From: Zunongwangia sp. HGR-M22
GTDB taxonomy: Bacteria > Bacteroidota > Bacteroidia > Flavobacteriales > Flavobacteriaceae
Direction of reading: 5' to 3'
Assembly: GCF_027594425.1 (NCBI RefSeq)
Contig: NZ_CP115159.1
Location: 3,123,001 to 3,187,000 of the forward strand
Length of the DNA stretch: 64,000 nucleotides
Notes under the pieces: generated by a model
Told to the model about the DNA's origin: nothing
The model's database searches: none
Seen by the model: only the letters and a program-made list of their open reading frames with translations
Program-made: the position numbers and the translations under genes
Part shown: positions 1 to 64,000 of the stretch, piece after piece
Layout: every line of letters starts with the position of its first letter
Numbering within the stretch: position 1 is the first letter of the stretch

Positions 1-1513
1 ATAAATTGTGTTCGTAAAAACCAGTTCTTCCAGAATGATAGATACCGCTATAAGGTGCTGCTTCTCCAAAATCTACTTTAAAAACACTTACACCAAGATC
101 TAGCAAATGTTTCAGTTTTCCCTGATACCATTCTACGGTTTCAGGATTCGAAAAATCTAGTATTGCATCTTCGTAAGGGATATTTCCTTTCCGATCTTTA
201 ACCGCATAATCATTATCCACGATTTCATTAAACAGAGTGTTTTTTGGCGTGAAATATGGTAATTGCCATAGGCTTACATGAAAACCATCCTCCTTCATAT
301 CTGCCATCATGGCTTTAGGATCATCAAAACGTTCTTTGGCAAATTCATAATTATTTCTCCAATCAACATCAAACCACCCCGTATCGAAGTGGATTACATC
401 ACTTGGTATTTCATAATCTCTTAAGTTTTTAGCTACTTCACGCCCTTCTTTTTCAGAAAAATATGTAATTCTACTCATCCAAAAACCAAATGACCAAAGT
501 GGTGGCATTGCGGCTTTACCTGTAAGATCTGTATATTCATCCAAAATATCTTTAGGGTCTCCCAGGAAGAAAAATAAATCTGCAACATCATCACCTAGCA
601 TCATCTTATTTGCTGCATTAAAATACTTTCCAAAATCTACCGTAATCGGAGAGGAAGTATGCATAAATACCCCATAACCTCGACTACTCATGTAGAAAGG
701 AATTGGTTTGTACATCGTTTCGTTCTGTACTCCATTAGCATCATCGGTATACAAAATAACTTTTTGCCCTCGTTTATTGAACTGGGTAAAAGATTCCCCA
801 CATCCAAATATTTTCTCATCTGGTTGAAGGCTGAAAACCGGACTAAAACTTCTGGAATAATCGCTGTTTCTTCTTACAAAGGAAAAAGGCAGCACAGGTG
901 TGTACGTATTTTGAACATCTGAATTATGTAACGTACTGGTTAATAGCTTCCCTTTTTCATCATAGATATTTACGTGCCATGGTTTCGCAATAATTTCTAC
1001 TTTACCGTGCTCACTTTTAAATTGATGTCCTTTGTCAATTTTAGAATAATTCCATAATTCAGGATGATTTGCGGCAGTACCGTCAACCAGCATTAGTGAA
1101 GTTTCAGGTTGATTAAATTGCGGACCGGAAGTCATTTTTAAGCGAACTGTACGATCTGAAACAAACTGAATTTCAAAAGGAAGTTCAGGCGCTTCTGCGT
1201 ATTCTGTAGAAGGAAATTCATTTGCAGCAACGGTATCTGGCTTCATCAACATATTATTGAATGCCTGCCGAGTTTGATACTCGTAACGATTATATTTTAA
1301 AGTTCCTTTCCCTGTTTTCGGATTAAAATCCATCAACTCATCAGCGAAATAAAAAGTATTCTGATAGTTTTCAAAATCCTTACTTACATCTACGGGTTCG
1401 TTCAAAACATCGGTATTCTGAACTTGTGAAAATCCCAAAGAACTAATACCTAATGCTACCGATAGCATTATCTTAAAAGGACTAGGGTAATTTTTAAACG
1501 TTTTAAAGATCAT
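1..1513 (-). CDS. GH31 family alpha-xylosidase/alpha-glucosidase (C-terminus outside window)
   Basis: Glycoside hydrolase that removes alpha-linked xylose or glucose from oligosaccharides. I translated 504 residues from ATG at 1513; the frame stays open to the window edge. The N-terminus is hydrophobic and reads like a signal peptide ending near SLGFSQ. The middle has GH31 hallmarks: CGESFTQFNKRG, FGFWMSR, DTGWFDVDW, and the nucleophile motif KVDFGE with Asp481 (codon 71-73). That motif and the long N-terminal beta domain resemble YicI-type alpha-xylosidases. It starts 8 bases after the GH2 gene in the same direction, so it is the next gene of PUL-1. Pairing with GH2 and SusC/D suggests xyloglucan, but alpha-glucosidase activity is not excluded. 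The acid/base residue and any DUF5110 domain lie beyond the edge. Confidence 0.88.
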   Translation of the reverse strand, partial: MIFKTFKNYPSPFKIMLSVALGISSLGFSQVQNTDVLNEPVDVSKDFENYQNTFYFADELMDFNPKTGKGTLKYNRYEYQTRQAFNNMLMKPDTVAANEFPSTEYAEAPELPFEIQFVSDRTVRLKMTSGPQFNQPETSLMLVDGTAANHPELWNYSKIDKGHQFKSEHGKVEIIAKPWHVNIYDEKGKLLTSTLHNSDVQNTYTPVLPFSFVRRNSDYSRSFSPVFSLQPDEKIFGCGESFTQFNKRGQKVILYTDDANGVQNETMYKPIPFYMSSRGYGVFMHTSSPITVDFGKYFNAANKMMLGDDVADLFFFLGDPKDILDEYTDLTGKAAMPPLWSFGFWMSRITYFSEKEGREVAKNLRDYEIPSDVIHFDTGWFDVDWRNNYEFAKERFDDPKAMMADMKEDGFHVSLWQLPYFTPKNTLFNEIVDNDYAVKDRKGNIPYEDAILDFSNPETVEWYQGKLKHLLDLGVSVFKVDFGEAAPYSGIYHSGRTGFYEHNL

Positions 1514-1521
1514 TGAGTACA

Positions 1522-4029
1522 CTATTTATTTTTCGATTGTATGATTACTGAAGTTTTTTCTAAACCTTCAGCAGTTGCAGTTAATTTTAATTCTCCAGCT
1601 TCTTCATAAGATTTTATGATAACTAGGCATTTTCCGTTTAGAGCGGTATGCTCGGTTCCTTTAAAAGATTGATGATTCGTGGGATCGCCGCTGGCAACTC
1701 CATAAATTTCTCCAGCCCCCTCTAAGCTGAAGGATATGTTATGATTCGCTTTAGGAACCATGTTGCCTTGTTTATCGTTAATGGTTACCGTAACAAATGA
1801 TAAGTCTTTACCATCTGCTTTTATTGTTTTTCGATCTGGCGATAGCACTAATTTTTCCGCGCTACCAGCAGTTTCGATAATGGTTTCTTTGACGATTTTT
1901 CCATCTTTTCTAGAAACCGCTTTTAGCGTTCCTGGTTGAAAAGGGAAACGCCACATTACATGAAGATCGTCTTCTTTCTTCCGTTTAGTTCCTTTGGACT
2001 CTCCATTTAAAAACAATTCAACTTCATCTGCATTATTATAATAAGCCCAAACATCTACAGTTTGTCCTTTCTCCCAATTCCAATGCGGTAAAATATGAAG
2101 AACGGTATCTTTAGACCACTCACTCTTATACATATAATACACATCTTTAGGAAAACCCGCTAGATCAATAACTCCGAAATAAGAACTTCTGGAAGGCCAC
2201 TCATAAGGTGTAGGCTCTCCTAGATAATCAAAGCCTGTCCAGATATAAAATCCAGAAAGGAAATCATTCTTTTTAATGATTTTCCAACTGGTTTCGTGCA
2301 ACGATCCCCAAGGTGTACGTACCTGATCGAACGCAGAAACTGTATTATCTTTATTACCACCAGTAAACTTTTTATCCCAGCGTACCGGCCAGATTTTAGT
2401 AGTATCTGAAGGAAATTCATAATAGCCTCTAGTTTGTAAACCAGAAGTGGTTTCAGTAGCAATAAATGCTGTGTTTGGAAAATTTAGTTGATGTTTCTCC
2501 CAGGTTTGATGTGCATAGTTATAACCTATAATATCTAAAGCTCCAGAGCCTGCAAGCGAATTAGGTTGATCTTTGGTTTCTTCAAATTGTATGGTAACCT
2601 CTTCATCAGATACATGTACTGGTGGATTCATCCCTGCAGTAACTGGTCTTGTGGTATCCATGCTCTTTACCATTTCAGATAACTCATTACCTATTTTAGC
2701 ACCTTCTTCACTCCATTGTTCCTGAATTTCGTTACCGATACTCCACATAAAAACACTTGCATGATTACGATCTCTTTTAATTAGATCTCTTAAATCTTTC
2801 TCGTGCCATTCTTCCCAATATTGGCTATAATCATTTTCAGTTTTAGGTTTAGTCCACATATCAAATGCTTCGTCCATTACGATAAATCCCATTTGATCAC
2901 ACAAATCAAGTAATTCTGGAGCCGGTGGATTGTGCGCAGTACGTATACCGTTAACGCCCATTTCTTTCAGAATTTCTAACTGGCGTTCTATAGCGCGGGT
3001 GTTAATTGCTGCTCCTAATGGTCCTAGATCGTGATGGAGACAGACACCTCGAATTTTTAAGGATTTTCCATTTAAGATAAAACCCTTTTCTAAGTCAAAT
3101 TTAAAATCGCGGATCCCAAATTTAGTTTCGTAGCGGTCTAAAACTTCTTCTCCCTGAATTATATTTACTTGCGCCGTATATAGGAAAGGCTTATCTACAG
3201 ACCATAATTTTGGATTTGTAATCGTAAGCTGCTCTTCTATTTCATTCTCCTTATTTGAAGATATCTGAAATTCTGAACCTTTGGTATTAGTGATAAGCTT
3301 ATCATCTTCCAAAATTTTTATTTCTACGGAAATATCTTTTTTCGTTGAAAATTGGTTTGCAATTTGAGTTTTGATATTTACAATGGCCTTTTCATTATTG
3401 ATTTCAGGAGTGGTCACAAAGGTTCCCCATTGTGGAACGTGTACTTTATTCAACTTTTTAAGCCACACATTTCTATAAATACCGCTACCCGAATACCATC
3501 TGGAATTTGGCTGATCTTTATTATCTGCTTTTACCAAAATAATATTCTCTTCCTCTCCAAATTTTAAATATCTGGTAATATCATATTCAAAACCGATATA
3601 TCCATTAGGCCGTTTACCAAGATTGGTTCCGTTGATCCAAACCTCACTATTCTGATAAACTCCATCGAATTGAATTTTGAATACAGAAGAACTATCCTTA
3701 ATTGAAATTGCAAAGCTTTTTTTGTACAAGCCAACACCTCCACGAAGGGCTCCACCTCCTACACCTGTAGGACTATTTTTATCAAAATCTTTATAAATAC
3801 TCCAATCATGTGGTAGGTAGACATCTTCCCAACTATCTGATTCTAATATCTTTTTGACATTGGTTATATCGTCATTCTGTTGAAATTGCCATCCTTCTGT
3901 AAATAAGACTTTACGATCCTCAAAATCAGATGTTGTAACCTGACTATTACAAGAAAGAAAAGACAATGAGAATAAAATAAATATTCCAACAGAGAAGTAA
4001 CGAGTAATGTACTGTTTCAAAGCAATCAT
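1522..4029 (-). CDS. GH2 family beta-galactosidase-like lipoprotein
   Basis: Exo-acting beta-glycosidase (beta-galactosidase, or related beta-mannosidase/glucuronidase). The 835-residue product has a lipoprotein signal with lipobox LSC and Cys27, so it is probably anchored on the outer membrane or in the periplasm. Order: sugar-binding jelly roll (about 40-200), Ig-like domain (about 205-305), TIM barrel (about 310-600), then a DUF4982-type domain (FLNGESKG) and a C-terminal Ig-like domain. The acid/base is Glu434 in IGNE, the nucleophile probably Glu526 in ATET. Gene order SusD, lipoprotein, GH2, GH31 places it in PUL-1. Exact substrate cannot be read from sequence; beta-galactosyl side chains of xyloglucan are the simplest guess. 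Confidence 0.9.
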   Translation of the reverse strand: MIALKQYITRYFSVGIFILFSLSFLSCNSQVTTSDFEDRKVLFTEGWQFQQNDDITNVKKILESDSWEDVYLPHDWSIYKDFDKNSPTGVGGGALRGGVGLYKKSFAISIKDSSSVFKIQFDGVYQNSEVWINGTNLGKRPNGYIGFEYDITRYLKFGEEENIILVKADNKDQPNSRWYSGSGIYRNVWLKKLNKVHVPQWGTFVTTPEINNEKAIVNIKTQIANQFSTKKDISVEIKILEDDKLITNTKGSEFQISSNKENEIEEQLTITNPKLWSVDKPFLYTAQVNIIQGEEVLDRYETKFGIRDFKFDLEKGFILNGKSLKIRGVCLHHDLGPLGAAINTRAIERQLEILKEMGVNGIRTAHNPPAPELLDLCDQMGFIVMDEAFDMWTKPKTENDYSQYWEEWHEKDLRDLIKRDRNHASVFMWSIGNEIQEQWSEEGAKIGNELSEMVKSMDTTRPVTAGMNPPVHVSDEEVTIQFEETKDQPNSLAGSGALDIIGYNYAHQTWEKHQLNFPNTAFIATETTSGLQTRGYYEFPSDTTKIWPVRWDKKFTGGNKDNTVSAFDQVRTPWGSLHETSWKIIKKNDFLSGFYIWTGFDYLGEPTPYEWPSRSSYFGVIDLAGFPKDVYYMYKSEWSKDTVLHILPHWNWEKGQTVDVWAYYNNADEVELFLNGESKGTKRKKEDDLHVMWRFPFQPGTLKAVSRKDGKIVKETIIETAGSAEKLVLSPDRKTIKADGKDLSFVTVTINDKQGNMVPKANHNISFSLEGAGEIYGVASGDPTNHQSFKGTEHTALNGKCLVIIKSYEEAGELKLTATAEGLEKTSVIIQSKNK

Positions 4030-4080
4030 AGTTAATTTATAGAAAACCGGTAGATGTTGTTGCTATCGGTTTATTGATAT

Positions 4081-4926
4081 CTATTCTTTTGGCCTGTAGT
4101 GGAAAACGATCTGAGCCATGCCTTCTCCAGTTCTGGATTGATCACGAACTACTGATAATCTTAACGAATTGTTTGAAATCTCAACTACATTTACAGAAGT
4201 CCAGTTACTCACATCTCCATAATAATCACCTCCGTAAAGTAACTCTACACCACCATTGAATCTTATTCTGTGATTATCGATGTTATAATTAAAAGTTCCT
4301 GCCGAACTTGTTTGGCTATCAGAGTTTAATGCTGTTTGTGTTACAGATACATTGTAACCACCATCAAGATTAAATGAAATCTCTCCCCAATCTTTATTTT
4401 CCATTACCCATTCGTTACCAGCATAATCTGGAAACCAGTTCCAATAATCTGCTCCGCTTTCGTTATGGGGGTAGTCCAAACCTGCCCATCCAATAGGGCT
4501 AGCCATATCTAAAACCCAGGTTTTACCTTCAACACCATTGGTTAGCATTGCCCACTCGTCTGCGCTAAAATATTCTTCATCATTTGATGATACTTCTACA
4601 TTAACAGGATCGGCTTCAACTGGACCACCTTTTGTGTAAGCGGTATAGTAAACATTGTAAGTACCCGCAAAAGGAAGGGTAATACTTAGACTATCCTCAT
4701 TAGATGTACCTATTTCATTTCCTTCGGAATCGGTATAACTCCAGTAGGAAATAAAGTTTGACTCCATACTACGAAGATGTATCTCATTGTCATTTCCATT
4801 AGCCTGAGTTACCATGAAATTTAGCTGATCACCTTCTAATGCTACTTCTGGAAAGCTATATTCATCCTGGCAAGAAGCCAGCAACAAACCGAATATTGCA
4901 AGTACTATGTAATTAATATTTTTCAT
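4081..4926 (-). CDS. PUL-1 surface lipoprotein, probable glycan-binding protein
   Basis: A 281-residue lipoprotein with lipobox LASC (Cys19). No enzyme motif is visible. Residues about 30-115 look like a PKD/Ig-type beta sandwich (a stretch around TYNVYYTAYTKGG), and about 120-281 form an aromatic-rich beta domain with many Trp, Tyr and Gly residues. It lies 23 bases after SusD and 51 bases before GH2, the usual slot of SusE/F-like or SGBP surface glycan-binding proteins, so I infer binding of the PUL substrate at the cell surface. The specific family is not recognised with certainty. Confidence 0.7.
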   Translation of the reverse strand: MKNINYIVLAIFGLLLASCQDEYSFPEVALEGDQLNFMVTQANGNDNEIHLRSMESNFISYWSYTDSEGNEIGTSNEDSLSITLPFAGTYNVYYTAYTKGGPVEADPVNVEVSSNDEEYFSADEWAMLTNGVEGKTWVLDMASPIGWAGLDYPHNESGADYWNWFPDYAGNEWVMENKDWGEISFNLDGGYNVSVTQTALNSDSQTSSAGTFNYNIDNHRIRFNGGVELLYGGDYYGDVSNWTSVNVVEISNNSLRLSVVRDQSRTGEGMAQIVFHYRPKE

Positions 4927-4949
4927 AATTTTTTGAATTTAAATTAGAA

Positions 4950-6527
4950 TTACCAACCTGGATTTTGCTCTATTGCACCATTAGATAAAAGAATTTGAGA
5001 TTGGGGGATTGGAAACCATCCATTAGTTTCAGTTCTAAAAGTCACATCGAATTGTGCACCGTCACCAGAATTATCAATCGCTTGCTTTGCACGATCTAAT
5101 CCCCAACGAATAAGGTCGAAATAGCGTTTTCCTTCTAAAGCAAGCTCTAGCCTTCTCTCTTCCATTATATTTTCTTTGGTTACAGCTATAGAATGATCAT
5201 CGTCTTGAAATGCTCTTGCTCTTACCCGGTCTAAACAATCCTTCGCAAATCCCTGATCGCTATCCATATTTAATTCCGCAGCCATTAATAGGACATCTGA
5301 AAAACGGATCACTGCAAAATCTTCGTAACCATCAATTTGAATATCACCTCCATTTGCTGCTACTACTGCTTCCCCAGCTTCATTGGTAATAGGTGCATAT
5401 TTCTTCCAGGATAATCCTGTATGCTGGCGTTGACTTCGAACATCGTTATCAAATTCAAGTCCTTCTTCTTCGTAGTTAATTATCGTAGCATCACGTCTGG
5501 TATCACCTATTTGATAAGCATCGTATAATTCAGGATTAACCGGAGCACCTCCCCAACCATAAGCGTATGGGCCCAAATTACTTCCTCGAGTTGCAATATT
5601 TACCTGAAAGCGATTTCCTTCGTTAAGTCCCCAGTCTCCATTACCGGAACCATTAAATCGAATTGCCCAAACCATCTCAGCATTACCTTCTCCTACGTAA
5701 TTTTCCATAGAAGAAGCGAGCCAAAGTCTTGAGAAATCTTCAATTAGTTCGTGACCACTATTATTTACAACATCATTAATGTATGTTGTTGCTTCTTGTT
5801 TAGAAACAACTCCGGCCAAATCTGAAGTTTCGTAATAATCGGTATAGAATAAAAATGTTTTAGCTAGATAAGCTTCAGCTGCCCATTTTGTAACTCTACC
5901 GTAATCGGCACTATTATTTAAGCTGTAATTGTCGTCGCTTAGATTATCTGCGGCAAATTTAAAATCTTCGGCTATCAGTGCGTAGGTTTCTTCTGCAGGA
6001 GCTCGTGGACTTTCAAATTCTTCTGGACTCAAAGAATGATCTAAAGGCACAATTTCTCCAAACATTCTAGCAAGCTCAAAATGATAATGTGCTCTTAAAA
6101 ATCTCGCTTCTGCTTCGTATTGCGTTCTTAGGTCTTCATTTCCTGTCCAATCGATACCGTCCAGATTTTCAAGTACGATGTTAGCTCTATAAATACCCAT
6201 ATAACAAATTTCCCAAACAGGACGATTCATCTCTAAATCAGATCCATATTCAAAACGATCCCATTCTAAAGAAACCTGATTATCGGCTGTACCGAAACCT
6301 CCGAAGCAATTGTCTGAAGCAATTTCTGAAACCATCAAGAATCCTCCATAACCTTCTCGTTGCAAAACATCGTAAGCTGCAACTAAACCTTCGAAAGCAT
6401 CCTCTGGAGTTTTATAAAAATTATCTTCAGTTCTTTCAGTATAAGGACTGTTTTCTATAAAATCATCAGAACAGGAAGCCATAATCCCTAATGTAGCTAT
6501 CCCTAATATCTTTATATACTTTTTCAT
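4950..6527 (-). CDS. susD: SusD/RagB family nutrient-binding outer membrane lipoprotein (PUL-1)
   Basis: Outer-membrane lipoprotein that caps the SusC transporter and delivers oligosaccharides to it. The 525-residue protein has lipobox MASC (Cys19), an N-terminal SusD-like segment with TPR-type helices (YFLRAHYHFELARMFGE-like region near residues 145-160) and the C-terminal RagB signature ending in EERRLELALEGKRYFDLIRWG. Length is typical. It follows SusC by 11 bases, so the two are cotranscribed. Reading frame is intact, in contrast to the SusD of PUL-2. Confidence 0.95.
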   Translation of the reverse strand: MKKYIKILGIATLGIMASCSDDFIENSPYTERTEDNFYKTPEDAFEGLVAAYDVLQREGYGGFLMVSEIASDNCFGGFGTADNQVSLEWDRFEYGSDLEMNRPVWEICYMGIYRANIVLENLDGIDWTGNEDLRTQYEAEARFLRAHYHFELARMFGEIVPLDHSLSPEEFESPRAPAEETYALIAEDFKFAADNLSDDNYSLNNSADYGRVTKWAAEAYLAKTFLFYTDYYETSDLAGVVSKQEATTYINDVVNNSGHELIEDFSRLWLASSMENYVGEGNAEMVWAIRFNGSGNGDWGLNEGNRFQVNIATRGSNLGPYAYGWGGAPVNPELYDAYQIGDTRRDATIINYEEEGLEFDNDVRSQRQHTGLSWKKYAPITNEAGEAVVAANGGDIQIDGYEDFAVIRFSDVLLMAAELNMDSDQGFAKDCLDRVRARAFQDDDHSIAVTKENIMEERRLELALEGKRYFDLIRWGLDRAKQAIDNSGDGAQFDVTFRTETNGWFPIPQSQILLSNGAIEQNPGW

Positions 6528-6538
6528 TTTTTTATCTT

Positions 6539-9500
6539 TTAGAAATTCACATTTAAGCCTACCATGTAAGTTCTAGGTTGTGGATAATATCCTACATCTA
6601 TCCCTCTAGCCCATGATTGATTAGCATTTCCGAATCCGATTTCAGGATCCATTCCTTTATAGTTTGTAAATGTGTACAAGTTGTTGCTTGTCACGTATAT
6701 ACGGAATCTTGAAAAGGCATCAAGTTGATCGGTAAGTTTGGTTAAATCTACACCTAGATTCACTGTTTTGATTCTCAAGAAATCGGCATCTTCTACGTAA
6801 AGATCAGAGAAGCGGGTATAATTTCCGTTTGAAGTTGTTCCCCAGGTTGTTCTTGGTAATGTGTTAGAACTACCTTCTCCTGTCCAACGATTTACAATTT
6901 CTGTAGTATAATTATTAAACGGTCTTGAATAATCTCTTACCCCGTAAACATTTTGGAAACCTGCCATACCGTAAGTGTAAACAGAGAAATCAAAAGCTTT
7001 GTACTGTAATTGCACATTAAAACCAAAGTTTATATCTGGATTTGGATTTCCAATTTCAGTTTTATCATCCTGATTAATGCGGCCGTCGCCATTTAAATCT
7101 ACAAATCTCACATCACCGGGTTGAGCGTTTGGTTGAATTAAAGCTCCGTTTTGAGCGTATTGCTGAATCTCATCTTCATTCTGAAAAATCCCGTCGGTTT
7201 TTAAACCGTAGAAATAACCAATTGGATGCCCAACTTCAACTCTATTCATCTCGTCCAATCCCTGAAAAAGTAAATTACTATCTCCATGAATTATGCCTTC
7301 AGAATTCGCAATTCTTAGAACTTCATTCTTATTATAAGAAATATTACCGTTTACAGTAAGGCTCCAATCTTCACCTAAATCGGTGTTGTAACTAGCACTA
7401 AATTCTACCCCTTCGTTACGAATATCACCACCATTGATAAAAGGAGCATTCGCTCCGGCGATAAGAGGTACAGAAGCTTGTACTAACCAATCTTTCGTTT
7501 CCTTACGATAATAATCGAAGGTTACGTTTATATCTGAAAATATTCTAGCATCAAAACCAAGGTCAAACTGTTCTGAAGTTTCCCATTTAAGGTCTGGATT
7601 CGATAAATCGTCTGGACTGGATCCTACCTCTAACGGCATCTCGTTATCACCAGTACCAAAATGGTAATTTTTGTTATAAGAACTAATTGTAGAAATATAA
7701 GCAAACTGCTGGCTAAATTGATCATTACCATTTTGTCCCCAACTTCCTCTTAATTTAAGAGAATTTATAAAAGAATTATCCGGGAAAAAATTCTCTCTAT
7801 CGATATTCCAACCTACAGAAAATGCAGGGAAATAGGCGTATTTATTGTTACTACCGAACTCAGAAGAACCATCTCTTCTTAATGTTGCTGTAAATAAATA
7901 TTTGCTGTCATAATCGTATAATAATCTTGTAAAATAAGACTGAATACTGTAATCTACTCTTTGCCCGCTTACAGAATTTTGAATTTGATCTGTAGCATTA
8001 GATAGATAAGCATGCTCAAAATCATTGAAGGTTAGATCTCTTCCGGTAGCCGATTGACCTTCGTAAATATTTTGTCTTGCCGAAGTACCTAAAAGAATAT
8101 CAATATTATGAACATCTGCTAATGTAGTTTGATAATTCAAGGTGTTTTCCCAAATCCAAGAAATCGATTTGTTCGCGCTTTGAGTAACTTGAGAAGTATT
8201 ATTATACGCTACACTTGAAAGCTCATAAATTGGATTAAAAGCTCTATACGTGTTGTCATTAATATCTGCTCCAAAACTAGTTCTAAAGGTAAAGTCACTA
8301 TGAGAAACTTCAGCAAAAATATTACCTACTGCTCTATTCGTTTTGCTTTCATTAAAGTTACCGTAATAAAGTGAGCCTAATGGATTTGTAATATCAGAGC
8401 TAATATCTGAACCTGCATAATCTCCGTTTTCATCATAAACCGGCATTGTAGGCGGAGCATTCAAAAACCCTCTTATATTATTACTATAAATTCCGGCATC
8501 AGACACCCCTTTATTATATTCATTTGCGAAAGAGAAATTTTCTCCGATTTTCAAATGATCTTCAATTATCTCATAAGTGATGTTATTATTGAAAGTAATA
8601 CGATCGTATTGTGACTGATCGGTTTGGCTACCAATAATTCCTTCCTGTCCATAATAAGAAAGTCCTGTAGAATAATTTACTTTTTCAGTTCCTCCTGAAA
8701 TCAATACTGAATGATTTTGTTTGATGGCACCATTATTAAACAATTCGTCTTGCCAATCTGTATTTGCCGCATTATTCAACTCTTCCTGAGTATAAAGCGG
8801 AGCATATCCTGAATTTACTCGGGCTTCATTCATAATTAATCCATATTCCCGGCTATCCAATAAATCAAGGGTTCTGGCTACTTCCTGAAAACCTACATAA
8901 CTATTCACAGAAACACTAGTTACACCTTCCTTACCTTTTTTAGTAGTTACCAGTACTACACCATTAGCAGCACGAGCCCCATAAATAGAAGCAGCGGAAG
9001 CATCCTTAAGAATATCTACTCGTTCTATTATTGAAGGGTCCAAATACCCAATACCGTTTTCTACCACAACTCCATCTACAACATATAAAGGAGAATTATT
9101 ACCAGCAGTTCCTACACCTCTAATATTTACGGTCATATTAGCCCCAGGTTGCCCTGAAGTTGAAGTAATATTTACTCCAGAAGTTTGTCCTTGCAAAGCA
9201 CTTGTTGCATCTATACTCGCAGTTTGTATTAAATCTTCAGATTCTACCATAGATGTGGCAGCGGTAGATACTTTTTTACGCTGCGTACCATAACCAACTA
9301 CTACAATTTCATCTAACTCTGATGTTGACACTTGTAGACTCACATTTATTTCAGTTTGATTTCCAACACTAAGTGTTTGAGTTTCGAAACCGATGTAGCT
9401 AAATGATAAACTTTCTTTAGATGAAGCCTCTATTTGATAATTACCATCAAAATCTGTAGTAGTACCTCTACTGGTTCCTTCTATAATAACACTAACTCCG

Positions 9501-9652
9501 GGAATCGGCATTCCGTCATCAGCGGAGGTGACCACACCTGTGATTTCCTTTTCTTGTGCCCAAACAGTAAACATGCTGCACATAAAAAAAATCGTAGCTA
9601 AGAAATAAGGTTTTAACCTCATTTTAAAAATAGTTTGTTGTTTCATATACAC
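6539..9652 (-). CDS. susC: SusC/RagA family TonB-linked outer membrane transporter (PUL-1)
   Basis: TonB-dependent outer-membrane channel for glycan oligosaccharides. The 1037-residue product has a signal peptide ending VWAQ, a carboxypeptidase-regulatory-like domain (about 37-115, with the usual GYGTQRKK TonB-box-like stretch following), a plug domain carrying ILKDASAASIYGARAANGV, and a C-terminal beta barrel ending in Phe. It is the first gene after the HTCS on the same strand, preceded by a 308-base spacer that should hold its promoter. The start at 9652 is followed two codons later by another ATG; either is possible. Confidence 0.95.
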   Translation of the reverse strand: MYMKQQTIFKMRLKPYFLATIFFMCSMFTVWAQEKEITGVVTSADDGMPIPGVSVIIEGTSRGTTTDFDGNYQIEASSKESLSFSYIGFETQTLSVGNQTEINVSLQVSTSELDEIVVVGYGTQRKKVSTAATSMVESEDLIQTASIDATSALQGQTSGVNITSTSGQPGANMTVNIRGVGTAGNNSPLYVVDGVVVENGIGYLDPSIIERVDILKDASAASIYGARAANGVVLVTTKKGKEGVTSVSVNSYVGFQEVARTLDLLDSREYGLIMNEARVNSGYAPLYTQEELNNAANTDWQDELFNNGAIKQNHSVLISGGTEKVNYSTGLSYYGQEGIIGSQTDQSQYDRITFNNNITYEIIEDHLKIGENFSFANEYNKGVSDAGIYSNNIRGFLNAPPTMPVYDENGDYAGSDISSDITNPLGSLYYGNFNESKTNRAVGNIFAEVSHSDFTFRTSFGADINDNTYRAFNPIYELSSVAYNNTSQVTQSANKSISWIWENTLNYQTTLADVHNIDILLGTSARQNIYEGQSATGRDLTFNDFEHAYLSNATDQIQNSVSGQRVDYSIQSYFTRLLYDYDSKYLFTATLRRDGSSEFGSNNKYAYFPAFSVGWNIDRENFFPDNSFINSLKLRGSWGQNGNDQFSQQFAYISTISSYNKNYHFGTGDNEMPLEVGSSPDDLSNPDLKWETSEQFDLGFDARIFSDINVTFDYYRKETKDWLVQASVPLIAGANAPFINGGDIRNEGVEFSASYNTDLGEDWSLTVNGNISYNKNEVLRIANSEGIIHGDSNLLFQGLDEMNRVEVGHPIGYFYGLKTDGIFQNEDEIQQYAQNGALIQPNAQPGDVRFVDLNGDGRINQDDKTEIGNPNPDINFGFNVQLQYKAFDFSVYTYGMAGFQNVYGVRDYSRPFNNYTTEIVNRWTGEGSSNTLPRTTWGTTSNGNYTRFSDLYVEDADFLRIKTVNLGVDLTKLTDQLDAFSRFRIYVTSNNLYTFTNYKGMDPEIGFGNANQSWARGIDVGYYPQPRTYMVGLNVNF

Positions 9653-9960
9653 TTCTTTAATAAGAAATTCTTAAAATTACCCTGAGTTTTATTCCAATTC
9701 AAAAATTAATAGCTCATAATATGGATATACATTAAACTAAAACGTTATCGTAATGACTGCGAAATTATCGAATAGAAGCTCTGTTCTAGGGTATCAAATC
9801 GTTTTATAAGGGGATAATATGTTTTCAGGTTCGATCACAAACCGCTGAAACACTGCAGCGAGCAAATTTTAACAATTGGACAATTTGATTTTATATATAA
9901 AATTGAAAATATTTTTTCATGAAAAATCAGAATAGGCAAATTATATTAAAATTTTATCTA
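9653..9960 (-). promoter_or_regulatory. PUL-1 susC upstream control region
   Basis: A 308-base AT-rich spacer between the end of the HTCS gene and susC with no credible ORF. It should contain the HTCS-controlled susC promoter. Visible structure: a hairpin CGCTG-N8-CAGCG (about 9843-9860), a direct repeat ACAATT-GG-ACAATT near 9870-9883, and the 9-mer AATATGGAT (9718-9726) that also occurs twice upstream of the HTCS gene. No convincing TAnnTTTG -7 box was found. Regulatory role is inferred from position. Confidence 0.45.
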
Positions 9961-12900
9961 TCAATGTTGCTTTTTATATACTGAAGGCAACATTTTGTAT
10001 TTTTTCTTGAAATTTTTTGTAAAGTACTTTGGATTATTGAAACCTGTCTGAAAAGCTATTTCTGAAATAGTAAGTTGGCTATGTTTCAATAGTTCCTTTC
10101 CCTTTTCTAATCTGATATCGGTTATAAGCTCTAAAGGAGATTTCTCAAAAAGGCTCATCGATTTATTGTATAAAAACGATCGGCTTACTCCAATATCGGA
10201 AGCTAATTGCTTCACGGTAAAATCTGGATCTTGATATTTCTTTTTCACAAGCTGAAGCACTTTACGCATCAATTTTTCATCTTCACTCTCAACTTGTACC
10301 CGGTTCACAACATCCGGTAATTCTATTTTTTTACGATAGGCCTCTTGAAATGATTTTCGCTGCTGTATAAGGTTTTCTATTCTCGATTTTAAAACTTCTA
10401 CTTTAAAAGGCTTCGTCACATAATCATTGGCTCCTGCCTTTAAACCTACCAATTTATAATCTTCATTTTGATTTCCCGATAATAATATAAAAGGGATATG
10501 CTTAGTACGAGAATCATTTCTAATTTTTAAACATAGATCTGTACCTTTCATTCCAGGCATTTCCCAGTCGCAAACGATTAGATCTGGTATTATGGACAGT
10601 GTTTTCTTCCATCCTGTTTCAGCATCTGTAGCTATAAAAATATTGTATTGTTCTTTTAACTCTTGCCCTAAATAATTTAAAAATTCTCGGGAATCATCTA
10701 TGATCAATACGGTAGGGAGATTATCATCCTGTCCTATTATTTTATTGGTGTTTTTCTGAAAACTGTTAGACATTTCTTTTTCAGGTATCTCCTGCAATGG
10801 CAATTTGATAGTAAAGCTTGTTCCTTTACCTGGTTCACTAACACATGAAATTTTCCCAATATATAACTTCACATATTCCTTTACCAAGGCTAAACCAATG
10901 CCACTACCTGTTTTATTAATATCAGTCTTTAGATTTGCTTTATAAAACCGATCAAAAATATGTTCTTGATCTCTTTCAGCAATTCCTACTCCAGTATCTT
11001 CAACTTCAATAATTACCCATTTTTTATTCTCTTTCGAACTATTTGAGAGTGATCCCTGAACATCTAAATAAACACTGATTTTCCCTCCTTTCGGTGTAAA
11101 TTTAACTGCATTTGATAATAAATTATAAATGATCTTATCCAGTTTATCCAGATCGAATACGGTATAAAATGTTTTTTGTTTACTATGAAAATTGAGCTTG
11201 ATACCACGATTTTCTGCATACTCCCTAAAATCGGTAACGATATCGTCTATAAATTCAACAATATTCGCTTTTGAAGAATTAAGAAGTGTATCATTCTTGA
11301 CGTTACCTAAATCCAGAATTTGATTTATCAAGTTTAGTAAACGCTGAGCATTATCGTTGATCGTATCAATTTGTTCCTTTACATGAGTACCTAAATGTTG
11401 CTGTTCTTTCAGTTTTGAAATTGGAGATAAAATCATTGAAAGCGGCGTTTTAAACTCATGACTAATATTCGTAAAAAATCTAATTTTCATTAGATCCATT
11501 TTGTGTAAATGGTCTGCTTCTTGCTTTTCCTGTCTTATTTCGAAACTACGTTGTTGCTTTTTAATAATTCTTCTTCGAGCAAAGTACAATAAGCTTAAAA
11601 TGAATACTACATAGAGTATATAAGCGTAAATGGTTTTATAAAAAGGAGGCAAAATCGTTATCCTCAACTGCTTCCCTTCCCTATTCCAAACCTGATCATT
11701 ATTAGAAGCCTGGACTACAAAAGTATACTCACCGGGATCGATATTGGTATAGGATGCTGTTCTTTGCGAACTTCTTAAGTTTTGCCATCCATTATCTACA
11801 CCAATTAATTTGTAGCGATAACTATTTTTGGAAGGCTGAAAGAAATCTAAAGCAGCAAATTCAATCGAAAAGAAATTCTGATTATGCTTCAGCGTAATTG
11901 CTTCAGTTTCATGTAAAGGTTTTTCTAAAATGGTTCTTTTTTTTACAATTTCACCTGCTTTAATTTCCTGGTTAAATAAGTTGAATTTAGTAAAAATGAT
12001 CTCCGGTTGTTCCTGATTATATTTAAATTCTTGCGGTTTGAAGACATTATAACCATGCAAACCACCAACTAAAATTTCACCCTCACTATTTTTAAAAATA
12101 GAATTCTCATTAAAGAGATTGCCCTGTAAACCATCAAGATCATTATATATTTTGAAATTGGAATCGATTTTACTCTTTAAAGAATCTCGATTACCTTTCT
12201 TCAATTGTGCAATACCGAAAGAAGAAGTTATCCATAGATCTTTTTCGTTATCTTCAACAATACCAATAATTTTCTCGCCGGGTAAACCGTCCTTTTTTCC
12301 GTAGTGATAAAAAACTTTTTCTTGGTGATTATACAAATTTAATCCCTGCTGTGATCCTACCCAGATATGATTATCATCGTCTTTATAAATGGCTAAAATG
12401 TTATTATCACTTAAACTCGACATATCATCTGGTCGATGCGTTAAATGATTGACAGTTCCCTTTTCTTTATTTATGACATCTACGCCGTTAGAAGTTCCTA
12501 TCCAAATTTGACCATACTGGTCTTCTGCAATAGAAGATATATAATTTGCATGGATTGGAAACTTGCCTCCTCCATCATATGAATGTATAAAACGATTTCG
12601 CTCTTCATCATAAATATCAACACCACCGGTTAAAGTACCTATCCATATTTTACCGGTAGAATCTTCAAAAAGCTCCCAAATGTTATCCCCTGCAATAGTC
12701 GTACTATCTTTAGGATTACTACGGAAATGTTTAAAACCATTCTTAGTCATTAAATTTAAACCTCCCAAATAAGTTCCTATCCACAACCGGTCTTTACTAT
12801 CATATAACATACTAACCACTACATCACTGGAAATACTGGTTGGATCGTCTGGATTGTTTTGATATTGTATATATTTCCCTGTTTTTTTATTCAATTCAAT

Positions 12901-14097
12901 TAAACCACCGCCATTAGTACCGATGAATAGATTACCTGCTTTGTCTTCAGCAAAAACATTTACATCATTAAAAGGTAAACTTTCGGGATCAGACAGTATT
13001 TTCTTTTGTAAAGGAAAACGTATGATATTAGGATGATAATAATCAATTCCGTTTTTAAAGGTACCCACCCACATTATTCCTTTATCATCGCAATAGAGTG
13101 AAGTAATACTGTTCTGGGATAAAGAGTTTCCAATTTCTGGATTATTTTTAATATATTTTACAGACAGTTCTTTGGGATTAATCACATTAATTCCACCTAA
13201 ATCTGATCCTATCCAAATATTACCTTCGGCATCTTTTTCAATATCACTAACCAGATTGGTACTTAGCTGAATCTGTCCTGAATCTTTTGTAAAATTGAAC
13301 AATTTTGCCTCTCTATATTTAAAATAAAAAACACCATAATCCTCAAAAAGATGAATCCAAAGATCTCCTTTGTCATCGCTTATCATTCTAAAATCATGGT
13401 AAGTATTATTGAATTTCTTTTGAAGTTGATCGAATTCCGCTATAAGGGAAAGCTTCTCTGAGTTAAGCCGATGAATCAAACCATTTTTAAAGATTATAAA
13501 TAAACTACCAGCCTCTTGTGCTACCACAGAAGAGATTTCTAAATCTTTCTTTTTTAAAAGGGCATTATATTCATCTGATACAAAAACCTTTTTGCTGTTG
13601 CGATCATACCTAGTTATCTCATTTTCCTCATGAATAAACAAAAAAATATCGCCCTCTATTTCCACAATATCTCTTATAGGCTTACCAGAAACCCCTAATT
13701 TATTCAGAATCTCGGTTTGATCTGCAGTAAAACTTTCAGAAACAGGATCAAATATATTGATACCTTCCGGCGTTTTGCACCATATAAGACCTAAAGGCCC
13801 ACTAAAAACTCTCCTGAAATGTCTTGATTGAATGGCTGATGCATTCGAAGTTTTAGGACTGTAAAGATCAAATTCGTAACCATCGTAACGATTTAATCCA
13901 GAAGTTGTCGCAATCCATAGAAAACCCTTGTTCTCCTTATAAAAATCATTAACTACTCCAGGTGAAAGACCGTCGATGACGCCTTTATGAGAAAATCTAT
14001 ATCTTGAATCTAATGCATCTAGAACATTACCTGACTGGGACAAGCAGGTAGGAGAAAAACAAAACAGAAGAAAAAATAAGAAGAAAACACCTCTCAT
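9961..14097 (-). CDS. Hybrid two-component system sensor/regulator (HTCS) of PUL-1
   Basis: One-protein sensor kinase and transcription activator that senses an oligosaccharide in the periplasm and switches on the adjacent susCD genes. In 1378 residues: signal peptide (1-20), two-propeller Reg_prop sensor (about 30-690; repeated IWIGT/LWIGT motifs), Y_Y_Y domain (about 735-815), one membrane helix (about 821-841), HisKA with His880 in SHEFKTP, HATPase (GSGIGLAL near 1065), receiver with Asp1177 in VCDWEMPG and Lys1229, and an AraC-type HTH (about 1285-1375). All catalytic residues are present, so it looks functional. Neighbouring susC1 is its expected target. Confidence 0.95.
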   Translation of the reverse strand: MRGVFFLFFLLFCFSPTCLSQSGNVLDALDSRYRFSHKGVIDGLSPGVVNDFYKENKGFLWIATTSGLNRYDGYEFDLYSPKTSNASAIQSRHFRRVFSGPLGLIWCKTPEGINIFDPVSESFTADQTEILNKLGVSGKPIRDIVEIEGDIFLFIHEENEITRYDRNSKKVFVSDEYNALLKKKDLEISSVVAQEAGSLFIIFKNGLIHRLNSEKLSLIAEFDQLQKKFNNTYHDFRMISDDKGDLWIHLFEDYGVFYFKYREAKLFNFTKDSGQIQLSTNLVSDIEKDAEGNIWIGSDLGGINVINPKELSVKYIKNNPEIGNSLSQNSITSLYCDDKGIMWVGTFKNGIDYYHPNIIRFPLQKKILSDPESLPFNDVNVFAEDKAGNLFIGTNGGGLIELNKKTGKYIQYQNNPDDPTSISSDVVVSMLYDSKDRLWIGTYLGGLNLMTKNGFKHFRSNPKDSTTIAGDNIWELFEDSTGKIWIGTLTGGVDIYDEERNRFIHSYDGGGKFPIHANYISSIAEDQYGQIWIGTSNGVDVINKEKGTVNHLTHRPDDMSSLSDNNILAIYKDDDNHIWVGSQQGLNLYNHQEKVFYHYGKKDGLPGEKIIGIVEDNEKDLWITSSFGIAQLKKGNRDSLKSKIDSNFKIYNDLDGLQGNLFNENSIFKNSEGEILVGGLHGYNVFKPQEFKYNQEQPEIIFTKFNLFNQEIKAGEIVKKRTILEKPLHETEAITLKHNQNFFSIEFAALDFFQPSKNSYRYKLIGVDNGWQNLRSSQRTASYTNIDPGEYTFVVQASNNDQVWNREGKQLRITILPPFYKTIYAYILYVVFILSLLYFARRRIIKKQQRSFEIRQEKQEADHLHKMDLMKIRFFTNISHEFKTPLSMILSPISKLKEQQHLGTHVKEQIDTINDNAQRLLNLINQILDLGNVKNDTLLNSSKANIVEFIDDIVTDFREYAENRGIKLNFHSKQKTFYTVFDLDKLDKIIYNLLSNAVKFTPKGGKISVYLDVQGSLSNSSKENKKWVIIEVEDTGVGIAERDQEHIFDRFYKANLKTDINKTGSGIGLALVKEYVKLYIGKISCVSEPGKGTSFTIKLPLQEIPEKEMSNSFQKNTNKIIGQDDNLPTVLIIDDSREFLNYLGQELKEQYNIFIATDAETGWKKTLSIIPDLIVCDWEMPGMKGTDLCLKIRNDSRTKHIPFILLSGNQNEDYKLVGLKAGANDYVTKPFKVEVLKSRIENLIQQRKSFQEAYRKKIELPDVVNRVQVESEDEKLMRKVLQLVKKKYQDPDFTVKQLASDIGVSRSFLYNKSMSLFEKSPLELITDIRLEKGKELLKHSQLTISEIAFQTGFNNPKYFTKNFKKKYKMLPSVYKKQH

Positions 14098-14604
14098 TAT
14101 TGATTTTAATTTTATTATGAAATTAGAAAATTAAAAGATTGAACGTTATGAATTTATAAGATAAAAGCTTGAATAAAAGTTAAATGCTAAGGCAAAAAAT
14201 GATATCAATAAAATTATAATGTTTAGATTTAAAGATACTATGTACAAATGAAATTCAAACGATTTCTTTTCTCTTAAAATCTAATAGTTTAAATGACTAC
14301 AAGTTTAATTTATTTTTATATTGTAGCCAAATATGGATTGTAAATTAAAAATTTCTATTGCAAAAAGGCTATGAATAACAGTCAATATGGATCGCCATAC
14401 AGATCATATAAATTAAAGATAAGCATTTAGCTCTTTTATCGAATTTTAATGTTGATGTTTTTAGAAGCTTCCAATTATAAAATTGTGCCGTTTTGAATAT
14501 AAAATAATATAAGTAAATGATCTTTTATAAGTAGTCATTTTTAATTGAATATCATATTTTAGAAGGCACTTTATGTAATTTCCTAAAGAAAAAATTCAAA
14601 TCAA
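14098..14604. promoter_or_regulatory. Divergent intergenic region between HTCS and acetylesterase genes
   Basis: A 507-base very AT-rich spacer between two divergent genes, with no credible ORF in either direction. It must hold the promoters for both. The 9-mer AATATGGAT occurs at 14330-14338 and 14384-14392, 54 bases apart. No clear TAnnTTTG box was recognised. Beyond these repeats I see nothing definable. Confidence 0.4.
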
Positions 14605-15981
14605 ATGAGAAATCTCAGTATTTACATTATACTATTTTTAATTAGCATTAATGCTATCGCAAATGTTAGCCTACCCAGTATATTTTCAGACAACATGGTA
14701 TTACAAAGAAACAGCGATATTATAATTTGGGGATGGGCTGATCCTGGTGAAGAAATTAAGCTTGTTGCTTCTTGGAATCCTAACGATACCCTTACCACAA
14801 CCACGAACAGGCATGCGCAATGGAAACTGATCCTAAAAACAACCGATACTAAACAACCAGTTTCTTTAGACATTTTTGGCTACAATCATGTACAAATTAA
14901 AAATGTATTATTAGGAGAAGTTTGGCTGGCTTCCGGACAATCGAATATGGAATGGAGCGCTTCTGCCGGAATAGTTGGTGATAGCTTAGCTATTAAAAAT
15001 GCAACCAATAAAAACATTCGCTTTTTTAGAGTTCCCAAACGTACTGCAGAAACTGCACAAATCGATATCGATGCTACTTGGCAAGTTAACAGCCCGGAAA
15101 ACATGCAGTATTTTAGTGCTATCGCCTATTTTTTTGCTGAAAAATTAACAAACGAATTAGACGTTCCGGTTGGAATTATCGGGTCGTATTGGGGCGGAAC
15201 ACCTGCAGAAGTTTGGATCCCGTCTGAAGCTTTTAAAAAAGATTCGACTTTGGCGCAAGGAACTAAATATTTACCGCAAGAAAAATGGTGGCCTACTGAG
15301 CCTGCTTATAGCTTTAATGCTATGATTGCACCTCTCATTCCTTTTAAAATATCCGGTGTTTTGTGGTATCAGGGCGAAAGTAATACAGAGAATACTGGTT
15401 ATTATAAAAATGCATTTACGACTTTAATTCAGTCTTGGCGAAAGCAATGGAACGATAATTTCCCTTTTTATTATGCACAAATTGCACCTTATAATTATGG
15501 AGAAGATCATGATACCGGCGTGCAAATTCGAAATATACAGCGTGAAGTTTTAAAACTAGCCAATACAGCAATGATACCAACGGGAGATTTAGGAAATTTA
15601 GAAGATATCCATCCGAGAGATAAAAAACCGGTAGGTGAACGTTTTGCGAATATCGCTTTACAACAAAAATATCATCAATTTTCAGGAGAAGTATATGGGC
15701 CTTTAGTAGAAAATGCAAATCTGAAAAAGAATAAAATCATCCTTAATTTTTCGCATTCCGAAGGATTGAATTTTAAAAATTCAGACCGTCAATTTGAAGT
15801 TGCCGGAGAAAATAAAGAGTTTGAAACGGTAAAAGCAAGCATTAAAAACAATACGGTTATTCTGAGATCTTCTATTAAGAATCCGCTTTATGTTCGTTAT
15901 GCCTGGAAAAATGCGATTGTTCCTAATCTTTATAATAAAGCTAATTTACCAGCTTCTAGTTTTGAGATTAAAATAGACTGA
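14605..15981 (+). CDS. SGNH-family sialate O-acetylesterase-like carbohydrate esterase
   Basis: Secreted esterase that removes O-acetyl groups from glycans. The 458-residue protein has a signal peptide ending near NAIAN. SGNH signatures are visible: block I GQSNMEW with nucleophile Ser113, block III WYQGESN, and the C-terminal DIH with Asp334/His336. An N-terminal beta domain precedes the catalytic fold, as usual for the family, and a beta domain follows it. It stands alone on the plus strand between PUL-1 and the mannan operon and converges on the GH3 gene. Despite the family name, no sialic acid genes are nearby, so deacetylation of acetylated mannan or xyloglucan is a more likely role (inference). 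Confidence 0.85.
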   Translation: MRNLSIYIILFLISINAIANVSLPSIFSDNMVLQRNSDIIIWGWADPGEEIKLVASWNPNDTLTTTTNRHAQWKLILKTTDTKQPVSLDIFGYNHVQIKNVLLGEVWLASGQSNMEWSASAGIVGDSLAIKNATNKNIRFFRVPKRTAETAQIDIDATWQVNSPENMQYFSAIAYFFAEKLTNELDVPVGIIGSYWGGTPAEVWIPSEAFKKDSTLAQGTKYLPQEKWWPTEPAYSFNAMIAPLIPFKISGVLWYQGESNTENTGYYKNAFTTLIQSWRKQWNDNFPFYYAQIAPYNYGEDHDTGVQIRNIQREVLKLANTAMIPTGDLGNLEDIHPRDKKPVGERFANIALQQKYHQFSGEVYGPLVENANLKKNKIILNFSHSEGLNFKNSDRQFEVAGENKEFETVKASIKNNTVILRSSIKNPLYVRYAWKNAIVPNLYNKANLPASSFEIKID

Positions 15982-16034
15982 TTTCTTCAAAAAAATTAGT
16001 CGTCAAACTATATAATATTAACTTATTTACAATG

Positions 16035-16064
16035 AAAAACCCTCGTTTGCAAACGAGGGTTTTT
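16035..16064. terminator. Bidirectional terminator, perfect 30-base palindrome
   Basis: AAAAACCCTCGTTTG followed directly by its exact reverse complement. The A- and T-runs at the ends make it a Rho-independent terminator in both directions, and it sits between the convergent acetylesterase and GH3 genes. Confidence 0.9.
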
Positions 16065-16085
16065 AGTTTATGCTAAAAGCAAATA

Positions 16086-18383
16086 CTACTCTTTAATAGT
16101 AAATTCTTTTTTTAAATCAGCTTCAGAGCTTCCACCAACAAAAACTGAAAATTCTCCGGGTTCTACTTTATAATTTCCTTCAGCATCATAAAAACCAAGT
16201 TCTTTTTCGGTTAACGTAAACTGAATGGTTTTTGATTCCCCTTTTTCTAAAGTTACTAATTCAAATCCTTTTAATTCTTTTATGGGCCTAATTATACTAG
16301 CGTATTTATCGTGGATATAGAGTTGCACCACTTCTTTACCATCATAATTACCGGTATTGGTAACGGTGACGCTTACTTTTATTTCATCTGAAGATTTAAT
16401 GGATTCTTTATTCAATTTTAAATCTGCATATTCAAAAGTGGTGTAACTCAATCCAAATCCGAAAGGATATAATGGCGAATTTTCTTCATCGATATATTTT
16501 GACCAAAATACTTGCTCTTGTCCTGGTGCAGGATCTACCGGCCTTCCGGTATTTCTTTTGTTATAATAAATAGGAATTTGCCCGACGCTTCTCGGGAAAG
16601 TCATTGGAAGCTTTCCACTTGGGTTATAATCGCCATATAAAACCTGAGCAATCGCATTTCCGCTTTCAGTTCCCAATTGCCATGCTTCTACAATAGCAGG
16701 AATATGCGCTGCAGCCCAATCGATCACCAACGGTCGACCGTTATTTAAAACAAGTACGATGTTTTTATTCACTTCGTACACTTTTTCTAGCAATTCTTGT
16801 TGTACGCCTGATAAACCTAATTCGGTTCTACTTCTTCCCTCTCCGGTTTGGAAACCATGCTCACCAAGTACCATTACAACTACGTCAGCGTTTTTAGCCG
16901 TTTCTATAGCTTCATCAAAATCACTTTTATTAGACGTATTTACATGTAATTCTTTGGTAAATTGTGGATCGTTAGTAATTAAATCAGCTCCTTTTGCGTA
17001 GGTAATATTATTTCCCTTATACGCTCTCATCCCTTCTAAAAAACTAACTGCCGTATGATCGTCTGATCCTAAACGCCAGCTTCCTAGCGGACTATTATCA
17101 TCTTCTGCTAACGGTCCGATTACGGCTATATTCTGATTTTTCTTTTGAAGTGGTAAAAGCTTGTTTTCATTCTTCAATAATACAATCGATTTTTTTGCCA
17201 TATCTAATACCGCTTCACGATTTTCTTTACTACCTATAATAGTTCTTTCCCGTTCTTCATCGCAATATCGATATGGATCTTCAAACAATCCTAATTCAAA
17301 TTTCACACGTAGAATTCTTCTCACAGCATCGTCTAAAACTTCTTCATCGATAGTTCCATTAGCTACCAATTCTTCTAAAGCTTCGTTATACACATAGCCT
17401 TCCATATCCATATCGGTTCCGGCTGTCATGGCTCGTAAAGCGGCTTCTTTTTTATCTTTAGCATAACCCCAGGTAATCATCTCTTCAATAGAAGCCCAAT
17501 CGGATACCACAAATCCGTTGAAATCCCATTCATCCTTTAACACATCATGCAATAAATATTTATTTGCAGTAACCGGGAGGCCGTTCCATTCATTAAAACC
17601 ATTCATTAAAGTGCGTGTTCCTGCTTCTACAGCTGCTTTAAAAGGTGGTAATACCACGTTATGTAAAGTGACTGCGCTAAAATCGGCTTTATTATATTCT
17701 CTTCCCGCTTCTGCAAACCCATATCCTGCAAAATGTTTTGCACAGGCCGCGATAGTTAATGGATCGGCGAGATTTTCTCCCTGAAATCCAGTTACGCGAG
17801 CAGCAGCAATTTTGCTTCCTAAAAACGGATCTTCTCCTCCGCCTTCCATTACTCTACCCCAGCGCGGATCTCTAGAAATATCGACCATCGGAGCAAACGT
17901 CCAGTTGATTCCGGAAGCTGCTGCTTCTGAAGCGGCAACTTGAGCTGATTTTTTAATGGCTTCCAAATCCCAGCTGGCGGCTTCAGCCAACGGAATTGGA
18001 CTTAGGGTTTTATACCCGTGAATAACATCGAAACCAATAATTAACGGAATACCCAACCTACTTTCTTCAACTGCAATCTTTTGTACCGCTCTCACTTCTT
18101 TAACTCCGCGAACACTTAACATGGAACCTACCCTTCCATTTTTTAGGTCTTCATATTTTTTGGCTTCGTTAGTACCGTTAGGCGCCGGGCCTGTTACATC
18201 CCAAAATCCGTTATATTGCACGGTTTGACCAACTTTTTCTTCCAGCGTCATTAAGCTGAGTAGCGAATCGACTTTTGTTGTTATTTCTTCTTCGGAAAGT
18301 TTCATTGATGATGGAGTTTGTGCATGTGCAGTAAAACTTATAGCTGCGATAAAAATAGGAGTTGTTATCGATTTTAATTTCAT
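16086..18383 (-). CDS. bglX: GH3 family beta-glucosidase (BglX-like), last gene of mannan operon
   Basis: Exo-beta-glycosidase releasing terminal glucose (possibly mannose) from oligosaccharides in the periplasm. 765 residues, the usual BglX length. Signal peptide ends AHAQ. N-terminal GH3 barrel contains KHFAGYG and the nucleophile Asp295 in GFVVSDW; the middle C-terminal alpha/beta domain runs about 400-620; a fibronectin type III-like domain (about 670-755) ends the protein. It begins 3 bases after the GH5 mannanase and is followed by a strong terminator, so it closes the operon. In a glucomannan context it would remove glucosyl residues left by mannanases (inference). Confidence 0.92.
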   Translation of the reverse strand: MKLKSITTPIFIAAISFTAHAQTPSSMKLSEEEITTKVDSLLSLMTLEEKVGQTVQYNGFWDVTGPAPNGTNEAKKYEDLKNGRVGSMLSVRGVKEVRAVQKIAVEESRLGIPLIIGFDVIHGYKTLSPIPLAEAASWDLEAIKKSAQVAASEAAASGINWTFAPMVDISRDPRWGRVMEGGGEDPFLGSKIAAARVTGFQGENLADPLTIAACAKHFAGYGFAEAGREYNKADFSAVTLHNVVLPPFKAAVEAGTRTLMNGFNEWNGLPVTANKYLLHDVLKDEWDFNGFVVSDWASIEEMITWGYAKDKKEAALRAMTAGTDMDMEGYVYNEALEELVANGTIDEEVLDDAVRRILRVKFELGLFEDPYRYCDEERERTIIGSKENREAVLDMAKKSIVLLKNENKLLPLQKKNQNIAVIGPLAEDDNSPLGSWRLGSDDHTAVSFLEGMRAYKGNNITYAKGADLITNDPQFTKELHVNTSNKSDFDEAIETAKNADVVVMVLGEHGFQTGEGRSRTELGLSGVQQELLEKVYEVNKNIVLVLNNGRPLVIDWAAAHIPAIVEAWQLGTESGNAIAQVLYGDYNPSGKLPMTFPRSVGQIPIYYNKRNTGRPVDPAPGQEQVFWSKYIDEENSPLYPFGFGLSYTTFEYADLKLNKESIKSSDEIKVSVTVTNTGNYDGKEVVQLYIHDKYASIIRPIKELKGFELVTLEKGESKTIQFTLTEKELGFYDAEGNYKVEPGEFSVFVGGSSEADLKKEFTIKE

Positions 18384-18386
18384 GGC

Positions 18387-19670
18387 TTACTTTTTAGAAA
18401 AGATTGTGTTATACTCTTTTAGCATTTTTAAAGTAGAAGTATCTTCAGCAAAAACGGAATTTAAACCTTGAGGTTCTTGTGGAGGATCGGCTGTAAAATC
18501 ATCTCCTTTTTCCCATTTAGCTTGCCCAGAAATTGTTTTGGCAATTCCGGCAAATCCCCAAAAATTGAGTCCGCTTAACTCATTTTTATTTTTAAAACTT
18601 GCTTTTAATTCTTCTAATATCGATTTATAAAACCGATCACGATAGTTTACCGAAGAACCTCTCTCTAAACTTTCGCCATCACGAGGAAATCCAAATTCAG
18701 AAAGTACCAAAGGTTTTTGAAGTTGTTTTGCTACTTTTTTATGCTCTTCAATATAATCATGTGCATTTTTTATAGACGTTTGTAAGGTAGCTTCTTCATT
18801 ATCTTTATTGTACCAACCCCAATTTTTTGGCCACATGTGAGCTGTTAAATAATCGATTTTATCGGTAGCATGTAAGTTTTTATAGGTTTCTAAATCTTGC
18901 AGATAACTCGCTTTTCCTTCAGCGCCCGTAGAAATTAAAGTATTCGGATCTAATGAATCCATATAATTTACAGTTTCTGATAACCAGGATGCAAAAGGCT
19001 CGCGGTCTTCTTCAGAAAAAATTCTTGGTTCGTTAGCTACTTGCCAAGACATAATGGTATTATCGTCGGTATACACCAATCCGTTAACCGAATTGGTTCT
19101 CGTCATTATAAATTTAATGTGTTTTTTAAAAGCTTCTTGACAAGGTTTGCACGTGTGAAATTGCTGTGTATACGCAAAATATTCCGGCCAGGTATATTCT
19201 TCTAAAAATGGATTAGGAACATCTCCGTAACCATTCCAGCGTAAATATGTAGACATTCCACCAGACCAAATCCAGTTATTATTTAAATATAAAACCGCAT
19301 ACATATTACGCTTACGCATTTCGTTCAATAAAAAATCAAGCCCTTCTAACAAATCCTGATTATACTTTCCTTGCTCGTACTGTAAAGCCGGTTTTACCTG
19401 AGAATCTTCTATTCCTCCTTCACCACCAACTAAAATTCGCAAATTATCAACCCCTAAACTATCCAGCATATCCAGCTCTTTAATTAACCGATCCCGATCA
19501 CCAATATTAGGTGCCGCAATTAAAGGCCCGTACCAGTAATTAGCGCCTACAAAGTAGTATGGTTTATTGCCTTGATAAAATTGGCCGTTTTTAACGCTTA
19601 TCGGTTTTACGCTTTGGCACGAATAGCAAACAATACAAAGTATACATATTGAAAAGAGTCGTTTTATCAT
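18387..19670 (-). CDS. GH5 (subfamily 7-like) endo-beta-1,4-mannanase lipoprotein
   Basis: Endo-acting mannanase. The 427-residue protein is a lipoprotein (Cys18 after VCYS). The N-terminal VGANYWYG motif and the fold order match fungal/bacterial GH5_7 mannanases. Acid/base is Glu214 in VANEP, nucleophile Glu325 in LSEFG; both present. It starts 33 bases after the epimerase gene and ends 3 bases before GH3. With the GH26 enzyme at the head of the operon, two mannanases of different families occur in the same transcript, a common arrangement in beta-mannan loci. Subfamily assignment is by eye only. Confidence 0.88.
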   Translation of the reverse strand: MIKRLFSICILCIVCYSCQSVKPISVKNGQFYQGNKPYYFVGANYWYGPLIAAPNIGDRDRLIKELDMLDSLGVDNLRILVGGEGGIEDSQVKPALQYEQGKYNQDLLEGLDFLLNEMRKRNMYAVLYLNNNWIWSGGMSTYLRWNGYGDVPNPFLEEYTWPEYFAYTQQFHTCKPCQEAFKKHIKFIMTRTNSVNGLVYTDDNTIMSWQVANEPRIFSEEDREPFASWLSETVNYMDSLDPNTLISTGAEGKASYLQDLETYKNLHATDKIDYLTAHMWPKNWGWYNKDNEEATLQTSIKNAHDYIEEHKKVAKQLQKPLVLSEFGFPRDGESLERGSSVNYRDRFYKSILEELKASFKNKNELSGLNFWGFAGIAKTISGQAKWEKGDDFTADPPQEPQGLNSVFAEDTSTLKMLKEYNTIFSKK

Positions 19671-19703
19671 GATAATTTTAGTTAGGGTATTTTTTTACAG
19701 ATT

Positions 19704-20894
19704 TTAATAATTTTCAATTAGTTCGATTAGTGCTCGGCTATTGTGATACGGGCACTTCCACATTCCTACTCGGTTTTCATCTTCATAAGGCTTATGATTT
19801 CTATCGATTCTGAAATGCCATTCGCCAAGTTCTTCATCGATAATATATTTTTTGGTGAAATCCCAGATATCTTCTATAGCTTCTCTATATTTTTCTGAAG
19901 CTTGGATATTGTTCGCATACGCCAAACCTAGCATCGCTTCAGCTTGAGGCCACCAATGCCTATCGGTATCGACGTGGTTGGTTTCTAAATCTTTTTCATT
20001 AATTATACCCTCAGATTTTTTGTAAGCTTCAGCTAAAAATACATCTGCAATTTGAATTGCCGCTTTTTGTACTTTTTCAATCAAATTTTTATTGTTAACC
20101 TGATTTGCTGCAGCTAACAGTAACCAGGTTGCTTCAATATCGTGACCGTATGAAACCACGTGGTTTTGCAAATTCCATTGTGTATCAAAAAACAATTGAA
20201 AGTGACCATTTTCAGCATTAAAAAATTTTTCAAGATGAAGATTGATTAAATTCTGTAATGCTTTTTTCACCTTATCTGAATGAGTTACTTCAGCTAAAGT
20301 TGTATAGGCTTCTAGGATATGAAGATGCGTATTCATAGTTTTTGAAGCATTTAAATCTTTCTCACTTAATCGCATATCTTCAATTGGCGACCAATCTTGG
20401 TTAAAAGCTTCGATATATCCGCCAAATTCTTTATCTAGCGCGTGTTTTTCAATTAATTTAAACACCTCTAAAGCCCAATTTAAGGCTTCTTCATTTTTAG
20501 AAAACTTATAATATTCTGATAAAGCATAAATTAAAAATGCCTGCGCGTAAATTTGTTTTCTGGTATTTAAAGGATTCCCCTGATAATCTAATACCCAATA
20601 TACGCCACCAAATTCAGCATCTTTAAAATAATGCTTCAGATACTCAAAAGCTCTATCTGCTTCTTTTTCCGTAGAAAAATCAGGCTTAAAATTCGCTATT
20701 CTGGAAAAGGTCCATAACAAACGCGTATTTAAAATAACGCCTTTATCGGCATTAAAATCGGGTTTATTAAAATGATCTCTTCTACCTATAAAACCATCAT
20801 TTTCTATATCCAGGCTATTTTCTTTCCAATAATTAACAATATTGATTAGTTCCTGAAAAAGTTCTTTTTTAAAATTAGTCTGCAGAATTTCCAT
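19704..20894 (-). CDS. Cellobiose 2-epimerase-like (N-acylglucosamine 2-epimerase family)
   Basis: Cytoplasmic (alpha/alpha)6-barrel epimerase. In mannan pathways it converts beta-1,4-mannobiose to mannosyl-glucose. 396 residues, no signal peptide, normal length for cellobiose 2-epimerases. Conserved segments: YGHDIEATWLL (catalytic His region), HWWPQAEAM, and EWHF near the C-terminus. The gene overlaps the GH130 phosphorylase gene by 20 bases, which strongly supports translational coupling and the mannobiose epimerase/phosphorylase pathway described for Bacteroides fragilis. An acylglucosamine epimerase role is less likely because of this context. Confidence 0.88.
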   Translation of the reverse strand: MEILQTNFKKELFQELINIVNYWKENSLDIENDGFIGRRDHFNKPDFNADKGVILNTRLLWTFSRIANFKPDFSTEKEADRAFEYLKHYFKDAEFGGVYWVLDYQGNPLNTRKQIYAQAFLIYALSEYYKFSKNEEALNWALEVFKLIEKHALDKEFGGYIEAFNQDWSPIEDMRLSEKDLNASKTMNTHLHILEAYTTLAEVTHSDKVKKALQNLINLHLEKFFNAENGHFQLFFDTQWNLQNHVVSYGHDIEATWLLLAAANQVNNKNLIEKVQKAAIQIADVFLAEAYKKSEGIINEKDLETNHVDTDRHWWPQAEAMLGLAYANNIQASEKYREAIEDIWDFTKKYIIDEELGEWHFRIDRNHKPYEDENRVGMWKCPYHNSRALIELIENY

Positions 20895-22086
20895 AAGCTT
20901 TATTCCGGTTTACTAAATCAATAATTTCGTTTACTGAACTAGCTGATGTGAAATTATCTTTCGGGGTATTTTTTACATAATCTACTAATCGTTCTACGGA
21001 ACTTACCGCTACATGACAGCGTGTATCTGAAGAAGCATAGTAAATATATACTTTTCCGTCTTCATCTTTAATCCATCCATTTACGAATAACACATTGGGA
21101 ACATCACCAACTGTTTCTTCGTAATTAGGCGCCATAAAATAACCGGCCGGTTGATAAATCACTTTTGAAATATCATTTAAATCGGTCATAAACATATACA
21201 AGGTATATCGTAAACCTCCTGCGGTATTACGAACCCCATGCGCTAAATGTAACCATCCTTCTTCGGTTTTAATTGGCGCAGGACCTTGCCCGTTTTTCAT
21301 TTCATAAATAGTATGATATGCTTTATGATTGATTATTGTTTCATCCTCTAAAACAGGATTCGACATATCTGTAATATAGCCCAAACCAATTCCGCCGCCT
21401 TTTCCTACTTCTATAAATCCGTCTTGCGGACGCGTATACAATGCATATTTACCATTAACAAATTCAGGATGCATAACTACGTTACGTTGTTGACCTGAGT
21501 TAGATATTAAATCTGGCAAACGTTCCCAACTTAGCAAATCTTTTGTTCTAACAATTCCGGCATTAGCCACGGCAGCCGTAGTATCCTCTAAATGATCTTT
21601 ATCTTTGCGTTCTGTACAGAAAATACCATAGATCCAGCCATCTTCGTGCTTTGTTAATCGCATATCGTACACGTTGGTATCTGGTTCACCATATTGTGGT
21701 AAAGCAACCGGTTTTTCCCAAAACTTAAAATTATCGATTCCGTTAGGGCTTTCTGCGATACCAAAAAACGATTTACGATCGTTGCCTTCTACTCGTACGG
21801 CCAAAAGATACTTATCGTTCCATTTAATTGCTCCCGGATTAAACGTCGCATTAATCCCGATACGTTCTAATCCGTTAGGGTTGGTTTCCGGATTTAAATC
21901 GTACCGCCATTCTAAAGGCGTATGTGCATGGGTTACCACCGGATTTTGATAACGTTGGTATATGCCATTAAAGCTAGAAACTGGCTTATTATTTTTTTCA
22001 AGCAGTTCACGATGGGTAGTTTTTAATTGAGAAAAATTAGGAATGGTTTTCATCAAACTGGTATTTATATCTACTGACTTTTTCAT
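20875..22086 (-). CDS. GH130 4-O-beta-D-mannosyl-D-glucose phosphorylase
   Basis: Cytoplasmic phosphorylase that splits mannosyl-glucose into mannose-1-phosphate and glucose. 403 residues, no signal peptide, five-bladed propeller type. Family signs: NPVVTHAH, NPGAIKWNDKYLLAVRVEG, and EPDTNVYDMRLT, where Asp141 is the probable general acid. If translation began at Met12 (position 22053) the Asp would be residue 130, close to the numbering of the B. fragilis enzyme, so the annotated start at 22086 may be 11 codons too long. It lies 4 bases after the symporter and overlaps the epimerase gene. Confidence 0.9.
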   Translation of the reverse strand: MKKSVDINTSLMKTIPNFSQLKTTHRELLEKNNKPVSSFNGIYQRYQNPVVTHAHTPLEWRYDLNPETNPNGLERIGINATFNPGAIKWNDKYLLAVRVEGNDRKSFFGIAESPNGIDNFKFWEKPVALPQYGEPDTNVYDMRLTKHEDGWIYGIFCTERKDKDHLEDTTAAVANAGIVRTKDLLSWERLPDLISNSGQQRNVVMHPEFVNGKYALYTRPQDGFIEVGKGGGIGLGYITDMSNPVLEDETIINHKAYHTIYEMKNGQGPAPIKTEEGWLHLAHGVRNTAGGLRYTLYMFMTDLNDISKVIYQPAGYFMAPNYEETVGDVPNVLFVNGWIKDEDGKVYIYYASSDTRCHVAVSSVERLVDYVKNTPKDNFTSASSVNEIIDLVNRNKAYGNSAD

Positions 22087-22090
22087 TGAG

Positions 22091-23932
22091 TTACATATTT
22101 ACAGATTTGGAATTTTCTTTTTTTATTCTATCCCACCAATTAAACTTTAGAATAACTATAGCAATACATAAAACGATTGTACAATATAGTACTAGCGAGT
22201 ATTCACGAATTATTAAATAGATAGGGATAATTACTAATAAGGTTTGGGCTAATGTCCCAATCACGACATTAAACATATCACGTGAAAAACCTTTATTTTT
22301 CTTGAAATTTGAATTAACCGATTGTACTTTATTAGCAATTGGTTTCCAAAATCCCCAAGGATTTGTTTTCTCGTAAAAATTCATTAGTACTTCCTCGTTT
22401 GTAGGAGGAGCTGTGTAGGTTCCCACAATAGCTCCAAATAGAGAAATAACAAGAATAATCGGGAAATAATACAAATCGAGTGTATCGGTAAATATTGGAA
22501 ATATTAAAGCCGGAATAATACCAGACAACATTCCCCAGAAATAGCCCTCTCCGTTAAAACGCCACCAATGCCATTTTAATACATTAGAGATCACGTAGCT
22601 ACCGTAGAGTGCAGAAACAATCCATTGTAATATAGAGTTTACATCTTGAACGAAAAAGCCAAGTACAATACTGATAATTACCACCACGATACCGCTGAGA
22701 TAATTCATCTTTTTAATTTTTTTAGAAGAGGCATCAGGTTCTTTATATTTCAAATAAATATCATTAACCAAATAGGCTTGTGCAGCATTTAATGTTCCCG
22801 CAAAAGTCGACATAAAAGCAGCCAGTAAACCCGCTAACAACAAGCCTAAAAGACCTACCGGAACAAACTGCCCAATGGCTGCCGGTAAGATTTTTTCGAA
22901 ATCGAGTACCCCGGCAGTTCTCAAATCTAGCTGATCGTAAAAAAGAACAGCTAAAATAGAAAAACCACCAACCATTAAATATCGAGTTGGGATTAAAGCT
23001 CCTAAAGAGAACGCACTCATTTTAGCGGCTTCTAATGGAGATTTTGTAGAAAGGATTTTTTGCATATCGTAATTAGGTGCTGGCCCAGCAATACTCGATA
23101 AAATACCTTTGAAGAGCATCAACATAAAAAAGAGACCAAATAAGGAATAGCCATCTTCTGCAATCTTGGTGTTTACCTCATCAATGATGCCCGTCCAATC
23201 GAGATTGAGTTCCCAGCCGAAAAACGGATTCATCCAATCGTTAGGTACATTTAACGTATTTTCTCCAAAAGCATTCCATGCAATAATCGCAATAGCAATT
23301 GAAGAAATCGTCATGATTCCGTATTGTAAAACATCGGTCCAAACAATACCGGACATACCACCTAACACGGAATAAAAAACAGCAAATAATGTAAAAATGA
23401 TACCGTAAAAGTGAGGAATATAAGCTGGCGCGACCTCAAAAGGAACGTAAGGTGAAATTAATTCCCAGGGAATAAAAATTTCAACAAACTTCCCTAATCC
23501 TATAAAACCATAGGCTAAAAATCCTAAACAACTTAATATGGCAAATATCACGATAATGGTATGCGATCGTTTCCCTCCTTTTCCACTATCAAACCGAAAT
23601 AAAATCCATTCGGCTCCTGTTGTTACGTTAGATCGGCGTAACCACATCGATAAATAAACCATTAAAAAAACCTGGTTAAAAACAGGCCATAACCAAGGAA
23701 TCCAAATACTTTTAAATCCATAAACAAAGGTTAGGGTCACCAACCACATGGTACCGGAAATATCAAACATTCCCGAAGCGTTAGATAAGCCTAACATATA
23801 CCACGGAAGGCTTTTCCCTCCCATTAAATAATCGTCTTTACTTTTTTGGGCTTGCTTTCTAGCAGCAAGTCCAATTATTATTGTTCCTGCTAAATAGGCA
23901 AGAATAATAAGAATATCGGTTAATTGTAACAT
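22091..23932 (-). CDS. Sodium/solute symporter (SSS family), probable mannobiose importer
   Basis: Inner-membrane sodium:sugar symporter. 613 residues with about 13-14 hydrophobic helices; the N-terminus (YLAGTIIIGLAARKQ, then YLMGGKSLPWY) is typical of SSS proteins. The position between the GH26 mannanase (9-base gap) and the GH130 phosphorylase (4-base gap) indicates it brings mannanase products, probably mannobiose, across the inner membrane. Substrate is inferred from context only; C-terminal ~90 residues form two further helices after a basic loop. Confidence 0.9.
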   Translation of the reverse strand: MLQLTDILIILAYLAGTIIIGLAARKQAQKSKDDYLMGGKSLPWYMLGLSNASGMFDISGTMWLVTLTFVYGFKSIWIPWLWPVFNQVFLMVYLSMWLRRSNVTTGAEWILFRFDSGKGGKRSHTIIVIFAILSCLGFLAYGFIGLGKFVEIFIPWELISPYVPFEVAPAYIPHFYGIIFTLFAVFYSVLGGMSGIVWTDVLQYGIMTISSIAIAIIAWNAFGENTLNVPNDWMNPFFGWELNLDWTGIIDEVNTKIAEDGYSLFGLFFMLMLFKGILSSIAGPAPNYDMQKILSTKSPLEAAKMSAFSLGALIPTRYLMVGGFSILAVLFYDQLDLRTAGVLDFEKILPAAIGQFVPVGLLGLLLAGLLAAFMSTFAGTLNAAQAYLVNDIYLKYKEPDASSKKIKKMNYLSGIVVVIISIVLGFFVQDVNSILQWIVSALYGSYVISNVLKWHWWRFNGEGYFWGMLSGIIPALIFPIFTDTLDLYYFPIILVISLFGAIVGTYTAPPTNEEVLMNFYEKTNPWGFWKPIANKVQSVNSNFKKNKGFSRDMFNVVIGTLAQTLLVIIPIYLIIREYSLVLYCTIVLCIAIVILKFNWWDRIKKENSKSVNM

Positions 23933-23941
23933 AGGGCTAAA

Positions 23942-25060
23942 TTAGTTGTGTATAGTTTTGAGCTCGGGCAAGAATAATATATCTTGTTTTTGCTCAAACT
24001 TCTTAAAGTTAGATTCGGTTTTTTCGGAAGGATAGGTACTAAAATAATGGTCTTTTCGGGCATTTCTCCACACCAATACCCAAGCAATTCCGCTTTCTTT
24101 AATGGCAGGGTATAATACTTCTGTCCACCACTTGGCATTACTTGCCATACTAAAATTTCCGGTTTCGGTTAAGGCAAAAGGCTTATTTTTAGCAATGCTT
24201 TTCTTTTTTAATAGTTGAAGATTTTGAGTAACAGATCGAATAAATTCTTCATCTCCGCTATGGTTATAGATATCAACACCCAGCACATCTACGTATTGGT
24301 CTCCCGGATAAAACCTGTCAAAATCTTCAGCAGAAGACATGGTGTTAGGAGAATAAGCGTATAAAAGATTGTGAACCCCATTTTCAAAAAATAACTGCTG
24401 TGTTTTTATCCAAAGTTTTTTGTAATCTTCAGGAGTGCACCGTCCTTTTCCCCACCAAAACCAGGCACCATTCATTTCGTGAAAAGGTCTAAAAATAACA
24501 GGAATTGCGTTTCCTTCTTCATCTTTTAAAGAATTAAAGAATAGGCTAAGCTGCTTTACCCAACCTTTATATTTTTGACTGACTGGCCCTTCTTTTAAAA
24601 TTTCTGAAACAGCTGAAATAGTATCCCAAGAGCTTCCTCCACTTACCGGATTATTTAAATGCCAGCTAAATGTCACTAAACCACCTTCTTTATACATTTT
24701 TTGAGTATGCTGCTTCATCATAGCAAATGAAACGGTATCTAAATTAAAGGTGTTTCCTAATTCTAAGTGGCCTAAATCAAAACCCAATAAAGCGGGCTGC
24801 TTAGCTACTACTTTTTTAATATCGCTAGTTAATACTTGCGGCTCTTCTTGTAAATACCAGTTTAAGCCATAAGCGGTGGCATCTTGCTGCCCAAAGGCCA
24901 TTCCTTTTTTTGAAATATTTTTCAAACGTTCTCGTAACTTAATAACATTACTATTTGCGTAGCGATCTGAAAGAACACTATTCGCATTTCTAGACATTGT
25001 AGCGCAAGACATTAATAAAGTAAGATTAAATAGTATAAGTATTCTGATAAAATATTTCAT
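23942..25060 (-). CDS. GH26 endo-beta-1,4-mannanase lipoprotein
   Basis: Endo- or mannobiose-producing mannanase. 372 residues; lipoprotein with Cys19 in LMSC. GH26 hallmarks are clear: FRPFHEMNGAWFWW with acid/base Glu195, and ALTETG with nucleophile Glu299; GFDLGHLE and SWHLNNPV are also family-typical. It is first in the mannan operon, facing the divergent AraC-type regulator. Because export of mannobiose-producing GH26 enzymes plus GH130/epimerase is a known pathway, the products are likely taken up by the next gene's symporter. Confidence 0.92.
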   Translation of the reverse strand: MKYFIRILILFNLTLLMSCATMSRNANSVLSDRYANSNVIKLRERLKNISKKGMAFGQQDATAYGLNWYLQEEPQVLTSDIKKVVAKQPALLGFDLGHLELGNTFNLDTVSFAMMKQHTQKMYKEGGLVTFSWHLNNPVSGGSSWDTISAVSEILKEGPVSQKYKGWVKQLSLFFNSLKDEEGNAIPVIFRPFHEMNGAWFWWGKGRCTPEDYKKLWIKTQQLFFENGVHNLLYAYSPNTMSSAEDFDRFYPGDQYVDVLGVDIYNHSGDEEFIRSVTQNLQLLKKKSIAKNKPFALTETGNFSMASNAKWWTEVLYPAIKESGIAWVLVWRNARKDHYFSTYPSEKTESNFKKFEQKQDILFLPELKTIHN

Positions 25061-25251
25061 TTGAATTTTTTATTTTCTATGCTAAATGTATATTAGACAC
25101 AGTTTTAAATATATAATGTTTGAAGCATTATTTTAATAATTCCTTTCGAATTAGCATCATAAATTATCAATTCTCAAAATTAACAGCGGAAGCGATCATC
25201 TATTAATAGAATTTTATCATTTAATAATTATTTTTTTTCTTTTTGACTCAT
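25061..25251. promoter_or_regulatory. Divergent promoter region of mannan operon and araC-type regulator
   Basis: A 191-base AT-rich spacer between the two divergent start codons. On the minus strand TACATTTA (25083-25090) is one mismatch from the Bacteroidota -7 box TAnnTTTG and would place transcription start about 18 bases before the GH26 start codon. The AraC-type protein probably binds here (inference from divergence). Confidence 0.4.
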
Positions 25252-26127
25252 ATGATACAAACTAATGTACACCGCGAAATCACACCACTTGCTCCTGAAG
25301 ATAGCTTTTTAGTTTTTGACAGAATTAAAGATGAATTTGATTTCCCTATCCATTTTCATCCAGAATATGAATTAAATTTTTTAAAAAACGGGAAGGGTGT
25401 TAGACGTGTGGTTGGTGATTCGATGAAAGAAATTGGCGATATTGAACTAGTACTTGTTGGACCTAATCTTCAACACGGCTGGGAACTTCATAACTGCGAA
25501 AGTTCTAAAATCCACGAGATAACTATTCAGTTTCACAATGATTTATTTGATACCAAACTTTTGGACAGACGTATTATGAAACCAATAAAAGATATGTTTG
25601 AACGATCTGCACACGGTATTTTATTTTCAGAAAAAATATCTGACGAAATCGCACCAAGAATCATGAATTTATCTAAAATCGATAGTATAGATTATTTCTT
25701 AGAACTTATATCCATACTTCATGATTTAGCGCGATCAAGAAATCAAAAATTACTTTCTACGTACACTTCAGATTTCAAAAATTTTGAGAACAGTGATAAA
25801 ATAAAAATCATTTATGAATATGTTCAGCTTAATTATCACAAAAAAATAAGCTTAAATGAAGTAGCCGATCTGGTAAATATGAGTCAGGTCTCATTCAATA
25901 GATTCATTAAAAAAAGAACCGGAAAAACATTGGTGGAATATGTTAATGATACACGCATTGGTTACGCTGCAAGATGGCTAATTGAAAAAGATTTAAGCAT
26001 TGCTGAAATTGCATATAAATGCGGTTTCAATAATATTGCAAACTTCAACCGGGTTTTTAAGAATAATAAAAAATGTACTCCAAGTAAATATAGAGAAGAA
26101 TTTAGCGGAATAAAAAGGGTGCTTTAA
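25252..26127 (+). CDS. AraC-family transcriptional regulator with N-terminal cupin
   Basis: DNA-binding regulator, probably sugar-responsive, controlling the divergent mannan operon. I start at ATG 25252; a TTG three codons upstream (25243) keeps the frame open but is a weaker choice. 291 residues: N-terminal cupin-like sensing domain (IHFHPEYELNFL), linker, and two C-terminal helix-turn-helix motifs (about 195-285; DLVNMSQVSFNRFIK and IAYKCGFNNIANFNRVFK). No membrane segment, so it senses a cytoplasmic effector, in contrast to the HTCS of PUL-1. It converges with the GH5 gene of PUL-2. Confidence 0.9.
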   Translation: MIQTNVHREITPLAPEDSFLVFDRIKDEFDFPIHFHPEYELNFLKNGKGVRRVVGDSMKEIGDIELVLVGPNLQHGWELHNCESSKIHEITIQFHNDLFDTKLLDRRIMKPIKDMFERSAHGILFSEKISDEIAPRIMNLSKIDSIDYFLELISILHDLARSRNQKLLSTYTSDFKNFENSDKIKIIYEYVQLNYHKKISLNEVADLVNMSQVSFNRFIKKRTGKTLVEYVNDTRIGYAARWLIEKDLSIAEIAYKCGFNNIANFNRVFKNNKKCTPSKYREEFSGIKRVL

Positions 26128-26203
26128 TTGATAATTTTAAGTGAAATAATGACAAAATACAATCAACCCTAATAAGTAATACGTTATCATTTAAACTTTA
26201 ATT

Positions 26204-27199
26204 TTAATAACTAAGCATTTTTTCCTTGAAATATTTACCCTGACGGCTTGGTGTAAAATTTTTATCCTTAAACATTCTGGGTGCCCAATCTTTATCGAAT
26301 ACCCAAATTAAGTAGGAGATGTTATTGTTATCTGAATAATTAGTTATTGCTTCTCCATAACCTTCGTCTCCTATTACAGGCTCATGTGCACCAGGGGAAG
26401 ATTTATCACAAAAACCAATTTCAGTTAAAACAACTGGATATTTTTCCTTAGCAAATCCCCAATCTTTTGACCATTTTCGCTCCCAGGGCTTCTTCTTTTT
26501 TTGTGGATAAGGGTGCGCTACATACGCAATATTAGTTGCATTAATAGGATTCTCTTTAATTGGCTTCAAATCATACGCCCAGTTAAAGCCGGCAACCAAA
26601 GGAATTCCTTCTCCTCCATTTGCGCGTATTACCGTTATAAGGTTTTCCATCAGTTTTTTCCATTCTCCCCAGGAAATTGAACCAAATTTCTTATTATATG
26701 TAGTAGGTTCATTAAAAAGCTCGTAAAATGCAACAGTTGAATTTCTTCCGTAATGCTGAGCTATAAGTTTCCAAAAATCCCGTGTTTCTTGCATTGTGGT
26801 AAAATACATCTGGTCCAGATAAAGTTCTGTTTTAAGATTACCGATACTATGCCAATCCAAGATTACATACAAACCGTTTTTATTAGCCCATTCAATTCCC
26901 TGATCTAGAATTTTTAAATATTCTTTCTCTCCTCTTTCTCGCCATGCTTTAGGATGAATTGGAAATCGCACAATTGTTGCTCCCCAATTCTTTATTTCTC
27001 TAAAGTAATCCTCGTTCCATAAATCGTCTTTCACCAATTTGTCTGGATCGCTCGTATTTACGCCTCTAAATACTAGAACCTCGCCTTTTGCATTTACAAA
27101 TTCATTTTGAGCTACTTTCAAACGATCCATAGGCTTTTGTGCCCTTAAATTTAAACAGACCAAAATCAAAATAGCGAAAAGGCTACATTTAAAATTCAT
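26204..27199 (-). CDS. GH5 family endo-glucanase/mannanase, secreted
   Basis: Endo-acting beta-glycanase of a different GH5 subfamily from the one at 18387-19670. 331 residues with signal peptide ending near NLRAQ. RGVNTSD, the acid/base Glu164 in LFNEP, the AHPYP histidine segment and nucleophile Glu260 in LTEIGF are all present. The cellulase-like layout suggests activity on beta-1,4-glucan or glucomannan. It is the last gene of PUL-2, 8 bases after the GH27 gene. No lipobox, so it may be periplasmic or secreted. Confidence 0.87.
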   Translation of the reverse strand: MNFKCSLFAILILVCLNLRAQKPMDRLKVAQNEFVNAKGEVLVFRGVNTSDPDKLVKDDLWNEDYFREIKNWGATIVRFPIHPKAWRERGEKEYLKILDQGIEWANKNGLYVILDWHSIGNLKTELYLDQMYFTTMQETRDFWKLIAQHYGRNSTVAFYELFNEPTTYNKKFGSISWGEWKKLMENLITVIRANGGEGIPLVAGFNWAYDLKPIKENPINATNIAYVAHPYPQKKKKPWERKWSKDWGFAKEKYPVVLTEIGFCDKSSPGAHEPVIGDEGYGEAITNYSDNNNISYLIWVFDKDWAPRMFKDKNFTPSRQGKYFKEKMLSY

Positions 27200-27207
27200 A
27201 GCAAAAT

Positions 27208-28431
27208 TTACGACTTTGGAGTTAAAGTAACCATCAAAACATCGTGTACACCAATTGATGCTTTTAAATTCTTACTGGTATTCCCAATATTTTTATGCTG
27301 AAATAAATCTCTGATTGCATATTCTTTAAATGAAGGCTTGAAGTACTGCTGACTTAAATCGTCTGCCAATTGATGTTTCTTCCAGTCGAAATCTATGCTA
27401 ACCGCTTCATCGTTACGGTTAATAAAAACGAGCGCCCAGGCATCATCTTCTAATGGTTTAGCCCAAATTTCTATATTATTTTCATTATTAAATCGAAAAG
27501 CCGGCACGGCTAAAGGATCTTTATTTACGGCTATAACTTCTTTATTAGTAAGTGTTCTTAAAGTTTCTTTAGATACATCTCTAAGATCGTTCCCCATAAT
27601 TAATGGTGAATTAAGCATACTCCACATTGCAAAATGACTACGATCCTCGGCATCTGTCATTCCATTACCAACTTCCATCATATCGTAATCGTTCCAATGT
27701 CCTGGTCCTGCTACTTCTCTTGTTTTTTCCTTTTCTCTTAACTCTATTATTTTCCAGATTCCGAAAGATGCCCAGGATCCATGTCCTACTGCACAATCCC
27801 AACAATCAATAATATCGCCGGTTATTCGCCACATATGGCCTACATCTTCTCCCCATTCCCAAGGATCGTTGTCTCCCCATTCGCAAATACTAAACAAAAC
27901 AGGTCTACCTGCTTCATAAAGGGCGTCTCTCATTGTAATATAAGATTCCTTTGCATTTAATTTCCCGGTATCGCACCAATCATATTTTAAAAAATCTACT
28001 CCCCAAGAGGCATATAATTTAGCATCTTGATATTGATGCCCTCTGCTACCGGGGTATCCTGCACAGGTTTTTCCTCCTGCGCAGTTGTATAATCCAAATT
28101 TTAAACCTTTAGAATGCACATAGTTTGCTACGGCCCTCATACCATTGGGAAATTTTTCTGGATCTGCTACGAGATTTCCCTCTTCATCTCTTTCTCTAGC
28201 CATCCAGCCATCATCAAGAACTATATATTCATAACCAGCATCCTTAAGCCCTAATTCTATAAATTTATCTGCAATATCTTTTAATAACTGCTCATTGATA
28301 TTAGTTTCGAAAGTATTCCAGCTGTTCCAACCCATAGGGGGTGTTTCAGCCAGGTTATCAAATTTTTGAGCGTGAATATTAAGCCCTGAAAAATATATAA
28401 ATACAATGGCTAATATTAGTTTATTATTCAT
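27208..28431 (-). CDS. GH27 alpha-galactosidase
   Basis: Removes alpha-1,6-galactose side chains from galactomannan. 407 residues; signal peptide ends NIHAQ. GH27 signatures: PPMGWNSWNTF, LDDGW, nucleophile Asp151 in KYDWC, acid/base Asp206 in WRITGD. C-terminal beta-sandwich about 310-405. It lies between the TIG lipoprotein and the second GH5 in PUL-2. Its presence is the main reason to assign PUL-2 to galacto(gluco)mannan. Confidence 0.93.
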   Translation of the reverse strand: MNNKLILAIVFIYFSGLNIHAQKFDNLAETPPMGWNSWNTFETNINEQLLKDIADKFIELGLKDAGYEYIVLDDGWMARERDEEGNLVADPEKFPNGMRAVANYVHSKGLKFGLYNCAGGKTCAGYPGSRGHQYQDAKLYASWGVDFLKYDWCDTGKLNAKESYITMRDALYEAGRPVLFSICEWGDNDPWEWGEDVGHMWRITGDIIDCWDCAVGHGSWASFGIWKIIELREKEKTREVAGPGHWNDYDMMEVGNGMTDAEDRSHFAMWSMLNSPLIMGNDLRDVSKETLRTLTNKEVIAVNKDPLAVPAFRFNNENNIEIWAKPLEDDAWALVFINRNDEAVSIDFDWKKHQLADDLSQQYFKPSFKEYAIRDLFQHKNIGNTSKNLKASIGVHDVLMVTLTPKS

Positions 28432-28487
28432 CTTTATTTTCAGATTCTAAAATTGATTGATTGTTTTTAAAAGTCGCTGATAAACCT

Positions 28488-29519
28488 TTACAGTAAACCA
28501 AAATCATCGATATAGTAAACATTACCGGTACCATTAAATTCTTGCAGTACCACGTTATCTAAGGACTCTAGCCCTGCCAGACTTAAATTTTCTATTGGTA
28601 TTGAAACTGTTTGCCATTCTCCCCCAGTAATAGAAATTAAATAACCATTTTCATAATCATTATTCGTTACAACCATAATATTACCGTCGTTTTCAGGATA
28701 AATTTCAAACTGCAAGGTATTATAGTCTTCAGCTAAAACAGGAGCTCCTCCGTTACCAATTTGAAAACCAGACCATGCCGCTATTTCAACTTTTAAAGAA
28801 ACCTCACCGGTAAGTACATTTTCTGTATTAGCAAAATCATTAGTTACACCCCAGCCGCCTATCCACCAATCTGGATTTAACTGTTCGTCATAAAATTTAA
28901 ATAAAAGACCTCCGAATAATTTTTCTGAGGATGTAGACCCACCGGCTGTTGTTACGATAACTGGAGACGGCGCGGAAATCGCTGGAGCTTCTACAACAAT
29001 TTCTGTATCAGAATTAGATAATATCGTTGCTTCGTTTTCACCAAAAAAAACACTCTCTAAATTTTCGAAAACACTTCCTAAAATGGTCACCTGCGTTCCT
29101 GCATCTCCTGTTTTAGGGCTAAAAGACGTTATTCCCGGTGCCGGTTGTAAAATATCAAATTCGTATTCCACTGCTGCTGAGTTTGTTACCAGTATCAACA
29201 TTTCTGAAGATTGATCGTACGGTGTATTTGCATCGATCGTCACAAAAATCACCTCATCAGTTACAAGAGTTGGGTTAAAATAAGTATCATAATCATTGAA
29301 ATATATTTTTTCTAAAGAACTAAAGCCTCTTCCTCTAACTATATACATATTTTGTCGCATACCGCCCATTACTACAGAATCATTCGCTGCAAGGCTTATA
29401 CTTTCTATTTCTGGCGTTGTAACTAAATCATCATTATCTTCACAAGAAGTTAGTATTACGCTTAGTAACAAACCAACCAGCAAAATACCATATTTGATAT
29501 TATTCTTTATATTTTTCAT
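28488..29519 (-). CDS. IPT/TIG-domain surface glycan-binding lipoprotein (PUL-2)
   Basis: A 343-residue lipoprotein (Cys26 in LTSC). Two Ig-like IPT/TIG repeats are visible (about 35-120, and about 125-205 beginning PGITSFSPKTGDAGTQVTI), followed by a C-terminal jelly-roll-like domain (about 215-343) with Trp-rich strands, compatible with carbohydrate binding. The layout SusC, SusD, TIG lipoprotein matches surface glycan-binding proteins of Bacteroidota mannan and glucan loci. No catalytic motif. It begins 25 bases after the SusD pseudogene. Confidence 0.8.
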   Translation of the reverse strand: MKNIKNNIKYGILLVGLLLSVILTSCEDNDDLVTTPEIESISLAANDSVVMGGMRQNMYIVRGRGFSSLEKIYFNDYDTYFNPTLVTDEVIFVTIDANTPYDQSSEMLILVTNSAAVEYEFDILQPAPGITSFSPKTGDAGTQVTILGSVFENLESVFFGENEATILSNSDTEIVVEAPAISAPSPVIVTTAGGSTSSEKLFGGLLFKFYDEQLNPDWWIGGWGVTNDFANTENVLTGEVSLKVEIAAWSGFQIGNGGAPVLAEDYNTLQFEIYPENDGNIMVVTNNDYENGYLISITGGEWQTVSIPIENLSLAGLESLDNVVLQEFNGTGNVYYIDDFGLL

Positions 29520-29544
29520 TTTGATTCGTTTTTATATTATTTGA

Positions 29545-31074
29545 TTAGTCTTCAAAATCATATGGCACCGCTTCCTCTAATAGCAATGGGTTTGATGCTG
29601 ATTCGTTTGCAGGGATAGGATATATTAGATCTTCTGCAGTAGCCGTATAAAATTGATCAAAATTTTTGTCTCCTCTGTTTTGAGAATTCAAAAGTTCAAT
29701 CGCATCACTAGTAGATAGCAAACGCTGAATATCAAACCAATATTCTCCCTCAAAAGCAAACTCTCTTCTACGTTCTTCTAATAAGGTTTCATTTGTTATA
29801 CTTGGCAACTCAACCAATCCAGCTCTTTGCCGTATCATGTTAAAATACATAAGTGCAGTAGCATCTGAGGTTGCACCTGTCCCAGCCATAGCAGCTTCTG
29901 CATAAATCATAAGCAAGTCTGCATAGCGCATCACGTAAGTATTATTAGATGTCATACCCCAGTTATCATAAGGATCACCCCCTCCTACAACGTATTTTTT
30001 AATAGCTGAACCCGATGTCGCAGCATCAATATCTTCTGGGACAGTAAATTGTTCTCCAGAGGAAGTATATAGGTTTTCATAAGTATATCCAGGAACCATT
30101 ATGTTTTCTACTTCTCGTAGATCTCCGTTAGGATAGATATCCTGAATGTCCTGAGATGGACCAAAAACATTCCAATCCCCTATATTGCCAAGTCCATAAC
30201 CACCGGCAGAATTAGCAATATTACTTTGGTTACCAGATCCATAATCGGTAGAAATCGTCCACTGTATAGCGAAAATCGATTCTTCGTTATTGTTATTTTC
30301 AGTTAAAAATAAATCGGCATAATTATCTAAAAGCTGAAATTCTCAAGAGTTAATTACCTCAGCTGCTAAATTTTTAGCTTCAGCAAATTTCTCCTGAGAT
30401 AAATATACTTTTGCAAGAATCGACTTAGCTGAACCTACTGAAACTCTTTTATTACTGGCATAATCTGCACCTCTAATTTTCTCTGGCAGTAAATCTATTG
30501 CCATAGCCAAGTCCATTTCTATAAATCTGTAAACATCCTCTTTAGGATTTTTAGGAATTTGTGGACTATAGATATAATCGTACGTATTTTCTATAATTGG
30601 AACTTCTTCCCAAAATCGAACAAGATAGAAATAAGCTACTGCTCTTAGAAAATAGGCTTCCCCTTTTACGATGTCTATAGTCTCTTGGTCTACCTCTCCA
30701 CCAGCACGATCATCTAGATTATTTATTAGTTCATTAGATTGTGTAATAACAGAATATAAACTACCCCAAGTATCTTCTAACATCGAATTAGAAGAAGTAA
30801 CCGTGAACTGAGTAAAAGATAAGTGCGTGTAATTAAACATGTTCCCGGAAATTGTCTCTGTCATAGGCCAGAAAGAAGTACTAAACATGTTCCACCAAGG
30901 CTTATAATATAATGGAGCAATTCTAGAATTTACCTGATCATTAGTATAATAAAAATCGTTATCTGAATAATTATCTTCTGGTGGTCGCTCTAAAAAGTCG
31001 CTACAAGAAAAAATACTAGCTAATAAAACCAAGCCTAAGGCAAGTCTACGGAAGTTATATAAAAATTGTATCAT
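29545..31074 (-). pseudogene. susD: SusD/RagB lipoprotein of PUL-2 interrupted by one in-frame TGA
   Basis: The region encodes a full-length SusD-like lipoprotein (509 codons; signal with Cys24 in IFSC; RagB C-terminus EERRREFAFEGEYWFDIQRL). Codon 244 (30343-30345) is TGA. Upstream and downstream parts are in the same frame, and the 81 codons after the stop down to Met 30099 translate as normal SusD sequence (EFQLLDNYADLF and so on) without further stops. The context VINS-stop-EFQLL matches the common SusD pattern VINSG, so a single GGA to TGA change explains it. It may be a genuine nonsense mutation, a sequencing error, or readthrough. SusC2 ends 11 bases upstream and the TIG lipoprotein starts 25 bases downstream. 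Confidence 0.9.
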
Positions 31075-31085
31075 GTTTTATTAAA

Positions 31086-34000
31086 TTAGAATTCAAGATT
31101 TAGTCCCATGGTATACGTTACCGGTGAAGGATATCTACCGTTATCGATACCCATGAGTAAGGAATTTTGATTTATCGATCCCACCTCTGGATCATATCCA
31201 CTGTAATCTGTAAGTGTATATAGGTTTTGAGCACCTACATAAATTCTTAATCTGGATAAATTTATTTGAGAGATCGCATTTGTAGGCAAATTATAACCTA
31301 GCGTTACATTTTGTAATCTTAGATAAGAACCATCTTCAACAAAACGTGAAGATAATCGATTATTATCGTGGTCTACTAACTGAGGTCTTGGTAAGCTAGC
31401 ATCGGTATTTTCCGGTGTCCAAAAATCACCTGCTTCTGCTAATTGATTAATGTAAAGATTTGCATTAAAAGTTCCGTATTTTCTAGTTAAGTTAAGTAGA
31501 TCATTCCCGTAAGAACCTTGTAAAAATACAGAAAGTGTAATTCCTTTGTATTCAAAATTGTTTGTGAAACCAAAAGTAAAGTCTGGATGTGGATTACCGA
31601 TAAATGTAAAATCATCTTCAGATATATTCCCATCGTTGTTAATATCCACATATCTCACATCACCAACTTCGGGGGTTTCACCAAAGTAACTTCCTACATT
31701 CCCAAGTTCTTCTGCTGTGATTAATCCATCGGCTTCCAGGCCATAGAACTGACCAATTGCCTTTCCTATTACTGAATTGGTTACCGTTAAATCATTATAA
31801 TTTAAATCTGCAATTTCCTGAATCAAATTAAGATTCTTATTTATTTGTGTCAATTCATTATTATATTGAGAAACGATTAAAGAAGTATTCCAAGAGAAAT
31901 CATGATCGGCAGCAGTATTATACTTTAAAGAAAAATCCCACCCAATGTTTTCCATTTCACCAACATTAACAGTTGGATTGTTTACACCGCCTTCGTAACC
32001 TTGATCTCCTGTTAGATAAGCTGGCAAGGGAATGGTATATAAGAAGTCTTTTGAAACTTTATTATAACGTTCTACCGTTAACTGAAGCCTATTCTCAAAA
32101 AACGCCATATCCAAACCAAAGTTGGTTTGTTTCATAGATTCCCACTTCAAATCTGGATTTGCCAAATTGGACACCAAAAATCCAACTCCGTCTAAAGAAT
32201 TAAAAGAAGACAATGCACTACCGTAAGAGTAATTTCCGATATTTTGATTACCCGTTTCTCCATAACCTGCACGTAATCTTAGATCACTTAAAAATTCTAG
32301 ATTATCCATAAAAGATTCTGATGATATTCTCCAAGATCCAGAAACTCCCGGAAAATATCCCCATCTATTTCCTTCAGCAAATTTTGAAGAACCATCAGCT
32401 CTGTAGGTAGCACTAATACTATACTTGTTATTGAAATCGTACATTACACGACCAAAGAAGGAAAGTAGCGCGGCGCTTCCTTTATAATCTGTAGAAGTAG
32501 TAACATCGGCAACATTCAATACTCTAATTTGATCACTAACAAAGCCATTTCCCTGAGAAATAACTCCAGACCAAACATTCTCTGAAGACTCTTGTCCTAA
32601 TAATACATTAAGGTTATGCTTACCGAAACTTTTATTATAAGTTAATAAATTCTTCAGGTTCCAGCTATACCAATTTTGCCGTCTTACATTAAGGACAGCC
32701 TCTTCAGTATTTAAAAATTCTGCCTTTGGTGTATATTTATCAAACTCACTAAACTCAGTATTGGCACCAAACTCAAATCGGTACTTTAAACCATCAATGA
32801 TATCGGCTTCCAAATAGGTATTTCCTAAAAAACTTTTACGGATAAGATCGGTATCAATCGACAATGCCATTCCTAAAGGATTGTTGAAGAAGATATTTAA
32901 GTCGTTGTTTTCCTGAACCTGAAATTCACCATCGCCAGTGTATGCCGCTAAATCTGGAGCAGATAGTACAGAGTAATTTATAATACCATTACTACTAGAA
33001 TTAAATACCAAATCCTCATTAGTTACCGATGTAGATAAATTAGCACCTATACGCAACCAATCTCTAACATTACCGTCTAAATTAGTTCTAAATGTGTACC
33101 GTTTCAAGCTAGACCCCTCAATAGTACCTTCCTGATCGTAATATCCTCCTGAAAGGTAATAGGTAAAGTCTTTTTTTCTTCCAGAAAATGATAATTGATG
33201 ATTTTTTGTGGCAGCTGTTCTAAATAACTTTTCCTGCCAATCTGTACCTTCTCCTAACAAATCTGGATTTTGAAATTCTATTCTGGTTTCCAAACCGTAA
33301 ATATCAGCCAATGCATTTTGTTGTACTGCATACTGTCTAAGATTCATTACATCCAAAAGTTTAGATTGTGATCTAAATGCGATATAAGAATCGTAAGTAA
33401 TTTTTCCTATTTCACTTTTCCCTGATTTTGTAGTGATCAAAACGACACCATTAGCACCACGTGAACCATAAATTGCGGTAGCCGATGCATCTTTTAAAAC
33501 TGTCACATTTTCTATATCGCTAGGATTGATAGAAGCTAGTGGGTTTACTGTAGTTTCTCCATCACCTGCAAAATTCCCACCTGCTATGGGGCGTCCACTA
33601 GTAGCGGTATTACGGGCATCTCCAGAAACTGGTATACCATCTATAATATATAAAGGTTCGTTACTACCGGTTAAAGAAGTTGCTCCTCTTATTTTAACTG
33701 AAACGGCCGCACCGGGTTTTCCAGAATCGTTTGTTACTGTAACACCAGCAGCCTGTCCTTGTAACATTTGATCTATAGTGGCTTGAGGTTGATCTTTTAT
33801 ATTTTCCATGTCTACTACAGAGACCGCACTATTAATCTGCTCTTTCTTTTGGGATCCGTAACCAATAAGTACTACCTCTCCCAAACCTTCTACATTTTCT
33901 TCTAAAATTAAATTAATGGAGGATTTGCCGGCAACATTAAATTCTTTAGAATTGTAACCTACATAGCTAAATAAAATAGTTGCTCCTTCACTAACTTCTA

Positions 34001-34187
34001 TACTGTAATTACCATCAAAATTGGTGATAACACCATTATTTGTTCCTTTTTCTATTACAGATACACCAGGTAGCGGAATGCTATCTGAATCTCTTACTGT
34101 TCCCTGTATGGTCTTTTGTTGACCAAAGACAGTTACAGTAACCATTAGCAAAAAAGGAATCCATAAGCCTTTCCTTAATACGTTCAT
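31086..34187 (-). CDS. susC: SusC/RagA family TonB-linked outer membrane transporter (PUL-2)
   Basis: TonB-dependent outer-membrane importer for the PUL-2 glycan. 1033 residues; signal peptide ends VFGQ. Carboxypeptidase-regulatory-like domain about 27-105, then GYGSQKKE, a plug with VLKDASATAIYGSRGANGV, and a barrel ending in Phe. The reading frame is intact although its partner SusD is interrupted. It is the first gene of PUL-2; upstream is a 284-base spacer and then an IS3 element on the same strand. Confidence 0.95.
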   Translation of the reverse strand: MNVLRKGLWIPFLLMVTVTVFGQQKTIQGTVRDSDSIPLPGVSVIEKGTNNGVITNFDGNYSIEVSEGATILFSYVGYNSKEFNVAGKSSINLILEENVEGLGEVVLIGYGSQKKEQINSAVSVVDMENIKDQPQATIDQMLQGQAAGVTVTNDSGKPGAAVSVKIRGATSLTGSNEPLYIIDGIPVSGDARNTATSGRPIAGGNFAGDGETTVNPLASINPSDIENVTVLKDASATAIYGSRGANGVVLITTKSGKSEIGKITYDSYIAFRSQSKLLDVMNLRQYAVQQNALADIYGLETRIEFQNPDLLGEGTDWQEKLFRTAATKNHQLSFSGRKKDFTYYLSGGYYDQEGTIEGSSLKRYTFRTNLDGNVRDWLRIGANLSTSVTNEDLVFNSSSNGIINYSVLSAPDLAAYTGDGEFQVQENNDLNIFFNNPLGMALSIDTDLIRKSFLGNTYLEADIIDGLKYRFEFGANTEFSEFDKYTPKAEFLNTEEAVLNVRRQNWYSWNLKNLLTYNKSFGKHNLNVLLGQESSENVWSGVISQGNGFVSDQIRVLNVADVTTSTDYKGSAALLSFFGRVMYDFNNKYSISATYRADGSSKFAEGNRWGYFPGVSGSWRISSESFMDNLEFLSDLRLRAGYGETGNQNIGNYSYGSALSSFNSLDGVGFLVSNLANPDLKWESMKQTNFGLDMAFFENRLQLTVERYNKVSKDFLYTIPLPAYLTGDQGYEGGVNNPTVNVGEMENIGWDFSLKYNTAADHDFSWNTSLIVSQYNNELTQINKNLNLIQEIADLNYNDLTVTNSVIGKAIGQFYGLEADGLITAEELGNVGSYFGETPEVGDVRYVDINNDGNISEDDFTFIGNPHPDFTFGFTNNFEYKGITLSVFLQGSYGNDLLNLTRKYGTFNANLYINQLAEAGDFWTPENTDASLPRPQLVDHDNNRLSSRFVEDGSYLRLQNVTLGYNLPTNAISQINLSRLRIYVGAQNLYTLTDYSGYDPEVGSINQNSLLMGIDNGRYPSPVTYTMGLNLEF

Positions 34188-34471
34188 TTGATCTAATTTA
34201 AATTGATATATAATTAAATAACTACAACCTTTTCGTAATGAATTTTAAGTATTCACTAAAAAAAGACATCTAGAATACTAAAATCAAATTTATAGTTAAT
34301 CTCACTGGCTTATTAATATTATTTTGTCAATTTGTTATCAAAATCATAAGATAATTAATAATTCCCAAATGAGTTCTTTTATCCTTTTTGCTAAAACATT
34401 TTTCCAACCTGAATATCATTTCTTTACAACTTTTGTATTGTTATTCGCATAGTGGACTTGCAATAAAAAAC
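34188..34471 (-). promoter_or_regulatory. PUL-2 upstream spacer
   Basis: AT-rich spacer of 284 bases between the left end of the IS element and susC2, with no ORF. It should contain the PUL-2 promoter, or what is left of it after the insertion. No clear TAnnTTTG box was recognised. The IS transposase genes read in the same direction, so transcription from the IS could enter PUL-2. Confidence 0.35.
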
Positions 34472-34494
34472 AGGACTTTAAGTTGAGTGACTAT
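34472..34494 (+). repeat. Left terminal inverted repeat of IS3 element (imperfect)
   Basis: Pairs with 35749-35771 in inverted orientation with 17 of 23 identical bases; starts AGGAC where the other end has TGGAC. Confidence 0.6.
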
Positions 34495-35405
34495 GCTGCT
34501 AGTTTTTGATTATACATATCTATTTCAAATTCTTTAATGGTTCTGTTGCCTAAATAAGAATGTCTTCTTCTGGTATTGTACCAGGTTTCTATCCACTGAA
34601 AGATAGATAACTCTGCCTGTGATCTAAGCTTGTACTTATGCCAATATACCCACTCTACTTTTAGAGATTTAAAAAAGGATTCCGCCACGGCATTGTCCCA
34701 GCAGTTTCCTTTCCGACTCATAGATTGTTTTACCAGGCCATTATAGCTTTTAAGTAGATTAGTAAATCTTTGGCTGGCATACTGAATACCTTGGTCTGAA
34801 TGGAATATCAAAGGTTGTGTGAGTGTGGTATTTTTAATAGCCATCTGCCAAGCTTTTATAATAGTATCTTCGGTATTTAGGGTATCACTTAAAGACCATC
34901 CTATAACTTTTCTGTTAAATAGATCAATGATCACTGTTAGGTAACTCCAACCTTGTTTGGTTTGAACATAAGTAATATCGCTTACCCATACTTGATTAGC
35001 TCTGGCTACATTAAAGCATTGGTTCAACAAGTTTGGAGCTGTGGGGTATTTATGATTACTATTAGTGGTCGTCTTAAACTTACGTTTCCTCTTTGCGTAT
35101 AAATAGTTTGCCTTCATTATGCGAGCTATCCGTGGCTTTGATACCTTAAAACCTAAAGCTTCCAGTTCCGCTTTTATTCTAGGAGCTCCATAGCTTTGGT
35201 AACTATCTTCAAAAATATCTTTGATTAATGAAGAGAGCTTCTGATTATCTTTCCAGAGGTTGCTGGGACCAGATTTCAACCAGTGGTAATAACCACTTTT
35301 ACTAACGGCTAACATAGTGCACATCTTACGGGCAGGAAATTTCATACGATGCTGTTTTATGAACCTGTATTTTTCTTGTCGCTCGCGGAAATGCGAAGCA
35401 TTCAC
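34491..35405 (-). CDS. IS3-family transposase OrfB (DDE integrase domain)
   Basis: Catalytic part of the transposase. 304 residues from GTG at 35405. HTH_21-like segment (about 55-100, SYGAPRIKAEL), then the rve integrase core with Asp143 (VSDITY), Asp204 (FHSDQG) and Glu242 (AESFF). The Asp204-Glu242 interval is 37 residues, two longer than in the usual DD(35)E pattern, by insertion in the SYNGLVKQ loop. The frame is -1 relative to orfA, as usual for IS3. It ends inside the left inverted repeat. All catalytic residues are present, so it may be active. Confidence 0.92.
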   Translation of the reverse strand: MNASHFRERQEKYRFIKQHRMKFPARKMCTMLAVSKSGYYHWLKSGPSNLWKDNQKLSSLIKDIFEDSYQSYGAPRIKAELEALGFKVSKPRIARIMKANYLYAKRKRKFKTTTNSNHKYPTAPNLLNQCFNVARANQVWVSDITYVQTKQGWSYLTVIIDLFNRKVIGWSLSDTLNTEDTIIKAWQMAIKNTTLTQPLIFHSDQGIQYASQRFTNLLKSYNGLVKQSMSRKGNCWDNAVAESFFKSLKVEWVYWHKYKLRSQAELSIFQWIETWYNTRRRHSYLGNRTIKEFEIDMYNQKLAA

Positions 35406-35437
35406 GAATACCTTAATCTAAAATAATAAATAGTGAG

Positions 35438-35722
35438 CTAAAAGATGCCAATCGCCTTTTTTAAGATATCACGTTCTAATTCAGTCTCTTTAAGCTGTTT
35501 TCTTAAACGAGCTATCTCTTTTTGTTCATCAGTCATTTTAGGATTGCCACGGCCGGGAAAACTATTCTTGCCATAATTCTTTTGCTCTTTACGCCAACGG
35601 TAAAGAACAGCAGGTAATATATCTAAGTCTTCACAAACCTGTGCTACATTGCCTTTGGCATAACTTAATTCTACTGCTTTTTGCTTAAACTCTAAGGTGT
35701 AATGTTTGGCTTTACGTCTCAT
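35438..35722 (-). CDS. IS3-family transposase OrfA (HTH DNA-binding subunit)
   Basis: Helix-turn-helix protein that binds the IS ends. I start at ATG 35722 (94 residues, MRRKAKHYTLEFK); a TTG at 35746 would add 8 residues. HTH_Tnp_1 motif about 8-50, leucine zipper-like helix at the end (ARLRKQLKETELERDILKKA). An A AAA AAG heptamer lies just before the end (35456-35462), the type used for -1 frameshifting. However, the -1 frame meets TAG at 35418-35420 before orfB starts, so a simple fusion is not possible from this site. Confidence 0.88.
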   Translation of the reverse strand: MRRKAKHYTLEFKQKAVELSYAKGNVAQVCEDLDILPAVLYRWRKEQKNYGKNSFPGRGNPKMTDEQKEIARLRKQLKETELERDILKKAIGIF

Positions 35723-35748
35723 AATTGCTAAGTTAACAACTTGCAATA

Positions 35749-35771
35749 ATATTCATTCAACTCTATGTCCA
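35749..35771 (-). repeat. Right terminal inverted repeat of IS3 element (imperfect)
   Basis: Reads TGGACATAGAGTTGA... inward on the minus strand; partner of 34472-34494. Confidence 0.6.
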
Positions 35772-35797
35772 GTCTAATGTAGTAATTCCATAGTAGG

Positions 35798-36285
35798 CTG
35801 AAGCGTTTAGAAATAAATTTAACTGAATTAAAAGAATCGATTTGTGATATCGACCAACTAACTAAAAAAGCTTTTAGCGAGATTGATTTTGATCCTATTT
35901 ATTGTATTCAATTAATTGATGATTCTAACAAAGAAGAAATAGGGAAAGCTTTTAAAGCTGCTAAAGAAAATAAATTCGAAGATCGCTGTTATTCTAAGTT
36001 TAATGAAAGATCTAGCAAAACACTTTATTTAAGATAAGTCAAGAAAAGAGTTTCCAGAAAAGAATGCGTGAGCATTTGGGAGCCGGAGCTAAATCTACTT
36101 ACGCGTTAAACTTAAACTATTGGATTCCTGATAATGTTTCATTTAAAATTTCAGTATTCAAACCTATCATTCCTGAATACAATGAAAAAGAACATTTTAA
36201 TCTATTGGAAGTATTGGAACAATCATTATGGGATAAACTAAAACCAATGATGGGAAAGCGCAGCGGCCAACTTGAGAGGCAATAA
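35798..36285 (+). pseudogene. GIY-YIG nuclease-like protein, frameshifted and possibly 5'-disturbed
   Basis: Two adjacent reading frames together look like one protein. The first (35798-36036) reads KRLEINLTELKES...KTLYLR and stops at TAA 36034. The second is open just across the join (KISQEKSFQKRMREHLGAG) and runs to 36285, with STYALNLNYW and LLEVLEQSLWDKLKPMMGK. LY followed by RMREHLG is the usual spacing of the second half of a GIY-YIG motif and its arginine helix. A one-base change near 36030 would join them. No start codon is evident and the IS right end is only about 25 bases upstream, so the 5' end may have been lost. Family assignment is tentative. Confidence 0.6.
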
Positions 36286-36313
36286 CCATTTTATTTAAGA
36301 AACTCCAATAAAT

Positions 36314-36344
36314 AAAAAAACCACAGATAAATCTGCGGTTTTTT
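36314..36344. terminator. Terminator behind tRNA-Ser, A- and T-flanked hairpin
   Basis: CCACAGAT-AA-ATCTGCGG hairpin (one mismatch) between a 7-base A-run and a 6-base T-run. It is 5 bases beyond the 3' end of tRNA-Ser and also suits the plus-strand pseudogene. Confidence 0.8.
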
Positions 36345-36348
36345 GTTG

Positions 36349-36433
36349 CGGAGAAAGAGGGATTCGAACCCCCGGAGGTGTGACCCTCAACAGTTTTCAA
36401 GACTGCCGCATTCGACCACTCTGCCATTTCTCC
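36349..36433 (-). tRNA. tRNA-Ser (anticodon TGA)
   Basis: 85-base class II tRNA. Acceptor stem GGAGAAA/TTTCTCC, discriminator G, D-arm GCAGAGTGGTCGAATGC, anticodon loop CTTGAAA giving TGA, a long variable arm, and T-arm GGGGGTTCGAATCCC. CCA is not encoded: after the discriminator the strand reads CAA. Confidence 0.97.
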
Positions 36434-36468
36434 TGAGTGTCTCATCAGCTATTCGCTGATTGCGGGTG

Positions 36469-36500
36469 CAAATATAGTAAGCTTTTTCATTTCTACACAA
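36469..36500 (-). promoter_or_regulatory. Promoter of tRNA-Ser
   Basis: On the minus strand TTG (36498-36500) is followed 21 bases later by TATATTTG (36469-36476), a perfect TAnnTTTG -7 box. The start would fall near 36464, leaving a leader of about 30 bases that contains a small hairpin, ATCAGC-GAATA-GCTGAT. Confidence 0.65.
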
Positions 36501-36627
36501 GAAAAATTGAAAAAAAATTAATTCAATTTATACAAAACTGATTTTCAACAAAAAAGAAATGAATTTTTCAACATAGAAAGATTCCAGCCTACTTTTAGTT
36601 AAATTTACGCTATAACTTAATAACATC

Positions 36628-37335
36628 ATGAAACTTAAACATTTAATATATTTAGGCGTTTTAACCATCAGTGCCGGAGCTTTCGCTCAGCAACAACAAT
36701 ACAAAAAACTTATGAGCCAGGATTGGGCAAATTTAAAATGGTATCGTGAAGCCAACAATAAAGTAAAAATGGAAGGCAAACCGGTTACCGCTGTTTTTAT
36801 GGGAAACTCGATCACGCACGGTTGGTATGACAAACATCCAGAATTTTTCAAAGAAAACAATTATATAGGCCGCGGGATTGGCGGACAAACAACACCACAA
36901 ATGCTTATAAGATTTACCCAAGATGTTATCGATCTTCAGCCAAAAGTAGTTGTGATTTTAGCGGGTACAAATGATGTTGCGGGTAACACAGGATATTCTT
37001 CAGTAAAAATGATTACCGACAATATTAAGGCTATGGCGCAACTAGCCAAAGCCAATAATATAAAAGTGGTGTTAAGTTCTATTTTACCGGTAGAAGATTA
37101 TCCATGGCGACCAGGACTAGAGCCAGTTGCTAAAATTGCTGAAGTAAATAACTGGCTTAAAAACTACGCTGAGCAGAACAACCATGTTTATTTGGATTAT
37201 TTTCCTGCTTTGGCTAACGATCAACAAGGAATGAAAAAAGAATACGCTACAGATGGTGTTCACCCAACTTCAGCAGGATACGATGTCATGGAACCTATGG
37301 TGAAGAATGCTATCGAAAAGGCACTGAAGGAGTAA
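36628..37335 (+). CDS. SGNH/GDSL-family secreted hydrolase
   Basis: Secreted esterase or lipase-like hydrolase; substrate unknown, probably an acylated carbohydrate. 235 residues, signal peptide ends AFAQ. SGNH blocks: GNSITHGW with Ser61, GRGIGGQ (Gly), GTNDV (Asn), and DGVHPT with Asp209/His212. No partner genes for a pathway; the M28 peptidase gene lies 97 bases downstream in the same direction. Many members are annotated as acetylhydrolases or rhamnogalacturonan acetylesterase-like. Confidence 0.87.
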   Translation: MKLKHLIYLGVLTISAGAFAQQQQYKKLMSQDWANLKWYREANNKVKMEGKPVTAVFMGNSITHGWYDKHPEFFKENNYIGRGIGGQTTPQMLIRFTQDVIDLQPKVVVILAGTNDVAGNTGYSSVKMITDNIKAMAQLAKANNIKVVLSSILPVEDYPWRPGLEPVAKIAEVNNWLKNYAEQNNHVYLDYFPALANDQQGMKKEYATDGVHPTSAGYDVMEPMVKNAIEKALKE

Positions 37336-37432
37336 TAATCATCTTACTTCCGAAGAAAAAAACAAGCAGAACTTCCTAATATCAGATAAACTGCTATATT
37401 GTGCAATCTTATATAAAATTCGATAAATTCAT

Positions 37433-38437
37433 ATGAAAAAAATTCTAGTATTTGCTTTAACTGCAAGTTTAGTAGGCTGCGGCGCTCATCAAAAGGATGT
37501 AGACAACGCCGATCCAATGAAATATGCTGAAACTATTACTCCTTCAGATTTAAAAGAACGCGTTTACACTTTTGCAAGCGACGAATTTGAAGGTCGTGAA
37601 ACAGGAGAACCAGGACAGAAAAAAGCTGCCGAATACTTGAAAGAGCAATATAAAAAGTTTGATATCCCTTCTGCTTTGGGAGGCGATGATTATTTTCAAG
37701 AAGTTCCAAAAAGCTACTTTAGAGGAGACACCAAAGCTTCTGAAAACGTAGTAGCATATATCAAAGGAAGTGAAAAGCCAGAAGAAGTTTTAGTAATTTC
37801 TTCTCACTACGATCACATAGGAATGGATAGCGAAGGGAATGTATTTAATGGAGCAGATGATGATGCCTCTGGAAGTATGGGCGTTGTAGAAATCGCTCAG
37901 GCATTTTCTGAAGCTATAAAAGATGGTTACACTCCAAAAAGATCTATCCTTTTTCTTAACAACACAGGAGAAGAAAAAGGTTTAGTGGGTTCTAAATTTT
38001 ATACCGATAATCCAATTTTTCCATTAGAGGAAACTGTTGCCAACCTCAACATAGACATGATTGGTCGTATCGATCCAGATCACGAAGGAAACGACAATTA
38101 TATTTACCTTATTGGTAGCGATAAATTAAGTACAGATCTTCATGAACTTAGTGAAAATGTAAACGCTAATTTCATGAATATGGATTTAGATTACACGTAC
38201 AACGATGAGAATGATCCAAACCGTTTTTATTATAGAAGTGACCATTACAATTTTGCAAAAAATAATGTTCCTGTAATTTTTTACTTTAACGGGGTACATG
38301 CCGATTATCACAAAATCACCGACACACCAGATAAAATTAACTACGAAGCATTATCCAAAAGAGCCCAACTTGTGTTCTTAACCGCTTGGGAAATTGCTAA
38401 CCGCGACGAACGTTTAGTTGTGGATAAAGCTGAATAA
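37433..38437 (+). CDS. M28 family zinc aminopeptidase lipoprotein
   Basis: Zinc-dependent exopeptidase. 334 residues; lipoprotein with Cys16 in LVGC. Metal ligands and catalytic residues are recognisable: His125/Asp127 in SHYDHIG, Asp142 or 143 in GADDDASG, Glu180/181 in GEEKG, Asp208 in DMIG, and His293 before KITDTPD. It probably acts in the periplasm or at the cell surface on peptides. A strong terminator follows, 20 bases after the stop, so transcription ends here. Confidence 0.9.
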   Translation: MKKILVFALTASLVGCGAHQKDVDNADPMKYAETITPSDLKERVYTFASDEFEGRETGEPGQKKAAEYLKEQYKKFDIPSALGGDDYFQEVPKSYFRGDTKASENVVAYIKGSEKPEEVLVISSHYDHIGMDSEGNVFNGADDDASGSMGVVEIAQAFSEAIKDGYTPKRSILFLNNTGEEKGLVGSKFYTDNPIFPLEETVANLNIDMIGRIDPDHEGNDNYIYLIGSDKLSTDLHELSENVNANFMNMDLDYTYNDENDPNRFYYRSDHYNFAKNNVPVIFYFNGVHADYHKITDTPDKINYEALSKRAQLVFLTAWEIANRDERLVVDKAE

Positions 38438-38457
38438 TATTTTCTGCGGAAAAAATC

Positions 38458-38490
38458 AAAAAAGCCTCATGAACTTCATGAGGCTTTTTT
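38458..38490. terminator. Rho-independent terminator after M28 peptidase
   Basis: AAAAAAGCCTCATGAA-C-TTCATGAGGCTTTTTT: 16 base pairs with a single-base centre, flanked by A- and T-runs, so it can serve both the M28 gene and convergent pcm. Confidence 0.92.
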
Positions 38491-38537
38491 ATTTATAAAT
38501 CGTACTGAAGTAATTTTCTGAAGAGATATTATTTACC

Positions 38538-38588
38538 GATTACTGCTTATTGAAAAATGATAATTGTTAATTGATTACTGCTTACTGA
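38538..38588 (+). repeat. Two-copy intergenic direct repeat
   Basis: GATTACTGCTTATTGA (38538-38553) and GATTACTGCTTACTGA (38573-38588), 15 of 16 identical, 35-base period, each followed by an ATAATT-like stretch. It lies between the terminator and the pcm stop codon. Confidence 0.6.
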
Positions 38589-38596
38589 TAATTAAT

Positions 38597-39241
38597 TCAA
38601 TTTTTATCCTCCAATAGCGGTACAAATCGAAATTCTCCAAACTCAGTTTTGTCAAATTCGGTTGGCGATTTTCTTACAAACAAAGTCATAATCTGCACAT
38701 CGTCCCCTACGGGGATCACCAGCCTTCCTCCTACTTTCAACTGCCCTAACAAATCTTTTGGAACAAACGGCGCTCCCGCAGTCACAATAATCTTATCGAA
38801 AGGCGCAAAAGAAGGCAAGCCTTTATATCCATCACCAAAACTTAAATATTTAGGACGATAGCCTATTTTATTTAAAAATGTCTTGGTTTTACGATACAAC
38901 TCTCTTTGACGCTCGATACTATACACTCGCGCTCCCAACTCGCATAAAACTGCGGTCTGGTAACCACTACCCGTCCCAATTTCTAAAACATTTTCTCCTT
39001 CAGAGATTTCTAAAAGCTCACTTTGGAATGCCACCGTATAAGGCTGAGAAATTGTTTGATCTGCAGCAATTGGAAAAGCTTTATCTTGGTAAGCATGATC
39101 TTCAAAACTACTGTCCATAAAAAGATGACGCGGAATTTTACCAACCGCCTGCAATACACGACGATCTGTAATCCCTTTCTTGGTTATTATGTTTACCAAT
39201 TGTTGCCTTTTCCCTTTATGTCTAAAAGTATCTTTATACAA
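38597..39241 (-). CDS. pcm: Protein-L-isoaspartate O-methyltransferase
   Basis: Methylates damaged L-isoaspartyl residues with S-adenosylmethionine so that they can revert to aspartate. 214 residues, normal length. Motif I LEIGTGSGYQTAVL, the preceding TISQPYTVAFQ substrate loop and IPRHLF are typical. The start is TTG at 39241 (product begins MYKDTFRHKG); no ATG fits the N-terminus of the family, so TTG is preferred. Divergent from the Gfo/Idh gene. Confidence 0.95.
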   Translation of the reverse strand: MYKDTFRHKGKRQQLVNIITKKGITDRRVLQAVGKIPRHLFMDSSFEDHAYQDKAFPIAADQTISQPYTVAFQSELLEISEGENVLEIGTGSGYQTAVLCELGARVYSIERQRELYRKTKTFLNKIGYRPKYLSFGDGYKGLPSFAPFDKIIVTAGAPFVPKDLLGQLKVGGRLVIPVGDDVQIMTLFVRKSPTEFDKTEFGEFRFVPLLEDKN

Positions 39242-39459
39242 TTCTCAGCAGTTTTTTTTATTGTTCGAACCGTCTAAAACGGCTTAAAATCGGATATTCT
39301 AAGTTTTAAAAAAGCCTAAGTTTTCTAATTCATTTCAATTAAAAATAGCTCTTTCAACTAATAATTATCGAGCAAAAATAGGGAAACAAATTCTATTGCT
39401 CCAAGCAAAACCAGCCATGATATTAAGATAAAAATATAATCTGTTTACAATCAAAATAG

Positions 39460-39467
39460 TATTTTTG
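39460..39467 (+). promoter_or_regulatory. -7 box before Gfo/Idh oxidoreductase gene
   Basis: TATTTTTG matches the Bacteroidota TAnnTTTG consensus and lies 16 bases before the ATG at 39484. No good -33 TTTG at standard spacing was found. Confidence 0.45.
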
Positions 39468-39483
39468 TAAAAAATCGAAGCTT

Positions 39484-40443
39484 ATGCTTAAAGTTGGGGT
39501 ACTAGGTGCCGGCCACCTGGGTAAAATCCATTTAAAATTACTGAAACAATCTTCAAAATATAATCTTATTGGCTTTTACGATGCCGATAAGGAAAATTCA
39601 GAAAAAATTGCAGTAGAATTTGGCTACACACCATACCATAATCTAGACCAGCTAATTGCAGATGTAGATGTGGTAGATGTAGTAACTCCTACACTTGCTC
39701 ACTTTGATGTAGCAAAAAAGGTGATTTTAGCCAAAAAACATTTATTTATAGAAAAGCCTATTACCAACACTTATGAAGAAGCAAAAGAGCTTATAAAAAT
39801 GGCTTCGGAAAATGGTGTAAAAGGACAGGTGGGGCATGTAGAACGTTTTAATCCGGCTTTTCGATCGGTTGTAGATCGTATTGAAAACCCTATGTTTATT
39901 GAAGCGCATCGTTTGGCTGAATTTAATCCTCGTGGCACCGATGTTCCCGTAGTTTTAGATTTGATGATTCACGATATCGATGCCATTCTTAGCGTTGTAA
40001 AATCTGAAGTAAAAAGCATTAACGCCAGCGGAGTCTCTGTAATTAGTGACACTCCAGATATTGCCAATGCAAGAATTGAATTCGAAAATGGCTGTGTTGC
40101 CAATTTAACGGCTAGCCGAATTTCGATGAAAAATATGCGTAAATCAAGATTTTTCCAAAGAGACGCCTACATTTCGGTAGATTTCTTAGAGAAAAAATGC
40201 GAGGTGGTAAAGATGAAAGATGCACCTAGCGAGCCAGATGAATTTGCCATGATCCTGCAAAATGCTGAAGGCGTTAAAAAACAAATATATTACGATAACC
40301 CATCGGTTTCTGCAAACAATGCCATCCTGGATGAGCTAGAAACTTTTGCCGATGCAATTAATAACGATACTACCCCGATCGTGACTTTAGAACAGGGCGC
40401 AAAAGCGCTTAAGATTGCCAATGCGGTGATCGCTAATTTTTAA
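39484..40443 (+). CDS. Gfo/Idh/MocA family NAD(P)-dependent oxidoreductase
   Basis: Dehydrogenase of unknown sugar-like substrate. 319 residues. N-terminal Rossmann fold with GVLGAGHLGKIH, then EKPITNTYEEA (conserved Glu-Lys-Pro), GHVERFNPAF and HDIDAIL, which carries the conserved His/Asp area. The gene is 21 bases before a 3-hydroxyacyl-CoA dehydrogenase gene, so both are probably on one transcript. Substrate cannot be told from sequence. Confidence 0.9.
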   Translation: MLKVGVLGAGHLGKIHLKLLKQSSKYNLIGFYDADKENSEKIAVEFGYTPYHNLDQLIADVDVVDVVTPTLAHFDVAKKVILAKKHLFIEKPITNTYEEAKELIKMASENGVKGQVGHVERFNPAFRSVVDRIENPMFIEAHRLAEFNPRGTDVPVVLDLMIHDIDAILSVVKSEVKSINASGVSVISDTPDIANARIEFENGCVANLTASRISMKNMRKSRFFQRDAYISVDFLEKKCEVVKMKDAPSEPDEFAMILQNAEGVKKQIYYDNPSVSANNAILDELETFADAINNDTTPIVTLEQGAKALKIANAVIANF

Positions 40444-40464
40444 ACCACACAAAAACGGTACAGT

Positions 40465-41352
40465 ATGAAAAATATTGCAGTTATTGGCGCGGGAACAATG
40501 GGAAACGGAATTGCCCATACTTTTGCCCAATTTGGATTTAAGGTACATCTTATTGATATTTCTAAAGAAAATCTTCAAAAAGGAGTGGATACGATCACTA
40601 AAAATTTAGATCGTATGTTGGCCAAAGAGAAGATTTCTGAAAAAGATAAAGAACAGACTTTAGCTAATATTTCAAGTTTTATCGATATCCCTTCAGGTGT
40701 AAAAAATGTTGATCTTGTTGTTGAAGCGGCTACCGAAAATGAAAATTTAAAACTCAAAATCTTTAGTCAGCTAAACGATATTTGCGATGAGAATACAATT
40801 TTAGCATCGAATACTTCTTCGATCTCGATCACTAAAATTGCTTCCGTAGTAAAAAATCAAGAGCGTGTTATTGGGATGCATTTCATGAATCCGGTGCCGA
40901 TTATGAAACTGGTTGAAATTATTAGAGGTTACAATACTTCTGATGAAGTGACTGAAAAGATCATGAAACTTTCAGAAAAACTAAATAAAGTTCCTGTTGA
41001 AGTAAATGATTACCCGGGATTTGTAGCCAACAGAATTTTAATGCCAATGATTAACGAAGCTATCGAAACACTTTACAACGGTGTTGCCGGTGTTTACGAG
41101 ATCGATACGGTAATGAAATTAGGCATGGCACATCCTATGGGACCTTTACAATTAGCCGATTTTATTGGTTTAGATGTTTGTCTTTCTATACTGGAGGTAA
41201 TGTATAACGGCTTTAAAAATCCAAAATATGCACCTTGCCCTTTATTAGTAAATATGGTACAGGCCGGAAAATTGGGTGTAAAATCGGGAGAAGGATTTTA
41301 TGATTATTCTGAAAACAAAAAGGCTGAAAAAGTATCAGCTCAGTTTGTTTAA
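40465..41352 (+). CDS. 3-hydroxyacyl-CoA (3-hydroxybutyryl-CoA) dehydrogenase
   Basis: NAD-dependent oxidation of 3-hydroxyacyl-CoA, or the reverse. 295 residues, the length of stand-alone Hbd/PaaH proteins. N-terminal GAGTMGNGIAHTFAQFGFKVHLID nucleotide fold, SNTSS (CoA/substrate loop), HFMNPVP with catalytic His and the downstream Glu in VEIIRG, and a C-terminal dimer domain with DYPGFVANRILMPMINEA. It may work in butanoate or fatty acid metabolism; no other such enzymes are nearby. Confidence 0.92.
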   Translation: MKNIAVIGAGTMGNGIAHTFAQFGFKVHLIDISKENLQKGVDTITKNLDRMLAKEKISEKDKEQTLANISSFIDIPSGVKNVDLVVEAATENENLKLKIFSQLNDICDENTILASNTSSISITKIASVVKNQERVIGMHFMNPVPIMKLVEIIRGYNTSDEVTEKIMKLSEKLNKVPVEVNDYPGFVANRILMPMINEAIETLYNGVAGVYEIDTVMKLGMAHPMGPLQLADFIGLDVCLSILEVMYNGFKNPKYAPCPLLVNMVQAGKLGVKSGEGFYDYSENKKAEKVSAQFV

Positions 41353-41504
41353 AATTCAGATTAGTATTATTTAGTCTCTCATGCCAGACACCTTACGGGA
41401 TCTCACTTAATTAATATTGTTATTTCTACTTGCCATGCTTAATATGTCTTTTAGCAAGGCAGGTTAGAAATTACAGTAAAATACGACTAAAAAGACCAAA
41501 AGAA

Positions 41505-42740
41505 TTGGTGAAAATAACTCCTTTTAAAGCAGTACGACCTCAACGCGCAAAGGCGGGTCTGGTAGCTTCGCGCCCTTACGGTGAATATAATGAGGCCGAA
41601 ATGCGTGCTAGATTAGATTATAATCCATATTCTTTTCTTCACATTCTTAATCCTGGCTATAAATTTCAGCACACCATTAGCGGTACGCAGAAATTTCAGC
41701 TGATTAAAAACAGGTATATGGAATTTAAAGAAGAAGACACCTTTATTCAGGATGAAAATCCTTGTTTTTATGTTTATAAAATGGAATCTCGTGATCTTTC
41801 CTGCTGCGGAATAATCGCTGCTGCAAGTGCCGAAGATTACAAAAATGGTATTATTAAAAAACATGAAGATACTATCGCCAGTCGCGAAATTTTATTTAAA
41901 GATTATGTAAAAACGGTTGGATTTAATACCGAGCCGGTCTTACTTACTTATGAAAACCGACCTGAAATTCAGGCATTTCTTGCTAAAATTATGCAACAAA
42001 ATCCTGAATATGAATTTGCGACGCGACAACGAGAAATGCATTATCTGTGGAAAATTGACAATAAGGCTGAAATTGAGCAAATTCAGCAGTTCTTTTCGAA
42101 TATGGATAGTATCTATATTGCCGATGGTCACCATCGTTGCGCCTCTTCTTTTTTATTATCGCAAGAATCTGCTAAAAATAACGAAAATCATACAGGCAAG
42201 GAATCTTACAATCATTTTCTAAGCTATTTTATTCCTGAAAATGATTTGAAAATATATCAATTCCGACGTCTAATTACCGATTTAAATGGCTATTCTAAAG
42301 AAGATTTTCTAATTAAACTTGATGAGCATTTTAGAATTGAAAATAGAAAGCTAGATGCATATCAACCAGAAAAAAAACATCATTTTAAAATGTATCTTGA
42401 TGGCGAATTTTATTCGTTATACCTGCGTAAAACAAGCATGAATTTCACCGATACGCTTAGCCAATTAGATAGCCAAATTCTGTACGATCTTGTGCTAAAA
42501 CCAATTTTAGGAATCAACGATCTACGTAAAGATAAACGTATCAATTACATTCCAGGAAAAAGAGATATTCTGGAAATGAAGAAATTAATTGATAGTGGCG
42601 AATTTTCGGTTGGTTTTGGTATGCTACCGGTTTCTATTTCAGAAATTAAAAAAATTGCAGACGAAGGCCTTACCATGCCACCAAAAAGCACCTATATCGA
42701 ACCGAAATTAAGAAGCGGACTTACCATTTACGAGTTTTAA
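41505..42740 (+). CDS. DUF1015 family protein
   Basis: Conserved protein of unproven function (older names link it to HTH regulation, without good support). The frame is open from ATG 41430, but the family begins with VKITPFKAVRP, so TTG at 41505 (411 residues) or GTG at 41508 is the likelier start; the 25 residues before it are not family-like. Family stretches: RLDYNPYSFLHILNPGY, CGIIAAASAEDY, IADGHHRCASSF, and the C-terminal GMLPVSISEIKKIADEG and MPPKSTYIEPKLRSGL. In many Bacteroidota it stands beside serine biosynthesis genes; here it does not. Confidence 0.85.
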   Translation: MVKITPFKAVRPQRAKAGLVASRPYGEYNEAEMRARLDYNPYSFLHILNPGYKFQHTISGTQKFQLIKNRYMEFKEEDTFIQDENPCFYVYKMESRDLSCCGIIAAASAEDYKNGIIKKHEDTIASREILFKDYVKTVGFNTEPVLLTYENRPEIQAFLAKIMQQNPEYEFATRQREMHYLWKIDNKAEIEQIQQFFSNMDSIYIADGHHRCASSFLLSQESAKNNENHTGKESYNHFLSYFIPENDLKIYQFRRLITDLNGYSKEDFLIKLDEHFRIENRKLDAYQPEKKHHFKMYLDGEFYSLYLRKTSMNFTDTLSQLDSQILYDLVLKPILGINDLRKDKRINYIPGKRDILEMKKLIDSGEFSVGFGMLPVSISEIKKIADEGLTMPPKSTYIEPKLRSGLTIYEF

Positions 42741-42823
42741 GTAGGAAAACTTTATTTGATTCTATTAATTATTATCTTGCAGTAGTTAAAGAAGTACCTA
42801 ACTAACCGAAGAAATAACGCAGA

Positions 42824-43483
42824 ATGAGTGTTGCTAAAAATATCAAAAAATATACTGAAGAACTTCCTGATACCGTAGATCTTGTGGCGATAAGTAAAAC
42901 TAAGCCCAATGAAGATATCATGGAAGCCTATGAAGTGGGACAACGCATTTTCGGAGAAAATAAAATTCAGGAAATGACGGATAAATGGGAAGCTTTACCC
43001 AAGGATATCGAATGGCATATGGTTGGCCACGTACAAAGAAATAAGGTGAAATATATGGCGCCTTATGTTGGCTTGATTCATGCAGTTGATAGTCTAAAAC
43101 TTTTAAAAGAAGTGAATAAACAGGCAAAAAAACATGACCGGGTGATTAGATGTTTGCTTCAGATAAAAATTGCTGAAGAAGATTCTAAATTCGGTATTTC
43201 TGCCGGTGAAGCTGAAGAAATCTTGCAATCTGCCGATTATAAAGCTTTCGAAAATGTAGCCGTTGTGGGCCTAATGGGAATGGCAACAAACACTGAAAAT
43301 GATGATAAAGTCGCTGAAGAGTTCGATTACCTGCATTCGGTTTTTAAAGATTTCAGAGTAAAATACCCAGCAATTAAAGAGCTTTCAATGGGAATGAGTG
43401 GTGATTATAAAATCGCTGTAAAACATGGAAGCACCATGGTGAGAATAGGAAGTTCGATCTTTGGCGCTCGTAATTATAACTAA
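42824..43483 (+). CDS. yggS: YggS/PROSC-type PLP homeostasis protein
   Basis: Pyridoxal phosphate-binding protein that keeps free PLP low and is thought to buffer vitamin B6. 219 residues. PLP lysine is Lys25 in AISKTKP; GENKIQEM, WHMVGHVQRNK (usually H.IG.lQ.NK) and GMSGDY with its phosphate-binding loop are family signatures. The next gene starts 21 bases later. Confidence 0.93.
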   Translation: MSVAKNIKKYTEELPDTVDLVAISKTKPNEDIMEAYEVGQRIFGENKIQEMTDKWEALPKDIEWHMVGHVQRNKVKYMAPYVGLIHAVDSLKLLKEVNKQAKKHDRVIRCLLQIKIAEEDSKFGISAGEAEEILQSADYKAFENVAVVGLMGMATNTENDDKVAEEFDYLHSVFKDFRVKYPAIKELSMGMSGDYKIAVKHGSTMVRIGSSIFGARNYN

Positions 43484-43503
43484 GAAAAAAGAAAGAAGAT
43501 TTT

Positions 43504-44865
43504 TTGTACGCAATTTTAGACATAGAAACTACTGGCGGTAAGTATAACGAGGAAGGAATAACCGAAATTGCTATTTACAAATTCGACGGCGAAAAAGTGG
43601 TCGATCAATTTATAAGTTTGATCAATCCAGAGCGTCCTATACAGCCTTTTGTTGTTGGACTTACTGGAATTAACAATGAAATGCTTCGCAACGCGCCTAA
43701 ATTTTATGAGGTTGCCAGGCGAATCGTAGAAATTACGGAAGATTGTATTATCGTTGCTCATAATGCTAAATTTGACTACCGAATTTTAAGGACAGAGTTT
43801 AAACGTCTTGGTTTTGAATTTCAGCGAAAATCTTTATGTACGGTAGAGCTGTCTAAAAAATTAATCCCAGATATGCCTTCTTACAGTTTAGGAAAACTGG
43901 TAAGAGCCTTGGGTATTCCGCTTAGCGATAGGCATCGTGCAAATGGCGATGCTCAGGCTACCGTTAAATTATTTAAGATGCTTTTGGCAAAAGACACCCA
44001 AAAGGACATTTTAAAGGATAACGTTAGGCAAGAGCCCAAACGGCAATTAGATAGTAAATTAGTGTATATACTCGAGGACCTACCGGCCATTACCGGAATT
44101 TATTATCTACATGACGAGGACGGCGAGATTATTTATATTGGTAAAAGTAAGAATATAAAGAAGCGTATTAATCAGCATTTTACAAATGAGCATGCGAAAG
44201 CTCGTGAAATGCAAAAAGAAGTAGCATCGGTTTCTTACGAATCTACCGGAAATGAACTTATAGCCCTACTTCGCGAAAATCAAGAAATAAAAAATAATAA
44301 GCCTAAGTATAACAGAGCTCTAAAGAAGAATATATTTACTCATGGCCTTTATCATTATACCGATAAAGATGGTTATATCAATTTAAAAATTAGCAAAGCA
44401 AGAACTGCAAAAAATTGTATCACCACCTTTAGCAGTTTAAGATCTGCTAGAAATACGCTTACTAACTGGATTGAAGAATATGAGCTTTGCGCAAGACTTT
44501 GTGGTGAACATCCCGGTTCAGGAAGTTGCTTCAACTACACCATTAAACACTGTCATGGTGCTTGCGTGGGCGAAGAAAATCCGGAAGAATACAATGAGAG
44601 AGTGCTACAACTTATTCAGAAATATTCTTATACCGATCAAAATATGCTGGTTATTGATCGTGGTCGGGAAATAGACGAAAAAAGTGCACTTTTAATTGAA
44701 GACGGAAAATTTAAAGGTGTTGGTTATTATAATCTTAATCATCAAATAAATAAGTTAGATATAATTAAATCTATCATTACACCTATGACGAATGATAGAG
44801 ATGCCCAACACATCATCCAAAGCTACTTAAGAAGAAACAAAAAACTTAAAATCATCAATTTTTAG
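43504..44865 (+). CDS. DEDDh 3'-5' exonuclease fused to UvrC-like GIY-YIG nuclease
   Basis: Two-nuclease fusion of 453 residues starting at TTG 43504 (MYAILDIETTGG). N-terminal domain about 1-165 is a DnaQ-type exonuclease with Asp6, Glu8, Asp91, His144 and Asp149. The second domain (about 195-280) is GIY-YIG as in UvrC/Cho: GIYYLHDEDG, YIGKSKNIKKRI with Arg221, and Glu258 before IKNNKP. The remainder resembles the Cys-containing middle part of UvrC (CxxxCGEHPGSGSCFNYTIKHCHGAC-like). No HhH or UvrB-interaction helix region is obvious. The family is known in bacteria and is thought to act in DNA repair; the exact role is unclear. Confidence 0.9.
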   Translation: MYAILDIETTGGKYNEEGITEIAIYKFDGEKVVDQFISLINPERPIQPFVVGLTGINNEMLRNAPKFYEVARRIVEITEDCIIVAHNAKFDYRILRTEFKRLGFEFQRKSLCTVELSKKLIPDMPSYSLGKLVRALGIPLSDRHRANGDAQATVKLFKMLLAKDTQKDILKDNVRQEPKRQLDSKLVYILEDLPAITGIYYLHDEDGEIIYIGKSKNIKKRINQHFTNEHAKAREMQKEVASVSYESTGNELIALLRENQEIKNNKPKYNRALKKNIFTHGLYHYTDKDGYINLKISKARTAKNCITTFSSLRSARNTLTNWIEEYELCARLCGEHPGSGSCFNYTIKHCHGACVGEENPEEYNERVLQLIQKYSYTDQNMLVIDRGREIDEKSALLIEDGKFKGVGYYNLNHQINKLDIIKSIITPMTNDRDAQHIIQSYLRRNKKLKIINF

Positions 44866-44869
44866 TAAA

Positions 44870-46870
44870 ATGAATAAAATAATACTTGCGCTTTTGCTAA
44901 TTTTCAGCACTAGCCTTTTCGCTCAAGAAGCAGATTCTCTCTTCAACAAACAAAACTTCAATGTAGATAACATAAGAGTTACCAAAGAAGATCTAGCTGC
45001 AAAAACTTATTTGCCAGACACCACTGCAAATGCTTTTTACATTTTTGAAAATGGTTTTAGCAAAATTGAAGATGGTGACGATTATCATTTATTTATCAAT
45101 TACGAAGCAAAAATTAAAATTTTAAACAAAGAAGGCTATGATGAAGCCAGTATTGTTATACCTCTTTATAAAGGAAGTAGCAAATCTGAAAAAATTCATG
45201 ATTTAAAAGCTTCTACATATTATCTGGACGGCTCAAAGATTAAAAGCACCACGTTATCCCAAAATAAAATTTTTACTGAAGAGGATGAAAAATATGATTA
45301 CATAAAATTCACCTTTCCAGACATTCAACCTGGCGCTGTATTGGTTTATTCTTACACGAAGGAAACTCCGTATAAATTCAATTTTAATACCTGGTGGTTT
45401 CAAAAGGAAATTCCAAAAGCCTACAGCCGATATAAAACTGAAATTCCAGCAAATTACGAATATGGCATCGTAAAAATGGGAGAATTGCAATTAGACCAAA
45501 ATGATGCTGAAATAAAGAAAAATTGTTTTTATGCAGGCCAATCTCAAAATGCTGGAGATTGCGTTGTGACCACTTATGCGATGAAAGAAATTCCGGCATT
45601 TATTGAAGAGGATTATCTTACATCTAAGTATAATTATATCTCGCGTATCGAATACGAGTTGAAGCAAATCACCATGTTAGATGGCTATGAACGCAAGTAC
45701 ACAAAAGAATGGAAAGACGTAGACAAAGAATTTAGAACAGATAAAAACATTGGTAGACAACTAAGAAAAAACAGACTGGTTAAAGAATTGCTACCCCCCG
45801 AAATTGCATCTCAAGAAAATAATCTTGATAAAGCTAAAGCCATTTACAATTTTGTAAGAGAAAATTACAAATGGAATGAAGAATATGGGATTTTTGATAA
45901 AATGAATCTAAAAGATCTTTTGGAAGAGCACACAGGCAACGTATCTTCATTAAACGTACTTCTACATAATTTTTACGACAATGAAGGGTTTAAAGTTTAT
46001 CCTGTTATTAGTGCTACGCGCAACAGAGGATTTCCTAAAAAAATAATCCCAGTACTATCCGATTTCAATTATCTATTTGTACTATTAGATATTGATGGCA
46101 AAGAATATATGCTAGATGCTACAGACGAGTTTGTTGAATTTGGTCAACTCCCATTTAGAGCACTTAACCAATATGGCCGAAAACTAGATTTCGATAACGA
46201 AAGTAGCTGGATTGATATTAATCCTGAAGGCTATTCTCAAATCGCTTACCGCGATAGTTTAATTGTGCATGATGATGGAACTTCCACCACTAAATCTATC
46301 CAAAATCTTGTAGGTTATCACGCCTCTACAGCACGAAAAAAAATTGAAAAAAATACCGAAAAAGAAAATCTATTTAAAGCACTAAATGAGCTTCGTGATT
46401 CCTATAACCTTATTGATTTAAGTTATAAAGGCGAAAAAGATACAGATGAAAATTTAATTATCAATTACGAAGTTAAAAACCCTTCGCAAAAACTCAACAA
46501 TAAAATTTACCTTAATCCATTTACTTTTCTATTTTGGAAAGAAAATCCTTTTAAATTAGAAAGTAGAAAATATCCAATAGATTTTGGTTATAAAGATGTT
46601 TATTCCAGCAGTATATTAATTAGCATACCGGCTAATTATGATATCGAAGAAATACCTTCGCAAGAAGTTGTGGCAGTCCCTAACAGTGCTGCAAAAATTC
46701 AATTTACGGCACAAAAATTAGATGCTAATAATATATTTGTAAATTTAAGAGTAGTATTTTCACAAACCATGTATGCTTCAGAATATTATCCTTATCTTAA
46801 AGAGTTTATGGACAAATTGGTCACTATTCAAACCCAGTCTATCATTGTGTTGCAAGAAAAGAATATTTAA
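44870..46870 (+). CDS. DUF3857/transglutaminase-like exported protein, catalytic Cys missing
   Basis: Exported protein of 666 residues; signal peptide ends LFAQ. N-terminal DUF3857 beta domain about 40-230, then a transglutaminase-like domain about 270-420 (AIYNFVRENYKWNEEYG). Where active transglutaminases have Cys in a G-x-C motif, this reads TGNVSSLNVLL; the usual His is not evident either (FNYLFVLLDIDG). So it is probably non-catalytic and structural. It starts 4 bases after the exonuclease gene and is followed 15 bases later by the ion channel gene. Confidence 0.82.
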   Translation: MNKIILALLLIFSTSLFAQEADSLFNKQNFNVDNIRVTKEDLAAKTYLPDTTANAFYIFENGFSKIEDGDDYHLFINYEAKIKILNKEGYDEASIVIPLYKGSSKSEKIHDLKASTYYLDGSKIKSTTLSQNKIFTEEDEKYDYIKFTFPDIQPGAVLVYSYTKETPYKFNFNTWWFQKEIPKAYSRYKTEIPANYEYGIVKMGELQLDQNDAEIKKNCFYAGQSQNAGDCVVTTYAMKEIPAFIEEDYLTSKYNYISRIEYELKQITMLDGYERKYTKEWKDVDKEFRTDKNIGRQLRKNRLVKELLPPEIASQENNLDKAKAIYNFVRENYKWNEEYGIFDKMNLKDLLEEHTGNVSSLNVLLHNFYDNEGFKVYPVISATRNRGFPKKIIPVLSDFNYLFVLLDIDGKEYMLDATDEFVEFGQLPFRALNQYGRKLDFDNESSWIDINPEGYSQIAYRDSLIVHDDGTSTTKSIQNLVGYHASTARKKIEKNTEKENLFKALNELRDSYNLIDLSYKGEKDTDENLIINYEVKNPSQKLNNKIYLNPFTFLFWKENPFKLESRKYPIDFGYKDVYSSSILISIPANYDIEEIPSQEVVAVPNSAAKIQFTAQKLDANNIFVNLRVVFSQTMYASEYYPYLKEFMDKLVTIQTQSIIVLQEKNI

Positions 46871-46885
46871 ATTCGCTAAAACTAA

Positions 46886-47722
46886 TTGCGCTTGAAGACC
46901 AAAGACAATAGACCAGAGTGGAAAAAGAAGCTCTACGAAATTATTTACGAAGCTGATACCCCGATGGGGAAAATATTCGACATTGTCCTATTAGTGCTTA
47001 TCGTATTTAGTGTTGCCTTAGTCATGTTAGAAAGCATAACTCATCTTCACGTAAAGTATTACTGGGAATTTTTTATTGCAGAATGGATCATCACCATATT
47101 TTTTACTATAGAATATATTGCCAGAATAGTGGTCATAAAACGGCCTAAAAGTTACATCTTTAGTTTCTACGGAATTGTAGATCTTCTTTCTACTTTACCC
47201 AGCTACCTCGGCTTTTTTATGGGCGGTAAAAATTTATTTTTTGCCATAAGAGCCTTAAGGTTACTACGCGTTTTTAGAGTACTAAAAATTACCCGTTATG
47301 TTGGCGAGTCTAATAAATTAATGATTGCACTTCAAAAAAGTAAAGCTAAGATTCTTGTTTTCTTATTTGCAGTTTTTATTATTTGTATTATCACCGGCAC
47401 TTTAATGCATCTTATAGAAGGAAAAGCCGGCGGCTTTACAAACATCCCTATAAGCATTTACTGGTGTATTGTAACACTTACTACGGTAGGATTTGGGGAT
47501 ATCGCACCTATTACGCCTCTTGGGCGACTACTGGCTTCGCTGTTAATGATTGTGGGCTATGGCATTATAGCAGTGCCTACTGGAATTGTAGGCGCTGAAT
47601 ATAGCAGAGCTACCGACGAAAGTATCGCCGATAATACTCAGGTTTGTCCTCATTGCCATGAAGAACAGCATTTAGCCGATGCCGAATTTTGCCATAACTG
47701 CGGAAATAAATTAAATGACTGA
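46886..47722 (+). CDS. Voltage-gated-type potassium channel with C-terminal zinc ribbon
   Basis: Six-helix ion channel subunit. 278 residues from TTG at 46886 (a second TTG at 46892 is possible). Helices S1-S3 about 28-105; S4-like helix with basic residues every third position (Arg122, 125, 128, 131, Lys134, Arg137); pore helix and filter TTVGFGD (199-205), which fits potassium selectivity; S6 ends near residue 238. The C-terminus carries CPHC-x11-CHNC (Cys254, 257, 269, 272), a small zinc ribbon. No cyclic nucleotide or RCK domain. The last 8 bases overlap miaA. Confidence 0.9.
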   Translation: MRLKTKDNRPEWKKKLYEIIYEADTPMGKIFDIVLLVLIVFSVALVMLESITHLHVKYYWEFFIAEWIITIFFTIEYIARIVVIKRPKSYIFSFYGIVDLLSTLPSYLGFFMGGKNLFFAIRALRLLRVFRVLKITRYVGESNKLMIALQKSKAKILVFLFAVFIICIITGTLMHLIEGKAGGFTNIPISIYWCIVTLTTVGFGDIAPITPLGRLLASLLMIVGYGIIAVPTGIVGAEYSRATDESIADNTQVCPHCHEEQHLADAEFCHNCGNKLND

Positions 47723-48632
47723 TAAAATACTTATAAGTGTTGTTGGGCCAACTGCGATTGGAAAAACAGCACTGGGAATAAAAATTGCTAATTATTTTGA
47801 TACTGAAATTATTTCAGCCGATTCAAGACAATTTTTTAAGGAAATGAATATAGGCACCGCAGTGCCCGACCCTGAAGAATTATTAGCTGCAAAACATCAT
47901 TTTATACAACACATATCGATAGAAGACCATTATTCGGTTGGGGATTTTGAAAAAGAGGCGATTTCTAAAATTTCTGAATTATTTTTAGATCACGATGTAG
48001 TAGTTCTGGTTGGCGGAAGTGGATTATATGTAAAAAGTATAATTGAGGGCTTAGATGATTTCCCAGATATCAATCCTGAAATTCGCAAAGAGCTCAATGA
48101 AATATTAAATAACGAAGGGCTAAAACCACTTCAGAAAAAACTGAAACATTTAGATCCTGAATACTTTGCTAATGCCGATATCGAAAATCCGCATCGTATT
48201 ATTAGAGCGCTTGAAATTTGTATGGGAACTGGTAAAAAATTTTCCTCATTCCGTAGTCAGAAAAAATCGCAAAGAGATTTTAAAACTATAGAAATTGGTC
48301 TAAAAGCAGATCGACAAATAATCTACGATCGCATTAATAAACGGGTAGATTTGATGATGCAAGCCGGACTTTTAGAAGAGGCCAAGAACCTCTATCCCAA
48401 AAAACATCTCAACGCCTTAAATACTGTTGGCTACAAAGAACTCTTCAGTTATATAGATAACGAAATTGCACTGGATTTTGCCATTTCTGAAATTAAAAAA
48501 AATACGCGCCATTTCGCCAAAAGGCAGCTAACGTGGTTTAGAAAAAATGACAACATTCATTGGTTTGATTATCAAACCAAACCTGAAAAGATTAATGCTT
48601 TTATTTCCGAAGAATTAAAAAAACTACAATAA
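47715..48632 (+). CDS. miaA: tRNA dimethylallyltransferase
   Basis: Adds the dimethylallyl group to A37 of tRNAs reading codons with first-position U. 305 residues, normal. Walker A GPTAIGKTAL near the N-terminus, DSRQFFKEMNIGTA, GGSGLYVKSI and the C-terminal TRHFAKRQLTWFRK are family signatures. Begins inside the channel gene (8-base overlap) and ends before an inverted repeat. Confidence 0.97.
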   Translation: MTDKILISVVGPTAIGKTALGIKIANYFDTEIISADSRQFFKEMNIGTAVPDPEELLAAKHHFIQHISIEDHYSVGDFEKEAISKISELFLDHDVVVLVGGSGLYVKSIIEGLDDFPDINPEIRKELNEILNNEGLKPLQKKLKHLDPEYFANADIENPHRIIRALEICMGTGKKFSSFRSQKKSQRDFKTIEIGLKADRQIIYDRINKRVDLMMQAGLLEEAKNLYPKKHLNALNTVGYKELFSYIDNEIALDFAISEIKKNTRHFAKRQLTWFRKNDNIHWFDYQTKPEKINAFISEELKKLQ

Positions 48633-48670
48633 CTTGATAATTTAGACAAAGCTAATTCAGTAAAGGTATC

Positions 48671-48704
48671 GGAATATTCTGCTTCCAATGAAACAGAATA
48701 TTCC
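48671..48704. terminator. Inverted repeat between convergent miaA and response regulator genes
   Basis: GGAATATTCTG-N12-CAGAATATTCC: perfect 11-base arms. Position between convergent genes suggests a bidirectional terminator, but the T-run that should follow is weak. Confidence 0.5.
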
Positions 48705-48738
48705 TTCCCTCGAAACTGAAAATTTTTATTTATTAAAA

Positions 48739-49464
48739 CTATGCTTTGCTTTCTTCTTCTTTGTTTTTTACAACAAGTCTAAATCCTTCACCGTGAATAT
48801 TTAAAATCTCCACGTTTTCGTCTTTTTTAAGATACTTACGCAATTTTGCGATATAAACATCCATACTTCTAGATGTAAAGTAGTTATCGTCTCTCCAAAT
48901 CTTAGTTAAGGCTAACTCTCTTGGCATTAAGTCATTTTCATGCAAAGCTAACAGACGAAGCAATTCATTTTCCTTAGGAGAAAGTTTTTGAGCTTCTTCG
49001 TCCTTATAAGTTAAAAATCGAAGTTTAGAGTTTAGGTGAAAACCTCCAATCTCGAATTCAAATTGCTTACTATCGGCAACGCTATCTGTAGCTTTACGCT
49101 GCATGATTGCTTTAATTTTCATAAGCAATACTTCGCTATCAAAAGGCTTGTTTAGGTAATCATCTGCTCCTACTTTGTATCCTTTTAATACATCCTCTTT
49201 CATCGCTTTTGCGGTTAAGAAGATAATTGGAATTTCTTCATTCTTTTCACGAATTTCTTTCGCTAAAGTAAATCCATCTTTGTAAGGCATCATCACATCA
49301 AGAATACAAAGGTCGAAATCATCTTTTTTGAATTTTTCGAATCCTTCCATTCCGTTTTTTGCGTGAGTTACCTCGTAATCGTTCATTGCTAGGTAATCTT
49401 TAAGAACGGTTCCAAAGTTTGGATCGTCCTCTACTAGTAAAATTTTCTTGTTTTCAGTTTCCAT
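48739..49464 (-). CDS. OmpR/PhoB-family response regulator (RprY-like)
   Basis: DNA-binding partner of the upstream kinase. 241 residues: receiver domain with phosphoacceptor Asp56 in ILDVMMP and acid pocket in VEDD; winged-helix domain about 135-232 (LSPKENELLRLLA, SRSMDVYIAKLRKYL). It begins 3 bases after the kinase gene, so they are coexpressed. The pair matches the RprX/RprY type common in Bacteroidota. Confidence 0.93.
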   Translation of the reverse strand: METENKKILLVEDDPNFGTVLKDYLAMNDYEVTHAKNGMEGFEKFKKDDFDLCILDVMMPYKDGFTLAKEIREKNEEIPIIFLTAKAMKEDVLKGYKVGADDYLNKPFDSEVLLMKIKAIMQRKATDSVADSKQFEFEIGGFHLNSKLRFLTYKDEEAQKLSPKENELLRLLALHENDLMPRELALTKIWRDDNYFTSRSMDVYIAKLRKYLKKDENVEILNIHGEGFRLVVKNKEEESKA

Positions 49465-49467
49465 ATA

Positions 49468-51048
49468 TTATGATATTAGTGGTAATTTAATTATAAACGT
49501 ACTTCCTTTTCCTTTTTCGCTATTAACGCTAATTTGACCGTGGTGATCATCTAAAATCTGCTTTACATAAGCTAATCCTAATCCATGTCCTTTTACATTA
49601 TGGATATCACCGGTATGTTCTCTATAAAATTTTTCAAATATTTTTTTCTGAACATTTCTCGTCATCCCTGCACCCTGATCTCTTATTTTCACGATAATAT
49701 AATTCTTAACATTCTCAGTATAAATATCGATTTTGGGTTCGTTTTCACTATACTTAATAGCATTGTCAAGGATATTTACTATAACATTGGTAAAATGATC
49801 TTCGTTGGCTAATATTGAAGATTTTAAGGCACCAAAATGAGTTTGAATATATCCTCCTCGATCTTCAACAATTAACTCTACATGAGTTATTGCATCTAAA
49901 ACAATGTCGTGCAGTTGCAAACGCTCTTTTCTTAAATCGAGCTCGTTTTTTTCTAATTTTGAAATTCGTAAAACATTTTCTACCTGCGCATGCATCCTTT
50001 TATTCTCATCCCTAATCATTTTAAGATACCGAAACACTTTAGTTTCATCTGCAATAATTTTCGGATTTTTAATCGCATCTAATGCAAGATTAATTGTAGC
50101 AATTGGCGTTTTAAATTCATGCGTCATATTATTAATAAAGTCAGTTTTTATCTGCGATATTTGACGCTGTCTGATTAACTGTGATAACGCACTAGAGTAG
50201 GCTATTACAATAATTAAAGTAAATACTATGGATAAAACAGCCATTAACGTTACTGATGATAATACGACCCCTTTTTTGCCTTTAAAATTTACAAGCAATT
50301 GATAACTACTATCCCCTGCTCTATCTAAAAATAAAGGAACTCCGTAAGTAGCAGGATGAGCTACATCAAAGCCATCTGAATGTACTCCTGTTTCTATTGA
50401 ATTGCTATATACAGCAAACTCAAATTTAGTATCAAGATCGCGGCTTGCTAATTCTCGTCTTAGCAAGTTACGTATCGTTTTCTCTGAAACTCGTTTTCTT
50501 AAGGGTTGTCTTGCAGCTGCTTCAGATATAACATCTCGCAAGATTTCTTTCTCATAATCCTCCAAACGCATTACACGCTCCATAATATCTGAAGGTGTTC
50601 TAGCAGCACCTGTATCCTTACCTACATCTTTTACAATTTTGGTAACTTTACGGTTTATAAGTTTCTTCATCTGAATGCTATCGTTCTTTTTTTCGGCACC
50701 CAAAAAATCAGAAGAAATTTTATAATCTGCTTCCTGTATACTACCAAAGTTAAAAACCTCTTCATTCTTCAGCTCGTCCCGAGTAGCAATTAGATATTCG
50801 GTTAGTGTAACCTTATCTATCGTTTGTTCAGTATTTTTTAGCTGAGATTCGTATTCAAAAATATAGCGTTCAAACTCTTTGTTTTGAATTTGTTCTGAGA
50901 CTTTAATTAAAACCTGTTTTGCGCTGTAAGAAAACTGTTCCTCTCTGTCTTCAACTGTACTCTTAATCCAGTAGCCCTGTACAAAAATGATACCTATAAG
51001 GGATAAACTCATTAAGACAACGAGTAGTACAAACAACTTCTTATTCAT
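49468..51048 (-). CDS. Sensor histidine kinase (RprX-like)
   Basis: Membrane sensor kinase. I start at ATG 51048 (526 residues, MNKKLFVLLVVL); an ATG at 51072 would lie upstream of the -7 box and is unlikely. Two membrane helices (about 6-26 and 265-288) frame a periplasmic domain. HisKA has His310 in MTHEFKTP; HATPase signatures NILDNAIKYS and GHGLGLAYVK follow. The response regulator is 3 bases downstream. Confidence 0.92.
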   Translation of the reverse strand: MNKKLFVLLVVLMSLSLIGIIFVQGYWIKSTVEDREEQFSYSAKQVLIKVSEQIQNKEFERYIFEYESQLKNTEQTIDKVTLTEYLIATRDELKNEEVFNFGSIQEADYKISSDFLGAEKKNDSIQMKKLINRKVTKIVKDVGKDTGAARTPSDIMERVMRLEDYEKEILRDVISEAAARQPLRKRVSEKTIRNLLRRELASRDLDTKFEFAVYSNSIETGVHSDGFDVAHPATYGVPLFLDRAGDSSYQLLVNFKGKKGVVLSSVTLMAVLSIVFTLIIVIAYSSALSQLIRQRQISQIKTDFINNMTHEFKTPIATINLALDAIKNPKIIADETKVFRYLKMIRDENKRMHAQVENVLRISKLEKNELDLRKERLQLHDIVLDAITHVELIVEDRGGYIQTHFGALKSSILANEDHFTNVIVNILDNAIKYSENEPKIDIYTENVKNYIIVKIRDQGAGMTRNVQKKIFEKFYREHTGDIHNVKGHGLGLAYVKQILDDHHGQISVNSEKGKGSTFIIKLPLIS

Positions 51049-51052
51049 GTCC

Positions 51053-51060
51053 CAAAAGTA
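51053..51060 (-). promoter_or_regulatory. -7 box of histidine kinase/response regulator operon
   Basis: TACTTTTG on the minus strand is a perfect TAnnTTTG box only 4 bases before ATG 51048. This supports that ATG as start and implies a leaderless or nearly leaderless mRNA. Confidence 0.6.
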
Positions 51061-51111
51061 ATATTTTAACATTTAGAGCATAACTGGTTTAACCAAATGT
51101 TAACAGAGAAC

Positions 51112-51708
51112 TTAGGAAATTTTAGCCGACTTTAAGATTATATCGTTTAATTGTACAACTTGTTTCTTAGAATCTTCAATTTCTTCATTAATTATCTCAA
51201 AATCGGCTATTCTACGCTTGGTGGCATCATCCCATTGATTATCCATTCTGGATTCAATATCTTCTCTTTTTAGACTATCCTCTCGCTTAAGCAGCCTTTT
51301 AATTCTTATTTCTTTTGGCGCTGAAACCAAAACAGTATAATCAAAGTTCTTCTGACTACCCTTTTCGAATAAAATTGCAGCTTCGTATATGATATATGGG
51401 TAAGTTTGTCGCTTAAACCACTCTTTAAAATGCTGGGCTACAGCAGGATGAATTATAGCATTCAGTTTTTCTAAGAGCTCTTTGTCGTTAAAGACTTTGG
51501 AAGCAATAAAAGCTCGATTGGGCAAATCCTTGTTGTAAGATTCTTCACCCAATAAATCGATTATTTTCTTACGAATCTCGGCAGATGTGTTCATCAGTTC
51601 TTTACCCGCATCATCAGCAATATAAACGGGAACTCCAAGTTCCTTAAACATTTTAGAAATTGTAGTTTTCCCAGCACCTATGCCTCCTGTTAGCCCTACT
51701 TTAATCAT
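51112..51708 (-). CDS. coaE: Dephospho-CoA kinase
   Basis: Last step of coenzyme A synthesis: phosphorylates dephospho-CoA. 198 residues. P-loop GLTGGIGAGKTT at the N-terminus, D-x-D-style substrate region IADDAGKE and the helical lid (YTVLVSAPKEIRIKRLLKR). Overlaps the YbbR gene by 4 bases. coaBC of the same pathway is 6 kb further on. Confidence 0.96.
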   Translation of the reverse strand: MIKVGLTGGIGAGKTTISKMFKELGVPVYIADDAGKELMNTSAEIRKKIIDLLGEESYNKDLPNRAFIASKVFNDKELLEKLNAIIHPAVAQHFKEWFKRQTYPYIIYEAAILFEKGSQKNFDYTVLVSAPKEIRIKRLLKREDSLKREDIESRMDNQWDDATKRRIADFEIINEEIEDSKKQVVQLNDIILKSAKIS

Positions 51709-52661
51709 CTTTTAATGATAAATTGAATTTTCCGCTCGTTTAAACGTACATTATTTACAATTCTAGGCTTCTTACTTACTTTAGCCAACATATACCCAAC
51801 ACCTTCCTGAATTTCAGTAAAATCACATATAACTTTAAACTGTTCTCCTTTTACGTATTCGTAATTTTTAAGATTTACCTGATAGTATACCATTACTTTT
51901 TTGGGGAATATTGTAAGATTTGTTCCTCTTGGAACATTAATTACCTCAACAGGAATTTCAACATTTCCTTCCGTAAATTTTTCGATTTTCTGGTTATAGT
52001 CTACTGTATTTCGGTAAAAATTAAGCATCCCAAGATTACTGGTATCGATAGCCACCGTACCAGAAATGCTTTTATTCAAATTATCACCTTTAATGGACTT
52101 CGTAGTAATACTGGTTAAGGTATCTATAATATTTTGAGGGCCGCTCACTGTTACGCTATCGGGTTGAAGATGCACATTTTCTATAGCCGAGAATCCTACA
52201 TCATAATTTAAATCGGTTTTCGGTAAAACCACGATGCGTTTTTCTTTTCTGGGCTGAAAATCAAAAACTAGAGAATCTTTAAGGAAATTAGCATTATCAA
52301 AATCTATATTTAACTGATTCTCTATAGTATTTCTATTATCCCGAATATTGTATACCAATTGCGAACCAACTTCTTTTGTATTGCTTAGATCTATCGTTAA
52401 TCCCGGTTTAAATAGCTGATATTTCCAAATCAATAAAAATCCTTTTGCTTCCAGATTAAATTTTAAACTTTTAGGAGAGTCTTGCAGGCTTTTATCAAGA
52501 GGCATATTTACATACGTAAGAGGAATTTCCACATTACGGTTATACTCTTTAGAGAGTTGAACTAAAACCCATAAAATTGCAGAAAAAATTAAAAAGAAAC
52601 CAAACACCTGTACGTTGGCTTTTTTGATTTTTTTACCTCCTATGTTTCCGTAACTACGCAT
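51705..52661 (-). CDS. YbbR-like domain protein
   Basis: Membrane-anchored protein of unclear role. 318 residues; one N-terminal helix (about 18-36, FGFFLIFSAILWVLVQLS) after a basic start, then YbbR-type beta domains (SVTVSGPQNIIDTL is the typical motif). YbbR-coaE pairing is common in Bacteroidota. Overlaps the GT2 gene by 8 bases and coaE by 4. Confidence 0.85.
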   Translation of the reverse strand: MRSYGNIGGKKIKKANVQVFGFFLIFSAILWVLVQLSKEYNRNVEIPLTYVNMPLDKSLQDSPKSLKFNLEAKGFLLIWKYQLFKPGLTIDLSNTKEVGSQLVYNIRDNRNTIENQLNIDFDNANFLKDSLVFDFQPRKEKRIVVLPKTDLNYDVGFSAIENVHLQPDSVTVSGPQNIIDTLTSITTKSIKGDNLNKSISGTVAIDTSNLGMLNFYRNTVDYNQKIEKFTEGNVEIPVEVINVPRGTNLTIFPKKVMVYYQVNLKNYEYVKGEQFKVICDFTEIQEGVGYMLAKVSKKPRIVNNVRLNERKIQFIIKR

Positions 52662-53661
52662 CTTTAAAAAATAATCCCGGATAAGCTTCCTCCGGATCTG
52701 TTTTACGAATTAACATGGTATATGACGATTTTATGAATCCATAACCATATCCAAAAAACTGAATAATAGTTGCAATAACAGCTAAAAAGCCTATTCTAAG
52801 ACTTTTGGTTTTTATGCTCGCTGCTAAAAACAATATCAGGAAATATAATACATATAATCCTAACATCCACCAAATATCTAAACGAGTAGCCAGTGCAGAT
52901 ATTACAAAACCGGTTATAAATATAGACGGAAACCAGTAGGTGATTTTAGCGCTACCTTTATGCCAACGGTTTAATATTGGCCGCGTAAGTCCAAATTTAT
53001 GAACCTGATTATAAAACTTTTCCCAATCTATTCTTCTTTTATGAAATACCACTGCCTTAGGAATAAGACAGGTTTTAAAACCAAGTTTTTCCAAACGTAG
53101 TGAAAGATCTGGATCTTCACCAGGATGAATACTACCAAAACCGCCGGTAACCTCAAAAGCTTCTTTAGAAAGCCCCATGTTAAAACTTCTTGGCTGAAAT
53201 TTGTTAACAGCCTTTTTTCCTCCACGAATTCCTCCGGTAGTAAGAAAAGAGGTCATGCTAAAATCTATCGCTTTTTGAATATTGCTAAAAGTTTTATGAG
53301 CCCCATCGGGACCACCAAAACAATCACAATAATTCTCTTCTAAGCCTTCATCAACTTGTGCTAAATAATCTTCAGGTAAAATAACATCGCTATCTAAAAT
53401 AAGAAAGTAATTTCCTTTAGCCCTTTGCATTCCATAGTTCCTTGATTTACCCGGGCCAGAATTATCTTTAAAATAATAGCTAATATGAAGTTTATCTTCA
53501 AACTCTTTAATAACCTCTTTTGAGGTATGGCTAGAACCATCTTCGATAATAACCACCTCAAATTTTCGATTAAAGTTTAGAGCCGTCATGCTTTGTAGCA
53601 ATTCTCTAGTCTCTTGAGGACGGTTATAAACAGGAACGATAAAAGAATATTCTCTATTCAT
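52654..53661 (-). CDS. GT2 family glycosyltransferase
   Basis: Membrane-associated glycosyltransferase of unknown acceptor. 335 residues: GT-A domain about 1-225 with FIVPVYNRPQETRELLQ, DSD metal motif (LDSDVILPEDY) and GGFGSIHPGEDPDLSLR; two to three helices at the C-terminus (about 245-315). First gene of the GT2-YbbR-coaE operon, with overlapping ends. Confidence 0.9.
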   Translation of the reverse strand: MNREYSFIVPVYNRPQETRELLQSMTALNFNRKFEVVIIEDGSSHTSKEVIKEFEDKLHISYYFKDNSGPGKSRNYGMQRAKGNYFLILDSDVILPEDYLAQVDEGLEENYCDCFGGPDGAHKTFSNIQKAIDFSMTSFLTTGGIRGGKKAVNKFQPRSFNMGLSKEAFEVTGGFGSIHPGEDPDLSLRLEKLGFKTCLIPKAVVFHKRRIDWEKFYNQVHKFGLTRPILNRWHKGSAKITYWFPSIFITGFVISALATRLDIWWMLGLYVLYFLILFLAASIKTKSLRIGFLAVIATIIQFFGYGYGFIKSSYTMLIRKTDPEEAYPGLFFKDA

Positions 53662-53707
53662 CTGATGAATAATAGCAAGATGATTTAATAAGTGAAGTTA
53701 AAAAAGA

Positions 53708-53782
53708 AAAACTGAATTTATCTCAAATTAAGCTAAGCTTAACGATATTGCCAAGCCATAACTTCAAGATAAATTCAGTTTT
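53708..53782. repeat. Nested inverted repeats between fabI and GT2 genes
   Basis: Outer arms AAAACTGAATTTATCT (53708-53723) and its exact complement (53767-53782) are 16 bases, 43 bases apart. Inside the loop is a second palindrome, TTAAGCT-A-AGCTTAA (53728-53742). It may be a fabI terminator with an unusual branched shape. Confidence 0.8.
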
Positions 53783-53797
53783 AAATTTCAGCAAAAA

Positions 53798-54625
53798 TTA
53801 CTTTTCGCCTTCTTTCTCTACAAAAGCTTCCATAACTTCCTGGCTTACTCCTACATTAGAGAAACCTCCGTCGTGATATAAATTCTGTAAAGTTACTTTT
53901 TTTGTAAGGTCAGAAAATAATGTAATGGTGTACTCTGCACACTCTTGTGCTGTTGCGTTCCCTAGTGGAGACATTTTATCGGCGTATGCAATAAATCCAT
54001 CAAAACCTTTTACACCCTGCCCAGCAGTTGTTGGTGTTGGTGACTGAGAAATAGTATTTACTCTCACTTTTTTATCCTTTCCGAAGAAATAACCAAAACT
54101 ACGAGCGATACTTTCTAAATATGCTTTATTATCAGCCATATCATTATAATCTGGAAATACACGCTGTGCTGCCATATAAGAAAGCGCTACGATACTCCCC
54201 CACTCGTTCATGGCGTCTTTTTTATAAAGCGCTTGCATGGTTTTGTGAAAAGATACTGCAGAAACATCCCAACCTTTTGCTGTGAAATCATAATTTTGAT
54301 TGGTGTAATGATTACCCTTTCTTACGTTTACAGACATTCCGATAGAGTGAAGTACAAAGTCGATTTTTCCGCCAAGAATTTCTACTGCTTTATCTACTAG
54401 ATTTTCAAGGTCTTCAACTTTTGTTGCATCTGCAGGAATAATTTCAGATCCGGTTTGCTCAGCTAATGTTTTGATGCTTCCCATTCTCATGGCAATTGGT
54501 GCGTTAGTAAGCACAAATTCTGCACCCTCTTCATGTGCTTTAACGGCTGTTTTCCATGCAATAGAATTCTCATCTAAAGCCCCGAAAATGATTCCTTTTT
54601 TTCCTTTTAAAAGGTTATATGACAT
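53798..54625 (-). CDS. fabI: Enoyl-[acyl-carrier-protein] reductase (NADH)
   Basis: Last reduction of the fatty acid elongation cycle; target of triclosan-type inhibitors. 275 residues. Short-chain dehydrogenase fold with FGALDENSIAW near the N-terminus and the Tyr-x6-Lys pair Tyr160/Lys167 plus the second Tyr150 typical of FabI. Separate from the next operon; a TATATTTA box lies 32 bases upstream. Confidence 0.95.
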   Translation of the reverse strand: MSYNLLKGKKGIIFGALDENSIAWKTAVKAHEEGAEFVLTNAPIAMRMGSIKTLAEQTGSEIIPADATKVEDLENLVDKAVEILGGKIDFVLHSIGMSVNVRKGNHYTNQNYDFTAKGWDVSAVSFHKTMQALYKKDAMNEWGSIVALSYMAAQRVFPDYNDMADNKAYLESIARSFGYFFGKDKKVRVNTISQSPTPTTAGQGVKGFDGFIAYADKMSPLGNATAQECAEYTITLFSDLTKKVTLQNLYHDGGFSNVGVSQEVMEAFVEKEGEK

Positions 54626-54657
54626 GTCGAAATATGTTTTTAGATTCTTTCAGCCGG

Positions 54658-54665
54658 TAAATATA
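54658..54665 (-). promoter_or_regulatory. -7 box of fabI
   Basis: TATATTTA on the minus strand, one mismatch from TAnnTTTG, giving a leader of about 26 bases. It lies between fabI and the stop codon of recN. Confidence 0.4.
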
Positions 54666-54702
54666 GTAAAATTCACTGCAGCCAAAGGTTTTTTAAAATC
54701 TA

Positions 54703-56358
54703 TTAATTCTCAAGAAGCGATACCGCATGCGCCCGCGCAGATTCTCCTATGGATTTTCCACCAAGCATCATAGCCAGTTCGTCTATACGTTCCTCGCGCT
54801 CTAATTTGCGTATTTTGGTACTTGTAATTTCGCCGGTATCTTCTTTAAAGATTTTAAAATGAGCACTTCCTTTACCGGCAATTTGCGGCAAGTGAGTTAT
54901 AGCAAGTACTTGCATACTCTGTCCCATTTTCTGTAAAATTTCTCCCATTTTTTGTGCAATATCTCCAGAAACACCGGTGTCAATTTCATCAAAAATAATA
55001 GTAGGCAAATTACTTTGAGCTGCTAAAATACTTTTAACAGCAAGCATTATTCTGGACAGCTCACCACCAGAAGCTGCCTTGCGTATTTCTTTAAAGCTTC
55101 CGCCCTTATTTGCGGCTAAATACCATCCTAAAGTATCGTTTCCATTAGCAAAAAACTTTTCTCCTTGTTCTAAGCTAATTTTCAATTTGGCATTTGGCAT
55201 GCCCAATCCGCTTAATATTTCTTCGGTTTCTTTTACAAAAGGGGAAATTATTTTCTGTCTGCGATCGTGAAGATTTTTAGCCAATTTTGATAATCGATCT
55301 TCTTGTTTTTGTATTGCTGAAGCAATTTCAGCTAAAGCTTCGTCTGCATTTTCACTTACCGCCACCTGCTTTCTAAGTTCTTCTGCTATTTCCAGTAATT
55401 CTGAAATCTCTGAAACATTATGCTTTTTCTGAAGATTGTAAATTAGCTGAAGCTTATCGTTGGTTTTCTCTAATTCCTGAGGATCAGCTTCGGTATTTTC
55501 TAAAGCGGCTTCTAACTCTGCATTAATATCATCTAATTCGATGATAACACTTTGCACACGTTCGTGCATACTTTCGTAATTTGCTGAAAATCTTGAAATT
55601 TTAGCTAAATTATTTCGAACCTCTTTAAGCGTGCTTAAACTTCCTATCTCCTCTTGAGTGATAAAGTTGATCGCTGCATTTAATTGCTCTGTTAATTCTT
55701 CAACGTTATTCAGCTCTTCATATCGCGTCTCGAGCTCTTCCAGCATTCCAGATTCTAGTTTTGCTTCATCTATTTCATTCAGCAAAAACACATTATAATC
55801 GTATTCTTTAGTTGCCTGCGCCTGCTCTTCTTTTAAAACGTCCTGACGCTTTTGTAAAGCCCGAAGTTCTTTTAAAGCTTCCCTATAGTCTAAATTTAAA
55901 GCTTCATTGTTGGCAATAGTATCGATCACCTGAAACTGATAATCGGTATTTCCTAAACTTAAAGTTTCGTGCTGACTATGGATGTCTATTAAATAATTCC
56001 CTAAACTATTAAGACTTACCAAAGTTACCGGCGTATCATTTACGAAAGCACGCGATTTGCCTGAAGCTAGGATCTCTCTTCTAATTATCGTTTTAGGTTC
56101 GTAATCTAAGTCGGCTTTTTCAAAAAAGTTTGTTAGGCCATAATTAGAAACATCAAAAACTCCTTCTATCACACATTTTTTATCGGGATTTTTAATCGAA
56201 CTATAATCTGCCCGATTTCCCAAAAGCAAACCTAATGCACCCAGCATAATAGATTTTCCTGCTCCGGTTTCTCCAGTAATAATGGTAAAACCGGGTTGCA
56301 AATTCATGTTGATATCTTCGATCAACGCGTAATTTTTAATAGATAAAGATGTAAGCAA
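54703..56358 (-). CDS. recN: DNA repair protein RecN
   Basis: SMC-like ATPase acting in double-strand break repair. 551 residues from TTG at 56358 (MLTSLSIKNYALI matches the family start). Walker A ITGETGAGKSIMLGAL, long coiled coil about 150-370, signature ASGGELSRIMLA, and Walker B TIIFDEIDTGVSG. Sits within the conserved bamD-rpoZ-coaBC-DUF4835-recN order of Bacteroidota. Confidence 0.96.
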   Translation of the reverse strand: MLTSLSIKNYALIEDINMNLQPGFTIITGETGAGKSIMLGALGLLLGNRADYSSIKNPDKKCVIEGVFDVSNYGLTNFFEKADLDYEPKTIIRREILASGKSRAFVNDTPVTLVSLNSLGNYLIDIHSQHETLSLGNTDYQFQVIDTIANNEALNLDYREALKELRALQKRQDVLKEEQAQATKEYDYNVFLLNEIDEAKLESGMLEELETRYEELNNVEELTEQLNAAINFITQEEIGSLSTLKEVRNNLAKISRFSANYESMHERVQSVIIELDDINAELEAALENTEADPQELEKTNDKLQLIYNLQKKHNVSEISELLEIAEELRKQVAVSENADEALAEIASAIQKQEDRLSKLAKNLHDRRQKIISPFVKETEEILSGLGMPNAKLKISLEQGEKFFANGNDTLGWYLAANKGGSFKEIRKAASGGELSRIMLAVKSILAAQSNLPTIIFDEIDTGVSGDIAQKMGEILQKMGQSMQVLAITHLPQIAGKGSAHFKIFKEDTGEITSTKIRKLEREERIDELAMMLGGKSIGESARAHAVSLLEN

Positions 56359-56429
56359 TTTTCTTAGAATTTGAGTCTAAATATAAGGGAGATATTGGCA
56401 GTAATCAACCGCCAGCTAAATAAATATTA

Positions 56430-57314
56430 TTACTTAATTTGTCGCCACTTACGAGCATAACTTGGCGCCATACTGGTTAACTTTTGAGTAAGACCTCTGG
56501 TACCCACATCGGGACCGCCAGTAAAAACAGCTACAATTTCGTCTGATTTTGCGTCAAAAAACATTCGTAACAATAGCGAATTTCGACGTATAGAATTCAT
56601 AGCTCTTAAACCTTCTAGAGCTGCAGCTATAGATTTTTTTCCTTCATCAAGATTCTCATGCATTCTATCTAAACCTTGCCTATGGTAAGTGTACATGGCG
56701 TTCCTGTATTCTTTGAATGAATTTGAAAGTAAATCTGCATTCATCCTAAAACGAGAGCTGGTATTACCGGTTGGTTGCCAGCCACCACTATTACTTTGCT
56801 GGGCAACGGTAACAATTTGTTTAGCTTCTTCAAAAAAAGGTGTCCCACCATCCTGCTGAAAAGAATCGGCATCTAAACCAAGAATAGTATAAACATAAAA
56901 ACTTACTACAGAAACTAAATTAGAGCTATAAGAATTCTGGTTATAATTTAGTGGCTGATATTCTCGGTATGCAAAATTAAAATCGTCGTCATTATAATTG
57001 AATATCGGAGAGACCATATCTGAACCAAAAACAGGTCTTGAAGATTGCACCTGAATACTGGCTGAAAAATTTTCTCCTTCAAAGGAATTAATCGTGATAA
57101 ACATACTACAATTAATTCGTTGCTCTGGTGGTAATTCACGGCCCGTCCAACTCGTAGTATTCACAAATTCCTGAAGGGAACTTTTTAAGGTTTTAAATAC
57201 GCTTAAGTTCGCTTGTCCCGTTTGCTCTGCATTAATTTGAATACTGCAATTAAGTTCCTGTGCCTTCAACTGAAAGCAAGAAAACAAAACTAATATTGCA
57301 ATTATCCTATTCAT
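56430..57314 (-). CDS. DUF4835 family exported protein
   Basis: Exported protein of unknown function found in Bacteroidota between coaBC and recN. 294 residues; signal peptide ends LKAQ. No enzyme motif seen. The start overlaps coaBC by 8 bases, so it is translated from the same mRNA. Confidence 0.85.
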   Translation of the reverse strand: MNRIIAILVLFSCFQLKAQELNCSIQINAEQTGQANLSVFKTLKSSLQEFVNTTSWTGRELPPEQRINCSMFITINSFEGENFSASIQVQSSRPVFGSDMVSPIFNYNDDDFNFAYREYQPLNYNQNSYSSNLVSVVSFYVYTILGLDADSFQQDGGTPFFEEAKQIVTVAQQSNSGGWQPTGNTSSRFRMNADLLSNSFKEYRNAMYTYHRQGLDRMHENLDEGKKSIAAALEGLRAMNSIRRNSLLLRMFFDAKSDEIVAVFTGGPDVGTRGLTQKLTSMAPSYARKWRQIK

Positions 57315-58509
57315 GAAACAGATTAATTAATTCGTTTAGAATGTCCTGCGCTACCTCAGACTTCTGTTTTAACCCAAAAGTTTTAACTTCTTCAGCAAAA
57401 ACAAAACTTACTTTATTCGTATCGCTTTGAAAACCCGCGCCTTTATCCTGTAAAGAATTTAGCACAACAAAATCGAGATTCTTTCTTTTCAGTTTAGATT
57501 TTGCATTTTCTAACTCGTTATTAGTTTCTAAAGCAAATCCAATTAATTTCTGATGACGCTTATTTTCGCCTAAAGCTTTTAAAATATCCTGTGTTTTGAT
57601 GAGTTTTATAGTTAAATTCTCATCTGCTTTTTTAATTTTTTGATCAGATACTTTTTCTGGAGTATAATCTGAAACTGCCGCTGCTGCTATAACTGCGTGT
57701 ACACTTCCAAAATGCTCCATAACTGCATCGTACATTTGCTGGGTATTGGTGACTTTTATTAAATTCACCAGATCTTTTTCTATCTGCAAATGTGTGGGAC
57801 CAGAAACCAAAATTACCTCAGCGCCCAAATTTGCGGCAACTTTTGCAATTTCATACCCCATTTTACCACTACTGTGATTGCCTATAAAACGTACGGGATC
57901 TATAGCTTCGTAAGTTGGCCCCGCTGTAACCATTATCTTTTTACCTTTTAAAGGTAAAGATGCCGACAAATCATTTTCTAAAAAACTAATTATTTCTTCG
58001 GGTTCGGCCATTCTTCCTTTACCGCTTAATCCACTAGCAAGTTCTCCTGTTCCCGCAGGAATCATAAGATTACCGTAATTTTCTAAAGTTTCGAAATTAT
58101 TTTTAGTAGAAGGATGCTTGTACATATCCAGATCCATAGCAGGTGCATAATAAACCGGACATTTGGCCGAAGCATATGTTGCGAGTAAAAAGTTATCACT
58201 ATTACCCGAAACCATCTTGGAAAGTGTATTGGCTGTTGCGGGCGCGATAAGCATAATATCTGCCCATAATCCTAGTTCTACATGATTATTCCAAACTTCG
58301 TTTTCTTCTTCAGTAAAAGAAGAATAAACTTCGTTTTTGGAAAGCGTAGAAAGGGTAAGCGGAGTAATAAATTCTTTTGCAGCCGGCGTCATCACCACAC
58401 GGACTTCTGCGCCGGCTTTAATAAAAAGTCGAACTAACGAGGCCGTTTTATAAGCCGCAATACCGCCGGTTATACCCAAAAGTATTTTTTTGCCTCGTAG
58501 TACAGACAT
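57307..58509 (-). CDS. coaBC: Bifunctional phosphopantothenoylcysteine decarboxylase/phosphopantothenate-cysteine ligase
   Basis: Two steps of coenzyme A synthesis. 400 residues. N-terminal flavoprotein CoaC domain (GITGGIAAYKTASLVR, active-site His in WNNHVEL, PAMDLDMY) about 1-180; C-terminal CoaB ligase (MVTAGPTYEAIDPVRFIGN, then SSGKMGYEIA) about 190-400. Follows rpoZ by 30 bases and overlaps DUF4835. Confidence 0.97.
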   Translation of the reverse strand: MSVLRGKKILLGITGGIAAYKTASLVRLFIKAGAEVRVVMTPAAKEFITPLTLSTLSKNEVYSSFTEEENEVWNNHVELGLWADIMLIAPATANTLSKMVSGNSDNFLLATYASAKCPVYYAPAMDLDMYKHPSTKNNFETLENYGNLMIPAGTGELASGLSGKGRMAEPEEIISFLENDLSASLPLKGKKIMVTAGPTYEAIDPVRFIGNHSSGKMGYEIAKVAANLGAEVILVSGPTHLQIEKDLVNLIKVTNTQQMYDAVMEHFGSVHAVIAAAAVSDYTPEKVSDQKIKKADENLTIKLIKTQDILKALGENKRHQKLIGFALETNNELENAKSKLKRKNLDFVVLNSLQDKGAGFQSDTNKVSFVFAEEVKTFGLKQKSEVAQDILNELINLFHE

Positions 58510-58539
58510 AATATTAGAATCTATTATTAAGAATCTTAA

Positions 58540-58872
58540 TTAGATTGCTTCTTCTGAATCTTTGGTGTTACGATAGTAAATCTTATCGCTTAACCACTCT
58601 TCTACTGCCAAAGCATGTGGCTTAGGAAGTCTTTCGTAAAACTTAGAAACTTCAATTTGCTCCTTATTTTCGAAAATTTCATCTAAACTATCGTTGTAAG
58701 TTGCAAACTCATCCAGCTTTTCCAATAGCTCTTTTTTGATTTCTGAATTGATCTGATTAGCTCTTTTAGCGATAATTGAAATTGCCTCGTAGATGTTATC
58801 TGTAGGGGCATCAATCTTGTTTTTGTCGAGCGTAGTAGTATTAACCGCTGCTTCAGTTTTTTTAATATCCAT
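58540..58872 (-). CDS. rpoZ: DNA-directed RNA polymerase omega subunit (Bacteroidota type)
   Basis: Small RNA polymerase subunit that helps assembly of beta'. 110 residues. The NIYEAISIIAKRANQIN core with following KKELLEKLDEF is the Bacteroidota form; the C-terminal half is longer than in E. coli. Lies 10 bases after bamD and 30 before coaBC. Confidence 0.92.
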   Translation of the reverse strand: MDIKKTEAAVNTTTLDKNKIDAPTDNIYEAISIIAKRANQINSEIKKELLEKLDEFATYNDSLDEIFENKEQIEVSKFYERLPKPHALAVEEWLSDKIYYRNTKDSEEAI

Positions 58873-58882
58873 TTTCCTTAAA

Positions 58883-59713
58883 CTAATTAAAAGTTTTCAA
58901 CCTTGCTTGTATCTCTTCGTATGCTTCGTCTACATTCGCAAGATACTCACCATCAGGATAACTCTTCTTGTATGCCTGATAATATTCTTTCGCTTCTTGT
59001 AAACGTTCTTGCATTAAATTCCTATAACTATTAATAGCATAAGAATATGCTGCGTCAAATCTTAGGTAAAACGCTTCTTCGCGATATGGTGTCCCAGGAT
59101 AATCTGCTATAAAATTATTGAATGAGGTAATTGCCGCGGTAAAGTTTCCTTCGCGATAATTCCCCCCAATTCTCCAATATTGTTTAGCTATTTCAAATGC
59201 TTTTTTCTCTAATTTTAATCGCAGCTCGGTTGCCATAACATTGGCTTCCTCTACATATTCACCATCAGGATACTTGTTAAGATAATTTTGTAGTGCCTCT
59301 ACAGCCTTATTTGTATCTGTTTGATCTAACTCGAAACGTGGTGATTCTTCATAGTAACTTTTAGCCGCTTTAAAAGATGCTTCTTCTACCTTATCACTAT
59401 TTGGATAAGATTGAACAAATCGCTCAAACTCAAAACTTGACAAATAATAATCCCCAACCTGATAATAAGAATCGGCATAAAGATAGCTTAATTTCTCACC
59501 CTGAGGTTTTCCACGGTATTGGGGTAAAATCTGTTCAAAAAGACGAAGCGCTTTTCTATATTTACGGTTGCTATCTTCTTCTTTAGCCTCATTGTAAAGT
59601 TTTTCAGCAAAGGTGTATTTATCACCCGCATTCTCACTTTTTAACACTTTTTGGTAGTCACTACAGGACTGAAGAATAAAAATAAAACCTAGTAAGAGTA
59701 ATCCTTTTCTCAT
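58883..59713 (-). CDS. bamD: Outer membrane protein assembly factor BamD
   Basis: Lipoprotein of the BAM complex that inserts beta-barrel proteins into the outer membrane. I start at ATG 59713 (276 residues, MRKGLLLLGF), with lipobox LQSC; ATGs at 59716 and 59728 are alternatives, but the upstream one almost touches the -7 box. TPR-like repeats (YYLSSFEFERFVQSYPNSDKVE and following) are characteristic. First gene of a five-gene cluster. Confidence 0.93.
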   Translation of the reverse strand: MRKGLLLLGFIFILQSCSDYQKVLKSENAGDKYTFAEKLYNEAKEEDSNRKYRKALRLFEQILPQYRGKPQGEKLSYLYADSYYQVGDYYLSSFEFERFVQSYPNSDKVEEASFKAAKSYYEESPRFELDQTDTNKAVEALQNYLNKYPDGEYVEEANVMATELRLKLEKKAFEIAKQYWRIGGNYREGNFTAAITSFNNFIADYPGTPYREEAFYLRFDAAYSYAINSYRNLMQERLQEAKEYYQAYKKSYPDGEYLANVDEAYEEIQARLKTFN

Positions 59714-59732
59714 CATTTGTAAAAACATCTTG

Positions 59733-59740
59733 CAAAAGTA
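59733..59740 (-). promoter_or_regulatory. -7 box of bamD operon
   Basis: TACTTTTG on the minus strand is a perfect TAnnTTTG box, 4 bases before ATG 59728 and 19 before ATG 59713. Confidence 0.6.
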
Positions 59741-59860
59741 CAGTTTTTGGAATTATAAAAAAAACTTTCCGTACCTACAACATTAACAGTAAAAGCCTTT
59801 ATTTATTATAGCTGAGCGAAGTTTATTTTTCTATTCGGAAATTTTCTTCTGCTCTAAACG

Positions 59861-59885
59861 AAAAAAAGCTGCCTAAAGCAGCTTT
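59861..59885 (-). terminator. Terminator of dapA
   Basis: AAAGCTGC-TTTAG-GCAGCTTT hairpin followed on the minus strand by a T-run. It lies 30 bases beyond the dapA stop codon. Confidence 0.85.
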
Positions 59886-59914
59886 AATTTATATCGAAAT
59901 TAATCAAATTCTTG

Positions 59915-60805
59915 CTAAACGATAGCGGTATGAAATTGATTAATAAATTCACCAATTTTGTTTTGCAATCCTTCTGAAGCATTTACCAAAGGCAATCTTA
60001 CATTTTTATCGCAGATTCCTTTTTTCTCTAATATTGCTTTAATACCTACCGGATTACCTTCAGCAAAAGCCAAATCTATAGAAGGCGCTATTTTGTAATG
60101 TATTTGGTAGGCTTCTTTTGCGTTTCCTTCCAAACCTAATTGTACCATTTGGGAAAATTCAGCAGGAAATGCCTGCCCTATTACAGAAATCACTCCTGCT
60201 CCACCAGCAAGCGTCATTGGCAGTGTAATCATATCGTCACCAGAAATCACTTTAAAATCTTCTGGCACAAGACTAATCAACTTCATAGCCTGTACTATAT
60301 CTCCCGCTGCTTCCTTCACTCCTATTACATTATCACATTCCAGAGCAATTCTAGCAATAGTTTCTGGCAACATATTAGATCCTGTTCTTCCAGGTACATT
60401 ATATAAAATTATAGGTAGCGGTGATGCTTCTGCTATCATTTTAAAATGCTGAAAAATCCCTTCCTGCGATGGTTTACTATAATATGGAGAAACCGATAAA
60501 ACTGCCTGAAAATCTTTAAGGTTTGTAGATTTAACTTCGTCTACCACAGCCATAGTATTATTTCCTCCTATCCCTAAAACCAAAGGAAGACGACCATTAT
60601 TTACTGTAACAATACATTTAATTACCTGTTCTTTTTCCTGTTTAGTAAGCGTTGTATATTCTCCTGTAGTTCCTAAAACTACAAGATAATCGATACCATT
60701 TGCGATTTGATCTTCTACCAATCGCTCTAAAGCTTCAAAATCTACACTTAGATCATTTTTAAAAGGAGTTACTAATGCCACTCCTGTGCCTACAAACGCG
60801 CTCAT
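59915..60805 (-). CDS. dapA: 4-hydroxy-tetrahydrodipicolinate synthase
   Basis: First committed step of lysine and diaminopimelate synthesis: condenses pyruvate with aspartate semialdehyde. I start at ATG 60805 (296 residues, [15 protein letters not shown]), which fits the family; an ATG at 60832 would add 9 residues. Schiff base Lys164 in GVKEAAGD, Tyr135 in YNVPGRTG, and GTTGEYTTL are all present. Confidence 0.95.
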
Positions 60806-61137
60806 CTTCTCGTATTCGTTTAATTTCATCAATATTTCAGCGTCATTTTTAAATAGTAACCTATACTAACTCTCACTCTTCAGTTAATAAATTCCTATTT
60901 TATCAAAAGCTTTATTCAAGCAAATTTCACATGATGCTGGTCGACAAATGTAAATAATTTCATATAGAATTTTACTAGCAGGAGATCCTCAATATCGCTA
61001 CCTATTTCTATATTTAACAGGTTTGTTTTTTTTGTTACAATAAATACACATTATCGCCTACCTTCATTAATTTCTTCGGAAGAAAAACGGCATACTTTCT
61101 GAATCTGTTTACCTTTGTAGCGCAATTTTAAATTTCT
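60806..61137. promoter_or_regulatory. Divergent region between dapA and split nucleotidase genes
   Basis: A 332-base AT-rich spacer without a gene. On the plus strand TACCTTTG (61110-61117) is a perfect TAnnTTTG box 20 bases before ATG 61138. The dapA promoter was not recognised. Confidence 0.55.
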
Positions 61138-61902
61138 ATGAAAAGAAACATTCTATTATTTTTTTCAGCAATAAGTATACTTACTTTTTCGGCCTGTAAA
61201 TCTGGCCCCGGAAATTCCAAGACTCAAATTGAAGCCAAAGAAATTCCTATCGATAGCACAATTTCAGCAGATAAAGAAATCGAAGATTACATTGCTCCCT
61301 ATAAAGAACATCTTAATGAAACCTTAGATACGCCCATAGCCTACAATCCAACTGTCTTAAGCAAAGGAGAAAAGGGGATGAATACCGGTATTGGTAATCT
61401 AATGGCCGATATTGTGATGGAACAATCTAATCCTGTTTTTGAAAATCGCACCGGTAATTCTATTGATTTTGTTTTGCTGAATTATGGCGGTATTCGTGCC
61501 GAATTAAATAAAGGGGATATTACAACGCGTGATGCCTACAACATGATGCCTTTTGAAAATCAAATTGTAATTGCTGAATTATCTGGGAAAAAGGTAAAAG
61601 ACTTACTTTCTTATCTTGAAAAAGGAAAATCTGCACATCCTGTTAGCGGCATAAAAATAAATATGGATAAAGATTATCACATTACTGAAGCCAGTGTAAA
61701 CGGACAAAAAATTAATGAATCTCAAAATTATTTCATAGCAACTTCAGATTATTTACAACAAGGTGGAGATAGTATGAACTTTTTTAAAGATCCAGTTAAT
61801 TTATACAATATCGATTATAAATTGAGAAATGCTATTATCGATTATTTTGAAAAAACCGATACCATTACGGCTACACAAGACGATAGATTTATTAAAGAAT
61901 AG
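61138..61902 (+). CDS. 5'-nucleotidase C-terminal domain lipoprotein
   Basis: Substrate-recognition half of a UshA-type 5'-nucleotidase as a separate protein. 254 residues; lipoprotein with Cys20 in FSAC. 5_nucleotid_C signatures: GNLMADIV, LNYGGIRAEL, MMPFENQIV, and the C-terminal TSDYLQQGGDSM. It lacks the metal-binding domain, which is in the next gene (15 bases downstream). Together they probably hydrolyse nucleotides or similar phosphates in the envelope (inference). Confidence 0.88.
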   Translation: MKRNILLFFSAISILTFSACKSGPGNSKTQIEAKEIPIDSTISADKEIEDYIAPYKEHLNETLDTPIAYNPTVLSKGEKGMNTGIGNLMADIVMEQSNPVFENRTGNSIDFVLLNYGGIRAELNKGDITTRDAYNMMPFENQIVIAELSGKKVKDLLSYLEKGKSAHPVSGIKINMDKDYHITEASVNGQKINESQNYFIATSDYLQQGGDSMNFFKDPVNLYNIDYKLRNAIIDYFEKTDTITATQDDRFIKE

Positions 61903-61917
61903 CTGAAAATAAACATT

Positions 61918-62823
61918 ATGAAAAGAAGAAATTTTATTCAGCAAACATCAGCAGCTTCAGCATTTGTAGGATTAGGTGGTTTATCTTCACTTAGTTTTAC
62001 TGAAGCTCCAAAACACATTACTATACTTCATACTAACGATGTACACAGTCATATCGAAGCATTTGGCCCAGATCACCATAGGAATCCAAACATGGGCGGA
62101 GTAGCTAAAAGAGCTGTTTTAATTGAAAGAATAAGGCGTGAAAACCCTAATACGCTTTTGTTGGATGCCGGAGATATTTTTCAGGGAACGCCGTATTTTA
62201 ATTTTTATGGCGGCGAGCTGGAATTCAAATTAATGAGCAAATTAAAGTATGATGCTTCTACTTTAGGTAATCATGATTTTGATAACGGAATCGATGGTTT
62301 ATATGCTCAACTTCCTCATGCAGATTTTGATTTTCTGATCTCAAATTACGATTTCAGTAATACTATTATGGACGGGCACACAAAACCGTACAAAATTTTC
62401 ACAAAAAGCGATATTAAAATCGGCGTTTTTGGTGTAGGAATAGAATTAAAAGGTCTGGTTAACGATAAGCTATACAAAGAAACGAAGTATCTGGATCCTG
62501 TTGAAATGGCCACAGACATGAGTAACGTTTTGAAAAACGAAGAAAACTGCGATCTCGTTATTTGTCTCTCTCACCTGGGATATAAATATGACAGCCAAAA
62601 AATGGATGACCATAAATTAGCCGCTAAAACCGATAATATCGATTTAATTATTGGAGGTCACACCCATACTTTTTTAAACAAACCTACTGTGATTAAAAAC
62701 AAAGTAGACAAAGAGGTAATGATTAATCAAGTAGGATGTTACGGACTTTATCTAGGCCGAATTGATTTTTATTTAAACGGAAAAAAACCTTCTGTTAGCA
62801 ACGGTAAAAGTATGCAGGTTTAA
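61918..62823 (+). CDS. 5'-nucleotidase metallophosphatase domain protein, TAT-type signal
   Basis: Metal-binding catalytic half of a UshA-type 5'-nucleotidase. 301 residues. The N-terminus KRRNFIQQ with a hydrophobic stretch (residues about 10-28) is a twin-arginine signal. Metal ligands: HTNDVHSH, AGDIFQGTPYF, GNHDFDNG, and GGHTHT. The companion C-terminal domain is encoded just upstream, so the two-domain enzyme is split and the halves are in reversed order. Confidence 0.9.
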   Translation: MKRRNFIQQTSAASAFVGLGGLSSLSFTEAPKHITILHTNDVHSHIEAFGPDHHRNPNMGGVAKRAVLIERIRRENPNTLLLDAGDIFQGTPYFNFYGGELEFKLMSKLKYDASTLGNHDFDNGIDGLYAQLPHADFDFLISNYDFSNTIMDGHTKPYKIFTKSDIKIGVFGVGIELKGLVNDKLYKETKYLDPVEMATDMSNVLKNEENCDLVICLSHLGYKYDSQKMDDHKLAAKTDNIDLIIGGHTHTFLNKPTVIKNKVDKEVMINQVGCYGLYLGRIDFYLNGKKPSVSNGKSMQV

Positions 62824-62916
62824 TTCAGAATATCTATAATCGAAGATCTAAAATTGTTTATTTTGTAAGCAAATGATCTTTACAACGCCTAAGGCACTAC
62901 TTAAAAAAATAGCACA

Positions 62917-63612
62917 ATGAGTTTATTAGAAGATTTACATTGGCGATATGCCACCAAAAAAATGAATGGCAAAAAAGTGCCTCAAGATAAATTGGATTAT
63001 ATATTAGAAGCGGCACGTTTAGCTCCTTCTTCTTCAGGCTTACAGCCGTATAAGATTATTGTAATTTCAGACAAAGCTTTATTAGAGAAAATAAAAGGAA
63101 TTTCTTGGAATCAGAGTCAGATTACCGATTGTTCTCATCTTCTAGTTTTTGCTGCATGGGATCATTACAGCAACGAACGTGTTTCTGAAGTTTTTAATTA
63201 CACGATGGACGAGCGTGGTTTACCCCACGAAACGATGGACGATTACAAAGCTAATATCTTAAGTTTATACGAGCCATTAGGACAAACTTGGCAAGCCGAA
63301 CATGCTTCTAAGCAAAGTTATATTTCTTTCGCCATGGCTATCGCCGCAGCTGCCGAGCAAAAAGTTGATGCTACACCGGTAGAAGGTTTTGTGCCTGAAC
63401 AACTGGACAAACTTCTTAAATTGGAAGGAAGTGGTTATAAGAGTACGCTTTTACTACCATTGGGATACCGTGAAGAAGAAAACGACTGGTTGGTAAACAT
63501 GAAAAAAGTACGTACGCCTAAAGAAGATTTTATTAGCGAAATGACCATAGCTGATGCCGCTGAATATAACGAAGAGCCTATGGATAAATCTATTGGTGAT
63601 TTAAAGAAATAA
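62917..63612 (+). CDS. NAD(P)H-dependent nitroreductase family oxidoreductase
   Basis: Flavin-dependent oxidoreductase, NfsB-like. 231 residues, no signal peptide. RYATKKMNGKKVP, the FMN loop LAPSSSGLQPYKI and LPLGYREEENDW are family-typical. Physiological substrate unknown. A strong terminator follows 31 bases after the stop. Confidence 0.9.
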   Translation: MSLLEDLHWRYATKKMNGKKVPQDKLDYILEAARLAPSSSGLQPYKIIVISDKALLEKIKGISWNQSQITDCSHLLVFAAWDHYSNERVSEVFNYTMDERGLPHETMDDYKANILSLYEPLGQTWQAEHASKQSYISFAMAIAAAAEQKVDATPVEGFVPEQLDKLLKLEGSGYKSTLLLPLGYREEENDWLVNMKKVRTPKEDFISEMTIADAAEYNEEPMDKSIGDLKK

Positions 63613-63643
63613 GTTTTTCACTTAGAAAATATTTCAATGCATA

Positions 63644-63674
63644 AAAAAGCCTTATCAAAATGATAAGGCTTTTT
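63644..63674. terminator. Terminator between nitroreductase and sulfatase genes
   Basis: AAAAAGCCTTATCA-AAA-TGATAAGGCTTTTT, 14 base pairs; serves both convergent genes. Confidence 0.92.
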
Positions 63675-63691
63675 GTTTTTAAGCAAATCCT

Positions 63692-64000
63692 TTATTTCTG
63701 TTTTTCTAAATATTCCTGATATAATCTTTTCATTTCTTCAGGTTCTAATTTCCAGTATTCTACTAAAGGATTCTCTTTTACTTTCTCTTTATATTCTTCG
63801 ATATATTTTTGATTTAAACTATCGTTATCATCATATTTATCGCGTAAAGCTTCAAGCCTTTTGTGCAGTTCTTTTTTTACTTCATCGTAAGCAGGATCTC
63901 CATAAACATTCTGCATTTCATTAGGATCTTTTTCCAGATCATATAATTCCCACACATCCATATCGTAATAAAAATGTATTAATTTATATTTATCGGTAGT
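63692..64000 (-). CDS. Sulfatase family protein, C-terminal end (5' part outside window)
   Basis: Only the last 102 codons are in the window; the frame is open to position 64000. The sequence [25 protein letters not shown] is the C-terminal signature of arylsulfatase-like enzymes in Bacteroidota. The remaining helical tail ([18 protein letters not shown]) is usual. The formylglycine Cys/Ser site is outside, so substrate and subfamily cannot be given. Confidence 0.85.

What the first reader, a model, noticed from the sequence alone, without database searches (positions are those of the whole stretch)
29545..31074. SusD of PUL-2 carries a single in-frame TGA in place of a conserved glycine codon
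Codon 244 (30343-30345) is TGA. Both sides are in the same frame, the 81 codons from the stop to Met 30099 translate as coherent SusD sequence, and the local pattern VINS-TGA-EFQLL corresponds to VINSG in typical SusD proteins, so one GGA to TGA change accounts for it. The rest of the locus (SusC, TIG lipoprotein, GH27, GH5) looks intact. Options: a recent nonsense mutation that cripples galactomannan capture, a read or assembly error, or stop readthrough. A truncated 243-residue lipoprotein would lack the C-terminal RagB half.
Basis: partly seen in the sequence, partly recalled or inferred. Interest (0 to 1): 0.72.

Follow-up and report, generated by a model that had tools for sequence, protein, structure and literature searches.

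The report
Recent nonsense mutation in a susD gene
One gene for a sugar-capturing surface protein in a flavobacterium has a stop codon halfway through; it looks like an ordinary, very recent loss-of-function mutation (or, less likely, a base-call error) in an otherwise intact mannan-use gene cluster.

Summary
On the minus strand of window 29545-31074, a 510-codon susD frame has one TGA, codon 244 (30343-30345). The halves match PF14322 and PF07980. A same-genus genome (G002) has an uninterrupted 93%-identical orthologue in collinear DNA. In the aligned segments of 37 relatives there is no stop; 28 of 37 have glycine at the site.

The part after the stop shows no decay: dN/dS against G002 is 0.039 after and 0.050 before it. 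Amino-acid changes assigned to this lineage after the stop are 4, against 7 for G002. If real, the lesion is recent, at most about 3-13% of the branch under the assumptions. Recoding is disfavoured: no tRNA-Sec over cut-off, no UCA-anticodon tRNA found, RF2 present, TGA ends other genes.

Best reading: a young nonsense mutation that removes the SusD lid of a beta-mannan SusCD importer. A base-call error cannot be excluded without reads. Loss-of-function susD mutations are already published (nonsense: PMC5458099; one-base insertion: PMC10197871). Ordinary; low interest.

The parts
29545..31074 (-). susD reading frame, 510 codons including the terminal stop, interrupted at codon 244
30343..30345 (-). 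in-frame TGA, codon 244; aligned relatives have a sense codon here (or a gap in one), mostly glycine
30343..31074 (-). N-terminal half, 243 aa, PF14322, with an apparent lipoprotein signal (lipobox read by eye)
29545..30342 (-). C-terminal half, 265 aa, PF07980 SusD_RagB; no ATG/GTG/TTG in frame for 81 codons
31086..34187 (-). SusC-like TonB-dependent transporter, 1033 aa, intact, dN/dS 0.030 against G002
28488..29519 (-). TIG-domain protein (probable surface glycan-binding lipoprotein, inference), intact
27208..28431 (-). GH27 alpha-galactosidase type (Melibiase_2), intact
26204..27199 (-). GH5 family (PF00150), intact
25243..26127 (+). AraC-type regulator, intact
23942..25060 (-). GH26 mannanase family, intact
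16086..23932 (-). sodium:solute symporter, GH130, GlcNAc_2-epim epimerase, a 427-aa protein without Pfam match, GH3: rest of the mannan cluster
34452..35791 (-). IS3-type element (rve transposase plus a second short frame) upstream of susC; not present at this place in G002

Best explanation
A single-base nonsense mutation arose very recently (in nature or in culture) in the susD gene of an otherwise intact beta-mannan / galactomannan utilization locus. Translation stops at codon 244, giving at most a 243-residue lipidated stub without the C-terminal half of the SusD fold. The C-terminal half has no signal peptide and no nearby start, so it should not reach the cell surface. SusC would then lack its lid, and uptake of longer manno-oligosaccharides would be impaired. 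Shown: the stop, the intact orthologues, the intact neighbours, the absence of decay after the stop. Inferred: that the base is real, that no functional SusD is made, and the uptake defect.
For: Stop and flanking SusD domains. Uninterrupted 93% orthologue in collinear DNA of a same-genus genome. No stop in the aligned segments of 37 of 37 relatives. Substitution without indel. dN/dS of the whole gene 0.044 (41 of 104 orthologue pairs lower), before the stop 0.050, after 0.039. Polarised changes after the stop 4 (own lineage) against 7 (G002), 10 unassigned; neutral time at most about 3-13% of the branch, with about 15 further nonsense changes expected over a wholly neutral branch and none seen (the branch length, 0.30-0.50 synonymous changes per site, is assumed). 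Interrupted genes occur in this genome: 4 of 115 compared ORFs in 184 kb, SusD included. Published: a levan SusD deletion strain grew only after about 8 h lag, like strains with a non-functional transporter (PMC7782687, passages); deletion of SusD abolished growth in the starch system and in a xylo-oligosaccharide system (PMC9599597, passages).
Against: No reads and no second isolate of the same species were available, so the base itself is untested. The absence of decay after the stop is equally what a base-call error would give. The rest of the cluster is under ordinary constraint (dN/dS 0.012-0.094 for eight genes), which gives no sign that the pathway is being abandoned. The half before the stop, not the half after it, has the more changes on this lineage (8 against 3).
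Confidence: 0.74

Rival explanations
1. Base-call or assembly error: the organism's gene is intact and one base in the record is wrong.
For: No decay after the stop and an otherwise intact operon are exactly what an error predicts. Only one lesion. Some other interruptions near the window include one-base gaps at short runs, so the record may not be error-free.
Against: The lesion is a substitution, not an indel, and not in a run of three or more equal bases. The genome is one contig, estimated 100% complete with 0.01 contamination. A 991-aa gene nearby has two frameshifts and a stop, which looks like genuine decay, so real pseudogenes exist here.
Confidence: 0.21
2. UGA is read through or recoded, so full-length SusD is made.
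For: The frame downstream is preserved with low dN/dS. The column accepts Gly, Asn, His, Glu and Lys, so an inserted residue might be tolerated.
Against: No tRNA-Sec over the gathering score (19 weaker hits, the best at the tRNA-Ser of the window; 150 of 183 candidates scored). No tRNA with anticodon UCA among 44 tRNA matches (150 of 319 candidates scored). The one tRNA-Trp found has anticodon CCA and, read by eye, an ordinary D-stem. RF2 present. TGA ends 9 of 105 orthologous genes here, 6 of them also TGA in G002. None of the 37 aligned relatives has a stop.
Confidence: 0.03
3. The two halves are made as separate proteins that work together (split SusD).
For: The stop falls between the two Pfam domains.
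Against: The next in-frame start is 81 codons on and would cut into PF07980, which begins at residue 21 of the second half. The C-terminal half would lack a signal peptide and lipobox (reading). None of the aligned relatives is split by a stop.
Confidence: 0.02

Closest known systems
susD loss-of-function mutations in the Elizabethkingia anophelis 2015-2016 outbreak strain (PMC5458099; passages read)
   Same: A nonsense mutation in a SusD-family gene, with several independent changes in the same gene, as a recent event.
   Different: There parallel changes pointed to selection; here one genome and one lesion, so selection cannot be tested.
One-base insertion in a RagB/SusD gene in one evolved Flavobacterium johnsoniae line (PMC10197871; abstract and passages read)
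   Same: Single-step inactivation of a susD-family gene in a flavobacterium.
   Different: A laboratory-evolved insertion, not a nonsense substitution; the authors found no effect on susceptibility to the competitor's antibiotic.
Marine beta-mannan PUL of Muricauda sp. MAR_2010_75 and relatives (PMC9860051; passages read, parts of the abstract among them)
   Same: SusCD with GH26, GH27, GH5, GH130, epimerase and an AraC-type regulator.
   Different: The SusD here carries a stop; the state of SusD in the published clusters was not checked here.
SusD-like protein BACOVA_02651 (PDB 5e75), best sequence match among solved structures
   Same: Same family, aligned over residues 29-452.
   Different: Intact protein, distant in sequence.

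Membership tests
SusD/RagB family | PF14322 and PF07980 domains in order in one protein | tested here: met
   Each half matches one domain almost end to end; they are in one frame but separated by the stop.
SusD/RagB family | directly downstream of a SusC-like gene | tested here: met
   SusC-like 31086-34187, same strand.
Recent nonsense pseudogene | uninterrupted orthologue in a close relative | tested here: met
   G002, 93% identical, no stop; 37 of 37 aligned relatives without a stop in the aligned segment.
Recent nonsense pseudogene | no relaxed constraint yet downstream of the lesion | tested here: met
   dN/dS 0.039 after the stop; 4 against 7 polarised changes. Not distinctive: an error predicts the same.
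Recent nonsense pseudogene | the base is real in the organism | not testable with these tools
   No reads and no second isolate of the species.
Selenoprotein or UGA recoding | tRNA-Sec | tested here: not met
   No match over the gathering score (150 of 183 candidates scored).
Selenoprotein or UGA recoding | other UGA-decoding tRNA | tested here: not met
   No UCA anticodon in 44 tRNA matches; 150 of 319 first-look candidates were scored.
Selenoprotein or UGA recoding | in-frame UGA conserved in relatives | tested here: not met
   0 of 37.

The most novel reading that the evidence does not exclude
Loss of this SusD is an adaptive change under present selection (as suggested for Elizabethkingia anophelis), for instance because the cell lives on small mannan products released by neighbours, or because the loss avoids a phage or toxin that uses the SusCD complex.
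Probability: 0.06. Interest if true: 0.4.

Novelty: new member of a known kind. Interest (0 to 1): 0.13.

Why it matters
Little beyond the strain. The stop warns that an automatic annotation may call this SusD a pseudogene or two fragments, and that the strain's growth on galactomannan may not follow from its gene list. If real and naturally present, it is a ready-made case of a SusC without its SusD in an otherwise intact locus.

Tried and rejected
Readthrough and selenocysteine were tested by searching the genome for tRNA-Sec, tRNAs and RF2 and held unlikely. A split gene with internal restart was held unlikely. A frameshift origin was rejected. Decay of the whole cluster was rejected for the genes from 20875 to 34187. 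Disruption of the susC promoter by the upstream IS element was considered: DNA stays alignable with G002 to window 34434, 247 bp beyond the susC start, so the promoter region is probably retained; the promoter scan found no excess over shuffles (4 found, mean 6.3), and sigma-70 patterns of this type may not apply to Bacteroidetes (recalled). The repeat search around the IS gave only short pairs. Replacement by a close paralogue was considered: no other match at E <= 1e-60 in the own genome. The plasmid search gave 91 records, all below 60% identity, and added nothing. Paper searches gave the precedents cited; none of the listed titles or passages seen concerns this gene, but most subscription journals are not in that library. 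PMC11501099 (passages) reports nonsense mutations in an anti-sigma factor of a PUL, not in susD. PMC7662799 and PMC5561996 and PMC11633381 were seen in the listing only. dN/dS used a simple Nei-Gojobori count with synonymous sites partly saturated (dS 0.48-2.14 for the cluster genes listed), so the values are rough.

Full report
Observation. Window 29545-31074 on the minus strand is a single SusD reading frame with one TGA at codon 244, positions 30343-30345. The frame is otherwise open. The 243 residues before the stop match PF14322 over its whole length, and the 265 after it match PF07980 almost whole. The first start codon after the stop is the ATG at 30099, 81 codons on.

Comparison with relatives. 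The window lies in a one-contig genome of 4,040,619 bases, estimated 100% complete. Of 6 genomes of the genus searched, 4 (the own one included) have a match at E <= 1e-60: G002 at 93% identity, G001 at 46%, G003 at 45%, all three without a stop. In a sample of 397 genomes of the family (3 candidates scored in each genome listed; G002 is not among the matches listed), 24 match at E <= 1e-80, the own one included, and only the own gene has a stop. One scan of genome contigs added 13 loci. In best-segment alignments to 37 loci, the residue opposite codon 244 is Gly in 28, Asn in 4, His in 2, Glu in 1, Lys in 1 and a gap in 1, and no aligned segment holds a stop; a few of these rows are duplicates or near-duplicates (L025/L046, L026/L047, L035/L036). 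So the glycine is common, not invariant. Of 248 PF14322 matches in the six genus genomes, 150 were listed (counted by hand); the own gene, with an open frame of 244, is the only one of these 150 under 440 aa.

Age of the lesion. DNA of the window from 20001 to 34434 is collinear with G002 at 84% identity. Among 105 orthologue pairs in the 184 kb around the window, the median dN/dS was 0.058. SusD scores 0.044 (41 of 104 pairs lower), 0.050 before and 0.039 after the stop. With the 74%-identical loci L046 (Pustulibacterium marinum) and L047 (Neptunitalea chrysea) as outgroups, the half after the stop has 4 changes assigned to this lineage, 7 to G002 and 10 unassigned; the half before has 8, 3 and 5. 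If the half after the stop had been neutral for the whole branch one would expect many more changes and about 15 further nonsense changes; the data allow neutral evolution for at most about 3-13% of the branch, depending on an assumed branch length of 0.30-0.50 and on the unassigned sites. The lesion is therefore very young, or it is not in the organism at all.

Background rate of broken genes. Of 135 G002 ORFs in the compared stretch, 115 have a counterpart of 70% or more identity covering at least 70% of the ORF in this genome; 109 are intact, 4 have a stop and 2 are split. Two of the four stops lie within the first ten residues and reflect the choice of start, which leaves four interrupted genes: SusD (stop only), a 281-aa hydrolase-like gene (2-base gap), a 991-aa gene with two one-base gaps and a stop, and a 189-aa gene cut at the IS element. 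In the other direction, 116 of 134 ORFs have a counterpart; 113 are intact, and after setting aside one start difference 2 are interrupted in G002. Interrupted genes thus make up a few per cent in this genome, some of which may be errors. Of the four, SusD is the only lone substitution. Of 33 PF07980 matches in the own genome, two others are also remnants: C1:91688-92356, a C-terminal part only, and C1:535510-535746, a fragment with an open frame of about 92 aa between SusCD pairs.

Recoding. No tRNA-Sec reaches the gathering score (19 weaker hits). Of 44 tRNA matches (150 of 319 candidates scored), none has anticodon UCA, and the one tRNA-Trp has CCA and, by eye, a normal D-stem. RF2 is present. 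TGA ends 9 of 105 orthologous genes. Readthrough at a useful level has no support.

Context and consequence. SusC, TIG protein, GH27, GH5, an AraC regulator, GH26, a symporter, GH130, an epimerase and GH3 resemble the published make-up of marine beta-mannan PULs (PMC9860051, passages). The eight neighbour genes compared between 20875 and 34187 are intact, with dN/dS 0.012-0.094. In the levan system, a strain without SusD grew only after about 8 h, like strains with a dead transporter, and the authors attribute late growth to small products entering passively (PMC7782687, passages). SusD deletions abolished growth in the starch system and in a xylo-oligosaccharide system expressed in E. coli (PMC9599597, passages). 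By analogy, this strain should use mannan polymer poorly, if the base is real. Possible polar effects on the downstream genes are inference only.

Known precedents. Parallel changes, a nonsense mutation among them, arose in a susD gene of the Elizabethkingia anophelis outbreak strain (PMC5458099, passages). A one-base insertion in a ragB/susD gene arose in one evolved Flavobacterium johnsoniae line, where it did not change susceptibility to the competitor's antibiotic (PMC10197871, abstract and passages). The finding is a new instance of a known kind.

Verdict. Real sequence feature, most likely a recent nonsense mutation (0.74), with an error in the record as the main rival (0.21). Interest is low.

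Noticed in passing
window 34452-35791: IS3-type element with four other full-length or nearly full-length copies (99, 96, 95, 89% identity), a partial one of 835 bases and smaller pieces in the genome. At this place G002 instead has a 1053-aa Eco57I-type restriction-modification methylase gene; the next gene (189 aa in G002, GIY-YIG match below the curated cut-off) lacks its start and is frame-shifted in the window.
   Followed up: partly
G000:C1:91688-92356 (L118) and G000:C1:535510-535746 (L119): Two further SusD remnants in the same genome: a C-terminal part only, about 1.6 kb from a gene that looks like a site-specific recombinase by eye, and a short fragment between SusCD pairs.
   Followed up: partly
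G000:C1 about 3201837-3204804 (in L062): A 991-aa gene of G002 (looks AsmA-like by eye) is broken here by two one-base gaps and a stop.
   Followed up: partly
G002:C2 about 2211068-2211951 (in L014): A gene that looks by eye like a 3-hydroxyacyl-CoA dehydrogenase is split in G002 by one missing base at a short C/G run, possibly a sequencing error in that genome.
   Followed up: no
window 36348-36433: tRNA-Ser with anticodon TGA (reads UCA codons); despite the letters it has nothing to do with UGA stop suppression.
   Followed up: yes
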